From: Marchantia polymorpha subsp. ruderalis
Taxonomy: Eukaryota > Streptophyta > Marchantiopsida > Marchantiales > Marchantiaceae
Length of the DNA stretch: 64,000 nt
NCBI GenBank assembly: GCA_037833965.1
Contig: AP031352.1
Coordinates: 31,684,501-31,748,500, forward strand
Reading direction: 5' to 3'
Shown piece after piece: positions 1 through 64,000 of this stretch; within the stretch, counting starts at the first letter, position 1, and the number at the start of each line of letters is the position of its first letter. The notes below the pieces were generated by a model. The model was not told the DNA's origin. It saw only the letters and a list, made by a program, of their open reading frames with translations, and ran no database searches. Both the position numbers and the translations under genes were made by a program.

Positions 1-846
1 GTCTGCTTTATGTTTTCTTGTCTAGAATAAGCTGTTCCTTTCGTCACTTGTTCCAGGCTTCATGCATTCTTATCTCTTTGTCCTTCTCGTAACATTATGT
101 GTTCTTCTTGCGCAACATCTAACATTCTTAATCTAAGCGTCCATCGTCTATGCTGAAGAATTTGTTGGTGGTTGGCGTTCTGTCTCTGTCAACTCCTGAG
201 GGCTTGTGGTCAACACATGCCTTTGACTAGACGAAAGCAATCAAAAACAAGTGTTTTAATTCCGAAACGTCCTCATTACCATAATCACCTGAGTATGATG
301 ATTCAAGATTACTCGTTCTCATCAATAGTCAATACTCGTATTTAGACTACATCCTGTACTACGTATTAACGCTCACTTGGACGTTCTTCCTCCTTTGATA
401 CGTGGAAGTGACAATAGTCAAAACAGAAAATCGACAATTTGGATCTCCTCCTCTCGTGGTTTCACGGTTTGTCATTACCAGACCTCCTCGGATCCGGAGT
501 GGAGTCTAACTGCCAGTATGGAGCTAGTGGAATGAGCGAGACTTATTTGACATCTCAACTTTGTATACAAAACTAGTGTTTGGTGGGTAAGGAAAAAAGC
601 CAAAAAAAACAGTGGATTGCGTCGTTGGTAGAGTGTAGATCCACGTTCATTCCATGATCTAATGGTATCTGAAAAGAGAACTTGGACATATGAAAAGCGG
701 AATTGATCTCAGCTGAATTGTGGACATGACATGGACGACGGGATGTCAGGCGTAGGTTTGTCGTAGATGTATCAGGGAAAGAGGCTTTGTTGAAGACCAT
801 CCATCGATCCAAGTACGAACCATTGCTGAAGACCTCCATCAATCCA
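1..846. other. Left edge, no gene recognised
   Basis: Mixed-composition DNA with only short open frames on both strands and no motif I recognise. It is probably intergenic or old repeat, since a two-copy tandem repeat and a decayed hAT transposon follow directly. Confidence 0.5.
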
Positions 847-1108
847 GGTCTGTGCCTGTCAACTCCTTATCTCAGAAGGTTCAGTCAATTGTCTCAGTGT
901 ATCTTATATTATGTATGATGTAAATTTTTCCATATCCTTTGATTTAGTAGTTCAGGATTTTGACTTTTGCCTCGGTCTGTCCCTGTCAACTCCTTATTCT
1001 CCGGAAGGTTCAGACAATCGTCTTAGTGTACCTTATACTATGTATAATGTAAAAATTCCATATACTTTGATTTAGTCGTTCAGGATTTCAACTTTTGACT
1101 CGGTCCGT
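847..1108. repeat. Two-copy imperfect tandem repeat, period about 127 bp
   Basis: The block beginning GGTCTGTGCCTGTCAACTCC at 847 recurs at 974 as GGTCTGTCCCTGTCAACTCC. The similarity continues through a shared TTTGATTTAGT..TTCAGGATTT stretch to about 1108. Copies differ by scattered substitutions and small indels, so the duplication is not recent. No coding potential is visible. Confidence 0.75.
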
Positions 1109-1563
1109 TAAAAATTACATTGCAATTTAATGGTCAACATTATTTATATTCTTCTAATTTGAATATTTTTCTGATCTCAAAGGAGTATGTAGACCTCTTA
1201 AACATACTTCAAACATAGTAAACAGTATATGTATTGTTCCCTACGTCTAATTCAAAAGTTTCATGTACACTTAAAAGAACTTAAAGAACCATTTGTTAGA
1301 TTCATTCTTGTACAGTTTCTCAAAGAGTAAAGGTGTGCATCTGAGATATGGTAGAGTTAGTTTCCGTGATTTTTTTGAACGTAGTCTATTCTCGTTCATC
1401 AAGTTAATAGTGTCTTCTTTTCCTTGATCTTGACACTTTCTGTATCTTATGCAAAAAGTCTGACGCTTGTGTTTTCTGTGTTTGGATTGTTTTGTGGTTG
1501 GAAAAGTCAAGTTCGTCACTCTCAACGATGTTAATATCTCTTGCATCAAAACGTCAGTGTACA
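1109..1563. other. Non-coding stretch before the hAT remnant
   Basis: AT-rich DNA. An open frame of about 119 codons lies on the minus strand (1271-1630), but it overlaps the recognisable start of the hAT transposase on the other strand and shows no known motif. I saw no hAT terminal inverted repeat here. Confidence 0.4.
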
Positions 1564-3300
1564 GAGGTTCTGTTAGTGGCCACGTTGGAGCGGGATCCAG
1601 GTCTAAGACCAACCATTTCTTCCTACCCAACCTCTAAGAAGGATAGAATTCGGAAAGTTTATATATCTAAAGGGTCATTTCAACCACAACTGTCAATATA
1701 TCCTTTTGTAAAACAAGGTGGTAGATTTTGTTGTTTTTGTTTTCAATGGTTTGCTTTGCATATTTGGCTTGCATACAACCTTGCAAAGGATGTAGTGTAT
1801 TGCTATCCTTGTTATTTATTTGCGCAGGATGCGCAGGCTTCAAGACAATTTGTAAGTGAAGGTGTTACAAGCTAAAACAAAGTTAAGAGAAAAGTTTGTA
1901 AATTGGAAAAACATGTGGGTAAATACACTTCAGCTCACTCTTTGCGCTTTATTGCTTGGAATTCATTACCAAACCAGCGTTCTTCAATTGAAGCCACACT
2001 AGATTGTCAATCTGAACAGCAAAAAGCTTATCACAGACTTTGGTTAAGAGCATCTATTGAGACAGTGCAATTTCTGGCTCATCAAGATCTTGCTTTTTAT
2101 GGTCATGACGAATCTAAAGAGTCATTTAATCGTGGAAATTTTCTTGAGCTACTAACTCTTCTTAATCAACATTTTGTAAATTATCAACGTATTTGCCTTG
2201 ATCTTGCACCGAAGAATGCGACGATGACATCTCCAGACATCTAGAAGTACATACTAAGGGCCATGGCTTCATGTGTAAGAGAACATATTGTGAAGCAAAT
2301 CAGTGATAGTTTTTTTTGTTTGTTGATTGATGAGGCGCGAGATGAATCAACAAAGGAGCAGATGTCTTTGGTTCTAAGGTTTGTTGACAATTCTCGAGTA
2401 ATTCAGGAGAGATTTTGGATATGATCCATGTTGCTGATACACGTTCAGAATCGCTAATGGTTGCCATTGTTTCCACTTTGCCATTGTTTGCACAGTATGT
2501 GCTTCTTGTAAACATGCAGATCAGTTTTGAGAATTGCATGCAGCTAACATTCGTGATGCAATTGTTGGCGAAGAAATGAAAACAAGTCGCGGATTAAATC
2601 AAGAGCAAATCACTCCGGCGGCCAGGAGACACAAGATGGAGAACTCATTTTATTTCTATTTGTCGAGTGCTTGATATGTATGATTCAGTTGTCAAAGTTC
2701 TTGAAATTATTGTGGAAGATGCATCTGTTACAGATTCAAAAGCAGAATCGTCAAGATTATTAGAAGCGATATGTTGCTTTGACTTTGTTCTAATGTTACA
2801 CATTATGAAGGCGGTTTTAGGCAAGTCTGCAGTTCTTTCGGAAGCTTTACAGCGTAAGGACCAAGACATTCTCAATGATATGGACCTTGTTGCTAATTCA
2901 AAGTATGAATTGCAGGTAATGAGATCAGAAGAAGGATGGAAGACGATAAATGAAGAGATTCAATCTTTTTGTCTCGCCAAAAAACATCGCTGCCCCTGAT
3001 ATGGAATCATGTTATGCGCTTACGGGTTGTCCAATGCAATGCTAACAACATAACCTGTGATTATTATTATCATGTGGAGATCTTCTTCAATATTGTATAG
3101 ATTCACAGTTAAGTGAGTTTGATGATCGTTTTCTTGAATGTTCGTCTGCATTGCTCACACGGATTGCCCATATCACCTTTGAATTCATGGAAATGTCTTA
3201 GAGCTAGTTGAGTTGGGGCGGATGTATCTATATGACTTTGATCAATATGATTTGCTGATGTTAGAACAACAGATTCTACAATTAAGCATAGAGTTGAAGT
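1564..3300 (+). pseudogene. hAT-superfamily transposase remnant (TTF-type zinc finger, DUF4371), broken
   Basis: Transposase of a hAT DNA transposon, which would excise and reinsert the element in the nucleus. The pieces come in family order. First is the DPGLR..Y segment (about 1590). Then comes the TTF-type zinc-finger region with the CFQWF and YCYPCYLF motifs (about 1735-1815). Next is the DUF4371-like core with LAHQDLAFYGHDES and GNF (about 2085-2150), then LLIDEARDESTKEQM (about 2320-2365), and an R-W-x-T/S-H segment near 2630. In-frame stops (about 1873, 2242, 2421, 2997) and frame changes break it repeatedly, so it is inactive. The normal C-terminal hATC part is missing downstream on this strand; a matching piece lies inverted at 3780-3945. 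Family assignment is from motif memory and fairly secure; exact ends are approximate. Confidence 0.8.
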
Positions 3301-3390
3301 TAAACAAAGCTATTTAGAATTCAAACTCTTTCTACTTTAGCTATAAAGATGTTTGAACTTAAAACTGAACTATGTTACAAGCAAAACTAC

Positions 3391-3755
3391 TGTTATTCAT
3401 GACAGAGATTTCAGAACTGAAAATCCAACTGAAAAATATCCAAACTCAATGTAGAAATATAACTGCACTGTAACTATATAAAAACTCATGTCACTCATGT
3501 CAGAAAATCCGAACTGTATAAAAATCTGAATTCAATGTTTTATTCCAACTGCACTATAATAAAACTAAAACTCTTGTCACTCATGATAAAGAATTTCAAA
3601 CAAAAAATCCAAACTATAAACAATCCAAATTCAATGTATTAATCCAACTACACTATGTGAAAACTGAAACTCCTGTCACTCATGACAGAGAATTCAAAAC
3701 AAAAAATCCAAACTGTAAAAAAACCGAACTCAATGTATTAATCCTACAGCAAACG
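3391..3755. repeat. Minisatellite, four copies of about 86-100 bp inside the hAT remnant
   Basis: Copies begin with TGT(T/C)A(T/C)TCATG at about 3391, 3489, 3575 and 3675. Each continues with a CAGAGA-ATT..AAAATCCAAACT..CAATGTATTA..CCAACT.CACTAT core. The last two copies are the most alike. The array sits between the body of the hAT remnant and its inverted C-terminal fragment. Confidence 0.8.
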
Positions 3756-3779
3756 TCTAGTGCTCAGCGCCTGAAATTT

Positions 3780-3945
3780 TTTGATAATAACGTCGGTGGT
3801 GATTTTTGTGCTAACTCTCTTTCAACAAACAAACCAATAGTGTCAGCAAGGTACCCATCTACCATTTTGTTCCTCAACCGCATTTTCACAATCTTCAATG
3901 CTGAGAACTAACGTTCTGTTGACGCAGTGCTAATAGGTCTAGTTA
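3780..3945 (-). pseudogene. hAT C-terminal dimerisation (hATC) fragment, inverted relative to the transposase body
   Basis: Read on the minus strand from about 3935, the frame gives PISTASTER, a stop in place of one residue, FSALKIVKMRLRNKM and then a YLADTIGLFVEREL segment. This is the hallmark of the hAT dimerisation domain in TTF-type plant hAT transposases (S-T-x-x-E-R-x-F-S-A-x-K then R-L-R-N-x-M). It lies next to the plus-strand transposase remnant but on the opposite strand. Either the 3' part of one element was inverted, or this is a second truncated element in the opposite orientation. Confidence 0.7.
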
Positions 3946-4243
3946 AAACCAAACTGATTAGTCATAAACAAGATAATAAGTAATAGACTTCGGTAATCCA
4001 CAAAATTTGGTATTTTTATGCAATTTAGATCTACTTTTTTGTTATGGGTTAGAGGAGTGTTAGATTTAGCAAAGTGCACTTGGATGTATAAAGAAAATTT
4101 GGTATTTCTGCAGTGTGGATTCACTTTTTTGAATTCTCTAGGGTGGAGTTTTGGTTTTAACGTAAATCTGTAACAAAATGAGCCAAAAAAAATTTCACCT
4201 GCGGCGCTACCTACCAGGCTGCGCCTCCCTCCTGAAAAATCAT

Positions 4244-4259
4244 GGCTCCGCCCCTACTA
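4244..4259 (+). repeat. Candidate hAT terminal inverted repeat (right end)
   Basis: GGCTCCGCCCCTACTA; its complement starts TAGTAGGGGCGGAGCC. From memory this resembles the GGCGGAGCC ends typical of TTF-type plant hAT elements. It lies about 300 bp beyond the hATC fragment. No partner was found at the left end, so the call is tentative. Confidence 0.45.
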
Positions 4260-5166
4260 ACACATGACGTTTTTTTTGTGACAATTTTCTGATATGTGAC
4301 AATATTTGACGGGTTTCTGCAAAGTATAGGGTTTTCACTACAGACTGAGTCTTTTTCTGTCGCTGACGCGTACTTTGACACTCAAACTCAGAAGAGAGTT
4401 TAGCTCAAGCCGATTGTAGAGAGATTTGTCACGAGATGACAAGGAGAGAAGTTCGGACTCTGCGTTAGAAGGTCAAGGTTGAGTTTTATGATAGTGGACG
4501 GTGACGGTTTCAGACTTGGAGTTTGGTCAAAGAGCTAGCACTCGGGTTGAGAGTGTTTGTAGGAGTGGCCGATGTGAGAGCGAACTAGATGAGCAAAGAA
4601 CTGAGCCAGGTAGTGGCAATGAAGGAGACAAGTAGGAGCGGGAACCCCCTTGCGATAAGGGTTGTGCGTAGTTAGGGCAGTAGTAGTGTTTTTGCCCCCT
4701 AGTAGAGCAGGACCCGCGAGGTCAGGGCAGCGCAGGCAGCCCCAAAGACCCCCCTCCCCCAACGGTCGAATTAGGACAGCGTGGTTAGGGCACTATGGTT
4801 CGCATAACGTGGTTGGGGATAACGTGGTTAAAATAAACGCAGTTACAATCATGGTTGCAATCGTGGTTGCAGATTGAACATAGTCGGTGAGCCAACTGTG
4901 GTCATAGTTTTTGGCTAACCAACGGTGACGGTGATAGAGATCCCAAGTGTGACGGTCGGAAATAACTGTGAAGGAATATTCTGTCATAAATATTTCTTCA
5001 AAATATTTTTCATCTAACACTAGTTAAAACTGGGTATCGTTGAAAAGCTCTCGACACGAATAAAGCATCTGGACACTTCATATGAACTGAACAATGACTC
5101 AAAAGGATGAAATTAACTCGGAAGTTGCCAATGTCTCTCATTTTTGACGTGCAGAATCGGTAGAGC
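4260..5166. other. Region between hAT and copia remnants, no gene recognised
   Basis: Contains short repeats of a GTGGTTAGGG/GTGGTTGGGG type (about 4780-4875) and only short open frames. I looked for a 5' LTR of the following copia element by comparison with its 3' LTR-like end at 8510-8731 and saw none. Confidence 0.4.
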
Positions 5167-8100
5167 GACAGGTTGGTGGCAAATTTGGATATAACATAAT
5201 ACCTTCCAATGGCCACGATGATTATTTGCTTTGGAAAAAGCAAGTAAAAGTAAAACTACGAGTTATGGGTCTCACTACATGCCTAGGAGAAAAACCTTCT
5301 AGCATAAATGAGATTGAATGTACTGCTGCTCAGGACCTTGCAGTGTGCACGGTGTTGGCATATCTAGACCCTACCATATTCAAGCAGGTTGAAAGTTACT
5401 CTGAAGTTTCCAAGTTGCTTGATGCGGTTCAGCAACATTTTCATTAGAAGAATTCGACAATTTTTATGAACACTTACATGTGATTGTTACGATTTCCTAT
5501 GAAGCTCGGCACAAGCATCCAAGATCACATTCATGCCTATGGAAATCTATATCCGCAGATAGTATTTGGGTTGGAAAATGGCTGGAGCCCTGGTCTAGAG
5601 TATCTGTGGGCAGTTCAAATGAAGTCCCGTAACTTCTTCGTCCTGGATCCAAGCTTTGTGATTCAAAAACCAATGACGACATGAGAAGATTCTTCCGAAG
5701 TTGTTGGTGGATCTTTGGAATATGAGGGAGGAGCTTACTAACAAGTAAGAAGTCAGTGCATCTTCTTCACTCATTGTCGTCTACCTATCAGACACTTTCA
5801 AAAATTCTTTGTAATTGTCAGAACACAACAGTCACTTACAACGAGGTTGTAAGTGCCCTTCTGACGGATGCGGTTGAGAAGGATTTGTTATCTCCCTCCG
5901 TCCCATCCACTTCTTGAACAGCACTTATTATGATCCAAGGTCCATAATCACAACAGAGAGAGAACCACAATTCACGGCGTTAAGGATTGAAGAGACAAAG
6001 ATCAAGATCTTCAAACCAAAGAAATGTACAGTTTATGGCTCAATCATTTGACAAGAAGAATGTTATTTGTTGGGGCTGTGGTAAGAAAAGCCACATCTTG
6101 AAGTTTTGTCGGATGACAAGTACGGCCTTCCCTTCAATAGCGAACCTTGTTGAGCATCTTGATACTGAGACGCATGATTTGTACACAAATGGCATATGAT
6201 GCCGAAATTATGCCCTTGGCAGCTCACCAAAAGTGATTTGTGATGTATAGATTCTGGACACTACTTGTTCTTATCACATTTATTACATTAGAGAGTTCTT
6301 TTGTACTTTCTCCGTATAACACAGTTCAGTTCTTATGGGGAACAAACAATCTGGTAGAATTGAAAATGTTGGATCTATAAAGATCCGCATGTTTGATAGT
6401 GTCAACCGTATTTTGAACCATGTTATGTTTATATCTAACATGAGAAAGAAGTTGATCTATCTTGGAGTGTTGGATTCACACGGCTTAGAATGGAGTTCTA
6501 GGCAAGACATGTTAGATGTCAGAACATGTGATAAGAAGGTTATTCTTCGGGAATACAAGCATAATAATTTGTACTTGTTAGAGGGCATCACTATTTGTGA
6601 CGAATTTCACTTTATCAGATCTTGTTTAGATGTCTCATGCATAGTATTCCAGATTATGCCATATGTGTGATCGATACATGTCTCTTCTTGATGAGAAAAA
6701 GGTACTTGGTTTGGGTAAAGGTGACTTGTCATTTTGTGAACATTGCATCATGTAAAAACAACATATGCAAGCTTTTCGAGTTAGAACTCATAGCTCCACA
6801 GAGACACTCGAGAATGTACATAGTGACGTGTGGGGACCCTCTCCTATTGCCTCATTGTCTAGAAAGTTGTTCTATGTCTCTTTTATAGATGATTATTCCA
6901 TGTATGTGAGCGTATATTTATTAACCCACAAGTCTGAGGTGTTTTCAACCTTCCAAACTTGGAGCATACAAGTTGAGACTCAGACTAGACACAAGGTGAA
7001 ATATTTGCGATCAGATAATGGTGGCAAGTGTATTAGTGAGGAATTTTGGAGGTATTTTACAGAGGATGGGATTACTCGTTATTTCACGACAGTTTATACT
7101 CCAAAACAAAATGTTGTTTCCAAAGACTCAATCAAACAGTATTGAAGAAGGTGCGGAGTATGCTTAGCAAATCAGGTTTACCGGGGTAATTTTGGTTTAA
7201 AGCCGTCAACACCCCAGTTTATTTGGTAAACCTTTTTACTTCTAGTGCAATCAATTTCTCAACATCGTTTGAATTGAGTCATAAACAGATAGCAGATTAT
7301 AATCGCTTGAGAAATTTTTGTTATACTGCTTAATTTAAGAAGCACAGGACAAAATTAGATCCTACATCCAAGAAATGTTGTTTTCTTGGATATGTTAGTG
7401 GCGTGAAAGGTTATAGGCTATGGGAATTAATTGCTTGTAAATTGATTGTTAGTAGAGATGTTTCTTTCAATGAGCCTAGCTTATTGAAAGAGGGGAAGAA
7501 TTTTCAGGCTTTCCGAACTTACAAGGGGAAATCTTTACTCACTTATGTTGTTATAGGGGAGTTTGATCATTCTATCACTAATGATCTGTCACATGAACAA
7601 GCACCAATGCATGTGGAGCAAGTTTTTGAGAAACATGAACTACATGAGCAGGCTATTTTGATAAGCCTATTGCAACAGTCTTAGACAAGAGAGATTAAAT
7701 GGAAACGTCTACCATGAGATCACAATGTTCTTGTAGAGCTCCTAAAAGATTTGGTATATGGGCCAACTCATCCATTTTCAAAGATCGTGACCTTACTTTT
7801 CATGATGAGGATGGTATGATGTTGATTTTGGAAGAAGGTGAAGGTGAATCTTCTTCATAGAGGGAAGTTCAAGTTTCGATCAATAAGCTTGAGTGGAATG
7901 CTGCTATGGAGCGTGAGATGCAATCACTTATTGACAACAAGACTGGGGAGTTGGTTGAGCTTCATGAAAATCAAACATTGATTGATTCCAAGTGGATGTA
8001 CAAGTTGAAAGACAATACAGCAGAACATGAGACAAGAATCTTCAAAGCCGAGTTGGTGGTTAGAGGTTTCACACACAAGAGAAGGGTGTGGATTATAACT

Positions 8101-8255
8101 TGATTTTTTTGATTTTTTTGGTGTAGCAAAGTATGCTACAATTCGTCTGATATGTGCACTGGCCGCAATATTTAGTTTTGTTATGGACCAGATGGATGTG
8201 GTCAAAGCCTTTCTTTATGGATGTTTAAAGTAGTAGATGTACATGGATATAAATT
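5167..8255 (+). pseudogene. Decayed Ty1-copia retrotransposon gag-pol, 3'-truncated
   Basis: Copia polyprotein order is visible across several frames. A gag start with DDYLLWKKQVKVKLR lies near 5215. A UBN2-like gag follows (5260-5830). A CCHC zinc knuckle CWGCGKKSHILKFC is at about 6070-6111. A pre-integrase segment ending NLYLLEG is at 6335-6590. The integrase core has HSDVWGP and FIDDYS (about 6820-6900) and SDNGGK (about 7013); the third catalytic region around 7105 is degraded (PKQNVVSKD where PQQNGVAER is usual). Then come the integrase C-terminal FLGYVSGVKGYRLW (about 7390) and the RT start IDSKWMYKLK..FKAELVVRGF (about 7984-8070). RT stops near 8255, so the catalytic YVDD region and RNase H are lost. 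Many stops and frameshifts make it inactive. A more decayed relative lies at 32310-34985. Confidence 0.85.
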
Positions 8256-8509
8256 TTATAATAAATTTTTATTTTTATTTTTTTGATTAAGAAATAGAAT
8301 AATTTTGTGAAATCTTGTTGGTTAAATCAGGAGTGATGTCACGGACAATGCAGAGTTTGTCCAACAGTTAGGCGATGCATACTTTATCCTACATGTAGAT
8401 CACATGGACATTTTTGAACAGATAGGCAAAACAATATTTTTTTCTAAATAGGAAAACGGTGCAAACTTTGCCCAACAAGGAGGCGACACAGACATACTTT
8501 TTTAAACAT

Positions 8510-8731
8510 GAAGAAGTTAGCTAATTTCCCACTTTAGATCGTGTTGATAGTATAAATAAAAATCTCAAAACATTCTACCTCACTTTCGACAACATCAATT
8601 GTACTTGCTCTTTTAAGTACCAATACTATGTTTTGTTTGTTACTTTCATCTTTCACGCTCTCAATGTTATTACTTCCAATTTTAGATCTTCAAACGTTAT
8701 TTCAAGTTTTGTGTGAGTTGCCGTACACAAC
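8510..8731 (+). repeat. Copia LTR-like segment (3' side of the decayed copia)
   Basis: This stretch aligns by eye with 34758-34985, which follows the second copia remnant. Shared blocks include a CAATTT..CCCA(C/T)TTTAGA start, TCACTTT..CAA.ATCAATTGTA.TTG, and TGTTATTACTTCCAA followed by TTCAA..GTTATT.CAAGT. A TATAAAT-like box at about 8551 fits a U3/R border. Being common to the 3' flank of two copies, it is best read as their LTR. Ends are approximate and no matching 5' LTR was found. Confidence 0.6.
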
Positions 8732-8886
8732 ACAATCTTATCTATTAAGCATGGTTATTTTTAGACAACCATATACCAAGGTGCCTAAATTATCTAAAAT
8801 TATCCTTTCTTTAGCTCCTTAGTTAACTCGCGCATCTAGACTCTAATTGGATCAGAATTGAAGAGTCACAGATCAGGAGATTTCAG

Positions 8887-8973
8887 CCATTCAGTTTGTT
8901 ACTGAATGGTTGAGACTATGTGAGCTATAAGACTGACGTGGTAACACGTCAGTCTCATAGTTCACATAGTCTC
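8887..8973. repeat. Double hairpin: 9-bp and 29-bp inverted repeats
   Basis: CCATTCAGT (8887-8895) pairs perfectly with ACTGAATGG (8901-8909). Directly after, arms 8912-8940 and 8945-8973 are 29 bp each with two mismatches (both G-T type) and a 4-nt GTAA loop. This could be a small foldback element or an expressed stem-loop; nothing around it decides. Confidence 0.85.
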
Positions 8974-10330
8974 ATAGGAATCCGAAGTCTGCATATTAAA
9001 TTTTTTCTCGTCCATAATCCACAACCCGCTACAAGCGTTTATCCCTGTCTCTCCCGTTACCTCCGAACTCCTCCCTTGTTCTCAAGTGCACTCAAGTTGA
9101 CTTTTAGCACAAAAGCGTCTCAGAATTAAACTTAATTATTAATATAATTAAATTAAGCTAATTTAAGTACTTCAAGCGATCAACTAATACAACCATGCTT
9201 GTATATATTTAATAATGAATACTTAACTTGATTTTTTTTAGATTTGAACAAAATGAATATATATATATATATATATATAATTTAAATCAAAACATTGAAA
9301 ATTTGGAAGTAACTTTTTTATAATCTCAAAGTTGTTCATGATTTTGACATTTTGTTTGATGGTAATCAATAAGTTTATGTGTGTATGGTGATCAATTGCA
9401 ATTTAAATGATTTCAAATCAAAGTATCCGATTTATGCATTAAATAAAAATTTATTTGCAAATTGCATAATTGAATTAATAATAAAACTTTAATATTTGTA
9501 AATTTAAAATTTTATGTGTTAAATAAGTTCAATACTAAAATAAAATAAAACTTATGACAACATTGATGATAATGGATGTTATAAATTTTTATTTTAATGA
9601 TTCTAGATTGATACATCTTTCTTATGATGAAGAAAAAAATTGACTAATTATTAATCTGGTTGATGTTTAAACTATTTTTTGAATCTAAAATAAAACTATA
9701 TTGTATTGTTATAAAAAATTTCACAATGAACTTATAAAGAGTCATTTTAATTATCATTTCATTCTTGCATATGCTTTACTTGATCTTAGTAAGGTTGTAT
9801 CTTAACTCCAGTTTATACTTGTTTCATGAAGACGAACACATTGAATTTTTGATTTTTTCAAGATTTCAAAAATCATGAATATGAATAACAAAAGCTAGAG
9901 ATTTAAATACAAATGTTATACTTAAAGTGTTGAACATCTTTTTTTAATCGAATAAATTCAATTAGTTTATGTGATTAATCAAAGTAGTGCATGCACTTGT
10001 AAATAAGAGAGCTAGTGGATATATTTTGTGAAAAATATTAAGTTTTCAGTAAAACATTTTGTACATGCTTTATACTCTGTCACAATTACGATACGACTTG
10101 ATTTCCTGATTTTTGTTATGATCTATGGTCTAATATTTCTGCTTCTGTTTTTAAAATCTCCACAGATTATGTATATGAATAACATTAGTAGCAAAAGTGA
10201 AGCTATATATTGCACACAAATTATGTAAGTATCATGGTCACTCCAGTTTTTTTCTCTTTTCATAGGCATACACATACTATCATAACTATTCGCCTAAGGT
10301 GAGAATATTTAGATATTATAGTACAAAGAG
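8974..10330. other. AT-rich non-coding stretch with (AT)n
   Basis: Strongly AT-rich with no credible coding frame. It contains a pure TA microsatellite at 9257-9279. The composition matches that of the decayed copia at 32-35 kb, so old transposon sequence is likely, but I could not identify any. Confidence 0.5.
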
Positions 10331-11529
10331 GTCAAAAAGACGTACCTTTCCATTCAGATCCAATAAAACTTTCCAAATTAATTTCAGCAGAGTCAAAGTA
10401 AAGTAAAAAGCAAAAAGTAGCAGCAAAAAGTAAAAAGTAAACAATAAACGTAAAACAAAGATGGGATGTGAAGGGAAGTGAAACGCTCTCACAAAAAGTG
10501 TGTGTAGGCAACAAAAGGCAATGGGAGATCACCGTAAGGAGTCCCACTTACCAGAACCTCAAGTCCCAGCCTAGAGCACATTCCCTATGGAAAGTAACGC
10601 GAAGATAGCGCAGTGTAGTGTGACTTCGAAGTTAGAGGTCGACCAAAGATTACTCTATACTGCTGGTCAATTCACGTGCACACATCTTTGTCTTTGACCA
10701 TGTGATCAGGTCTCTCACAGACCTTCAACTGTCGCCGACAGTCATAGCGTAACATGTCTGCAGTCAGAAACTTAATCAACACATGCATGCTGACGATTCT
10801 TTATGCAACTTGCCAAACTTCTCGCTTTGAAAATCACTTATCTTGCTGTATAGAGATGTTCTTGCTCGCATTAAGCAACCTGGTCCTTCCTCAGTTTACT
10901 TCAACTCAGAACCTCAACCTTTTTTTCTTATTTTCTTAGAATCTAGAAAAATGGTATTGGATAGCAATGATTTTTCGTACCTCCTTTGATTCATAAATTT
11001 CTGCACTGCCCCAGGCAAGCTCCACGTATCGGCCATGCCTTTGCTAAAATATTTTAAGACAAAAATGCTCTTAAGAACTTGACTACCACAGTGGGAAATT
11101 TGAATTGTGCTTTGATGTGAACTTTCCATAGTCAGTCACCAGTTTTTAGTAAGGACATCATTGCTCCGGCCATGTTGAGATTTCATGTTGACATTAGCAA
11201 AAGCAATTAGTGCTGGATTACTTCGTCATTTGTTCAGAATTAAGAACTTACCCACGTTACTCGCTGAGGGTGAGCACGTCTAAGAGATTTCTTTCATTAG
11301 AAACTTGCAATCCGAATACGAAGCCAGAGAAGGCTCGTGGTGAGCACGAAAGGCTTTAGGGAACAGGCGAAAAGAATAACTCTCGATCGAGCGTATGTTT
11401 GAACGGGTCAATGACTATGCGGTGTATCCAGACTAGTGTAATAACAGTGAAGTCGCTTCTCCACTTGCAGTCTCTATATGCTCGCTCAGCCCTCGCTCAA
11501 GGGCTTTGCTGATACAGAAGCTCTAAGAC
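10331..11529. other. Intergenic; A-rich AAAAGT repeats at about 10390-10465
   Basis: Imperfect repeats of AAAAGTAAAAAGYA lie at 10390-10465. The remainder shows short open frames without motifs. No gene can be supported. Confidence 0.4.
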
Positions 11530-12028
11530 TTGAACCCCATTCATGACCGAGTACAAAGATCTACTACCTTGGAGAGTTTTCCGATTGTTCACCTCATTCG
11601 AAGTGACAATGTCCTCCGAGCTGTTGAAGGTTTTCCATTGCCACCATGTTCGATGCTGAGCTCAAATACTGATGTGAGCCCAAGAATCTCTTGCTCGACC
11701 TGCCCTCGACGAATATAGGTGTTCCTGAGTTCTGATGCAAAGTGCAGTTTTTCGACATGATTTTCGACGACGTTATTACACGCCTTCTTCAATTGACGGT
11801 GTTAGAGCCCAACTGTGCTGTCGTATCGAAGCTCACTCTCTTGCAACGAGCAGAGAGTTTGTCCTATCACCGTACGTCTACATCTCAGCTCTCCGAACCG
11901 ACATTGAAGCTTACTCGAAGTTGAATTCTATTGACCTGCGTCATCAGAATGTGTCCCGACTTCCGGGACGACTGTTGATATTCATCTCGAGCTGCTCGGA
12001 GGTCGTCTGAATCGCATTCAGGAACAGA
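11530..12028. other. Upstream region of the fusion gene
   Basis: Composition rises towards the GC content of the following gene. Two overlapping plus-strand open frames (11735-12010, 11742-11924) have no recognisable motif. This stretch probably holds the promoter and 5' UTR of the 12092 gene; no clear TATA box was found. Confidence 0.35.
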
Positions 12029-12085
12029 TTCAAAATTCCACATGTTCCCGATCTGGATGTTGCTCGGAACAAGTGGAATTTTGAA
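12029..12085. repeat. Hairpin 7 bp before the fusion gene start
   Basis: TTCAAAATTCCAC (12029-12041) and GTGGAATTTTGAA (12073-12085) are perfect 13-bp inverted repeats. An inner TGTTCC/GGAACA pair extends the stem. It ends 6 nt before the ATG at 12092, so if transcribed it would form in the 5' leader. Confidence 0.8.
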
Positions 12086-12091
12086 CTCACG

Positions 12092-13990
12092 ATGGCTGCT
12101 GCTTACTCGAATGCTCAGAGCATCAATTCTCCCTTATTTTCTTCGATTCTGTGGGTGGCAATCCCGTTGGTTGCTGTCTCCGCCGTATATCTGTATCGGC
12201 CGTGGCGAGGGATTCGCTTCCTCCGACGTCTGAGATCTATCTCGTCCAACACCGGCGGAATCACATGGCGAAACAAATACTTGTCGTTCGAAGACATGCA
12301 CGCATTGTTCGATCGCGGAGACGCGATGCTGGCCGCTATGCTCGTGGCGACGACGCTGCAGCTGGCGCACGGCGAAGTGGCCAAGGTCCTGGAGACGCAC
12401 AGCATGTACAAGCGGGACCCGTGGCGGCGTTGGGTGCGGACGCTGACATTTATCCAGCTCACCGTGCAGGCCAACTCGGCGCAGAGGTCGCAGATCGTCG
12501 CGTGGCTCAACAGACTTCATGCCAACATCAGGCTCTTCGAGTTCGAGACGAACGTGTTCGTCCTCGCGACGATCGCCTACGGCCTGGCGCAGAGCCACCA
12601 GGCGCTGGGCGCGTTTCCCACCGGCGAGAAGGACGCCATCGTGTCCAGCGTCATGAGCATGGCCGACAAGCTGAGCGCGGACGACCGGCGCAAGCCCGTG
12701 CCCACGACTTTCAGCGCCGTGGAGAAGTTCCTCGCGCCGCAGCTCAGCTCCGTCCACCTACGAAGCATCCTGGCCAGCATGTCCGCTTTGTTGGACTTAG
12801 CGCAGAAACCCCGCTTTTCCACTGCTCTCCGTCGGCCTTGGTCTTGGGCGAAATTTCTCCTGCTTCGTACTCTCGCTCGAGACATTTCTCTCAGAGTTCT
12901 GTCACCGCCAACCGCCGGTGAACCGCCGGGAGCGCTCCTCTCCCTCGCCAGAATTTTCCAGCCCTTCTGGTACCACTTCCATTACAGCGCGTGCCCGCGC
13001 GTCCTCACGCTCGCCGGCTTATTCGAGACCCTCGTCGGCTGCGATCCGTCACTGAACACCGTCGTGGACGATGTGCACCGGGAAATATTCGGCGCACCGC
13101 CGGTGGGAAAGTTCGCGCCGAGTGAAGCCCATCTGCCGCAGTTACCGAACGGAGTTGCCGGCGCAGCTCCAGCTGCGGACCTGACGAACCAGTCATTCAT
13201 CGCAGCCGTCAGGGAGCATTTGAAATGCGCGTACCTCCGAACGAGGCTGGCCGGACCGGGGAAGCAGCTCCCCCGACACCTGGGGGTCATCATGGATGGG
13301 AACCGGCGGTTCTCGCGGCAGCACGGCCTGGGCTCCGTGCTCGAGGGTCACCGGTTGGGCGCCCGGAGGCTGCTGCAGTTCATGACGTGGTCATTCAGCG
13401 TCGGGATCGACCATCTGACCGTTTGGGCGTTGTCGGACGACAATCTGAAGCGGGGGCACGAAGAGCTGGACCCGCTGTTCGCCATGATGGCGGACTTCAC
13501 GCGCGAGATCGTGATGGGCGACGCGCCCTTGGCCGTGATCGACGTCCGCATCCGCGTCGTCGGTGACCGGTCCATCCTGCCCGCGGCCTTGAACGACGCC
13601 ATAGACGCGATCGAGGAGGCGACGAAGGGCGAGAAGAAGCTCAATCTGCAGTTCGCGTTGGGCTACGGCGGGCGCAGGGAGGTCCTCCGAGCGGTGAAGG
13701 CCGCAGTCCAGGCTCGTGCCCACGAAGACTCGTCGACGATCGAAGAAGCCCTGTCTCGTCTCAGTCCCGGCGATGTGTCCAAGCACACTTACTCGGCCGA
13801 GTCCGGCGTCCCTCCGATGGACGCCATTCTGCGAACCAGCGGCGAGAAGCGCCTGAGTGGGTTCGCCTTGTGGGAGTCGCAGGAATGTGAACTCTCGTTT
13901 GTGGCGCCTAACTGGCCGGGCATGAGTCAATCCGATTTTTTGAGCTGCCTCGTGGATCTTGCGGAGAGGAAGCGCAGATTCGGAGCCTAG
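12092..13990 (+). CDS. Fusion protein: mpaB/rubber-oxygenase-like (DUF2236) domain + cis-prenyltransferase (Z-isoprenyl diphosphate synthase)
   Basis: A single uninterrupted frame of 632 codons. Residues 16-36 form a hydrophobic segment, likely a membrane anchor. Residues about 57-225 read like DUF2236, the family of ER-bound oxygenase MpaB and bacterial latex-clearing protein: QLAHGEVAKVLETHS, then a dP-x-R..RTLTF stretch (R113, R116, T117/T119), then WLNRLH (H143). H143 would be the candidate haem-ligand His by family analogy. Residues 395-631 are a cis-prenyltransferase: HLGVIMDGNRRF with catalytic Asp402, LTVWALSDDN, IRVVGDRSILP, LNLQFALGYGGRRE, RTSGEKRLSGF (581-591) and WPG. The RLSGF form and the C-terminal ERKRRFG resemble bacterial short-chain enzymes more than plant RISNF types. 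It would join IPP units to an allylic diphosphate; the oxygenase part may cleave a prenyl chain (inference). The start ATGGCTGC fits plant context. High GC and lack of introns suggest transfer from a microbe. Confidence 0.85.
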   Translation: MAAAYSNAQSINSPLFSSILWVAIPLVAVSAVYLYRPWRGIRFLRRLRSISSNTGGITWRNKYLSFEDMHALFDRGDAMLAAMLVATTLQLAHGEVAKVLETHSMYKRDPWRRWVRTLTFIQLTVQANSAQRSQIVAWLNRLHANIRLFEFETNVFVLATIAYGLAQSHQALGAFPTGEKDAIVSSVMSMADKLSADDRRKPVPTTFSAVEKFLAPQLSSVHLRSILASMSALLDLAQKPRFSTALRRPWSWAKFLLLRTLARDISLRVLSPPTAGEPPGALLSLARIFQPFWYHFHYSACPRVLTLAGLFETLVGCDPSLNTVVDDVHREIFGAPPVGKFAPSEAHLPQLPNGVAGAAPAADLTNQSFIAAVREHLKCAYLRTRLAGPGKQLPRHLGVIMDGNRRFSRQHGLGSVLEGHRLGARRLLQFMTWSFSVGIDHLTVWALSDDNLKRGHEELDPLFAMMADFTREIVMGDAPLAVIDVRIRVVGDRSILPAALNDAIDAIEEATKGEKKLNLQFALGYGGRREVLRAVKAAVQARAHEDSSTIEEALSRLSPGDVSKHTYSAESGVPPMDAILRTSGEKRLSGFALWESQECELSFVAPNWPGMSQSDFLSCLVDLAERKRRFGA

Positions 13991-14041
13991 TTCTGAATTC
14001 GAAGACCTAAAGAACATTCTTCAGGTCTTCGAATTCAGAAC
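13990..14041. repeat. Perfect 19-bp hairpin starting at the stop codon of the fusion gene
   Basis: Arms 13990-14008 and 14023-14041 are exact reverse complements, 19 bp each, around a 14-nt loop. The first arm begins with the G of the TAG stop. In the transcript it would form a strong stem right at the 3' end of the coding region. Whether it acts in 3'-end formation, as a small-RNA source or is a foldback scar is unknown. Confidence 0.9.
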
Positions 14042-16443
14042 GTAGAGTAGCGTTAGAGATGCATGCGCACAAGACGCGATGAATGCCGAAAACTTGTAAA
14101 AATGGTTTTGAGAAGTGCAATTAAGTTTTGTTGTACCACGGACATTGTCACCACAAGAACTACGCGTCAGTGTGGGGTGGGAACGGGGCGCTTCTACTGG
14201 CTTACCTTGTAAGAGCGCTTGTATACCAGTTTGCAATATCTCTTCACGTGAAATTGGTCACAAACTGAAAAAGAGTATCTTTCAACTACCTCGAATAGGA
14301 GTGTAATCTATGGTTCAGAGACTTGGTGTAAAGAGTTGACGGTTTGAATGATCGATCCGGGTGGAGGTGAAGATAAGCAGTGCCGTAATCTTTTTGTATG
14401 ATGAAGTGGAAGTTGCTTTGCTCAAGCCTGTTAAATTTCAAAAGGAAAGGTACATTGACGTGGGAAATTTACAGATTAGTGCCATCAGCGAACTGCTGTT
14501 GCTCTAATGTTTGGCAGATTGCCAATTGCGAGACAATATCCTCGCTCAAGAAGCTTTTGGAGATCAATGTCGATGGTTTCTGTAACGTGTAGATCCGCCT
14601 TTGCACCGAAGCCTGTACTATTGAGTTCTGTTCTAAGAATAGAGACCTCGAAGGGAAATTGAGCCGTGTGTCACACTCGGAGCGCCAAGTGGCCACGAGA
14701 GAGACAGTTGCCCAGCGTCGTCGGGTCATCGAGGTCTAGTCGTATATTGATATCCGGCGTTATTGGAATTTCTCGCGGTATCTTTATCAGATTGATACCA
14801 GACTTGGCCCTTGCCCAAACAAAAGATTCAGAGAATGACGACTGCTGGCTCCGTGCATGATGATAACTTGAGCCTCGCAATGGAAAGGGCAGTACTTGTC
14901 GGCTGCTTCCTCTCGGAGAATGCATGGCTTTCGGTGCCTCCCAGAACGCACACAAATGCTCCAGGTCCGAGAAAGCCGCCAAAGAATCAAACTTTTAAAA
15001 AAAGAAAAAAACTCGTTTATTTTTTTTGTGTAATTATCATCAATTCGTTCATTCCTCGAGTCTCGATCTCGCTGATAATCTGCTTTACTGCAGCGTCCAC
15101 CCGTAGCCCTCCTGCCGTTACTCGTTCCTTTGGCCCCAAGTTGTGTCCTGCTCTTGATCCTGCCAGATACTTGAACAACTTTTCGAGTTTCCGACACTTT
15201 CTTGCGGCGTTCAATTCGCTTCTATCTCTGTGCACGTAATGATTGGTGGAATTCAACTCGACAGATCCCAACTGGGGCAAGCATCGGACATAGATTGTAA
15301 AAGTGACGAAGACTTTCTGAGCCGCAGTGAACTGGATGTGTCACTTCGTTGACCACCGACTCCTTCGTTCCGATCCTCTCGGCTTTACGAACTTCTTTCT
15401 CGCCCACGGGCAGGAGGTCGGTGGCTCTTCCCCGGCCCTTCATGATCATCTGCCTCGTGCACCGCGGACTCGACGGCGTTGTAAATCGTAGGGAATTCAT
15501 TTCGCTGCTTTCAAAATTCTGTCGACTGGGCGGTTGCCGTTTTAATGTGATCTTTCATGTCGGACGTATCCGCTTCGGCACACATTATACAATTGTTCAT
15601 AGGTATGAAATTGATATATATATATATATATATAGAATGATGTCAAAGAGAATGCTTATAAATGGCGCATGTAGTCTGGCAATGAGCAGCAGACGACTTG
15701 ACTCCAAGTGAGGTTCTTTTCGGAGACAAATGATCGATGAAGTTTGAACCGCTGCAAAAGTACAGTGATCATGGTTCGAATATGGCAGACTTTTTAGTTT
15801 CCGAGGGCTCGCCATGTTGTTAATCAACACACATAATATTCGCGGGAATTTTTACAATTTTTGCAATATGCGTGAATGGATGGGACGTTTGCACAATAAT
15901 TTGCGCTATAGTTTTTCGTGATTATCTTAGGTTATATTTATTTTTGAATATATTAGCTGGGGATAGTGTGTGCTTTACATGTTTTTTAAATAGCTTATTG
16001 TTCAAATATTGTGGTAAAGATTGTATAGATATATATTTAACATGTGGTGTTATATTTTACTATTGTGAAAAATAGAAATATTTGATTTATATTTTTTTCT
16101 CACATAGATATATTTTTCTTCTGTTTTTTTTTCGTGTTTTAGTATTCTCATACATGTGTAAGGTGGACACAACTTTTGTCCCAAAATAGATGTTTTCTTT
16201 AAGTTGCTTAGCTTGTACATTCAGAGTATTACAGTCAATTTATTTTCTATCTTGCTCGCACAACGAAGTATGTCCTAGATTAAGTGTACAGATTTGGATT
16301 GCAAAGAAGGAAACCAAAAATTGTACAGAGTCAGATTTATTAAACGTTATTAATTGTCTGTCTGACGATCCATGTATCAGGAATGGCAGAGTAAAAACGA
16401 TAATATAGTACAAATTATGCGCCTGCCGTGAAAACACGACCTA
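14042..16443. other. Intergenic, no gene recognised; (TA)n at 15614-15634
   Basis: Several overlapping frames of 80-140 codons occur on both strands (for example 14811-15239 + and 15017-15280 -). None shows a domain, splice-supported structure or repeated family pattern that I recognise. A minus-strand frame at 15017-15280 is rich in Lys/Arg and could be part of an unknown small gene, but support is weak. A TA microsatellite lies at 15614-15634. Confidence 0.4.
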
Positions 16444-16484
16444 TGTCACGGGACGTGAAATCTCTGTCACGTCCCGTGACAGAG
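16444..16484. repeat. Overlapping alternative hairpins 3' of the LEA gene
   Basis: TGTCACGGGACGTG (16444-16457) pairs perfectly with CACGTCCCGTGACA (16468-16481). The second arm can instead fold on itself: CTCTGTCACG (16462-16471) with CGTGACAGAG (16475-16484), loop TCC. The block lies 25 bp beyond the minus-strand LEA stop codon, so it would be in the 3' UTR of that transcript. Confidence 0.8.
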
Positions 16485-16508
16485 AGTGTGATGTAACTAA
16501 GCTTCTGC

Positions 16509-17542
16509 TTACGATCTAGTTTGGACGTTGTCGGCAGCCTTTTCGGTCTTTCTCGAGGCTTCGTCTAGACCGGACTTGGCCCTCGCGGAGACGTCGTCGA
16601 GTCCAGATTGTGCGGATCGCGCAGCGTCCCGGGCAGATCCCTCGACGTTGTCGGTGGCGTCCTCGAGGCCGGACTGAGCGGACGAGGCAGCATTATCGGC
16701 GCCCGCCTGCACATCCTTTCCTGCGTTTCGCGCTTCAGTGCCGAGGTTGCTCGCTTGTTGCTGGAACCTGTCCTTCGTCTCCTCGACTGCTCCAGCCGCT
16801 AGATTCTGAGCAAAAGTCCGCAACATTAACATTAATGTCGATCACCGAACAGCATACAGATTCTCACAGGTCGACTCAATTCGAGACATGTCAACGCTTT
16901 TCCTGGGCGAGCAGGGCTCACGTACCGTGGCCTCGTTGGCCTTGACTCCGAAATCGTCCCCGACGCTCTTGGCCTGGTCTGCTAGCTCTCCCGCCTTGTC
17001 CTTCACGGTCTCAGCGGCGTTCTGGACGTTCCCTTTCAAATCCTTCGCGGCAGTCGAGAAGAAGCTTTGCGCGTCGTTGCCCACATCCGGTGAGCTTCGT
17101 GTGCTTTTGTCGGCTACGTCCGCACCCTGCAATGTGGATATGTCATTAGAGAGCTGAGAAGCCATCGACCATCTCCGACGTGTTTCACGTCATGAATCGG
17201 AGCTGAACTGAGGGCACGATGCAAACGATCAAATTTCAGACGACTGATACCTTTTAGTATTGTTACGACAAACTATAACTTTCGAGTGATATCGGGGGAG
17301 TCCAAGAGAAGATGGAGGGCTTTTGTAAAACGTACAGAATCCTCCGCTCTGATGACGAAGAGCGATGGGCGGACGGATGAAGATCGAGCAGCGGTGAGGA
17401 TTTGCAGACGCGGGCCACGGAGGTGAGCCGCTGACGCCATGTTCACGAACCTCGTAGATGCAACGGGAGATGCAACTTTTGGCAAAGAGCACATGCCGGC
17501 GACCAGCATTGCCGAGGCGTTCGCAGCAGTCAATGATGCCAT
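16509..17542 (-). CDS. LEA-type (group 3-like) protein, probably plastid-targeted, three exons
   Basis: Exons by GT-AG junctions: 17542-17336 (69 codons, donor TCT|GTACG), 17126-16926 (acceptor TTGCAG, donor ACG|GTACG) and 16805-16509 (acceptor CTCAG, stop TAA). All junctions are in phase 0, giving 234 residues. The first exon is rich in Ala/Ser/Arg with few acidic residues, like a chloroplast transit peptide. Exons 2-3 give a hydrophilic Ala/Lys/Asp/Glu/Gln-rich chain with repeated QSGL-(E/D)-D-A blocks of about 11 residues, as in LEA group 3 proteins. These form amphipathic helices on drying and protect membranes or enzymes. A shorter form starting at MASQLSND (ATG at 17165) would lack the transit peptide. 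The TATA box at 17706-17713 supports the upstream start. A G-box upstream fits stress or ABA control. Splice model is inferred from sequence only. Confidence 0.7.
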
Positions 17543-17705
17543 TGCGCGAGAGCGAGAGCGACAGGGGCGATTGGTCTGCGAAGATGCGGATGTAGTCGGC
17601 GGACTTTGCGTGGGGGTGAGAATGCTATAGCGTCTCAGCTCTCCGAGTCGGGGTAAGAATTTCGGAATCGAACTCACTTTGACTGGAACCTTTGACAGCT
17701 GCTTC

Positions 17706-17757
17706 TTATATAACCAGGAGAACAACAAGCAATCGGTCATGGCAGCTAGTCCACGTG
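17706..17757 (-). promoter_or_regulatory. Core promoter of the LEA gene: TATA box and G-box/ABRE
   Basis: TTATATAA at 17706-17713 lies about 165 bp upstream of the inferred ATG. CACGTG at 17752-17757 lies about 40 bp further upstream. CACGTG is the core of G-box/ABRE sites bound by bZIP factors in ABA and stress responses, which suits a LEA gene. Another CACGTG is at about 18368-18373. Confidence 0.6.
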
Positions 17758-18900
17758 CCGCCATGAGCCTCGCACTGCGCGGTGATCTCCGGCTGATCCT
17801 AGAGCCCCAGAGTGATCGACATGCACGAAGACATGCTCGAGCCAATCCACGACAATGCGCCACATATTTCCACTTCTGACACGCGTTTTACGCTTGTCCA
17901 TCACTCGAGGATGTTCAACACGAGTGTTGAGACTGATCGTTAATTCAGGATCGGTTTTGGAGATCAGAAGTTTATCATGAGTGAAGAAGTGATAGACATA
18001 GATCTTGTTCTTGTGCTTTGGCGCTTTCTAAAATACTCTGGCGCATGCCATGCACACCGGAATTGGACGGCCAGTATTCGAGAATAGCACGAGGACGGAT
18101 ATATTTTATTTTCATCAAAACTCTTCATTTAAGACACCCCTTGCCCCCAGAAAAATGTAGATGCCATGCGCTGAAACTTAGCGCATTTATCAGTTGATTC
18201 CATAATTAGCAACCTCATTTTCGATTCATATTTCTCGCTCCATCTACTCTTTCAGGTCAAGACGGGGAGTTTGAAATCTCATATGAGCTAGGGGACTGCA
18301 CCTGCTGAGAAACCGCAATTTGTATCGATTTGCTGATGTGGAAGAGTATGAGCCATTTATGAGTGCTCACGTGCCGTAAATTAACTCATCACGGGCCGAA
18401 ATTCCTTCCATTCCAACGACACAAAACGCAAAAACGATTGTTACTACATTTTCTACACATTTCTCAACCTCATACCCCCCCCCCCCCCCATACCGGCGGG
18501 TTGTCTCCTTGTAGAAAAGGTTTTTGCTTTTGGTCTTAATTTCGAACTGTACAGGCAAGTCACTTTTCGAACCGTCACATTTCCGAGATGCTAAGTACAA
18601 GTAGGACTCCGCAGTAGTGTATGCAACTATTCCCCCACTCATCTCATGCTCATTAATCATGAGATTGTTCCTATAGGTTTAATGCACCAGAAATCAACTG
18701 CCGGTGAACATAAAAAAAAAGATAAGCTAACAAATCTATGTACACATATCGTGTAAATGTTTTCACGTATGATGTAGATGTTATGACTATATTGCACACC
18801 ATTACTTGAACGATGTACATCATGGGCCTACATCTCTTATTTAAAACAATATACAGTTTACAATAAATAGAAGGAAGAGGTAGAATACCACATACCAAAT
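17758..18900. other. Upstream intergenic region; poly-C tract
   Basis: No gene recognised. A run of about 15 C lies at 18475-18489. Minus-strand frames of 75-97 codons show no motif. Confidence 0.4.
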
Positions 18901-19393
18901 TTAGGGAATATCTGATATGCGGCTACTGGACGTACATTATGTGATAATGTTACCTTTATTTAATCCATACATTCATTTATACAAATTAGCAATACCATTG
19001 CCTAGGAAAGAACATACTTTGGATGAACTAAATTGGAAATTTGATTTATGTGAATATTAAATTATATTTAAAAATTATTATTATTTTAATATAATATAAA
19101 TATTTCATGCAAAAAGTAAAAAGGAATTGTAACCATCTTTAATTCTTTATATTTAAATAGATATTATTTAAAATAAATATTTTAATAAATTATTAAAAAT
19201 ATTTTAATTTTAACCATCCGATTGGTTGATAAATAAAGAATAAATCTATTAAAATAACCTAAAAATCTTTGTGCTTATTATTTAAATATTAAAAAACGTT
19301 AAAAACATTTTTTAGATTTATCCTTTATATTTTAACTCTATTAATAATGGTATCATGATGAAAACTCCTATTGTATCTGTTGGTTGGATAGAT

Positions 19394-19428
<35 letters not shown>

Positions 19429-22400
19429 TTCATATTAAGATAACCATTCTATGTAATTTTTATATTCAAAATCTTTATACTAATTTGCTAATGAACTAAT
19501 CTTTAGTGTTATAATTATATTATATCTACATTATTTTTTACTTAAGTTTGAATTATTGCTTAAGTGTGGAATAGTAAGAAAGGTACGATGGTAGTCAGTT
19601 TATGAGAGTGTTCAAGATTTGGGTAATATTATTGATCTGCATGTATTGAAAAGACTTGCGATTTTGTGAAAATGGAATTTTTCATTAAAGAAATCATAGT
19701 GATACATCTCTAATTTATGTGATATACATCTTTGTTTCATGTAAAAAAATTATTTTCATATGTATATTTTGAGATATTGGAATGCGAAACTTATAAATCA
19801 AGTGATCATCAATGTTGACATTGCAATTTTCAATTGTTAAATAGAAAAACATGATATTATATCATCCACAATTCATACTAAATGTTTAATGAATTTAAAT
19901 TTTAAGCCATACGTTTTTTAAAAAAAAATCAACACATATCTAAATAATATATTGAAAAAAAAAGTGAATATAATTTATCGTGAAAAAATGTGAATATAAT
20001 TTACTGTGACAAAATGTGAATACAATTTATTGTGGAAAAATATGTTGAAAAATATTATAGAGAAGTTCTCATTTTTAATTTGTATGATACTTATATTTCA
20101 AGGTTGGATACATTTTATGCCTATTTATAAAGAAAGAAAAAGAAAAAGAAAGAAAGAAATGAGAAAGAAAAAGCATAGAAACCTCATTTGATATAAGTGA
20201 GTCTATTAAGACTTAGATGAAAAAAATAAAAAAATAAAAAAAATATAACTATATACAGAACCTCAAACCATCAGAAATATTTTAAATAAAAAAATGAATT
20301 ATAGATTAAAACTTCAATATTAGATACTCAAGTTGAGCCTAAACCTGTTTTAATCTATATTCTATAGACAAATTGAAAGACAGTTCAAGATCCTAGAGAT
20401 CAAATCAAACTTTTAGCTTGAACAAAAAAATATGTAAATATACAAGGACAGTAGAGCAATGTAGCTTTAGTAATTTGAATCATGAACATGAATATACATG
20501 TTTTTATTTTCATGTTTATAATTTAATTGCATGAATGTTCATGGTATCATGTGCCTTGAATATAGTGAAATGCACAATTAATTTTTGCATAATTTAGAAT
20601 TTATTTCCTTAAACTACAAAAATGAAATTGTGACAATCAAATAAAAAATATCATTGATTATATTGAATTTTTTTTTTATTTTCAAGTATCCGTCATGAAT
20701 ATGAGTGGAAGAAAAACCATGTGTTCAAACAAGACTTGAAAAATCAGATAATTAAAAAAATGATGATATAAAATCCATACACAATAAAATATATTGTTGC
20801 ATACAAACAAAAATTTATTCAAAAAAAAATATTTTTATGAAGTATAAAGATGTCATTTTAATAAATCATCTTGTATTATTGCCAACAAAGAGATGTGTGA
20901 ATCACAATATTGAAATGATATTTAAGTAATGAAATATTTCATCAAATTATATTCAAATAATGGCTACAATTAAATTCAAATTGCAATTGAAGACATTTAT
21001 AATACAGTTTTGTGTATTATGCATGATCATTTTCAGTAGCAACCTGATGATGATTTTTTTTTCATTAATGCACTTGATATATTCATATGATTGATGAATT
21101 ATATTTATTATCCTTATATAGACAAATTTTTAATTTTTTAGATATGATATTTTGATACATATCAAAAAATTAAATGATCGTAGTCACCGTTACAATTTAC
21201 TTAAGATTTTGCGAGGGAATGAATGATATATCTAAATTTCTAAATGTGAATTTGAGAAGTGTAAAATAGATTTTCTTTGATCATAGAGTTACAAAAAATT
21301 AAATCTAAATAATTAATAATAATATAAAATTAGTTTCAAAAAGTACAGCTTTTGATGATCAAATATAACAAAAACCATTATTTGGATCATAGGGTTACAC
21401 AAAATTGACTCTAAATGATGAGAAATAACACAAAATTAATTTTAAAAAGTACAACATTCGATGATCAAATTTAACTAAAAAATTTATAGCTCATACTGAT
21501 TGTTTTTGTAGATTTGAATAAAAAATTTCTCGTCTAGTTCAAACTTTAGTATTTAGGCTAGACAAAGTTTAAAATTAACAATAAGTAAAATAACATTTTC
21601 AAACATTAGAAGATGTTATGTTTCAAATATCTATTCTTAAGTTGTATTAATTTAATCAATACATTACGTTGATTAATACAACAGGTGCAATAATGACAAT
21701 CATATTCTAACAAAATAAATTTATTAATGACATTAAATTGTTTTTTTTCATGAAAACTGATGGCAGCGGAAAAAAATTACCCCACAAGGTATACAAGATG
21801 AAATAGCAATTGTGCACAAGATTATTACTTGGATCACAAAGAGTTTGTGGTGAAAATTTATCATATGTTATTATTTTATCTAAAATCTCAAAAGTATTTG
21901 ACTAAGCAATAAATTTGATAGAGATAGTGACGTCCACATAATTTGCAAGTGCAAGAAGCAATTTGAGTATACTTTCACACTTATGTCATGTTTAATGATG
22001 TGAAAAAATTAAAAACTTCAACTCAACTGATGGAACATGCTCACATTTAAATTATATATGTTTATAGTTTAATAAATAATTATTACTGTATTATAAATTT
22101 GAATTTTTTATTTAAATAATATATGCATTTTTATAAAAATTTTAAAATATATAAATATCAGATGTGATTTTAATTCATATTATAAAAGTCAACTTATTTT
22201 TCATAATTTTAACTTGTATTTTAGGCATATACTAAAATGAATTGACATTGACATTAAGTATAAAACTCTGATTTTTTATTAATAGATAATTTGTACTTTG
22301 GTTACATTTAATTAATTAGATAAATTAACTGCTTGCAAAAAATTGTTAAAAAATATTTTTTTTCCATATAAAATTTTTGAAATTTTGAATGCAATTTTGT

Positions 22401-24060
22401 GGATACAATTTTGCGCAATTGAATCGTGTGTATTTTTTCATGAAATTTGTTAATAAAAAGTATTTATATCATAATAAATATTGATCAATATTCATTATTT
22501 GACATAAGAGTTTAGATCATACTTAAACAAATTTTTCCATGAGTATTGTTGAGATTTTTTATGCATGAATAGTAACAAGTATTCTTTGAAGATAACTATC
22601 CACATGTAATATGATTTTGAAGTTATCATTGACGGATAAACAATGTTCATTGGAAATGGTGAGATTACTTATAATTGGCAAATATTTGCACACTAAAATG
22701 TGCAAATAATTTACAAATTACTAGCAAGTTTATCTTGCTACTTTGCTAAATAATTTCGCACATCCATTAAGCATAAAGAGACATATGTTAATTTGAGTTT
22801 TCAGAATGATACATTCTGAAAAACTATTTAAATAATTATTAATTTCCAATAAAATATGAGAATAGATATTTATAAAATTTAAAGAATAATGCAATAATTA
22901 TTTTTTAACTCAAATAATGTATCTATATCTAACAAGAAATTTTTATCCATATTGAAATTTATGAAGATATATTTTTTTAACGATAAATTTTCCATTTTGA
23001 TGAATTTCTATTTCAAGTCAAAAAATATATTTTATGTCAAATATTTTATTACTTTAGAAATCAGATGAATATCTCATGCTAGATTATATGAAGCGTGATG
23101 TAATAAATAAAATTTATGTAGTTTATGAATGAAATTTCATCTAATAAATTCTTGATATTTTTTTGATATCGACAAGGAATTGTCTCACTACATTTTCTGC
23201 ATATTAATTATCAATGAAATATGTAAAAATTCATACTAGGATGACAACACATTTCTCAATTTCTCATTCATACATATGTTAATGAATAAAAATTTATCAA
23301 TTTTTTTAAATGAAAAATAAAACAATGTTTTTACTTGTCAAATAAGAGTTTTGATTATAATTAAGCTGCATTTTTTATGAATAAAGATGCATTCATTTAT
23401 AAGATCAACTTTATATGATCTGAAATCACACATAGTGTGATTGAACGACAAGATCATCAAGATTTTAATCTTTTTTAGTTGATAAACAAAAGGAATACTT
23501 TTGTACATATAACTCAGAAATCAATCACCATTACAAACTAAGTTTATAGAATGAAATATCAACAGTATATTAATGCTTAATTATGTACATACTGGACATT
23601 CTCTTGAGGTGGTTATATAATGATTCTAAATGAACATATAAGCAAAAAAAACAGAAATAATAGTGAAGAGAACTTTACATATGAGCCAAAAAACATATGC
23701 TTCCACTGATGTCGATATTTTTATGATAGTTGATAAATTTAAATAATAATTTCTCATAGTGATTCTGGGTCGTGGATTTAGGCAGGAATTTAGTGTAGTG
23801 AAGTAGCAATTTACGTCCATCTTAATTTGGATTATTACAACAAAAGATAACAAGCTGTTTTGATTGATTATTATAAAACTTTAAGATATGATAATTTGGC
23901 TTTGATTTTATTTCTTTTTGACATAATACTGTGAATACTATGCAGCCAAATATTGAGAAGATCATGAGACCAATCGATTTTAGTCGAGAATCATTTCTTC
24001 TAGTAAGATCAACGTAAGATTCAAGCTCTTCGCTTATCACTTATTTTGGTCACACATAAG
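18901..24060. other. Five-kilobase AT-rich block without recognisable genes
   Basis: Very AT-rich with long A and T runs, a TA microsatellite at about 19395-19426, and only short chance frames. A minus-strand frame at 23822-24040 has a hydrophobic stretch that could be a membrane segment, but nothing else supports a gene. By analogy with the decayed copia at 32-35 kb this is probably methylated, mutated transposon DNA; that is inference. Confidence 0.5.
21279..21484. repeat. Two-copy tandem duplication, period about 106 bp
   Basis: GATCATAGAGTTACA at 21279 recurs as GATCATAGGGTTACA at 21385. The copies stay aligned through a shared TTTCAAAAAGTACA/TTTTAAAAAGTACA and GATGATCAAAT block to about 21484. 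Confidence 0.75.
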
Positions 24061-25591
24061 TAAACAATCATTTTCGATATGCCCTTTTGCGATCATGATA
24101 TTTCTAGATGATGACGGTTCTTCCGATCCGTTTTCTATAATATTCGGTGTCCATGGAGAAAATGCTCGTCAATAATTAATACTCGTTTCAGACTATGAAT
24201 CGGACTAACCCTGCAAGTTGAAGATGTAGCAGCAGGTTCAAACCTGGTCTGCAGACTGTGATGTTTTTTGACTTTTCTTAACGTGACGAGAGAACAGATC
24301 GCAGTAGTGTCAACGAGAAGTGAGCGTACAGGACTGTACTTTACGTCATAACTGTTGTAGATGCTCAGGGATAGAAACAGGTGTCAACGAAGAAACTTGT
24401 TCAGAATTCCACACATTCTTGAGTCCTGATTTAATCACCGACCGTTGCAATCTTTGAGTCCGCAATCAGCATCCCACCCACGAGGCGTCCAACTTGTCAC
24501 TACTGCTTTCAGGACATGCAGCAGCGAGCAACCATAACTGTCTTCGGAAGATTCGAGACACGTGTCCCCATTTGCATGCCGTGCAGAGGATCCCAGCTAT
24601 TTATATCCCAACTCAGTGGCTTCCAACGTGGGCCCCGCACCACCACCCCTCCGTTGCCCAGCATGGACACAATCCACCTCTTCTGCATCACGACGGCGCG
24701 AGATACCGTCCCGACGCCGCAATGGATAACTGTAAGGCGCGTCGCAGGACATGACACAAAGCGATGCCCGACGGTCCCACTAAAAAACAACTCTACCTAC
24801 TGTAGTCGGCTGGCAATTCTTGTGGCCCTCATGTTCTAGTGGCCTCTCAGTTCCGTTATTATTTACGTATGTGCAGTAATGATACTTAGTGTATCACATA
24901 ATTGATATATAATATAAGAATTGAGAGTTTTTATATTACAAATATAAAATAACATTATTGGATACAATACAGTTATGTATAACGAAGAGTAGTATATAGT
25001 ATTACGCAACCAGCTTTTTCACATACGAAATAATTTAGTTGAAGCACTTTCATATTAAAATCTGCGTAACGTAGAGTAAGTTTAGAATTTAAAAATGAGT
25101 TAGTGCTCAGATCCCTAGTAATAAATAATTTAAATGTCATCTTATCTATTCACCATTCGAAGAGTGAAAATGGCGGAGAGACATGAGTGGACAACTGCGT
25201 AGTAAGGAGAGCAAACTGTGTCCAACCAATTCTGTAGGCACACAATGTACCGTACAGTTTACTACGCAGAGCGTTCAGAGTGTTCAGTCGTCGTAGGTGG
25301 CCCTCAATCTATCGAGACTCGAGACCGGATGGTCGTGAGTCGACAGGAGCACTGCAACATTCCGTCTGGAGTACGAACGTGAATCTAAGACTGTCGATCT
25401 TTAAAATACTGGCACGGTACTTGGAGATCTTTTAAGGCGCCTAGGTCTCTCGCCCACTCAAATCGTCCGCCCGCGGACTGTCAAGAAAGCTTGTATCATT
25501 GCTGTCGTAAGAGCGAGGAAGGCAGCGAGCTCCTTCTTCGGCCTGCGAACGAATAGCAAGAAAGAAAGAAGACACATTTTCCAAGAAATCG
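24061..25591. other. Upstream region of the tocopherol methyltransferase gene
   Basis: No gene recognised. An 11-bp perfect inverted repeat CTGCGTAGTAA (25195-25205) / TTACTACGCAG (25259-25269) lies about 330-400 bp before the start codon. Promoter and 5' UTR of the next gene must be here, but I see no convincing TATA box. Confidence 0.4.
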
Positions 25592-28478
25592 ATGGCATCG
25601 GCGGTGAGTGCAGGTGCGATGGCCAATCTTTCTCTTTATAGCACCGGCAGCTGCTCGTCCCTTGTATCGAGCTCGAGTGGGAGACCTCTGAAGATTACAT
25701 TGCAGCAGAAGAGGAGGGTGTACTTGAGAAGTGCGAAGAATCAGGTGGAGAGAAGGCTCTCTGTCGTGTGCTCTGTTGGGGCTAAGGAGCGGACCGTCCC
25801 GGAGCTGAACGAGGGAATCGCCAATTTCTATAATGAGTCGTCTGGAATCTGGGAGGAGGTCTGGGGGGAGCATATGCACCACGGCTATTACGATCCAAAT
25901 TCGAAAGACGCCGGGGATCATAAAGAGGCTCAAATTCGCATGATCGAAGAGTCTTTAGCCTGGGCTGGAATTCCAGGTACGAAAGAGCGAACGTCTTGTC
26001 TTGTTTTTTTGGGTCATTACATTTGAAAACGTGCGTTTGAGACTCGACGCACGTTGATTGATTGATTGTATAATTGTTTAAATGTCCACTTTTTGTGATG
26101 GACATTTATCTGCATTGTGGACCGCTGGACTTTGAGAGATTGAGTGTAATCTTACATCTCGACATAACTGGGTATGAGACAGAAGTAGATACGTAGGAAA
26201 GAAAAACAGAGACATTCTGCTGAAGTGAAGCTGCGAAGTTATTTCGGTTGCTTTCCTTGTAGCTCGCGAAGAATTAAATTCAATTATTCTCGTGTGGAAC
26301 ATGCTTTTTCATTGATTAGCTATTAGGACTAGGCGCCCAATTCGCGAAGAGTCTACAGCTGCTAAGAAACCAAATATCATGTCAATATCGAACTGGCATA
26401 TACATTGCTGAAGAAACTGTAACTATTCAGAATATTTACTGCCATGATTGTGAAGATCTTCCCAAGTTTACCTGTTATTTGACTCTTGGGAAAGATGGTA
26501 CTATAACCTCAGCTCTGTATTTATGTCTCGGCGAGTGTGTCAAGTGTTAATTTTTCCGACCTTGCCGAAACCTGCGGCGCAGAGGATGAAGAGAACAAGC
26601 CTCGAACCGTGGTGGACGTGGGCTGTGGAATCGGAGGAAGTGCCCGTTATTTGGCCAGGAAGTACAATGCGAACGTGAAAGCCATCACCCTGAGTCCAAT
26701 ACAGGCTCAGAGAGGAACTGCAATAACAGCTGATCAAGGCTTGTCAAAATCGGTAAATTTTGTCCCAAACTTCTCAAAGGCCTCCCTTATCGAAATTAAG
26801 AAGAGTTTACGAAGTTTGAATCTTCTAGAAAGTGTCCACTGATTGTACATTCTGGCTGTGTTATCGAAATTAATTTCCCATATTATACTGTCATGTGGAT
26901 CAGGTAAATTTCCAGGTTGCCGACGCTCTGAAGCAGCCATTTTCCGATGGCGAGTTCGATTTGGTTTGGTCGATGGAGAGTGGAGAGCACATGCCAGACA
27001 AAAGGAAGGTACTATTTCTTAACATTGGTAGCGCGATCATCAGTAGACGGATACAGGTTAGAAGTCATCTGTATCCGTAGCATTCAAAGTCTGGCTTAAA
27101 TGATTGATACTTAGAGCTTAAAGTATTTGGTGAGGTTCATATATCACTGCTTCAAAATTCAGTCTGAGAAAACTTTTCTTGACGCATCCTTGAAAGAATA
27201 GGCCGGCTGAAGGAATAGGACTATGTAGAATGGGCGTAATGAAAGTTAAGCATAGCAATTCATGGATTATCAAGAGGTATTTAAACAAGAGAAAGTTGTC
27301 CAAAGAAGTCAAGAGTTCTGGAGGTGGCCTGCCAAGAGATCAGCTGTATCTCATAATCTTTACCGATATTCTTCTATAATACATTTACGCGGTGTGGTAT
27401 TGTTTTTCTGTACAAACGTCCTATATACTATGACATATCTAATTGCATATCTGTGTGTTTTCCTTCAGTTCGTGCAAGAGCTAGCACGGGTTGCTGCACC
27501 GGATGGACGCATTCTGATCGTTACCTGGTGTCATCGAGACCTCAAGCCAGCTGAACTGTCTCTTTCTCCCGAAGAATTGGTAGACCCTTACCCGCTGTCT
27601 CGAACATTTCAATGCAAGCACGGAATGATGCCCTTCACGGACTAGCATGTTCAGGAATATCATGAACTTGTTCAATAAGCCCCGAAGGGAGTAGTAAACG
27701 GAAGCAAGCACGTCTGTTCTGTTGAGCCTGATACAAATACCTCCGACGACTGACCTGACAGAAGAAGACGAACTAACTGCGTTGACTTTGTGCGTTTCTT
27801 GTGAAGGAACTCTTGGACAAGATATGCGATGCATACTACTTACCTGCGTGGTGCTCACCTTCTGACTACGTAAGAATTGCAGAAAGCATTGGTTTGAAGG
27901 TAACTGTTACTCATTTTTTTCTCCACGTTTATGTTTTCCTTATCCAGCGCTCTGATCATATGGCCGACTACTTCATTTGGCTTACCTTCACCTGGTGGCT
28001 TGTGTATTTAGCTGTTTCCGAGAAGTAAAATAGTAACCAACGTGGTTTTCCCCTCTAACCAGGATGTCAAATCCGCTGACTGGTCGGAATACGTCACTCC
28101 TTTTTGGCCCGCTGTTATGGTTTCTGCATTGAGTTTGAAAGGCCTGTTTGGGCTTGCAAAAGCAGGTACAGTTCTTTACTACATCTTTATATTAGTGGTA
28201 CTACAAGCAACACATGGCTATTTCTTTTATCAATATACGAAGCCTATTAGCTTATTGTTTCTTTGATCAAGTTTGGAAGTAGTATGTGAGGCTGCCAGGT
28301 TTTTGTCCCTTAAGAGTATGAGAAATACGCGTATGACAATCAGCATCGTGACCGTAAGAGTTTGTTGAGTGCAGGTTGGACCACTATTAAGGGAGCTTTA
28401 GCTATGGGGTTAATGGTGCAAGGCTACCAACGAGGGCTCATCAAGTTTGCACTCATCACGGCCCGTAAGGCGTCGTAG
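25592..28478 (+). CDS. VTE4: Gamma-tocopherol C-methyltransferase, seven exons
   Basis: Methylates gamma- and delta-tocopherol with S-adenosylmethionine to alpha- and beta-tocopherol, the last step of plastid vitamin E synthesis. Exons by GT-AG sites and family alignment: 25592-25976, 26583-26752, 26904-27008, 27469-27579, 27807-27899, 28063-28165, 28375-28478 (stop TAG). These give 356 residues, close to plant VTE4. The first roughly 50 residues are Ser/Ala/Arg-rich, a likely chloroplast transit peptide. Then come NFYNESSGIWEEVWGEHMHHGYY, SAM motif I VDVGCGIGGSARYLA, FQVADAL, DLVWSMESGEHMPDK, VAAPDGRILIVTWCHRD, YLPAWCS, WSEYVTPFWPAV and a C-terminal YQRGLIKFALIT. Each is diagnostic of the family. 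The second acceptor is placed at 26582|26583 because only that keeps phase and alignment. Start ATGGCATC is in good plant context. No break seen. Confidence 0.93.
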
Positions 28479-29572
28479 TCGGATTTCTCACAATTTTGCA
28501 CCTGTGCAGCTTGTTAGTTGGCGGGGCCAGTGTCCATTGATGTGCTGTATGATCACTTTGTGTAAATATCATTTGTCGCAACGGAGTTAGGTACACAAAC
28601 TTGCATTTTGTGGGATGGTTCGAGCGTGCTTGTTGTCCGAAGATGAACACAAGACATCTTCTATCAGAGCTTTCTCTCTAGTCTTGAAGAAGCTTGGATC
28701 ATCTCACTTTGCTGACGTCTGAAATTAGCAGCCTGACAACGTAGCTGTTTCCATTCTTCCACACCTAGCACCTGTGCCGAGCTTATGTCCAGAAACACGC
28801 TGTTACTTGCTACAGAATCCGTCGCCAATTCTTAATGCTCGAGTTAGAGTTCTCGGAATGGCTCTCAAGACTGGCAGGCTTCTTTATAACGCACCCATGT
28901 TTCATAGAGAATGGTGTTACAATTATTTACTTCAAGACTCTTCTTTTCTTGTTGAAACTTAAGTTCCTGGCAACACTTCATTGTCAGCAAACCATGATCT
29001 GAGTTGTTATTAGCATTGCGCTGTATTTACGTTCACCACAGTTTGCAGTCAGTTGTGGGATCTGTACGTTTGTTACAAAAGCTTGAAGAAGCTAACAACC
29101 TTCTTCGACAAATTTGGATTCATATCGTAATGGTATGGTAAGTGGCATTGGTATGTGGATACTCATCACTCATGAGAGTCCGCCCTTCGTGTCATTCGCT
29201 CCTTGTACACCACCACTACAGCAAGGTACCGTACATATATTAGTGCCGAAAGCTTTGTCCTGTATCCCAAGAACTCTATGATACGCCTTCAGTGTAAAAC
29301 CGCAATGATACTGGCTCTTCGAACGACTAGAGCGAATCGGATGTGAAAAACATTGCAACGAGATAAATTGAATCTCTGTATCAATAAATTGAAATCGTAA
29401 CTGTGAATATTGACACTCCAGGACATAAAAGCACACAGCGTACAAAATTCCAAAATACGGACTAGATCTGCTTGATCTAGTTCTAGATCTTCCTGGAAGA
29501 AGGGAAACCTGTGTAATTCAAAGTTACGAGTATTAAGAATTATTTAAGCTTAGCGAACTCACATTTCGAAAC
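28479..29572. other. 3' flank of VTE4, no further gene recognised
   Basis: Contains the 3' UTR and intergenic DNA. A small inverted repeat ACTAGATC/GATCTAGT lies at 29461-29481. Open frames here (for example 28774-28962 +, 29170-29445 -) show no motif. Confidence 0.45.
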
Positions 29573-29869
29573 GATATTCAGGAATGTATCGGATACATTC
29601 CTGAATATCTTGATAGATTCTTGAGGATACATTGTATCCTCAAGAATCTGTTGAAGCCCAGTTCAAATGGCAGAGAAGAAGCCAGTCTTTCTCCTCTTTT
29701 ACTAATTTTCTGTAGATTAGTCAATACTCACATTCATGATAATTTAGTGAACATATTTATTATTATCGTATATTAGCGTCCGCTAATAATATGTATAGAA
29801 AAAGACATATTCTTAGCGGACAACATTCAATTCTGAGTCATCTGCTTCAGATGACTCAGAATTGAATGT
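29573..29869. repeat. Cluster of four near-perfect palindromes
   Basis: There are four stems in under 300 bp. (1) Arms 29573-29590 / 29592-29609, 18 bp perfect, 1-nt spacer. (2) Arms 29615-29631 / 29633-29649, 17 bp perfect, 1-nt spacer. (3) Arms 29778-29794 / 29805-29821, 17 nt with one mismatch, 10-nt loop. (4) Arms 29823-29844 / 29848-29869, 22 bp perfect, 3-nt loop. The four stems do not resemble each other in sequence. They stand at the border between the VTE4 gene flank and an AT-rich repeat block. Confidence 0.9.
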
Positions 29870-29879
29870 AATGACATGA

Positions 29880-32309
29880 ATGTAATGACAATGAAATGAC
29901 ATGAAAATGAAGTAAAGAAGTTTATTTAAGGATCTCAAGATAGTATTTAGTTATAGTACATCATGTTGAGACAACATTTTCAAGTATATCTGATGCGAGA
30001 AAGGTATTTGGTATGTAACAAAAGTTCGAATGTAAAGCAAATGGTCAAATCAGATATTAAACAATTATTGACATTGAAGATGAAATTTCTTCCATATTAT
30101 GATAAATATGAAAGAATTGAAAAAAATTCTTACAAAAAATTGAAAAAATATCACCAAAGAAGGAGAAAGAAGTCTAAAGGTTTCAAAGAAATTTTTTTTT
30201 ATTTATATGACTCTATCAAATGAAAAATAATACAATTTTCTTTTAAACTATGATACACTATACTTCATGAAGTGAAAGTGATATTTATTCAAAAAATATT
30301 TGGTAAATGATTTGGTATATTATACTTAGTTGAATTTATTTCATCCACGATCCAATTTTTTCAACATTATTCAAGGAAAAAAAAATGTTGATACATTTGA
30401 GATATTTTATGATTATATTTCATAAGAAACTAAGGTAAAATACTCTTCTATATATCTAGTTAATTACAATTTACATAGAATAACTTTGAAAAAGAAGACT
30501 TCTTTTGGCAATAATCATTATAGATTTGTTTGAGTTTGTAAAGGTTAATTGGGTTGATTTTAAAATTGGTTTTAGGAGTTAATTTAGGTCTTGATATAAA
30601 CTCTATTTAGCTTAATTTCTATTAGATTAAGTTGATAAGTGTGTCACTTTATGAGAAAGCGCATTGGAGTTTAAAAAAACACAATAAAGATTTTCTGTTA
30701 GTAAAACCTGATTTGTTCTTGTGGACGTAATCCATGTACAAATTGATGAAACACACATTATCACCTTTCAGTTGTTTTATTGTATATTGTTTTCAAAATG
30801 AATGCTTGTTATATCGCGTATATGACACCACAATTGATATTAGAGCAATGTGTTTTGAGTATCGGTCTAACACTAAAATCATACGATTGCAAAAAGGTGA
30901 ATATATACTTTTATTTCATGTCTTCACCGTAGTCACAAGTAAAGAACAGTTGTGGATCATGTGAGAGGTTGAGAAATAATGGTTGCAGGTTGGGTCGTCT
31001 GTTTGCTTTTGTGTAGACTTCAAGCAAAGCTAAAAACACAACAAATTATTATAGAAGAAAGTAGCGCCAAACGAAATATCACACAAGATGAAACAAACAT
31101 GGCGGCAAATGCTAACCAATGGAATTTCAATAAAATCTTGAAAATTGTGCTCCATCATAATCGAGCTTGCTTTAGCAGAAATTTCATAGCTTGGTCATAC
31201 TAGAAGAAAATTATAGATTTTGATGGAGGATCAAGATGATCTACTCGATTTGATGTAATAGTACGTGAAATAAAGAATAACTTTAAAGTGAAATAAAAAA
31301 ATCTACTTCAAAATCTTATTTCAGAGAGAAGTTCAAAGTGAAAGAATTGCATTTTGAAGCTATATGAATTAGATTTAATTTTGAAGTGTGTCAAATGAGC
31401 ATTGAAATGAAATTCAAAATAATTGTCTATTGAAACAATTTGATCTGTATCAGACAAAATCAAGATGTTTGAATTGTATAAAATTATCTAAATTTCAACT
31501 AAAAGCAAGATTGGAAAACTAAACAGGTTGGAATTATCAGTACATGAGGTGAAATGAAATGTGATAAAAAATATTGAATTCTGTTTTATTGAACAAATAA
31601 TCGTGCAAAATTTTGAAAAAGTTATTGTGCAAAGTTTGATTTGGGTTTAGGGTTTACTGTCTCGAGTCTGACTGACTCGAGAAGGACAATGACTCGAATA
31701 GTAAGTAGTACTCTGAACCACACTTACTATTTCCAGTCTTGGTCTTAGACGACGACCACCCCCTTCTCTCTAAATCTCCTCCGAGTGCCTCCATCTTTCC
31801 TCCGCCTCCTCCTCATGCAGGGGAGTTGGTTCTAAGGTCCAATCTATACAACAACTTGTGACAAACAACAAGATCTCGACGTCTCATCATTTGCTCCATC
31901 CAACCGAGTCCAACATCACACACCAAACCAAACCACCTGGCTTGATATGAAGAAAAATCTTATCAAGAATTAAATATAACAAATCTTGAGTTGAACTCTT
32001 AAAATAAAGCTTATAAATTGATATATGAAATAAAACTATATACAATATCGTCTATGGCAAATCAATTATAATAGTTTTGATTTACAATGACTCATGTATG
32101 AAATTATAGGCTATGATACATAAATAATATTTTTTGATATTTTTTGGCAAAAGAAGCTTGTTATTCAATATTTGTAAAGTTGACTTAAAATTCTTTAAAC
32201 ATTGTGTCATAGACCGTCATCATAAAAAAAAATTGCTGTTGAAATTTTTAATTTCATAAAGTTACTTAATATGTACAGAGTGATATTTAAAAATTATCTT
32301 AAAGAAATA
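29880..32309. other. AT-rich block, no gene; GC-richer island at about 31640-31930
   Basis: No coding frame with a known motif. The AT-rich DNA is interrupted by a roughly 300-bp island (31640-31930) of normal composition with CTCGAGTCTGACTGACTCGAG and pyrimidine-rich tracts. Its nature is unknown; it may be a piece of the leader or LTR of the following copia remnant. Confidence 0.4.
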
Positions 32310-34757
32310 TTTTCTTTTAAAATTATATTTTTTATGATTTATTTATGATTAGTCCAAATTTATATTGATATATATGTTCACAAATTTTGTTTAAATACTA
32401 ATAGATTTCAAAAATTGAAAAGCCTACGTCAAATCTTAATCTAGATACAAATCTGCAATTATACATACAAATAATAATATGAAGTATATCCTTTAAGAAT
32501 TTTCAAAGTTATTATGAAAAGTAGATAATCATTTGTCATCTTATTACAATTTATATCGAGCAAAAAAATGTAGACTTTAATGACTATAATCAAATAGTGT
32601 TGGGAAAAAGTATATTTTTATGAATTTAAAAATTATAATGAGAAGAAAATAAACATTTATCATCTTAATACAATTTATATTCTGCAGTAAAATGTTTTAT
32701 TGATAGATTAATCAAAAAGTGTTGAAAAAGACTTGTAATATGTTTAGCCAATCAGGTTTATCATATTATTTTTTGTACTTAAATTGTGAATACAAAATCT
32801 ATTTGATTTTTTTTTATGCAATCAATTTTTAAATACTTGTTGAATTGAGACTCAAAGGTACGGTTAATGATTGTTTGTACAATGGTTTGTACAATTCATC
32901 TTTTTATAGCAAACAAAATAAGACAAAGTTGAATTGTATATTTAAAAAATATTGTTTTTGGATACACTAATGGTTTGCTTGGTTAAAATTATGAAATTAT
33001 TAAGATTGTAAGAGTACTATTAGAAAGAATGTTAATCTATGAACCCAAATCATTGAAAAAGAAAAATATATTTCTTGTTTGATGTACCGACAAAAGTAAA
33101 TTTTCAATCAAACAAAGATTGATCAATATGGATTCAATGATGTGATACAAGGAGAAACTTAACTATGCATAAAGCAGATTCATGAGAAGCAGTAATTGAA
33201 ATAAAAAATTATATTATTTTGCCTCTAGTTATTTTATCAAATGATAAAGATAATCAATTTTATCTACTGAAAATCATCATATTTGATTAGTGTAGGTATG
33301 AAAGAAGAGTGATTTACTTCATCTTGTAGATCATAATATTAAGACTAAAAATGAAGACACTTTGTTGATTCTGAAAGAATGAAAATTTTCTTTGTATAGA
33401 AAATTAAAATTTTATCAATAAGCTTCACAAAATATTTTTATGAAGTGTGAGATGCAAAAGCTGATTGATAATAAGATATCAGATTTAGTAAAATTCAAAA
33501 TTGATTGATTTATTGATAATGAATGAATGTATAAAATATAAGATAATCCAACAAATAATGAGGATAGAAATTTTAAATCATACTGGTAGCTAAGAATTTA
33601 AATAAACATGTGTGGATTTTTACAACATATTTTTATCTATAACAAAATATGCTACAATTTGATACAGACCTAATTTGGTTCAATCTATGATCTAGTTATG
33701 AATCATTTTAATTTAGTAACAATATTTTTTAATGAATCACTGTAATTTTTTTTTTCAACAAACAACCAGTTGACGTTCAGAAAAAAGAAAAGCTAAGTTA
33801 ATTTATTGACTATTAAATCATTACATGAATTCAAACAATCTTTTTGGCACTTAAATGCAAGATTTGATAAGTTCATGAAAGCAGAACTATCATTATAGAG
33901 TATATGTGATCTATTATATACATGAAGATTGTGAATATTTTTATCTTTGATCTTATTATTGTAGTATTTTAAGTAAATGATATGCTCATTTTGACAGAGA
34001 TCAATTTCATATCTACAGATTTAAGTATCAGTCAAAGTTTAAACTTAAGATAAAATATTAAGAATGAATGTTCATAGATTTATTGAGAAGAAACAATTAC
34101 AATTCAATCAAGTTACATACATTTAACATATGTTTGACAAGTTTAGATTGATATACTCCAAACAAGTTTGGACTTTTTTTTACACATTTTAATGTTTTTG
34201 CAGCTTAATATCCAAAAAAGGAAAGATGAAATCAATTTTCTATAATAAATCACTGAATTTTTTTTGTCTTTGATGATATGCTCTAGATATAATATCATCT
34301 AGTTATGTTCAAGGTTAATATGTACATGTCAAATTTAGAAAAAAAGATGCATTAAAAAGTTGCAAAATGAATTTTAAGACATCTTCAAATTCTCAAAAAT
34401 CATGATAACTTATTATATATCTTATTGAAAAATGTTAAGTCCTTGTTAAACTTTATTAATATTGAATATCAATAAGATTCAAATTTGTAAACACTAATTA
34501 ACATAAATAATTTCAAATTGATTTGTGTTTACACTCAACAAACGATCTTTTGATTATAGATCTATTTTGCAAAAATAAATAGCTTATTTGATTGAATAAA
34601 CATATCTTTGAAGTCAAATTAAAGCACTATGTTATGAATCTTCTTTAAAATAATGAGGGTACTTTATGTCTTACAAAAAATGAAAGGATCAATAATAGAA
34701 ATGAAACACATCAAAATGTCAAGGACTTGTCATTGTGAAGATTTTTTCCAACTTGAT
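32310..34757 (+). pseudogene. Highly decayed Ty1-copia gag-pol, same family as 5167-8255
   Basis: By-eye alignment to the first copia holds for integrase (32310-32430 versus about 6870-6990; 32650-33060 versus 7080-7480) and for the RT start (33390-33680 versus about 7840-8150). It then continues into the part missing from the first copy: a Q-W-H-L-K-like RT segment at about 33835, a degraded YVDDMLI region at about 33960-34000, and an LTKN..R.KHI RNase H tail near 34670-34720. A tandem duplication of about 123 bp lies inside the integrase (32525-32725). Nearly all differences turn G or C into A or T, and the frame is full of stops. Confidence 0.75.
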
Positions 34758-34985
34758 ATGGTGCCAATTTGCCCATTTTAGAATTTTTGAGTAGCATTCT
34801 AGTAGTATATAGAGAACTTCAAGACATTGTCTCTCACTTTTGTCAATATCAATTGTATTTGTTCTTCCAATATCAATACTACTTTCAATGTTCCTTGTTT
34901 TGGGTGTTATTACTTCCAACTTTCTTGCTTCAAATGTTATTCCAAGTCTTGTATGAATTGTCATTTGCAACAGTTCGATGAGAAT
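34758..34985 (+). repeat. Copia LTR-like segment after the second copia remnant
   Basis: Homologous to 8510-8731 (see that entry for shared blocks). Here it directly follows the RNase H tail, as a 3' LTR should. A TATATAG box is at about 34807. Confidence 0.6.
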
Positions 34986-35647
34986 TTGTTATCAAGATGG
35001 GTGATACTTCCAACATCCAGATGCATAATGTGATTTTCAGGTTGTAACTAGAACATATGAAATGTCATGAAATAACTTCAAGTTGCTCGCGCTCCATTTT
35101 ATTTTCGAGCTTCCGTAATAAATCCAGTTTCACAAATGGCAAAAGATTCTCAAGTAAGCTAGTTTGAGTTTTGAGAAGTTTGAGAGAAATCGTATGAACA
35201 TTTAAAATTGATTGAAAAAATGAAAAAACATTTTTTCAATCAATTTCAACTTATATTTTGTCTCCAACCACACAGAAACTTAACAGAAGAAACACATAAT
35301 GAACTCATCAGATTGGTGCTCATCACAACCACATTTTTTGTATATATAATTGTCAATATTGGAAAAATATATTTTTTGGCATGCTTTGATCAATTTTTGA
35401 ACAAATTTAACATAAGGTTTGTAAAAAAAGTCCAAGACTTTATAGCAACAACAAAACTTCAAACACTACAACAACGATCGTGCCCAAGTTGCATTCGTTG
35501 CAAAATTTCAACAACCGGAATGAGGAATGAGGAATGAGGAATTTGTTGTAGAGTACACTTGTGTTCATATTGTAAAGGAAAAAATCACAACTTAAACAAC
35601 TAAACCTTGAAATCTCAAGGGCCAAAAGCACACAAAGTTTGGTACAC
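34986..35647 (+). pseudogene. Possible further retrotransposon gag fragment at the X1 insertion site
   Basis: Around 35562-35603 one frame reads C-S-Y-C-K-G-K-N-H then a stop where a final Cys would be expected, like a degenerate CCHC zinc knuckle. Just before it is a three-copy GGAATGA repeat (35518-35541). The remainder is AT-rich with stops. Element X1 begins at 35648 inside this sequence, after TACAC. The gag reading is weak. Confidence 0.3.
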
Positions 35648-35955
35648 TGTGGTAACCCACTTTTTGTTTTTGTGCAGAATTTAAACATTTTTGGAAAACA
35701 GTATCGCAGCAACAACTGTAAATAGTAATCGGTACACTAAAATAGAGTAAAAATGGATGATCGCGGGTCCAAAAGAATCCTGAAGAATCATCGAGTTGGG
35801 CGCAATGTCCAGGACAGGCGCCCTGGCCCGAACGGACGGTTTCTACTGAGGGAAAGCGCCTTCGGCGCAAGCAGGAGAAAGCGCCTCCGGCGATAGACGT
35901 CTTTGGCGATAGAGTCAATCCCTCATAACTATCTTCATTCGTTACGCCTTGATTT

Positions 35956-36055
35956 GTTTAGGGTTTTGTTGAAAAGAACTCGACGCGCTTGTTCTAACGA
36001 GCCCAAGAACTCTTAGAACAGATAAGGCATCACTGAGTTATGAGTGTCGAAAGTT
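35956..36055 (+). repeat. Shared LTR hairpin module, copy in X1
   Basis: Decayed form of a roughly 100-bp module also found in X2 (38525-38625) and three times in each Y LTR. The order is a TTAGGGT entry, GTTGGAAAGA-type stem arm, CCAAGAAC, GGCATCACTGAGTTATGAGTGTCG exit. Confidence 0.75.
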
Positions 36056-36708
36056 ATTGATATGGGGCGCCTTCGGCGATTTACTCCTTCGCCTGAACGC
36101 CTTTGGCGCCAGCGCATTGATATTAGGTCAACGCCTTCGGCGATGCGACTTCGGTGGTACGCCTTCGGCGAAGACGTGCGCCTTTGGTGGAACGGAACAC
36201 CTGCGGCAAGAGCGCCTTGGGCATGACAAGAAAGAACAACGGAAACGACAAGACGCATTGACTTCGGTCAACGCCTTCGGCGGAAGACAGACGCCTTTGG
36301 CGATACGAAGAGTAAATCGAAAACCGGCTAGGGACAAAATCCTTCGCCGCCACGCCTTCGGCGATGCGCGGGCAAGGCTAAGTCGACGGACAACGGCATA
36401 ATCGAATTCAATTTTCAGGCGTGGAAGTTCGCGCAACGGCGGAGCGTGAAGCCGATTGTGCGAAGGAGGCCGTTACGTCCTCAAGACGGCGTTGCAATCA
36501 AGTGGGTCGACCCCCACTCCCAAGTGTCGAACGGTGAAATCTTGATCGCCGAAGGCAGACGTCTCATTCTTGCAATTTCGATTTCGCTCGAGAGTCGACC
36601 GCGGAGCAGGAAATCGGCGGAGAGAAATTAGAGAGAGTTGCGACTAGCGGGTGGTTGCAGGAGAGCGTGCAGCAGCTGAGTGCGCAGCCAGAGGGTTCTT
36701 ACTAGAGA

Positions 36709-38220
36709 GTGCGGGAAGCTCGCGGAGTGATTGAGTCCGCGTGCAAGAAGCTTGGGGACAGAGAACAGAGAATTCGCGGAATTCTGACGTGCGCGGCCGA
36801 ATTCAAGAACGTGATGTTGAAGGCTACGCAGCTGCGGATGATTCCGCTGAAGCTACCGCAGATTGGGTTGCGCGCATTCCAGCGCGAGCTGACTGCGGTG
36901 AAACTCGATTTCCTCCTGTGGGGATGGAATTAGGTGTGTCCGGATATGATACGCGAGTGGCTGCGGGACAAGGATCAACCTACGCGCGGATTCCGACCGC
37001 ACCCGGAGCGATGGGAAGTTAGTGACTGGGAGCAGGTGTGAGGAAGATGCGCGGGAGAAGAATGTCATCTTCTGTTCGAGTGCGAGAGTGTCAATGTTTC
37101 GAAGGAGGAAGAAGCTTCCTTCGGGGCGCTGTTCAAGCATAGCAAGTCGAGCAAGAACGGGTACAAGACTTGTGACTACAAGGATCGCTTTCGGAGGAAT
37201 GTCACGGTAGCACTCATTCAACTCTTGCAGCCGCATCGGATCACATACATAACTTCTTGGCAGGTGGGGTTTGTGGAGCTGGCGTTGTCCGGAGCTCCGA
37301 TTCATTGGGCTCGCATTCTGTGAAAAGCGACGAGACAACATGCATTCGAGGAGAAGGGAGTATCGATCAATCAACTCTCCCCCTTCTTGATCAATTTTTA
37401 TCGGTCAATGGGATGTTTGATTGTGACGGAGCGGGTACAATTTCCATTGCTGTCACGAAGCAATCCGGACCGATATGTGAAGGACGTCGAAGTCGATATT
37501 GACGAAGACGAGACACCCGCCTGCACGCCACCAACCGAGGGCGGAGGAAGAACCGCTCGCAGCACGAGTGCCGCGGAAGCGGAAGTGGGAAGGAGAAGCG
37601 GAGCAGAGCCAGCAACGCGATGCTGCTGCTCCCAATCGAAAGCGGCCGATGACGGAGGTCTGCAGTCGACTCAAGCAGAATGCTCGCAAGCTCGTCATGC
37701 CGGCAAGCAGCGCAGAAACGTGAAGAGCTGCAGAGAATAGAAACTCGCCATCCTTGGGGGAGGATGCGAGTGCAGGAATTGCGAAGAGGTCAGCGGACCT
37801 CCCTGCACCGAAGGCACGGACGCCTTCGGGTCAAGGAAGACAACATGCGGCACCGACGAATGTGCCGACGACGGACAAGTGCTTTGCTTCCGAGCAAGTA
37901 CCATTTGATGACTCGACTTCGGGTCAAGAGCCTTCGGCGCAGCAGAGGAGTGAGAAGGAGCCTTCGGCTCAAGGGCCTTCGACTCAACGGACTTTGGGTC
38001 AAGCGCCTTCGGCGCAGGCCCAATGTGAGGTAACGGCGACAGACGAAGGACGGAAGGAGGAGACACGTGTGCCTTCGGCACAGTCGCCTTCGGCACAAGC
38101 ACCTTCGGCGGTAGAAGTCTTCGGCGATGCGCCTTCGGCGGTAGCAGATCATAGCAGGAGGAGCGGACTTGTCGGGAGCCGGGTCTCCTACCGCATTAGA
38201 TATTTTGGTAGGGAGTGGAG
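36709..38220 (+). pseudogene. Decayed copy of the family X LTR-borne ORF
   Basis: One frame matches the X2 protein at 39719-40858 over its length: LRAF.REL.A.KLDFLLWGWN, P.RWEV.DW, NGYKT.DYKDRFRRNV, LLQPHRITYITSWQVGFVEL, HAFEEKG, LSPFLINFYR. It then runs into a Pro/Ser/Ala/Gln-rich tail made of CCTTCGGCG units. Stops at 36931, 37039 and 37321 interrupt it. Function unknown. Conservation of the same ORF in two LTR copies suggests it belongs to the element rather than being a chance capture. Confidence 0.7.
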
Positions 38221-38524
38221 TGTGGTACCCCACTTTTGGTATTTTTGAGGAAATTAAAACATTTTTGGAAAACTGTACCGCGGCAACAGTGTAAATAGCC
38301 TTCGGTGCATCAAAACAGAGTGAAATCGGAAGATCGCAGAGATTCTCGAGAGAACTCGTAGAATCCAGGAGTTGGGTGCAACGTCGGGGACGGACACCAC
38401 CCTACATGCGGGCTCTGAAGGAATAACCCCTTCGGCGCAAGGCGCGAAATCCGCCTTCGGCGTTGCGCCTTTGGCGCTAGAGGAATCCTTCAGGAATTGG
38501 TCAATTCCCAAACACCTCGACTTG

Positions 38525-38625
38525 GTTAGGGTCTTGTTGGAAAGAGCTCAACGCGCTGATTCTAACGAGCCCAAGAACGCCACGAACGGATGAGGACTCC
38601 GGGAGTTATGAAGGTCGCAATATAC
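38525..38625 (+). repeat. Shared LTR hairpin module, copy in X2
   Basis: TTAGGGTCTTGTTGGAAAGAGCTC, then GATTCTAACGAGCCCAAGAAC and an exit GGGAGTTATGAAGGTCG. Same order as the X1 and Y modules. Confidence 0.75.
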
Positions 38626-38634
38626 TCAGCTTCT

Positions 38635-39136
38635 CGCCTACGAGTAGGCGAGGAAAGATTGTCCTATGCGCGGACGAAGGCAGTTCGCCTACGCGTAGGC
38701 AAAATAGGGTTTGACGTTGGTGCGATGTCCGCCCCGAATGTTGCCTACTCGCAGGCGAGGAAACCTCTGCCCGAGCGGACAAGCGAAGTTCGCCTACGCA
38801 CAAGCGCTACGGCGTCGGCGGGAAATCCGCCTTCGGCCCTAGAAATGCGCCTTCGGGGTTGGAAATTGTACGGCGCCTTCCGCGCCAGCGCAGCAGCGTG
38901 GACGTGCGAGGACCCACCGGAGTAGTAAACTCCGTACGGACCGTACGGACTGTACGGACGGAACGGATGAGTGCGCCTTCGGTCGGACGGAGTTACGGCG
39001 ACAAGAGCGCCGACGGAGAGGCGAGAAATGGACAGACTCGACGGAGCCTGTTGACCGCGGTCAACGCCTTCGGCGCCAGCGCAGCAGCGCGGACGGAATT
39101 CGGCTACGCGTAGGCGAGCGCCTACGCACAAGCAGA
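38635..39136. repeat. Cluster of GCCTAC..GTAGGC palindromes (family B) with GCCTTCGGC (family A)
   Basis: CGCCTACGAGTAGGCG (38635-38650) and CGCCTACGCGTAGGC (38686-38700) are perfect or near-perfect short palindromes. Variants such as GCCTACTCGCAGGC, GCCTACGCACAAGC and GGCTACGCGTAGGC follow at about 38743, 38790 and 39109. Family B is absent from X1. The same stretch also holds several family A GCCTTCGGC units. Confidence 0.8.
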
Positions 39137-39718
39137 TGAAGTTCCGCGCAGGCGGAGATTCCGCCGGGGATTCCGCCTACGCAGAAGGGAGTTCAACTTT
39201 TGTCAGATGCGCGGACGATCGCCTTCGGCGGAGGGGGATTGGCCGAAGAGTGGTACGAACGAGTGTAGCGCGCAAGGCGAGAAATCCGCCTTCGGCGCTG
39301 TGCACCCATGTCCGCTGCGTAGTACGCTAGCGGAGTTCAAATTTGCCAATTTGAGCGTGTGAGTTAAGTCGGCGTCGGTGGATCGTGAAGCCGCGCGTGA
39401 GAGAGGAGGCCGTTATAGTGCGGAGCCGGCGCGGCCATCAAGTGATTCGACCCTCACGACCAAGAGCCGACCTTCGACCAGGAGACGGAGGACGCCCCAT
39501 CCTTGAATTCGTGATTTCATTTTCTAGTGCGAGCTGCGCGCGTCCACCTGCTAGCTGTTAAACATTCTAGACATCGCCGCGCGGAGGAGTACTTGTTGAC
39601 TGAGAGAGAATTGAGTGCGCGCGATTTGGAATTGAGGAAGATTAGAATTTGCAGAGGGAGCAAGAAGCTCGAGCGGAGCAGAGAGAGAGTTGGTGAGCAA
39701 GCTAATTTCAAGAACGCG

Positions 39719-40858
39719 ATGTCAAAACTGAACAGGTTGCGGATGCTGCCGCTCCGGCTTCCACAGAACGGGTTGCGTGCCTTCGAGGAGCGGCTGATTG
39801 CAAGAAAGCTTGATTTCTTGCTGTGGGGATGGAATTACATTTGTGTAGACATGGTGCGCGGATGGCTGGATGCGGAGCGACCACCTACGCGCGGATTGCG
39901 TCCGCACGTAGATCGGTGGACCGTCCACGATTGGGCGCAGGCATTGGGGAGGTGTGCCGGCACCGACGGGTACCTCCTCTTTGATAGTGAGAGCGTCAAG
40001 GTGTCGAAGCAGGACGAGGCGCAATTTGTGGAATTGTTCAAACGGGAGAGGTCTACCAAGAATGGGTACAAGACCCGCGACTACAAAGATCGCTTTCGCC
40101 GAACTGTAGCGTCAGCGCTGCTGCAATTGCTGCAGCCACACCGCACCTCATACATCACCTTGTGGCAGGTTTCTTTTGTGGAGCTCATCTTGGCCGGAGC
40201 TCTAGTTCACTGGGCGAGCATCCTGCACAGAGTGATGCGACAGCACGCCTTCGAGGAGAAGGGGGGAACTCTCAATCACCTCTCCCCTTTCTTGATAAAT
40301 TTCTATCGGCAGAGGAACTGTTTGACCGCGGCGGAGCTCGCTCGCTTTCCGCCATTGTCCGTCGACCATCCCGGGAAGTATGTGCGGGATAACGAGGTCG
40401 ACACCGATGCAGAGGATTCACCAGCTTCTACTCCGCCGACACGGCGGGACGAGGGAAGAAGCACACCCGCAGCAAGAGTGCCGCGGAAGCGGCGATGGAG
40501 GGAGGAATCAGAGGAGGAGCAGCATCGAGAACCCACTGCTCCCATACGACAGCGGCCACTGCACGAAGTGTGCAGCCGGCCGAATCAGAAGGCGCGCAGG
40601 CTTGTGTTACCAGCCAGCAGCGCGGATACGGCGACGATCGCCACGGAGAAGGGAAGTGCGTCACCGGAGAAGATCGAGAGAGCGCGGACGTCCGCAGGAG
40701 CGGCGGACCACGCTACACCTCCGACGGACGAGAGGCGGCCGTGGGCCAAGGGCCTCCGGAGTTACCACGTGCGAGGTAGACGAGTGTTCCGCCTACGCAC
40801 AGGCGATTTCCAGCGGATAGGCGATCTCAAGCGGACGTGGACCTCTGCCTACGCGTAG
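39719..40858 (+). CDS. LTR-borne ORF of X2, part 1 (unknown protein with WGWN motif)
   Basis: 379 residues from the first ATG; the frame is open from 39527 but without an earlier ATG. Features: LRAFEERL..KLDFLLWGWN near the start, a globular mixed region (about residues 40-200) with DRWTVHDWAQALGR, KDRFRRTVASALLQLLQPHRTSYITLWQ and LAGALVHWASIL, then an acidic, Arg- and Ser-rich low-complexity tail. The stop TAG is created inside a family B palindrome (GCCTACGCGTAGGC). It is homologous to the X1 copy at 36709-38220. I do not recognise the family. It lies in U3, upstream of the element's TATA box, on the same strand as gag. It may be a captured host gene or an element-specific accessory protein. 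Confidence 0.5.
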   Translation: MSKLNRLRMLPLRLPQNGLRAFEERLIARKLDFLLWGWNYICVDMVRGWLDAERPPTRGLRPHVDRWTVHDWAQALGRCAGTDGYLLFDSESVKVSKQDEAQFVELFKRERSTKNGYKTRDYKDRFRRTVASALLQLLQPHRTSYITLWQVSFVELILAGALVHWASILHRVMRQHAFEEKGGTLNHLSPFLINFYRQRNCLTAAELARFPPLSVDHPGKYVRDNEVDTDAEDSPASTPPTRRDEGRSTPAARVPRKRRWREESEEEQHREPTAPIRQRPLHEVCSRPNQKARRLVLPASSADTATIATEKGSASPEKIERARTSAGAADHATPPTDERRPWAKGLRSYHVRGRRVFRLRTGDFQRIGDLKRTWTSAYA

Positions 40859-40905
40859 GCAAAGAAAGTTCGCCTACGCACAGGCGGCCGCCTACGAGTA
40901 GGCAG
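40787..40905. repeat. Second cluster of family B palindromes
   Basis: CGCCTACGCACAGGCG (40790), GCCTACGCGTAGGC (40848-40861), CGCCTACGCACAGGCGGCCGCCTACGAGTAGGC (about 40871-40903). Units are separated by 5-50 bp of non-repeated DNA. They fall at the end of the LTR-borne ORF and supply its stop codon. Confidence 0.75.
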
Positions 40906-41132
40906 GATTCACCCCCGATACAACGTAGGAACGAGAAGGAGCCGGCGGAAGATCCGCCTTCGTGTCAAGGGCCTTCGGGACCAGACCCTCCGGCGTATAA
41001 CGCGCCGCGATTTGCGCCTTCGGCGCCAGGGCCTTCGGGCCAACGAGTTTTGAGCAGGGAGCGTGCGGAGACCGCACCTTCGGCGAGCAATCCGCCGGCA
41101 GATGCGCCTTCGGCGGTAGGGCCTTCGGGGCC

Positions 41133-41990
41133 TGCAACCTCCGGGCTGACTCTCACTCAGGTTTACCTCTGATGGCTTTGTGGTAGCGCATCATGGTTCT
41201 AGAAGACTAAGATTCATACTCTCACTCATGTCCCAAACACCTTCTCTTACAAACTCTCATGTATCACTCCAACTCACACACAACTCTCCTCACATCACCC
41301 TCTTCACATAAATGCAAACACACGTCGATACTCCAAGATACTCAAAAACTTCACTCCTTCATTACTGAAACAAGTCCTCACACATGACTCTCCAAACTTG
41401 CTTGAGAGGTGCTACTCTACCTCTCTATTTATACTACTTGAGAAGTTACCATAGTAACATGTGGTAATTTCTCCTAACTTACTTTTACCTAGGTAAGTTT
41501 GACTAACCTTCTCTACGTGGCAACATGCCATTGGCCTACCTAAACCTTCTAGAAGCTTCCGGAATCCAAGGTTGAGGTGGCGACATGCCATTGGAAGCTT
41601 TTAAACTTCTACAAGCTTCCTAGCCACTAAGTCAACATTAGACTTAGTCTAGCCAATCATCTTTCATACATTTAGTCAAACCAATCAAATCCAAGCTTCT
41701 AGTCAAATATCTAATCCCTTGGAATCTAGAACTTTTGTATGAGACAAAATAGAAGTGCTCATTCCTTGTGAAAGACAAAATAGAAGTGCTCACTCCATTC
41801 TTCTAGAACTCCGCTAATTATTCCGCCAACTATAGAGATTGTAGCTAAACTTAGTCATGACTAGATAAACTTAGTTATAACTAACTAGTTTAGTCATAAC
41901 TAGCTAGTCTTAGCTATGCCTTGGCTAATCATCCTTATTCCCTTGACCACTTTTAAGACTTAGTACATATGTGCAACACCCAGTCTTACA
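41133..41990 (-). repeat. Z 3' LTR
   Basis: 858 bp, TG..CA ends. A minus-strand TATA box TATAAATAG lies at 41433-41425. Direct copy of 48132-48989. Confidence 0.95.
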
Positions 41991-42003
41991 TTTACCCCCG
42001 GAC
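41991..42003 (-). promoter_or_regulatory. Z polypurine tract
   Basis: On the minus strand GGGGGTAAA directly precedes the 3' LTR start TGTAAGAC, the expected place for plus-strand DNA priming. Confidence 0.7.
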
Positions 42004-42013
42004 CAAGATTTCA

Positions 42014-45000
42014 CTACGCCCTCGGAGTGAAAGAATCTGATCTTCGATGGAATAACTTCAACTTGTCGTGGTTGACTCGATCGAAGTGACGTCCTCCTAA
42101 CTCCTTGATGTCATAAGTGAAATTTCCCCACACCTTCTCAACTATGAAAGGTCCAAAATACTTAGGAAGAAACTTTTTCCTAGCTCTCTTGTATCTAATT
42201 GCATCAAAGAGCATCACCCAATCACCTTCCTTGAACGGTTTCAAGTTCTGGTTTCCACTTCGTTTGTCGTGATACTTCTTCTGCAACTGTTGAGCCCGCT
42301 CCACTCGTACCATGGCTAGTGCTCGAGCTTCCTCCAACTCCATCAATTGTTGTTGGCGAGACTTGATGGCTTCTGCTCCATTTGATTTCTTCAACCTTTG
42401 CTGGATTGTTGTGAATGTTGTCAAGTCAAACTGTATGGGAAGTTTTGACTCAACTCCATACACCATCCGAAAAGGTGAGTATCCAGTAGATGTCTTCCAT
42501 GTTGTGCGATACTCCCATAAGATAGCATGGAGCCTCTTGTCCCAATTGTGTTTACTCCCGTCCATGTCTGCATCCTTGGCCAACATCATACACAAAGTGT
42601 AGTTGGTCCGCTCCGCCAACCCATTAGCGTTAGGTTTGTAGGAAGTGGTCACTCGAGCCTTGATGGAAAAGTGCTCCAACATGGCTTGAATCATACTTCC
42701 CACAAATTCTCCTCCTCTATCTGATACTAACTCCAATGGACAACCAAATCGAGTAATGATTCTCTCATATAAAAATCTACCAACCTCCTTCTCATTAGTA
42801 GATTTAAGTGGTCTTGCCTCTACCCACTTCGTAAGATAATCTGTAGCTATCACAATGAACTTATTCCCTCGAGGAGTAAGATTCAAAGGACCTACAAAAT
42901 CTATTCCCCACTTTTCAAAAGGACCTAACACTGGTACAGAAATCATAGGAGGGGTTTTCATGGACTTTTTAGCAAAAGCTTAACACACATCACAACTTTT
43001 GCAATATTCCACACAATCCTTAAAAATACCCTTCCAATGATAACCAGCATCAAGAATTTTGAAGGCAGTTACCTTCCCCGCAAAATGTCCTCCACATACT
43101 GCACCATCATGAAACTCCTTCATGAGTTGTAATGCCTCTCCTCTCCCAACCGCCCTTCGTAGAAGTCCGTCAGCTCCTTGATGAAAAAGTACCTTCTCCA
43201 TGATCATATATGGTTGACATCTCTTCACTAATGCATTTTTCTCCCTTTGATGCATTCCTTGAGAAAACTCTCCTTTAGAGATGAAATCCCAAATTTCCTT
43301 GTACTCCTCCGGTACTGTTGTCACCGTGTCCATGACTAGCAAGTCCTCATCCGGAAAGGTGTCATCTACTGACTGATCTCCTCCATCATCATATGCTCTC
43401 GACATCAAATCCGCATTAGCATGCTTCTTTCCAGGTCTATCCTCAATGGTATAATCAAACTCTGCTAGTAGTAGCTTCCATCTAGCTATCCTCCCTTCAG
43501 CATTAGGCTTGTTGAAAATGTATTTCAAAGCCTTATGATCAGTCACTATAGTGAATCTCCCACCCAACAAATAATGTCGAAACTTCTTAAGTGAGAAGAT
43601 TACAGCTAACGCCTCTCTCTCTGTCACTGAGTAGTTCTTCTCCGCTTGAACCATTTGTCTACTAGCATAGGCAATTGGATGATCATGCTTTTCATCATCT
43701 AATTGACTCAAGGTGCATCCTACAGCAATATTTGATGCATCTGTGTAGAGAATGAAAGGTTTACCCCAATCCGGTTTCGCCAAAATTGGAGCCGTCACCA
43801 ACGCCTTCTTGAGAACTTCGAACGCCGTCTTTGCAGCTTCATCCTTGAAAATGAGTTCGTACTCCACTCCCTTCTTCATGTAATTTGTCAAGGCATGAGC
43901 TTTGTTGGAGAAGGACAAGATGAACCGTCGATAGTACCCCACCATACCAAGGAATTGCCTCAACTTGGTTAAAGTCGCCGGAAAAGGTAACTCCATGATC
44001 CGTGTCACCTTCTCTGGGTCCACCGCTATACCATTCTTGGAGATGATATGCCCCAACAATAGGCCTTCCTCACATCCAAAAATGCATTTTTCTGGATTGA
44101 GTGAAGCCTTAGCTTCCTCCAGCCGTTGAAGTATTTTGATCAAATGATCAAAATGATCCGCTTTCCTCCCGTAAACACAAAAATCATCTATGAAATCCCT
44201 TACAAACTTTCCAATGAAAGGTTCAAACACTCTATTCATGAACCTTTGAAAAGTGGCAGGAGCATTACATAGACCAAACGGCATCACTCTAAAAGCGAAG
44301 GTTCCCCATGGAGTAGTAAAAGTTGTTTTGAGTTGGTCTTCTAAGGCAATTTGGATTTGGTTATAGCCACTATAACCATCTCCAAAACTATACCACTCAT
44401 GGCCAGCAACCTCCTCTAGAATCTCATCTATGAAAGGCAAGGGATAGTAGTCTTTCTTTGTGACAGCATTCAACTTTTTGTAATCTACGCACACTCGTAG
44501 CTTACCATTCTTCTTCTTCACTATCACAATTGGAGACACCCATTCAGAATTTTCTACCTCGTAGATGAAACCAGCCTCCTTGAGCTTGTCGATCTCCTCC
44601 TTCACCACAAGAGCCGTAGGTGGATTTATTCGGCGTTGCTTTTGCCGAATAGGACGAGCTTTCTCCTCCAACTCGATGCGATGAGTCTCCAACGTCACAT
44701 GCTTAAGATCCTTGTAACTAAAGGCAAAAACATGAATATATTTGCGAAATATATCCAGAAACTTTGCCTTTTCCTCCTTGGTAACCTTGGGACCAAACCT
44801 GAGAGTGGACAGTCGTCGACACACCTCCTCTTCGCTCATCTCCACTTTGTCAGGATCTTTCTTCACTCCAGGCCTAGGCAACAACTCCATGGCAGCAATG
44901 ACTTGTACTTGAACATTATCATCAGAAGAGTACTCCGATGATGTTTCTTGATCAGAAGTTGAGATGTCTGTGTCAACTTCTGAAAAGCTACCACTCTCTT

Positions 45001-46780
45001 CACTCTCAGATTCCCAATACTCGTCAGTTGGTCTATCTGAGTCAGTGGTGGATTCCCCTCCTCTCGTCAAAGGAACCTTAACTCGATGGTTCTTTGGGCC
45101 TATCCTCAAATAGCCCTTGTGCCATCGGTCCGTAGTCCTTACCGCCCTCAACCAAGGACGTCCCAACAGCAAGTCGTAGCTAGCTTCCTTGAGAATTTGG
45201 AAGGAAAGCAAAGTTTGCACTCCCCTCACACTAACCACAACTTTGTCTACCACCCCCAGTGGTCTTACCTTCTGTTTGTTGGCCATACCAACAATTATGC
45301 TAGAAGGTCTAGAAGGTTGCATACCCAACTTCTGCATCAACCTCTCAGACATGGCATTCACAGCCGATCCACCATCAACCAACACATCTGATACATCATG
45401 TCCATTGATCCTCACTTCGATCTTTGAAGCATGTGTACATACCTCCGAAGCAGCCGCATCCACCACCCCAACTCCCACATTGGTCATGTGAGCCTTCCCC
45501 TTAGATTTCCGCTTCTTGGTCCTTGTGGAGATAAGACCTCCTCTTAACTCCTTCCGAATGGCTGGATTCAAGGCAATCAGCTGACCAACTGTTATATTGG
45601 CCTTCTGATTTCCTACATCCTCCACCACGTCATACTTAGCTTGAGAAGATGAAATGGAAAAGTCATCCATGCCCAACTTCTTCCTTGGTACTCTTGGTTG
45701 ACTCACTCCACTTGACCGTGTACTTCGACTTGGCGTGTCCTCCATGAAAATCGACTCGTCCGCAAATCGGGCCCGCTTCTTCTCATGAGCAAGGATATCC
45801 ACTTTCGATTTTGAGCTCTCCCCTTTCTCAAAAGTGCATTGATGAGGGAATACATCAATGGATGCTACTCCCTTATCCTTGGCTTGTTGCGTGGCCGGTG
45901 CATTGTTGTTGTGCCGAACTCCATCATGTTGTCGAGGGTTAGGACAATTCCTCTGAAAATGAGGACCTCCACAAGAAAAGCAAGAAACCGCAAAGTTTCC
46001 TGAAGGTGGATTTCCTCTTGGAGGATAATTTCCATACCCCCTAGAGCCTCCTACTACGTTCTGATTCCTCTTCTCCCACAACTGTACTACATTGATCTTG
46101 AGATCTGCTAGAGTCTCCGTGATAGATTTCAACTCATTTTGAAAATCCACACTAGGATTCGCTATCGTGGATGAAGTAGAAGTGTTTGAAACAATAGACC
46201 TTCCTACAACCGGTGGAGCTACTTCTCTAGCCACCAAGCTAGAATCATCATCTTCTAAGCTCTCCTCCATTCTAATAGCAATTCGAATGGCTTCAGCCTT
46301 AGAAGAGGGCTTCTCGTATCTCACCTTACTTCGAATCTCTGGTCTCAAACCTCCAACGAAGTTCTTCATGAGCATCGCCCTTATCCCCACCATTGTAGCA
46401 TCCACTTCGTCTCCGCCCTTCCTCAACACCACGTGGAATCTAGATTCCAACTTCTCGGTTCTCTCCACATAGGTCCTCACCTTCTCGTTCTCTCCTTGTT
46501 TCAAGAAGGTGACCTCACACATCAACTTTTCATAACTTTCACTGGGAAGAAAGTTTTCGATCAGGTTCTCCGTTAATGTCTCCCACGTGTCGTCCTCCGA
46601 ATGCTCCCTCTTGTACTCCTTGTACCACTTGAGAGCAGAATCCTCCAAGAAATCCGGCAAAAGCATAGCCCACTCGTCTTTCTTCCTCTCATTGTTTCCT
46701 ATGCAAGCCCTCTTGAAGTCCCTAACAAAAGCTTCTACATCCTCATTCTCCCTCCCATAAAATACCGGAAGCTTCCCCAT
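42014..46780 (-). pseudogene. Z gag-pol polyprotein with one in-frame stop
   Basis: Starts at ATG 46780. Gag: FYGRENEDVEAFV and a WYKEYKREHSEDDTWETL stretch, with a zinc knuckle CFSCGGPHFQRNC (about 45950-45990; one residue short between Cys and His). Protease: LVDGGSAVN (about 45360-45385). RT: VSPIVIVKKKNGKLRVCVDYKKLN, FGLCNAPATFQRFM and catalytic FIDDF (about 44190). RNase H: YTDASNIAVG..TEREALAV. Integrase: HHCC zinc finger ending SCDVC, then catalytic Asp in GIDFVG (about 42900), Asp in VSDRGGEF and Glu in LAERTN. A stop TAA at 42982-42980 interrupts the frame just after the integrase zinc finger; the frame continues without shift to 42014. C>T change of a Gln codon is a simple explanation. 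No chromodomain seen. Probably non-autonomous as it stands. Confidence 0.9.
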
Positions 46781-46786
46781 TTCCAA

Positions 46787-46816
46787 CTTTTTTTTTTTTT
46801 TTTTTTTTTTTTTCTT
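46787..46816 (-). repeat. A-tract just upstream of the Z gag start
   Basis: A run of 26 T on the plus strand (46788-46813) gives 26 A on the coding strand, ending 7 nt before the ATG at 46780. In the gag frame it would read as Lys codons, but no ATG lies upstream before the stop at 46846-46844. Confidence 0.85.
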
Positions 46817-47010
46817 TTCTATTGGAAATTTATATGGGGCTTCCTAATACAATATAAACAACACTAACTCCATCCTTGAGTAATTCATCAAAGGAAACAC
46901 AAAAGGAATTGGTTGTTCCAAGATAGCCAAAGCTCTCTCCTCTCCTAGGCATACGATGAGTCTTACCCTCATCATCATCTTCTCCATCATTCGAATGATG
47001 ATCTCCATCT

Positions 47011-47454
47011 TCAGTTGGAGCTTGAACCCGCTGAGGTCACTTTCTCTGTTTCAGCACTTAGCTTGCCGTCAAACCCTTCCACAAGTGATTCCAGAAGTGC
47101 CTTCACTCCGCTGCATTCGTGTCCCGCTGGTAGCCCAATCACTCCGCAATTGTCACAGAAGGTGGCGCTTTGGGATTCATGTGGCGATGATGGTCCCAAG
47201 TGAAGTTTCAAATCTCCCAAGTTCCTCTTGCTTCTCAATCTTCTATCTTTGTTCCGCAGGGAACAATTGACAACCTTATGGCCCTCCTCTCCACAATAAA
47301 AACAAGTTTCACGTTTGACTCTTGGAGATTGACTCACTACTCTTTCTTCAAACTCCACCTTGAATTCTCTTGTATTGGAGTCTAAAGACACTATAACATC
47401 CAAGCCTTGAGGTACTTTGGATAACCTAACCTTCCAACCTTCTTGTTCACTCAT
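47011..47454 (-). CDS. Z upstream ORF with CCHC zinc knuckle
   Basis: 147 residues from MSEQEGWKVRLSKVP to a TSAGSSSN end, between the 5' LTR and gag on the same strand. It contains a canonical CCHC knuckle CFYCGEEGHKVVNC at about residues 52-65 and a second Cys/His cluster CDNCGVIGLPAGHEC. Gag-pol has its own knuckle, so this is an extra small nucleic-acid-binding protein, possibly an ORF preceding gag as in some large plant gypsy elements. The N-terminal part looks like the segment that precedes knuckles in plant retroelement gag-like proteins. Function unknown. Confidence 0.65.
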   Translation of the reverse strand: MSEQEGWKVRLSKVPQGLDVIVSLDSNTREFKVEFEERVVSQSPRVKRETCFYCGEEGHKVVNCSLRNKDRRLRSKRNLGDLKLHLGPSSPHESQSATFCDNCGVIGLPAGHECSGVKALLESLVEGFDGKLSAETEKVTSAGSSSN

Positions 47455-48110
47455 TTTCCCATAAGGTAGGAACCACTCAAAAGACCTCTCCCAGAAACGC
47501 TATCTACTTGACGAAAACTGTGAATAAAGAAATCAAAAACTTTTGCTTTGTTATCTTGCTTTTGTACCCCCTCAACTTCAAATCAACATAACTTCGTCTC
47601 TAGACGTGATCTCTCAGTGAAATTTTGACTCAAACGTAGCTTATCTTCCAATACACACTTGTACGAAGTTTCAAAGCCTAAATTGAAATACAGAAAAAGT
47701 AATCAACTCTGTACAAACTTTCCAGAGAGCAGACTTTTGATACCCGTGAAAACCCACTCAACTTCTAACTCTCATATCTTTCTGTTAACACATGATCTGG
47801 ACCTGAAACAAAAACGTAAATTTTCTCTATCTTTCACTCTAGAATCAATAAAAACTTTGAAGAATACCTTCAAAAATACTTTTCGGTGTCTAAGATCACT
47901 TTTCTCTCAAAAAGACATGTTTACGTGAACAAAACATACAAAATCACTTCTAGGCTATCATATGAGACTATGGGATAAACAAATGGAATTTCGCTCTCAA
48001 GCACACTCTCCGCTCTTTCATTCCCCAATGTTAACACCAAGTGATCCCTCATGGATACTTTCTCTCGAGCTAGAAATCGAATCCTAAACATTCCGCCTTC
48101 TAGATTGAGG
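47455..48110 (-). other. Z untranslated leader
   Basis: About 650 bp between PBS and the small ORF without recognisable coding. Open frames at 47659-47928 (+) and 47921-48136 (-) have no motif. Confidence 0.5.
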
Positions 48111-48127
48111 TCCCGGCAACGGAACCA
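48111..48127 (-). promoter_or_regulatory. Z primer-binding site
   Basis: TGGTTCCGTTGCCGGGA on the minus strand, 4 nt after the 5' LTR end. TGG matches the tRNA CCA end. Length and TGCCGGG end align with the PBS-like sites of X2 and Y. Confidence 0.75.
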
Positions 48128-48131
48128 AAAA

Positions 48132-48989
48132 TGCAACCTCCGGGCTGACTCTCACTCAGGTTTACCTCTGATGGCTTTGTGGTAGCGCATCATGGTTCTA
48201 GAAGACTAAGATTCATACTCTCACTCATGTCCCAAACACCTTCTCTTACAAACTCTCATGTATCACTCCAACTCACACACAACTCTCCTCACATCACCCT
48301 CTTCACATAAATGCAAACACACGTCGATACTCCAAGATACTCAAAAACTTCACTCCTTCATTACTGAAACAAGTCCTCACACATGACTCTCCAAACTTGC
48401 TTGAGAGGTGCTACTCTACCTCTCTATTTATACTACTTGAGAAGTTACCATAGTAACATGTGGTAATTTCTCCTAACTTACTTTTACCTAGGTAAGTTTG
48501 ACTAACCTTCTCTACGTGGCAACATGCCATTGGCCTACCTAAACCTTCTAGAAGCTTCCGGAATCCAAGGTTGAGGTGGCGACATGCCATTGGAAGCTTT
48601 TAAACTTCTACAAGCTTCCTAGCCACTAAGTCAACATTAGACTTAGTCTAGCCAATCATCTTTCATACATTTAGTCAAACCAATCAAATCCAAGCTTCTA
48701 GTCAAATATCTAATCCCTTGGAATCTAGAACTTTTGTATGAGACAAAATAGAAGTGCTCATTCCTTGTGAAAGACAAAATAGAAGTGCTCACTCCATTCT
48801 TCTAGAACTCCGCTAATTATTCCGCCAACTATAGAGATTGTAGCTAAACTTAGTCATGACTAGATAAACTTAGTTATAACTAACTAGTTTAGTCATAACT
48901 AGCTAGTCTTAGCTATGCCTTGGCTAATCATCCTTATTCCCTTGACCACTTTTAAGACTTAGTACATATGTGCAACACCCAGTCTTACA
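48132..48989 (-). repeat. Z 5' LTR
   Basis: 858 bp. Minus-strand TATAAATAG box at 48432-48424, leaving about 290 bp of R-U5 before the PBS. Confidence 0.95.
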
Positions 48990-49401
48990 GGCCAGGTACA
49001 TCGGGCGAGCGGCCTTCGGCTCTGTCGCCTTCGGCGATAGACGCCTTCGGCGCTGCGCCTGCGGCGGATCAGACGCCGGTACTTGCGCCTACGCGCAGGC
49101 CAGACGCAACCCTCACGCACGATCTAACGGAGGAGCGGATTGTCTGTCCACGGGACAAAATTCGGGTGCGCGATGCGCAATTGCACCCCGCGCAGACACA
49201 TTCCACTCGATCGCCTTCGGCGGCGGACGTCGGCGGCGAAGAGGACACGATCGACGAGCGGCAGGCGGATGATGGGGATATAGCACGGCCACATTCATCC
49301 ACCGCCTTAGACATTTTAGCGGGGAGCAGCGAAGCTGCAGGAGTGCCATCGGCGGCAGCACCCGTAGACCACTCGCAGCCCCACTCGGGCCAACGCAATC
49401 A

Positions 49402-51156
49402 ATGGCGACCGAAATCTTTCCCTCGGATGATGACGAAGGAGGATCCACAGAAGCAATTTCGGGATCGGGAGACACCGAGGAGGAGGAGGAGGAAATTGTT
49501 GGAGCGCCGGCGGCGGCGCTCTCTGAGCAGGTAATACCTCTGCTGAGGTACTTGGATCGTAGATTTGATAAATACGCAGATCCACTCCAGCCGGGGTCAT
49601 ACATCGAGTTAGTGCGCAGGCGGACTCGCACTAGATTCCACACCAGCAAGCTACTAGCTAGGGTGGACCGGGAACTTAAGGATTTGCGGGAGAAGCATGC
49701 GTGTTTGTGGGGACAGTATAATCTCGTGCGGAAGTCGCACACCCACTACGACGCATTGAAGCAGGCGAGACTGGAAGAGCTCACCAGGGATGTGGTGAAG
49801 ACCACGGAAGAACTAATTTCTGAGAAGACTCAGAATCAGGTGCTGTGAGAGGAGCTCGTGCGACAGACGCGGTTGTTGGCGGAGTGTCAACTCGCACGAC
49901 AGGCGGATGAGGATTTAATCCGCAGGCTGCAGTCGGAGTGCGGGGAATTGAGAGCTCAGCGTGCGGAGGCCGAATCGCAGTTGGTGGTAATTGAAGATGA
50001 TCGCAGGCGAGAGGCGGATCGCACGAAGGAGGAGATGGCGAGGCGAGTCGCCCACTGTCTCAAGGGCTACGCCCACTGGGAAGTGGCGGCGCAGGAGAAA
50101 CTCACACTGCGTGAGTTAGAACTTCGTGCTGCAACCTCCGGGCTGACTCTCACTCAGGTTTACCTCAGATGGCTTTTCGGTAGCTCATCATGATTCTAGA
50201 AGACTAGGATTCCGCATCATACTCATAAGCTAAACACCCTCTCACACAATCTCTCAAGGTATCACTCCAACTCATACACTCATCGACACTCCAAGGTACT
50301 GAAAATTTGTCACTCTTTCATATATGAAACAAGTCTCTACATATGAACTCTCCAAACTTGCTTGAGAGGCTCTTCCCTACCTCTCTATATATACTACTTG
50401 AGAATTTACCATAGTAACAAATAGGAATTTCTATCTAACTTACTTTTACGAAGATAAACCATAGTAAGGTTGACTAGTTATCAATATGTGGCAACATGCC
50501 ATTGGCCCCCTAAACCTTCTAGATGTTTATTAATCCCTAGATTGAGGTGGCGACATGCCATTTGTGCCTTTCCAACTTCTAGAACTTCCACTTTCCACTA
50601 AGTCAACATTAGACTTAGTCTAACCAATGGAATACTCCTTACTTTAGTCAAACCAATCAAAACTAAACATGAAGTTCAAAAGTCTTTTCTCTTGGAATCT
50701 AGACTTTTGTACAAGACAAAATAGAAGTGCTCACTCAAATCTTCTAGAACTTCTCTAGTTATTCCGCCAAGTATAGACATTATAGCTAAACTAGCTAGAC
50801 TTAGTCATAACTAGCTAGATTTAGTCATAACTATCCTAACCATGATTAATCCCTTGGCCAATTCTAGTTTATTTCACACATGCAATATCTGGTCTTACAG
50901 TGCAGCCGGGTTGTTGACAGGTGACAGTAGGAGTCGGCGGCGGGTGGCGAAGAAGTTAGACTCTTTTCTGTCGAAGGCGCGGGATACCATGTCCACCCTC
51001 GAGGCGGAGGTGTCCGCGGCGTTGCAGCGGTTGGGACTGCGCAGTCGAGCGGAAGACTGGCAGGGTAGGGAGTTAGTGCGCGGCAGTCTGTCGCGTAGGA
51101 GGCGAAGCACAGGTTCTGCGGAGTGTAGTGTAGCGTGGTTCCGTGCAGGCGCATAG
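49402..51156 (+). pseudogene. LTR-borne ORF of X2, part 3 (coiled-coil protein), split by a solo LTR
   Basis: ATG at 49402. The frame runs to 50129, resumes at 50904 after discounting the solo LTR and one GTGC target copy, and ends TAG at 51154-51156: 327 codons in phase. One in-frame TGA at 49846-49848. The start is acidic (DDDEGGST..EEEEEEIV), then a long helical region rich in Glu/Arg/Leu/Gln with heptad-like spacing (LARVDRELKDLREKH; ELRAQRAEAESQL), predicted coiled coil. It may be the C-terminal part of the same LTR-encoded protein as 39719-40858. It ends about 50 bp before the TATA box of the LTR. Function unknown. Confidence 0.55.
50130..50899 (-). mobile_element. Solo LTR of the Z family
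   Basis: 770 bp, same TGCAACCTCCGGGCTGACTC start and GTCTTACA end as the Z LTRs, but with many substitutions and about 90 bp fewer. Flanked by GTGC on both sides (50126-50129, 50900-50903). It is what remains after LTR-LTR recombination of an older Z-family insertion. Confidence 0.92.
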
Positions 51157-51202
51157 CATAGTGCATCATAGTGCAGTGTAGTGCTAGTTAGGACTTAGAC
51201 GG

Positions 51203-51209
51203 TATAAAG
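51203..51209 (+). promoter_or_regulatory. TATA box of the X2 LTR
   Basis: TATAAAG, about 1 kb upstream of the LTR end. It would set transcription start near 51235 and leave the ORF parts 1-3 in U3. Confidence 0.55.
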
Positions 51210-51618
51210 TAGTTCAAGGCGTCTTGCCTTGGTTTCTTTCCCAATTTTGAAAGTGCAGATCAGGAACTCATTTTCTCTGCGTGTTTGTGTCCTTAGTTCT
51301 GTCACCACGCAAGAGGAGCTACACCTTAGCGATCCGCATCGTGTAGCTGAAGGCCTTCGGCCGAATGTTCAGAGCTAGTACATTGGTTAGAGACTTGAGT
51401 AGTTCGGATCTACACCTGCGGGTGATTGCCGATGCTCAGAGCCAGTGACTAGTTAGATACTTGAATAGTTTCGCCCCTACACCTTTGAGTGTTTGTTCCT
51501 GATTGTACTCCTTCGGGATTTTTCCCCTGAATGCCAAAGTGAAGTTTTGCTACTTCGTGTAAGCCTTGGTTGTAAATTCAGGTTACGCTGCAGAAGGTGC
51601 CTTTGGGGTAACCCCTGT

Positions 51619-52080
51619 AGTATTTCTGGGAATGACAAGTGCCTAAGAATTCAAACTCTTCAATAGACTGTTATGGTGTGTTACTGGAATGTTTCTCAGC
51701 GAGTCCTTCAGTGCGGACCTGTGTTCTCTGCGCGTTTTGTGAGTTGAGAGTGTTGTTCACCGCGTATGAGTGACTTTGATCCGAAGTAGGCAGTCCAAAC
51801 CGGGTTTCCTACGCTAGCAGCAAGCTAGTGGAAGTGTTGTAAAAGATGGAGTTGGGAGTCACTACCCGCAGCTTCGCTGAGTGTACTCTTGAGAGACCTT
51901 CCCCCTGAAATCTTGAGTAGAGGTCCTAACGGATCTCTCGGTTGTGTTTCTGTAGTTTCAGGTGTGTGTGTGTGTGTGTTACGCTGCACTATGCGACCTC
52001 CGAGTGCGCTCCGAGTGGACACTTGCAGTATTTCTGGGAGTGACAGTCGCCTGAGAATTCAAACTCCTCAATAGTCTGTT
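51619..52080. repeat. Direct repeat of about 57 bp within X2 R-U5
   Basis: A block starting TA/CAGTATTTCTGGGA and running through GAATTCAAACTC.TCAATAG.CTGTTA occurs at 51619-51675 and again at 52027-52080. A weaker duplication (about 51375-51440 versus 51440-51510, with CTACACCT) lies upstream. Perhaps traces of unequal exchange in the leader. Confidence 0.7.
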
Positions 52081-52198
52081 AAACGTGACACTTTGTACCC
52101 TGTGTGTTCCTCTGTCCCTGTAGGTTTGACCTTTCTACCACTATATTGCAGTTTTAGCCTTTAGTGGGTTATTACATAAGAAGCCGACAACTTCTTTT

Positions 52199-52215
52199 TG
52201 GCGCCGCTGCCGGGG
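52199..52215 (+). promoter_or_regulatory. X2 primer-binding site
   Basis: TGGCGCCGCTGCCGGGG right after the presumed LTR end. From memory this closely resembles the PBS of many plant Athila/Tat-type gypsy elements. The gag ATG follows at 52261. Confidence 0.75.
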
Positions 52216-52260
52216 ACAGTTGCGTCAACACCGGGGTATACGAGCAGCCATGCTCGGTGA

Positions 52261-52686
52261 ATGTCGACGGGAGCTAGTGGGAGCAACCTAAGTGCGAGAG
52301 CTGCCCGCAAGTTCCGACGAGATTCAGAGAAGGCCGTGGAAGAGACACGGCGTCAAAACAAGAAGACACCAAAAAGTGTATCTAAGCCTAGTCCGGCCGA
52401 CATCCTTGGAGAAGCTACCCCCAGTGACTCGGAACCGAACTTTGTGCTTACAGTTTTACTAGATATCCCTTGCGCGGATCCCCCTCGCGATTTAGAACCG
52501 ACCTTCCGAGAATCGTCGACAGATACACTTATGGCGGACGGACAAGCCAATGCGCGGCTACCTCAGCCGATTACCAAGCATTCCTATCCGAAGTATAAAG
52601 GGAGTGGGGATGACGACGATGCAGATTCCTACATCAAGCTGTTCGAGTCAGTGTCTATCGCTAACTGCGAGATCACCGATGACGAC
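52261..52686 (+). pseudogene. X2 gag, 5' part (interrupted by element Y)
   Basis: 142 codons from ATG 52261 to the Y insertion. The N-terminus is basic and polar; the start of the retrotransposon gag domain (PKYKGSGDDDDADSYIKLFES) is at the end. The frame resumes in phase at 62747 after Y and one ACGAC target copy. Continuation described at 62747. Confidence 0.85.
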
Positions 52687-52949
52687 TGTGAGCACAAAAC
52701 TGTGCTCACATGTCTTTTTACCCCTATGAGAGTTAAAAGTTTAGATTTAAGCTCTTGCAATGTTGTGCTTGGAGTTTTCTGGAAGTTTTGGCAAGATTAG
52801 GAGTTGATGTAATAGCTAGTAGGCAAAGGCGCGGAAGCGGGCCTTCGGGGCAAGGTCTTCAGCGAAGTGCCTTCGGTGAAGTTCCTTCGGGGAAAGGCCT
52901 TCGGCGAAACAGTGAAACCCTCATGACGTTTTCAATGTGTGACACCTTG

Positions 52950-53765
52950 ACTCAGTTAGTGTCTCGTTGGAAAGAGCTCGCGACGCTCGTTCCAACGAGA
53001 CCAAGAACGCTCGAAACGGATGAGGCATCACTGAGTTGTGAGTGTCGGAAGTTACTGATGGGAAGGGTTGAGGCGAGTTCGGCTCCGGACGCCTCCGGCG
53101 ACAACTGCGGACGGCTTCGGCTCCGGACGTCTTCGGCTCCAGACGCCTCCGGCGACAACTGCGGACGGCTTCGGCTCCGGACGCCTTCGTCTCCGGACGT
53201 TTTCGGCTCCGGACGCCTTCGGCGTAACAGATAACGGATAGAGGGGCCTTCGGGGAAGGGCCATCGGCGAAACAGTAAAATCAGCATATCTTTTTCATTT
53301 GTTAACGGTTTGATCTGATTAGGGATTCGTTGGAAAGAGCTCGCGACGCTCGTTTCAACGAGACCAAGAACTCTTCAAACAGATAAGGCGTCACTGAGTT
53401 ATGAGCGTCGGAAGCGGCGGATAGGGTAGGACAACATCGAACCGGAAGCTATCCAACCGGAAGCTATCTCACCGGAAGATATCCAACCGGAAGCTATCCA
53501 ACCGGAAGATATCTCACCGGAAGATATCCAACCGGAAGCTATCCAACCAGAAGACATCAAACCGGAAAACTCGCCTCCGGAGAACTCGAGGTCGGCGAAC
53601 TTCGTGCCGGCGCCTTCGGCGAAGGGTAAAACCGGCATAACTTTCTCAATTCGTAACGGTTTGACTCAGTTAGGGTCTCGTTGGAAAGAGCTCGACCTGC
53701 TCGTTCCAACGAGCCCACGAACTTGTGAAACAGAGCTAGGGTCTGTGAGTTATGGGTGTCGGGAG
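52950..53765 (+). repeat. Three hairpin modules in the Y 5' LTR (spacing about 350 bp)
   Basis: Copies at 52950-53060, 53312-53415 and 53662-53765. Copy 1 holds CTCGTTGGAA (52963-52972) and TTCCAACGAG (52990-52999), a perfect 10-bp inverted repeat around AGAGCTCGCGACGCTCG, followed by ACCAAGAAC and a GAGTTRTGAGTGTCGGAAG exit. The same module occurs once in X1 and once in X2. Each is followed by GCCTTCGGCG-type units. Confidence 0.85.
53439..53580. repeat. Tandem array of a 15-16 bp unit in the Y LTR
   Basis: About nine units of AACCGGAAGCTATCC and variants (GATATC, GACATC). Repeated unchanged in the 3' LTR at about 61511-61652. Open on the minus strand as [13 protein letters not shown] repeats, which I regard as a by-product of the array. 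Confidence 0.9.
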
Positions 53766-54674
53766 TGACTGTTATGGATAAGCAAAGGTGTGGTCGTGCG
53801 TCTTCTGCGGGTGGATGCCTTCGGCGGTGCGCGAAAGAAGATCCCCTCCGGCGGATATCGGGTGGTCAGGATGTAGAATGTACAGGTGTGGCGGCGGCGG
53901 CGGCGTGTAGTCGCGCAGGGGGAGCAGGCAGCTGCCCATCATTGCGAGTGGGGCATGCAGGCGGGCTGTGGGTGTCTCGGCCTTGGACTTCGAAGTGGAG
54001 AGTTCGGCGTGGGAGCTGAGACCTGGTGGTGTGTTCGGCCTAGTGTGCGAGAGCTTGTAGTGTACCAGTGTGCGAGAGCTGGTGGTGTGCGTGTGTGGAG
54101 ACGGAAGTGGTGTGCTCGGCCTGGGAGCTGAGATCAGAGTGGAAGACCTGAGAGTGGGATCTGAGATTGAAGTGTAATCTGTGAGTGGGAGCTGAGATCT
54201 GAGTGGAAGACCTGAGAGTGGGAGATGTGAGTGAAGTGAAATCTGAGACTGAAATCTGACAGTCGGGATCTGAATTTGAACTTGAAAAGTGAGAGTTGAA
54301 TCCGAGAGAGAAATCTGGTGGGGTCTGAAGGTGGGAGCTGAGAAGTCGACATTGAACTCTGAGTAGGAATTGGGAGTGGGACTGGTATCTAGGAAAGCCC
54401 ACAGCGGCTGTAGTATTGAGGAAGTCACCCAGAGTTGGGTTAGATCTTTATGTAACAAAGAGCTTGTCTGATGCTCTTGCGAAAATAGTAGATAGCAAGG
54501 TTATTATTTTCAGTTCTGGATAATTTGTCTGTGAAGGAGCAAGTGTTTATGATCTCATTGTCCTGAATACACTTTGAGTACATGGCTTGCAATCAGAGAA
54601 GTTAGATTATGGGAGTTCGAACCCCCACCCGGACTACAAACGCTGAAGGGTGGGAAGGTTTGGCTCACATAAAA

Positions 54675-54690
54675 TGGTGCGTCTGCCGGG
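54675..54690 (+). promoter_or_regulatory. Y primer-binding site
   Basis: TGGTGCGTCTGCCGGG, 5 nt after the LTR end; gag-pol ATG follows at 54706, leaving almost no leader. Confidence 0.65.
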
Positions 54691-54705
54691 AGCCTGATCT
54701 TGTAA

Positions 54706-57700
54706 ATGCAGAATAGGACTAGATCGCACAAACCAAACCTGGAGCCAGGATTGGAGAAACCTGTTCGCAGTAGGAAGAAACCTGAGAATAAGGAAATCGA
54801 GGAAGAAATTAAACTTGAGATATTTCTGAACGTAGACCCTGTTGATGAGTCTTTGTTAGAAGGTTTAGAGATTGTAGAACCTGACAGTGAGAGGTTGGTG
54901 GAGGAATCTGCTAGCATGGCTGACGATGGAGGGAGAGCAGGACCTCCTTCTAGTCCTCCCATAGACCCACTCGTGAGGCCAAGAGGCCTTCCTATTCAGG
55001 TTCCACAGAACTTGGCAGCTGTGGTCATGCCACCCAATCTGCCTAAGTTCTATGGGACGAAGGATGAGGATCCTTCAAGGCACATGGAAAGATATGTTGA
55101 GAGGCTAGCCAGCTCTCTGATTACAGATCCAGGGTATTTTTTTGTCTGGTTTCCTACTACCCTGGAAGGTGAGGCGTATGAGTGGTATAGGGATCATTCT
55201 GAAGGTCATTTTGGGGGATGGGATCAGATGCAAAGGGAGTTCTTGAATGAGTTTAGGCCTGAGGTGGGGCAGGGTTCTGCATTGAGAGCTTTGGCATCGT
55301 TAAAACAGGGAAGGGAAGAGGAAATCTCAGCTTACATTAGAAGATTTGATCTGGTTTGTGCGCGTTTTGTGGGTACAATGCTCAATGACGATACGCTGAG
55401 ACAATTTTTTATCCAAGGTTTTTTCAAATCTGGGACCATCCGAGGGGTGCTGGAGAGAAGCCCTCAAACTCTTGCTGAGGCCAAGATGGCTGCCAGAGAG
55501 ATAGAGAATATTGACAAGGACTATGATAGATTGTGGAGGAAGGAGGATGAATCCATTCCTCAGTTCATCCCAATTCGTCCAAGACCAATTGAAGGAGACT
55601 CAGGTAGGCATAGGGGTCAAGCTCCCTATTCTCTCAGTGAGTCAATTTCGCAGACCAGAGAGCCAGCACCTGTTTTAGCATTGCCAGCCCCTACTGTAGA
55701 TCCTAACCTGGCAGATGTAGAGAAAAGATTAAATGCTAGCCAAGTGGGCTTTCAAGAGACCATGATGAAGCAAATGCAAAATATTACAGATCAGATGGCC
55801 TTGATGATCAGGAGTCAACAGCCAGGGCCTCCTCCTCCAGTCGAGTCAGGTAGACATTCATCAAGCATGTGGTGTGTCCAGTGTGGTCAATCTGGTCATA
55901 CCAGGCAATTTTGTAGGGTGGTGCCAAACCGTGACAACAGAATGAGCGGTGGCCCACCTGTGCAACACCAAAGGGGCCAAGGACCAAATTACCAAGGTCA
56001 AAACGGGTACAGAGTACCTCCTAGGGGTCAGGTTGGTCAGAACATGGAGAGAAAAGAATTACATGCATTTTTTGGTAGGTGGCACTATCCAGGTCAGTGT
56101 TGGTCTGAGGTTGGGGTTAATGGGTGTAGTAATTGTGGATGTAGTCATCCCTCTGACCAATGTCGGCAGCCAGATAAAGTTATTAGGATGCCTCAGCCTA
56201 CTGTTAGTCCTTACCAGGCGAGAGAAAATATGAGGGATGCAAGACCGCAGAATGAGCATTCTAACAATCTTAGACCTTCTAACTTGTATTATGATCATGA
56301 GAACGGCAAACAGACATTCAATCCACCTGTTGGACTGCAGACAGTGAACAGATATATTCCCATCCAGAGTGAACCACGAGATGAACCTCGTAGTGACAAC
56401 AGAAAACAGGTTTCTTTTGCAGATCCATGTTCTTCAAACTCTCAAGATGCTAGGTTTGCAAACGATGATGGAGATGTCCAACGTAGTAGTTCTGATCTTG
56501 GTAAGGGGATAGTCGAACAAGGGCAGAATCAGTGGCCTCCACATACTAACCTGATTACTTATAAGTTGAAAAATTCGGATGATGTGATTATGCATGAAGC
56601 TCCGGCCCTTGCTGTCACCACCAGAGCTGTGCATCGCAAGATGCAAACTGAGAAAAATGAAGATGAGCAAGGGGAGACTTCATCTAAGGAGCCTCCTCAT
56701 CTCTCTGATCTTGAGAGAGTGGCGAGGAGAGCAAGGAGGATTACAAGGGCAGAGGAGAAAAGAGATGAGGTTCTACATGATGCAGAGGTGCCACCTGTCA
56801 CGCAAGATTCAGAAAGCAATCAATCACGAGAGTGGGAAGGAACTGGGATTCCTGTGACAGAGTGGAAGAACATGAGAGGTCAGAGAAGGAGAGAGTCGGA
56901 GAAGTACAATTTGTGGTCAGATCTGAGTTCGCTGAAGGCAGACATTACTTTTGGTCAGCTGCTGGAAATATCTCCCATTGCTCGTAAGACTTTGAAGGAG
57001 GGCATTCCAGTGCATAGAAGGAGTAGAAAGACGAAGACTAGAGTCGCTGCTAGAGTTCATTTGCAAAAAGGAAGTCAGGATGTCAAACCTGTGGAGATAG
57101 AGGTGGTAGTGGTAGACAAGGTGATTCCCAATGTATTAGTTGATGGGGGTAGTGGTTTGAACATCCTACCTGAACACACCATGAGAAAGTTAGGTTTGAA
57201 TCTGACAGGCCCCTCACCTTTCATTATCAATATGGCCAATCAGACTTCAGCTGTACCAGTGGGGATGATTAAAGATTGCAGGTTGTCCACTGGTGGTGAG
57301 GAGTACATTGTCACATTTCATGTGATTAAGATGCATTCGAACAGGGACACCTTTCCCATTCTATTGGGCAGACCTTGGTTGAGAATGGCTAATGCAATTG
57401 TGGATTGGGGAGGATTGAAGCCATCAATCACATATGGTCCTCATGATAACAGAGTCAAGGTGTCAATAGGGTCATTAGGTGGAAGGGTGAGAGAGGATCC
57501 TGAGTTATCTTCAGGGAAGGAAGAAGAGAAAAACGAGGCCAAGTGTGATGACACTTTAGTGGGAGTGGTTCATTTGAATGACAGAAAAAATAGATTAGAT
57601 GTAGGATCAGGTAGCTTGGGCCCTAGTTTTTACAGCAAAAGCGATGATGGAGAGTTTGCTCAGTGGTTGAGAGATTATCCTGAGTCAGGTTGTGACGCCA

Positions 57701-60700
57701 TGATGATTTCTCATCACAAAATTTTCGAGAAGGAGGTGATCAGTTCACAGCGAGAAGAGTATCTGTTGCTAGAACCATGTGAGGTTCTTATGGAGGAAGA
57801 GTGGATACATGGAGGTCTCACTCCATGGTTGGACGAGTTGGATATTACTGAGGTGGATTCGGTGCATGTTGATGGAACTCAAGAGGAGGAGACTACTGTG
57901 AAAAATGCGAAGTTGGAGGAACCCTTGCATTTCAGGACTACATCAACCGGAATTGTGGTGGGCCAAGACGTCAGAAATTATCCTCAGGTCCCTCCAGATT
58001 GGTATCAAAGCTCGGAGGAACAAACTCATGTGGCAGAAGAAGACTGGAAATATGTGGAGGTGTCCATCAGAGGAGGAGAACTGAAGCAAATGAAGATGGG
58101 TTCCAAGCTAGGAGAGGATGAGATACAGAAGTATGGTGAGTTGGTGGACGAATTCAGTGATACCTTTGCTTGGTCGTATGATGAGTTGAAGGGAGTACCT
58201 CGTGAAATGGTGGAGCATCGGATTTCGCTGGTCCCTGGAGCTAAGCCTATTAGACAGAAGGAGAGAAGGATGAACCCACAGTTACAGTTGTTAGTTCGAG
58301 CAGAATTGGAGAGATTACTCAAAGCTGGATTCATCAAGCCTGTAGAGATCACGGATTGGGTTTCTCCTATGGTTTTGGTCAAGAAGAAGAATGGGAAACT
58401 TAGAGTGTGTGTGGATTATAGGAAGCTGAATGCCTGTACTGAGAAGGATCACTTTCCTTTACCTTTTATCACGCTGCTTTTGGAGGAAGTTGGGGGTCAT
58501 GCGAGGTACACATTCATGGATGGATATGCTGGCTACAATCAGATTTCCATAGCTGTACAGGATGTTCATAAGACAGCCTTCACAACTCCGTGGGGAACTT
58601 TTGTATGGGTTGTTATGCCTTTCGGATTGTGCAATGCACCTGCCACATTCCAAAGGTTAGTGATGTATATTTTCACAGATCTGTTATACAAGTCTATGAC
58701 AGTTTTTGTGGACGATTTTAGCACTCAGTCAAGTGCTGATGAGCATCTGCAGTGTGTTAGAGAAGCTCTCATTAGATGTAGAAGAATGCAGCTAGCTCTG
58801 AATCCTGAGAAGACATTCCTAGGTGTTCAGAGAGGAGTTCTTTTGGGTTATGTCGTGAGTGAGAAGGGAAGAGAACCGGATCCTGATAAGATTGCAGTCA
58901 TTGAAGGATTGGCAACTCCCACGAATGCTAAGGATGTAGCCAAGTTATTGGGACATGTAGGGTGGTATAGAGAGTTGATTCCTGACTTTGCCAAGATTGT
59001 AGTGCCTATTACTCAACTGTTGAGGAAGGAGAACAGGTTTGAGTGGACAGATGCTTGTCAAGAAGCTTTTGAAGAGTTGAAGTCTAGGTTGAGTACTTAT
59101 CCGGTGTTGAGGCCTCCTGACTGGAGCATGCCTTTTCACGTTTTCTGTGATGCAAGTAGTGTAGCAGTGGGTAGTGCGTTATGTCAGTGTACAGGGGAGA
59201 AGGGGAAGGACCTGCCAATCGCTTATGCCAGTAGGCAGTTGAATCCAGCAGAGAGGAACTATTCTACTACTGAGAGGGAGTGCTTGGCCATGGTTTTTTC
59301 AGTCAAGAAGTTTAGACATTATCTGATCTGCAATCCAGTGGTTTTCTTCGTTGATCATATGGCAATCAAATATCTGGTGAACAAGGCGGAGCTTAGTGGA
59401 AGATTGGCCAGGTGGGTTTTATTGCTGGAGGAATTTGACTACACTGTAGAGTATAAACCTGGTCGCATGCACTTGCAGGCCGACCATCTATCTAGGTTGT
59501 CGGAGGATGTAGGGACCAGTCCATTAGATGATAGGTTGATAGATGATAGTCTTTTTGTAGTCACAGCTCAGCCAGAATGGTACGCTGGAATAGTAGAGTT
59601 TTTGACAACTCAGCAGTTGTCAGGTGATTGGACTAAGGAGGAAAGGAGGAAGGTGAGAGTCAACAGTAGACATTTTGCAGTGATTGGCCACAGATTGTTT
59701 AGAAGGGGAGCTGATGGTGTTCTGAGAAGGTGTGTGTCAGAAGTGGAGGTTCCTGCAATTTTAGAGGCTTGCCACGACAGTGCTTGTGGAGGACATTTCT
59801 CTGGCCAACTTACAGGTCAGAAAATACTTAGAGCGGGATACTTCTGGCCTAGGTTGTTTAGGGACTCTCATGAATATGTGAAGCGCTGTGATGCCTGTCA
59901 GAGGTATGCTAGGAATGACCTTCGAATGGAGATGCCTCTACACGTTTCATTGCCACTTGTACCTTTTGAAAAATGGGGAATTGATTATATCGGTGAGATT
60001 CATCCTCATTCGTCAAAAGGCATGGCTTACATCATAGTTGCTACAGAATACTTGACAAAGTGGGCGGAAGCAAAAGCGGTGAAGACGAATACGGCTGCTC
60101 ATGCTGCCACATTCATGTACGAAAACATCATTTCAAGGTTTGGATGTCCCAAGATTCTGGTTAGCGATAGGGGCAGGCACTTCTTGAATGAGATGTTTCA
60201 AGAATTAACAGATAGGTTTGAGATAGATCACAGAAAAACGACTCCTTATCATCCGCAGACAAATGGTCAGACAGAGCGAGTCAATGGGATTCTGGTGAGC
60301 ATTCTTCGCAAAACGGTGGTTGACTCAAAAAGGGATTGGGACAGCAAGCTGACAGCAGCATTGTGGGCTTATCGGACAACTTTTAAGGTAACAACCCAGG
60401 CAACGCCGTTTTCGTTAGTGTATGGATTGGAGGCCACTCTCCCCATCGAATTTGAGGTGGAATCACTCCGAGTTGCAGTGCAGTCACGGCTTACAAACAG
60501 TCAGTCATTAAGGAATAGGCTGACGACATTAGAAGAGCTTGATGAGAGGAGGAGAATGAGTGCTCAACATATTGAGGCCATTCAACGGAGGAGAAAAATC
60601 ACCTTTGACAAGAAGCATAAGAAGAGGACTCTCAGGCCAGGTATGATGGTGATGCTCCAGGATGGTAGGAAGCTTGAGTTCCCAGGAAAGTTCGATGCAG

Positions 60701-60825
60701 TATGGTTAGGGCCTTATCTGATTCGTGAGGTATTTCCAAACAACTCAGTGCAGTTGGAAACGTTGAATGGAGAAGTTTTCCCCACACGCAGTGCAGGAAG
60801 TAGATGCAAGCAGTACCGGATTTGA
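54706..60825 (+). CDS. Y gag-pol polyprotein, intact, 2039 codons
   Basis: A single frame encodes structural and enzymatic proteins of a Ty3-gypsy element. Gag: about residues 112-285 (FYGTKDEDPSRHMERYVER; EAYEWYRDH; EFLNEFRP). Zinc knuckles: CVQCGQSGHTRQFC (about 388-401) and a second Cys cluster CSNCGCSHPSDQC. Protease: LVDGGSGLNILP (about 811), with DGGS like Z. RT: VSPMVLVKKKNGKLRVCVDYRKLN, FGLCNAPATFQRL and catalytic FVDDF (about 1334). RNase H: HVFCDASS..NYSTTERECLAM. Integrase: H-H-C-C finger (HDSACGGHFS..RCDACQ), Asp in WGIDYIG (about 1758), Asp in VSDRGRHF (about 1820), Glu in GQTERVN (about 1856), and a C-terminal LGPYLIREVF motif without a chromodomain. This suggests the Athila/Tat side of gypsy rather than chromoviruses (inference). 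All catalytic residues are present; no stop or frameshift seen. Confidence 0.95.
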   Translation: MQNRTRSHKPNLEPGLEKPVRSRKKPENKEIEEEIKLEIFLNVDPVDESLLEGLEIVEPDSERLVEESASMADDGGRAGPPSSPPIDPLVRPRGLPIQVPQNLAAVVMPPNLPKFYGTKDEDPSRHMERYVERLASSLITDPGYFFVWFPTTLEGEAYEWYRDHSEGHFGGWDQMQREFLNEFRPEVGQGSALRALASLKQGREEEISAYIRRFDLVCARFVGTMLNDDTLRQFFIQGFFKSGTIRGVLERSPQTLAEAKMAAREIENIDKDYDRLWRKEDESIPQFIPIRPRPIEGDSGRHRGQAPYSLSESISQTREPAPVLALPAPTVDPNLADVEKRLNASQVGFQETMMKQMQNITDQMALMIRSQQPGPPPPVESGRHSSSMWCVQCGQSGHTRQFCRVVPNRDNRMSGGPPVQHQRGQGPNYQGQNGYRVPPRGQVGQNMERKELHAFFGRWHYPGQCWSEVGVNGCSNCGCSHPSDQCRQPDKVIRMPQPTVSPYQARENMRDARPQNEHSNNLRPSNLYYDHENGKQTFNPPVGLQTVNRYIPIQSEPRDEPRSDNRKQVSFADPCSSNSQDARFANDDGDVQRSSSDLGKGIVEQGQNQWPPHTNLITYKLKNSDDVIMHEAPALAVTTRAVHRKMQTEKNEDEQGETSSKEPPHLSDLERVARRARRITRAEEKRDEVLHDAEVPPVTQDSESNQSREWEGTGIPVTEWKNMRGQRRRESEKYNLWSDLSSLKADITFGQLLEISPIARKTLKEGIPVHRRSRKTKTRVAARVHLQKGSQDVKPVEIEVVVVDKVIPNVLVDGGSGLNILPEHTMRKLGLNLTGPSPFIINMANQTSAVPVGMIKDCRLSTGGEEYIVTFHVIKMHSNRDTFPILLGRPWLRMANAIVDWGGLKPSITYGPHDNRVKVSIGSLGGRVREDPELSSGKEEEKNEAKCDDTLVGVVHLNDRKNRLDVGSGSLGPSFYSKSDDGEFAQWLRDYPESGCDAMMISHHKIFEKEVISSQREEYLLLEPCEVLMEEEWIHGGLTPWLDELDITEVDSVHVDGTQEEETTVKNAKLEEPLHFRTTSTGIVVGQDVRNYPQVPPDWYQSSEEQTHVAEEDWKYVEVSIRGGELKQMKMGSKLGEDEIQKYGELVDEFSDTFAWSYDELKGVPREMVEHRISLVPGAKPIRQKERRMNPQLQLLVRAELERLLKAGFIKPVEITDWVSPMVLVKKKNGKLRVCVDYRKLNACTEKDHFPLPFITLLLEEVGGHARYTFMDGYAGYNQISIAVQDVHKTAFTTPWGTFVWVVMPFGLCNAPATFQRLVMYIFTDLLYKSMTVFVDDFSTQSSADEHLQCVREALIRCRRMQLALNPEKTFLGVQRGVLLGYVVSEKGREPDPDKIAVIEGLATPTNAKDVAKLLGHVGWYRELIPDFAKIVVPITQLLRKENRFEWTDACQEAFEELKSRLSTYPVLRPPDWSMPFHVFCDASSVAVGSALCQCTGEKGKDLPIAYASRQLNPAERNYSTTERECLAMVFSVKKFRHYLICNPVVFFVDHMAIKYLVNKAELSGRLARWVLLLEEFDYTVEYKPGRMHLQADHLSRLSEDVGTSPLDDRLIDDSLFVVTAQPEWYAGIVEFLTTQQLSGDWTKEERRKVRVNSRHFAVIGHRLFRRGADGVLRRCVSEVEVPAILEACHDSACGGHFSGQLTGQKILRAGYFWPRLFRDSHEYVKRCDACQRYARNDLRMEMPLHVSLPLVPFEKWGIDYIGEIHPHSSKGMAYIIVATEYLTKWAEAKAVKTNTAAHAATFMYENIISRFGCPKILVSDRGRHFLNEMFQELTDRFEIDHRKTTPYHPQTNGQTERVNGILVSILRKTVVDSKRDWDSKLTAALWAYRTTFKVTTQATPFSLVYGLEATLPIEFEVESLRVAVQSRLTNSQSLRNRLTTLEELDERRRMSAQHIEAIQRRRKITFDKKHKKRTLRPGMMVMLQDGRKLEFPGKFDAVWLGPYLIREVFPNNSVQLETLNGEVFPTRSAGSRCKQYRI

Positions 60826-60882
60826 AGCTGTCTAGCCTGCAGAGCTAGGATTCTGGAATCGTCCCCTGATGGTCGCCAATGA
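60826..60882 (+). other. Y 3' untranslated segment
   Basis: Only 57 bp between the gag-pol stop and the 3' LTR. I see no clear polypurine tract; CCTGATGGTCGCCAATGA precedes the LTR, which is atypical. Confidence 0.6.
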
Positions 60883-62741
60883 TGTGAGCACAAAACTGTG
60901 CTCACATGTCTTTTTACCCCTATGAGAGTTAAAAGTTTAGATTTAAGCTCTTGCAATGTTGTGCTTGGAGTTTTCTGGAAGTTTTGGCAAGATTAGGAGT
61001 TGATGTAATAGCTAGTAGGCAAAGGCGCGGAAGCGGGCCTTCGGGGCAAGGTCTTCAGCGAAGTGCCTTCGGTGAAGTTCCTTCGGGGAAAGGCCTTCGG
61101 CGAAACAGTGAAACCCTCATGACGTTTTCAATGTGTGACACCTTGACTCAGTTAGTGTCTCGTTGGAAAGAGCTCGCGACGCTCGTTCCAACGAGACCAA
61201 GAACGCTCGAAACGGATGAGGCATCACTGAGTTGTGAGTGTCGGAAGTTACTGATGGGAAGGGTTTAGGCGAGTTCGGCTGCGGACGCCTTCGGCGTAAC
61301 AGATAACGGATAGAGGGGCCTTCGGGGAAGGGCCATCGGCGAAACAGTAAAATCAGCATATCTTTTTCATTTGTTAACGGTTTGATCTGATTAGGGATTC
61401 GTTGGAAAGAGCTCGCGACGCTCGTTTCAACGAGACCAAGAACTCTTCAAACAGATAAGGCGTCACTGAGTTATGAGCGTCGGAAGCGGCGGATAGGGTA
61501 GGACAACATCGAACCGGAAGCTATCCAACCGGAAGCTATCTCACCGGAAGATATCCAACCGGAAGCTATCCAACCGGAAGATATCTCACCGGAAGATATC
61601 CAACCGGAAGCTATCCAACCAGAAGACATCAAACCGGAAAACTCGCCTCCGGAGAACTCGAGGTCGGCGAACTTCGTGCCGGCGCCTTCGGCGAAGGGTA
61701 AAACCGGCATAACTTTCTCAATTCGTAACGGTTTGACTCAGTTAGGGTCTCGTTGGAAAGAGCTCGACCTGCTCGTTCCAACGAGCCCACGAACTTGTGA
61801 AACAGAGCTAGGGTCTGTGAGTTATGGGTGTCGGGAGTGACTGTTATGGATAAGCAAAGGTGTGGTCGTGCGTCTTCTGCGGGTGGATGCCTTCGGCGGT
61901 GCGCGAAAGAAGATCCCCTCCGGCGGATATCGGGTGGTCAGGATGTAGAATGTACAGGTGTGGCGGCGGCGGCGGCGTGTAGTCGCGCAGGGGGAGCAGG
62001 CAGCTGCCCATCATTGCGAGTGGGGCATGCAGGCGGGCTGTGGGTGTCTCGGCCTTGGACTTCGAAGTGGAGAGTTCGGCGTGGGAGCTGAGACCTGGTG
62101 GTGTGTTCGGCCTAGTGTGCGAGAGCTTGTAGTGTACCAGTGTGCGAGAGCTGGTGGTGTGCGTGTGTGGAGACGGAAGTGGTGTGCTCGGCCTGGGAGC
62201 TGAGATCAGAGTGGAAGACCTGAGAGTGGGATCTGAGATTGAAGTGTAATCTGTGAGTGGGAGCTGAGATCTGAGTGGAAGACCTGAGAGTGGGAGATGT
62301 GAGTGAAGTGAAATCTGAGACTGAAATCTGACAGTCGGGATCTGAATTTGAACTTGAAAAGTGAGAGTTGAATCCGAGAGAGAAATCTGGTGGGGTCTGA
62401 AGGTGGGAGCTGAGAAGTCGACATTGAACTCTGAGTAGGAATTGGGAGTGGGACTGGTATCTAGGAAAGCCCACAGCGGCTGTAGTATTGAGGAAGTCAC
62501 CCAGAGTTGGGTTAGATCTTTATGTAACAAAGAGCTTGTCTGATGCTCTTGCGAAAATAGTAGATAGCAAGGTTATTATTTTCAGTTCTGGATAATTTGT
62601 CTGTGAAGGAGCAAGTGTTTATGATCTCATTGTCCTGAATACACTTTGAGTACATGGCTTGCAATCAGAGAAGTTAGATTATGGGAGTTCGAACCCCCAC
62701 CCGGACTACAAACGCTGAAGGGTGGGAAGGTTTGGCTCACA
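60883..62741 (+). repeat. Y 3' LTR
   Basis: 1859 bp. Same order as the 5' LTR but with the 54-bp repeat collapsed (61270-61301 region). Offset to the 5' LTR is constant at 8196 before this point and 8072 after it, so this is the only length difference. Confidence 0.95.
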
Positions 62742-62746
62742 ACGAC

Positions 62747-64000
62747 CGACTACGGATTTTTCCAAGTCTTCTGCGGAAGAAGGCACGAAGTTGGTATAAC
62801 CACGAGAGCACCGACCCGAATGGGTTGTTAACATGGGCTCAACTGAAGGAGAAGTTCCTTCGACGTTTCCGTGAGCTTGGCTACGACAGTCGGTTGTTGA
62901 CGAAGTTGCGTAACCTGCAGCGGGAGAAGAAGGAGAGTCTGCGTGACTACACCGAGAGATTTCTGGACCTCCTTGACAGAATACCAAAAACGGGACCTGG
63001 CTCACCCTTCTCGGTGTAGCAAGCTGTGGATTGGTATGTGACCGGCTTAACACGGGAGATGGAGACTTTCTGCCGACGCAGTAAGTGCGATACTATCGAA
63101 GACGTGATTGCATCGGCGGAAGCCTTCGAGACTTCCACTCTCAACCAAAGAGGGAGAGAGCGACGGGAATCGAAGGAGCGAAAACCAAAAGGAGGGCGAA
63201 GAAGACGCAGAGGCGCGACACCGTCATCGGAAGAACAGTTCGCGGACGGGGACCGTTGCTCATCCGAAGAAGAAGAAACCTCCTCGTCGGAGGAAGAGAA
63301 GAAGAGAAAGAAGCATGGGGCAGCAAAGAAGAAAGGCCCACGACGAGCAACTATGGACAGAGCGCCGGGAGACATTGCATCGAAGGTGCAGACCCTTGTG
63401 AAGGACTTCGCCGACCTGAAAGTCCACGTGGTGGGTGGCCAGGATTGACGGAAGTCTCCAGGGAGAGTGCGGGCGAACTTGTGGTGTACTACGTGCGGAG
63501 CGGTGGGACATGCAAATACTGAATGCCTTACCACCCGTCCGTCATATCCAGTCAACGCAGTTGAGTGGGCACAACCGTATTATGGGGAAACCCCCCAGTA
63601 CTATGGAGAGGCGAGCGAAGATGCAGCCTACGCCATCCAGTCGGTCCCCGCTACTACCCCAATTCCGCCAGTGCATATCCCCCGGTATCATCCAATAGAC
63701 AGGGCCACTACGGTACCTGTGAGGCGCAGGGCACCCCCAGGGACGTTTGACCCACCGCCGCCGCGAGCTTGTTTTAATTGTGGGGAAGTAGGACACTACT
63801 CACCTCAGTGCCCCCATCCCAAAAGGCAAACCGGGTATGTTCCGACCTGTAGTAACTGCAAGAAGTCCGGACATACTGCACCAGAGTGTGATCAACCACC
63901 AGTTCACCGGCCCACGGTGCGATTTGTGACAACACCTGCCAAGGAGGACGTCCAAGTTAACCAGGTCGAAGTGAGTTCGGACAGAAATGACGAAGAAGAA
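62747..64000 (+). pseudogene. X2 gag, 3' part, with three zinc knuckles; runs off the window
   Basis: Continues the frame of 52261-52686. The retrotransposon gag domain goes on with KKARSWYNHES, LKEKFLRRFREL and LRDYTERFLDLL (about 62780-62980). A basic and acidic linker (KGGRRRRRGA; SSEEEETSSSEEEKKRKK) follows at 63190-63330. Three CCHC knuckles CTTCGAVGHANTEC (about 63485), CFNCGEVGHYSPQC (about 63770) and CSNCKKSGHTAPEC (about 63850) come last. Two in-frame stops, TAG at 63017-63019 and TGA at 63446-63448, break it; both are one C>T step from CAG and CGA. Pol and the 3' LTR must lie to the right. Confidence 0.85.

What the first reader, a model, noticed from the sequence alone, without database searches (positions are those of the whole stretch)
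12092..13990. Fusion of an mpaB/latex-clearing-type oxygenase domain with a cis-prenyltransferase
Seen: one uninterrupted 632-codon frame with a membrane segment, a DUF2236-like region (QLAHGEVAKVLETHS, R113/R116, T117/T119, H143) and a full cis-prenyltransferase with MDGNRRF and RTSGEKRLSGF. Known: DUF2236 proteins include fungal MpaB, which oxidatively cleaves a farnesyl chain, and bacterial latex-clearing protein, which cleaves cis-polyisoprene. Inference: the protein could make a cis-prenyl chain and cut it to a carbonyl-ended product in one polypeptide. Intronless structure, high GC and bacterial-type motifs suggest horizontal transfer into a plant. I know of no described protein of this architecture.
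Basis: partly seen in the sequence, partly recalled or inferred. Interest (0 to 1): 0.9.

Follow-up and report, generated by a model that had tools for sequence, protein, structure and literature searches.

The report
Prenyl-chain synthase fused to haem oxygenase
A liverwort gene, with relatives in other liverworts and in some fungi, encodes one protein that joins an enzyme that builds cis-prenyl chains to a haem-type enzyme whose known kin cut carbon double bonds; some bacterial plasmids carry the same two enzyme types as neighbouring genes, which suggests that the two work together.

The parts
12092..13990 (+). Coding sequence of the fusion protein, 632 aa, one uninterrupted frame
   Evidence: start codon supported by Marchantia paleacea P0058, which begins with the similar MAAAYSS; full match at G000:C3:31696592-31698487
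12131..12193 (+). N-terminal hydrophobic (probable membrane) segment, residues about 14-34
   Evidence: hydropathy; helix 14-34 in model
12248..13093 (+). DUF2236 / MPAB_Lcp oxygenase domain, residues 53-334 (Pfam match 76-264)
   Evidence: PF09995; structure match to 8s1j over 53-334 and to Lcp 5o1l/5o1m over 63-333; HH alignment to bacterial MpaB proteins, probability 98.1
12428..12442 (+). R113, R116, T117: inferred positions of Lcp R164/K167/T168 (distal haem side)
   Evidence: spacing and HH alignment; kept in 39, 42 and 42 of 42
12518..12520 (+). H143: predicted proximal haem ligand (Lcp H198)
   Evidence: 42 of 42; aligned with a His of the bacterial MpaB profile
13103..13189 (+). Low-confidence linker between the domains, residues 338-366
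   Evidence: pLDDT under 50
13265..13984 (+). cis-prenyltransferase domain, residues 392-631
   Evidence: PF01255; PDB matches led by Rv1086 short-chain Z-isoprenyl diphosphate synthase
13295..13309 (+). DGNRR motif, residues 402-406
   Evidence: D402, N404, R405, R406 42 of 42
13424..13435 (+). WALS, residues 445-448, followed by DDNL; the UppS rows compared read YAFS(S/T)ENW here
   Evidence: WALSxDNLxR also in cis-geranylfarnesyl diphosphate synthase 8wu7
13832..13864 (+). RTSGEKRLSGF, residues 581-591
   Evidence: R581, T582, E585, R587, S589 42 of 42

Best explanation
A membrane-anchored, bifunctional enzyme of specialised terpenoid metabolism. The C-terminal half elongates an allylic diphosphate with isopentenyl diphosphate into a short or medium (about C10-C25) Z-prenyl diphosphate. 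The N-terminal half, a haem b DUF2236 oxygenase of the MpaB/Lcp/anethole-oxygenase fold with H143 as proximal ligand, receives that chain or a product made from it and inserts O2 at a double bond, most likely cutting it to a carbonyl-ended (aldehyde or ketone) shortened terpenoid. The gene most simply passed between ascomycete fungi and a liverwort ancestor and was kept. Shown: both domains, intact CPT catalytic and haem-site positions, a conserved fusion, and a separate bacterial gene pair of the same two types. Inferred: membrane location, haem binding, chain length, coupling of the two steps, cleavage, product, transfer.
Confidence: 0.5

Rival explanations
1. Same two active domains, but the oxygenase does not cut the chain: it hydroxylates, epoxidises or otherwise oxidises the Z-prenyl product, or acts on a terpene made from it downstream.
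For: The evidence for an oxygenase domain and for coupling to a CPT does not identify the reaction; Lcp's catalytic base Glu148 could not be placed in this domain, and the nearby acidic positions E95 (26 of 42) and E101 (3 of 42) are not invariant.
Against: Lcp cleaves double bonds; t-anethole oxygenase is recalled as doing so (one search gives only its name); MpaB' is the ER-bound oxygenase that supplies the intermediate entering beta-oxidation (that it does so by cleaving a farnesyl chain is recalled).
Confidence: 0.25
2. The N-domain is a catalytically silent membrane anchor and partner for the CPT, as NgBR is for eukaryotic CPTs.
For: Eukaryotic long-chain CPTs need a membrane partner (recalled; the human complex appears); hydrophobic segment at the N-terminus.
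Against: The haem-site residues R116, T117 and H143 are among the domain's invariant positions (42/42), unexpected for a mere anchor; the matched fold is DUF2236; on Streptomyces plasmids the same two enzyme types are made as separate genes.
Confidence: 0.15
3. The CPT half is the neryl diphosphate source for limonene (the MpCPT of Kumar et al. 2016), and the N-domain has a minor role.
For: Limonene in Marchantia is reported to come from neryl diphosphate, with an MpCPT co-expressed with oil-body genes (passages of PMC9680858 and PMC13068942).
Against: Which gene is MpCPT could not be established: Kumar et al. is not held and the own genome has five further CPT places besides this gene and its broken copy. 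Fungi keep the same fusion.
Confidence: 0.1
4. Assembly artefact, contamination or a chance read-through of two genes.
For: High GC (0.622, GC3 0.787) against 0.35-0.45 in the flanks.
Against: Same fusion in Marchantia paleacea, Riccia, Calypogeia and ascomycetes, aligned across both domains; chromosome-scale contig; liverwort rows form one group.
Confidence: 0.01

Closest known systems
Short-chain Z-isoprenyl diphosphate synthase Rv1086 (PDB 2vg1/2vfw)
   Different: The solved chain is a CPT alone; Leu where this protein has Ala446
cis-Geranylfarnesyl diphosphate synthase of Streptomyces clavuligerus (8wu7)
   Same: Shares the WALSxDNLxR stretch
   Different: The solved chain is a CPT alone; lower overall score (E 4.3e-33)
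t-Anethole oxygenase (8s1j) and latex-clearing protein Lcp (5o1l, 5o1m)
   Same: Matched fold; for Lcp also the R/T/H haem pattern
   Different: 10-11% identity; no CPT domain in the solved chains; Lcp has Lys167 where this has Arg116
Fungal ER-bound oxygenase MpaB'
   Same: Family for which PF09995 is named; ER-bound oxygenase
   Different: No CPT domain (recalled); works on an aromatic meroterpenoid (recalled)
Streptomyces plasmid CPT-MpaB gene pair (for example L083, L085, L098)
   Same: Same two enzyme families encoded side by side
   Different: Two genes, CPT first; UppS-type CPT; oxygenase has C-terminal EF hands

Membership tests
cis-prenyltransferase (PF01255) | Whole-domain profile match over cut-off | tested here: met
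   188.5 bits, cut-off 27, profile 1-219 of 219
cis-prenyltransferase (PF01255) | Catalytic Asp of DGNRR and the RTSGExRxSGF motif with downstream Glu | tested here: met
   D402, R405, R406, R581, R587, S589, E600 in 42 of 42; that these are the catalytic ones is recalled
cis-prenyltransferase (PF01255) | CPT fold | tested here: met
short-chain Z-prenyl diphosphate synthases | Groups with short-chain Z-synthases, not with UppS | tested here: met
   15 fusion rows with 9 prokaryotic rows, 3 of these named short-chain Z-isoprenyl diphosphate synthase by a source, 100/99; the 4 UppS rows on the other side. The fusion branch is long (1.33) and the source names are automatic
short-chain Z-prenyl diphosphate synthases | Product C10-C25 | not testable with these tools
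   needs enzyme assay; Ala446 is unlike Rv1086
DUF2236 / MPAB_Lcp oxygenases (PF09995) | Profile match over cut-off | tested here: met
   57.4 bits, cut-off 23; 42 of 42 aligned proteins at E <= 0.001
DUF2236 / MPAB_Lcp oxygenases (PF09995) | Nearly invariant R/T/H haem-pocket residues | tested here: met
   R113 39/42, T117 42/42, H143 42/42, aligned to a bacterial MpaB profile; equivalence to Lcp numbering rests on spacing and that alignment, as no Lcp sequence was in hand
DUF2236 / MPAB_Lcp oxygenases (PF09995) | DUF2236 fold | tested here: met
DUF2236 / MPAB_Lcp oxygenases (PF09995) | Binds haem b and cleaves an alkene with O2 | not testable with these tools
   needs expressed protein
Rubber oxygenase Lcp proper | Lys167 distal ligand | tested here: not met
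   Arg116 in 42 of 42 at the position inferred for it
Rubber oxygenase Lcp proper | Acts outside the cell on polyisoprene | not testable with these tools
   hydrophobic N-terminal segment would fit an anchored protein; location not tested

The most novel reading that the evidence does not exclude
A synthesise-and-cut terpenoid enzyme: a single polypeptide that builds a Z-prenyl chain and oxidatively cleaves it, giving carbonyl-ended short terpenoids, which evolved by fusion in the fungal/liverwort line and separately as a two-gene unit on actinobacterial plasmids with a different class of CPT. This would be a new route to apo-terpenoids that starts from dedicated Z-prenyl diphosphates instead of carotenoids or meroterpenoids.
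Probability: 0.4. Interest if true: 0.88.

Novelty: new variant of a known kind. Interest (0 to 1): 0.76.

Why it matters
If true it links two enzyme families usually studied apart: cis-prenyltransferases, and the DUF2236 oxygenases, few of which have a known natural substrate (recalled). A DUF2236 domain fused to, or encoded beside, the enzyme that may make its substrate makes that substrate directly testable. It would also add a tailoring enzyme, not only terpene synthases, to the terpenoid genes shared by fungi and liverworts, in a genetically tractable plant whose genome showed one intact copy.

Tried and rejected
Assembly artefact or chance read-through: rejected. Bacterial contamination: rejected (32.6 Mb contig; liverwort grouping).

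Search for an oxygenase gene near the closest prokaryotic CPT relatives: none found. PF09995 gave no match in five whole genomes of those loci. So no immediate bacterial source of the fusion was found.

DUF2236 half alone against the protein database gave 2 of 6391 candidates: the window's own protein and one M. paleacea protein. tblastn of that half against plasmids gave only 4 hits at E 3-9, not significant by themselves; they were followed because all 4 are annotated MpaB-family oxygenases, and 3 of the 4 turned out to have a CPT gene next door. The fourth (Kitasatospora) has none in the 3.4 kb read.

Foldseek with the N-domain found no match at E <= 0.001; the best, 8s1j, had E 0.063 and probability 1.00. 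VIA-align gave the DUF2236 matches. Sequence searches of the PDB did not list Lcp.

Direction of transfer: with prokaryotic outgroup, 10 liverwort rows hold together at 79/66 and 14 fungal plus metagenome rows at 82/68; neither is firm and neither lies inside the other, so direction is open. Old vertical descent with many losses was not tested. A viral-contig scan with the Streptomyces oxygenase confirmed nothing. Literature: no title, abstract start or passage that I saw describes the architecture; most listed papers were not opened. The 'mpab' counts for PMC9680858 and PMC13068942 appear to be the transporter name MpABCG1.

Full report
What is there. Window 12092-13990 on the + strand is one open frame of 632 codons. 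Pfam finds two domains, both well over their cut-offs: PF09995, 'ER-bound oxygenase mpaB/B'/Rubber oxygenase, catalytic domain', at 76-264 (57.4 bits, cut-off 23) and PF01255, cis-prenyltransferase, at 400-631 (188.5 bits, cut-off 27). One hydrophobic segment lies at about 14-34. A low-confidence linker, 338-366, joins the halves in the model. The gene has GC 0.622 and GC3 0.787, against 0.35 in the 3 kb stretch upstream (9-12 kb) and 0.45 downstream (14-17 kb).

It is a real, conserved fusion. The protein search returned 56 hits, of which 46 carry both domains by the database's own annotation; one of the 46, P0002, is the window's own protein in a shorter model (scoring limited to the 7999 candidates sharing most words). 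Named sources among the 56 are liverworts (Marchantia paleacea, Riccia fluitans, Riccia sorocarpa, Calypogeia fissa; M. polymorpha for P0048) and ascomycete fungi (Orbilia, Arthrobotrys, Dactylella, Dactylellina, Fusarium, Thelonectria, Clonostachys and Zarea with both domains annotated for at least one protein; Ilyonectria and Bacidia with the CPT alone annotated); the rest carry no name of an organism. No named moss, hornwort, vascular plant, animal or prokaryote is in that list. 41 of the 56 were aligned with the window protein; all 42 match both Pfam families.

Copies in the genome. The search with the protein found one intact copy, this one. A second copy on C5 (7469400-7470961) is split between frames with a stop inside, has Gln where H143 should be and Gly where R581 should be by eye, and corresponds to the annotated MpCPT3 (P0048); it looks like a decaying gene. 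In M. paleacea its nearest relative in the tree, P0003, is full length with both domains. The genome has two other PF09995 places, both on C4, and five further CPT places, four of them (C9 and three on C4) matched in two pieces, as genes with introns would be, and one on C3 in a single frame.

The C-terminal half. D402, R405, R406, R581, R587, S589 and E600, the catalytic positions as I recall them, are kept in 42 of 42. The nearest solved sequence is Rv1086, a short-chain Z-isoprenyl diphosphate synthase (again best with the profile). In a tree of 40 rows the 15 fusion CPTs group with 9 prokaryotic rows, 3 of them named short-chain Z-isoprenyl diphosphate synthase by a source, away from the UppS rows (100/99). 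All 42 have WALS at 445-448, and 38 of 42 Leu at 452, where the UppS rows shown read YAFSTENW or YAFSSENW; a cis-geranylfarnesyl diphosphate synthase shares WALSxDNLxR. I take this to favour a C10-C25 product, as an inference; Ala446 stands where Rv1086 has Leu, which I recall as its length determinant.

Pairing in bacteria. tblastn of the N-half against plasmids gave four non-significant hits (E 3-9), all annotated 'oxygenase MpaB family protein'. Three of these four have a polyprenyl diphosphate synthase gene immediately upstream. Searching with one of these oxygenases and its CPT found seven plasmid records in which both adjoin: S. cavourensis, S. anulatus, KN37 and NBC_01471 by annotation and NBC_01237, NBC_01340 and NBC_01562 by touching match coordinates. 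In the annotated pairs of S. cavourensis, S. anulatus and KN37 the genes overlap by 4 nt; in NBC_01471 the annotated gap is 143 nt. These seven are all the records with 60% identity or more among the 20; of the 13 others, four annotated neighbourhoods were read and none has a CPT, one is unannotated and eight were not opened. In the 30 kb around three pairs no other gene is annotated as a terpenoid enzyme. Pfam confirms CPT (three proteins) and PF09995 with C-terminal EF hands (three proteins). The four pair CPTs put in the tree sit in a clade of ten with the four UppS rows (100/100), the fusion CPTs outside it. So oxygenase and CPT appear to have been brought together at least twice, with different CPT types and in opposite order. 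This is the strongest hint that the oxygenase acts on the CPT's product. The seven pairs are close relatives and count as one event.

How it most likely works. Membrane-anchored; CPT makes a Z-prenyl diphosphate; the haem domain oxidises a double bond of that chain or of a product derived from it, most likely by cleavage as in Lcp and, as I recall, anethole oxygenase and MpaB'. MpaB' is ER-bound and supplies the intermediate that enters beta-oxidation in mycophenolic acid biosynthesis (PMC12591190, passages). Cleavage is the least certain step; hydroxylation or epoxidation is the main rival, a silent anchor the second.

Evolution. An unrooted full-length tree splits 17 liverwort rows from 27 others (13 named fungi, 14 unnamed) with 100/100. 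With prokaryotic CPTs as outgroup both sides are weakly supported groups (79/66 and 82/68), so neither 'fungus to liverwort' nor the reverse is shown. Presence in both Marchantia/Riccia and Calypogeia, which belong to different liverwort classes (recalled), implies an old acquisition in liverworts. Transfer of fungal-type terpene synthases to bryophytes is published for Marchantia (PMC12890914: abstract and one section read); none of six CPT-related terms occurs in its main text.

Relation to what is known. In Marchantia, limonene is reported to come from neryl diphosphate, with an MpCPT co-expressed with oil-body genes (PMC9680858 and PMC13068942, passages, citing Kumar et al. 2016, not held). 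Whether that MpCPT is this gene is unknown. I found no paper that describes the CPT-DUF2236 architecture (search listings; most listed papers were not opened, and the library lacks most subscription papers). Source names are mostly 'hypothetical' or 'unnamed' protein, or name one domain.

Verdict. The sequence claim is confirmed and strengthened; the chemical claim is plausible but untested. Both enzyme families are known, their union is not described in what I could search, hence 'new variant of a known kind'.

Noticed in passing
G000:C5:7469400-7470961 (L111 about 4898-6381): Second, broken copy of the fusion in the same genome (annotated MpCPT3): Gln at the haem-His position, Gly at the R581 position, frames split.
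   Followed up: partly
L083, L085, L082: Streptomyces plasmid MpaB-family oxygenases paired with a CPT carry C-terminal EF hands.
   Followed up: partly
L092 5119-6732: Streptomyces tendae plasmid gene annotated uppS is a fusion of a squalene/phytoene-synthase domain with a CPT.
   Followed up: partly
L099 3974-6597: Aureimonas plasmid: a CPT gene overlaps by 4 nt a gene with a linalool dehydratase/isomerase domain: another CPT paired with a terpenoid-type enzyme.
   Followed up: partly
window 52687-62530: Long retroelement frame (54706-60825, 2039 aa; gag, reverse transcriptase, RNase H, integrase) with identical 300-nt direct repeats on either side (52687-52986/60883-61182 and 53202-53501/61274-61573), probably LTRs; the same 228-aa frame recurs at 53772-54458 and 61844-62530.
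   Followed up: partly
window 42014-46786 (-): A further Ty3-type gag-pol in two frames.
   Followed up: no
window 36001-41000: GC-rich stretch (0.55-0.60) with a 443-aa frame at 39527-40858 that matches no Pfam family at E <= 0.001.
   Followed up: no
G000:C4:26192883-26193512 and C4:13265987-13266370: Two other PF09995 (DUF2236) places in the same genome; on C4 CPT matches lie elsewhere.
   Followed up: no
Marchantia paleacea Mapa_010395 and Mapa_010397 (P0058, P0059): The relatives closest to the window gene's two halves are annotated as two proteins with near-consecutive numbers on contigs of the same length; gene-model split or real break not resolved.
   Followed up: no
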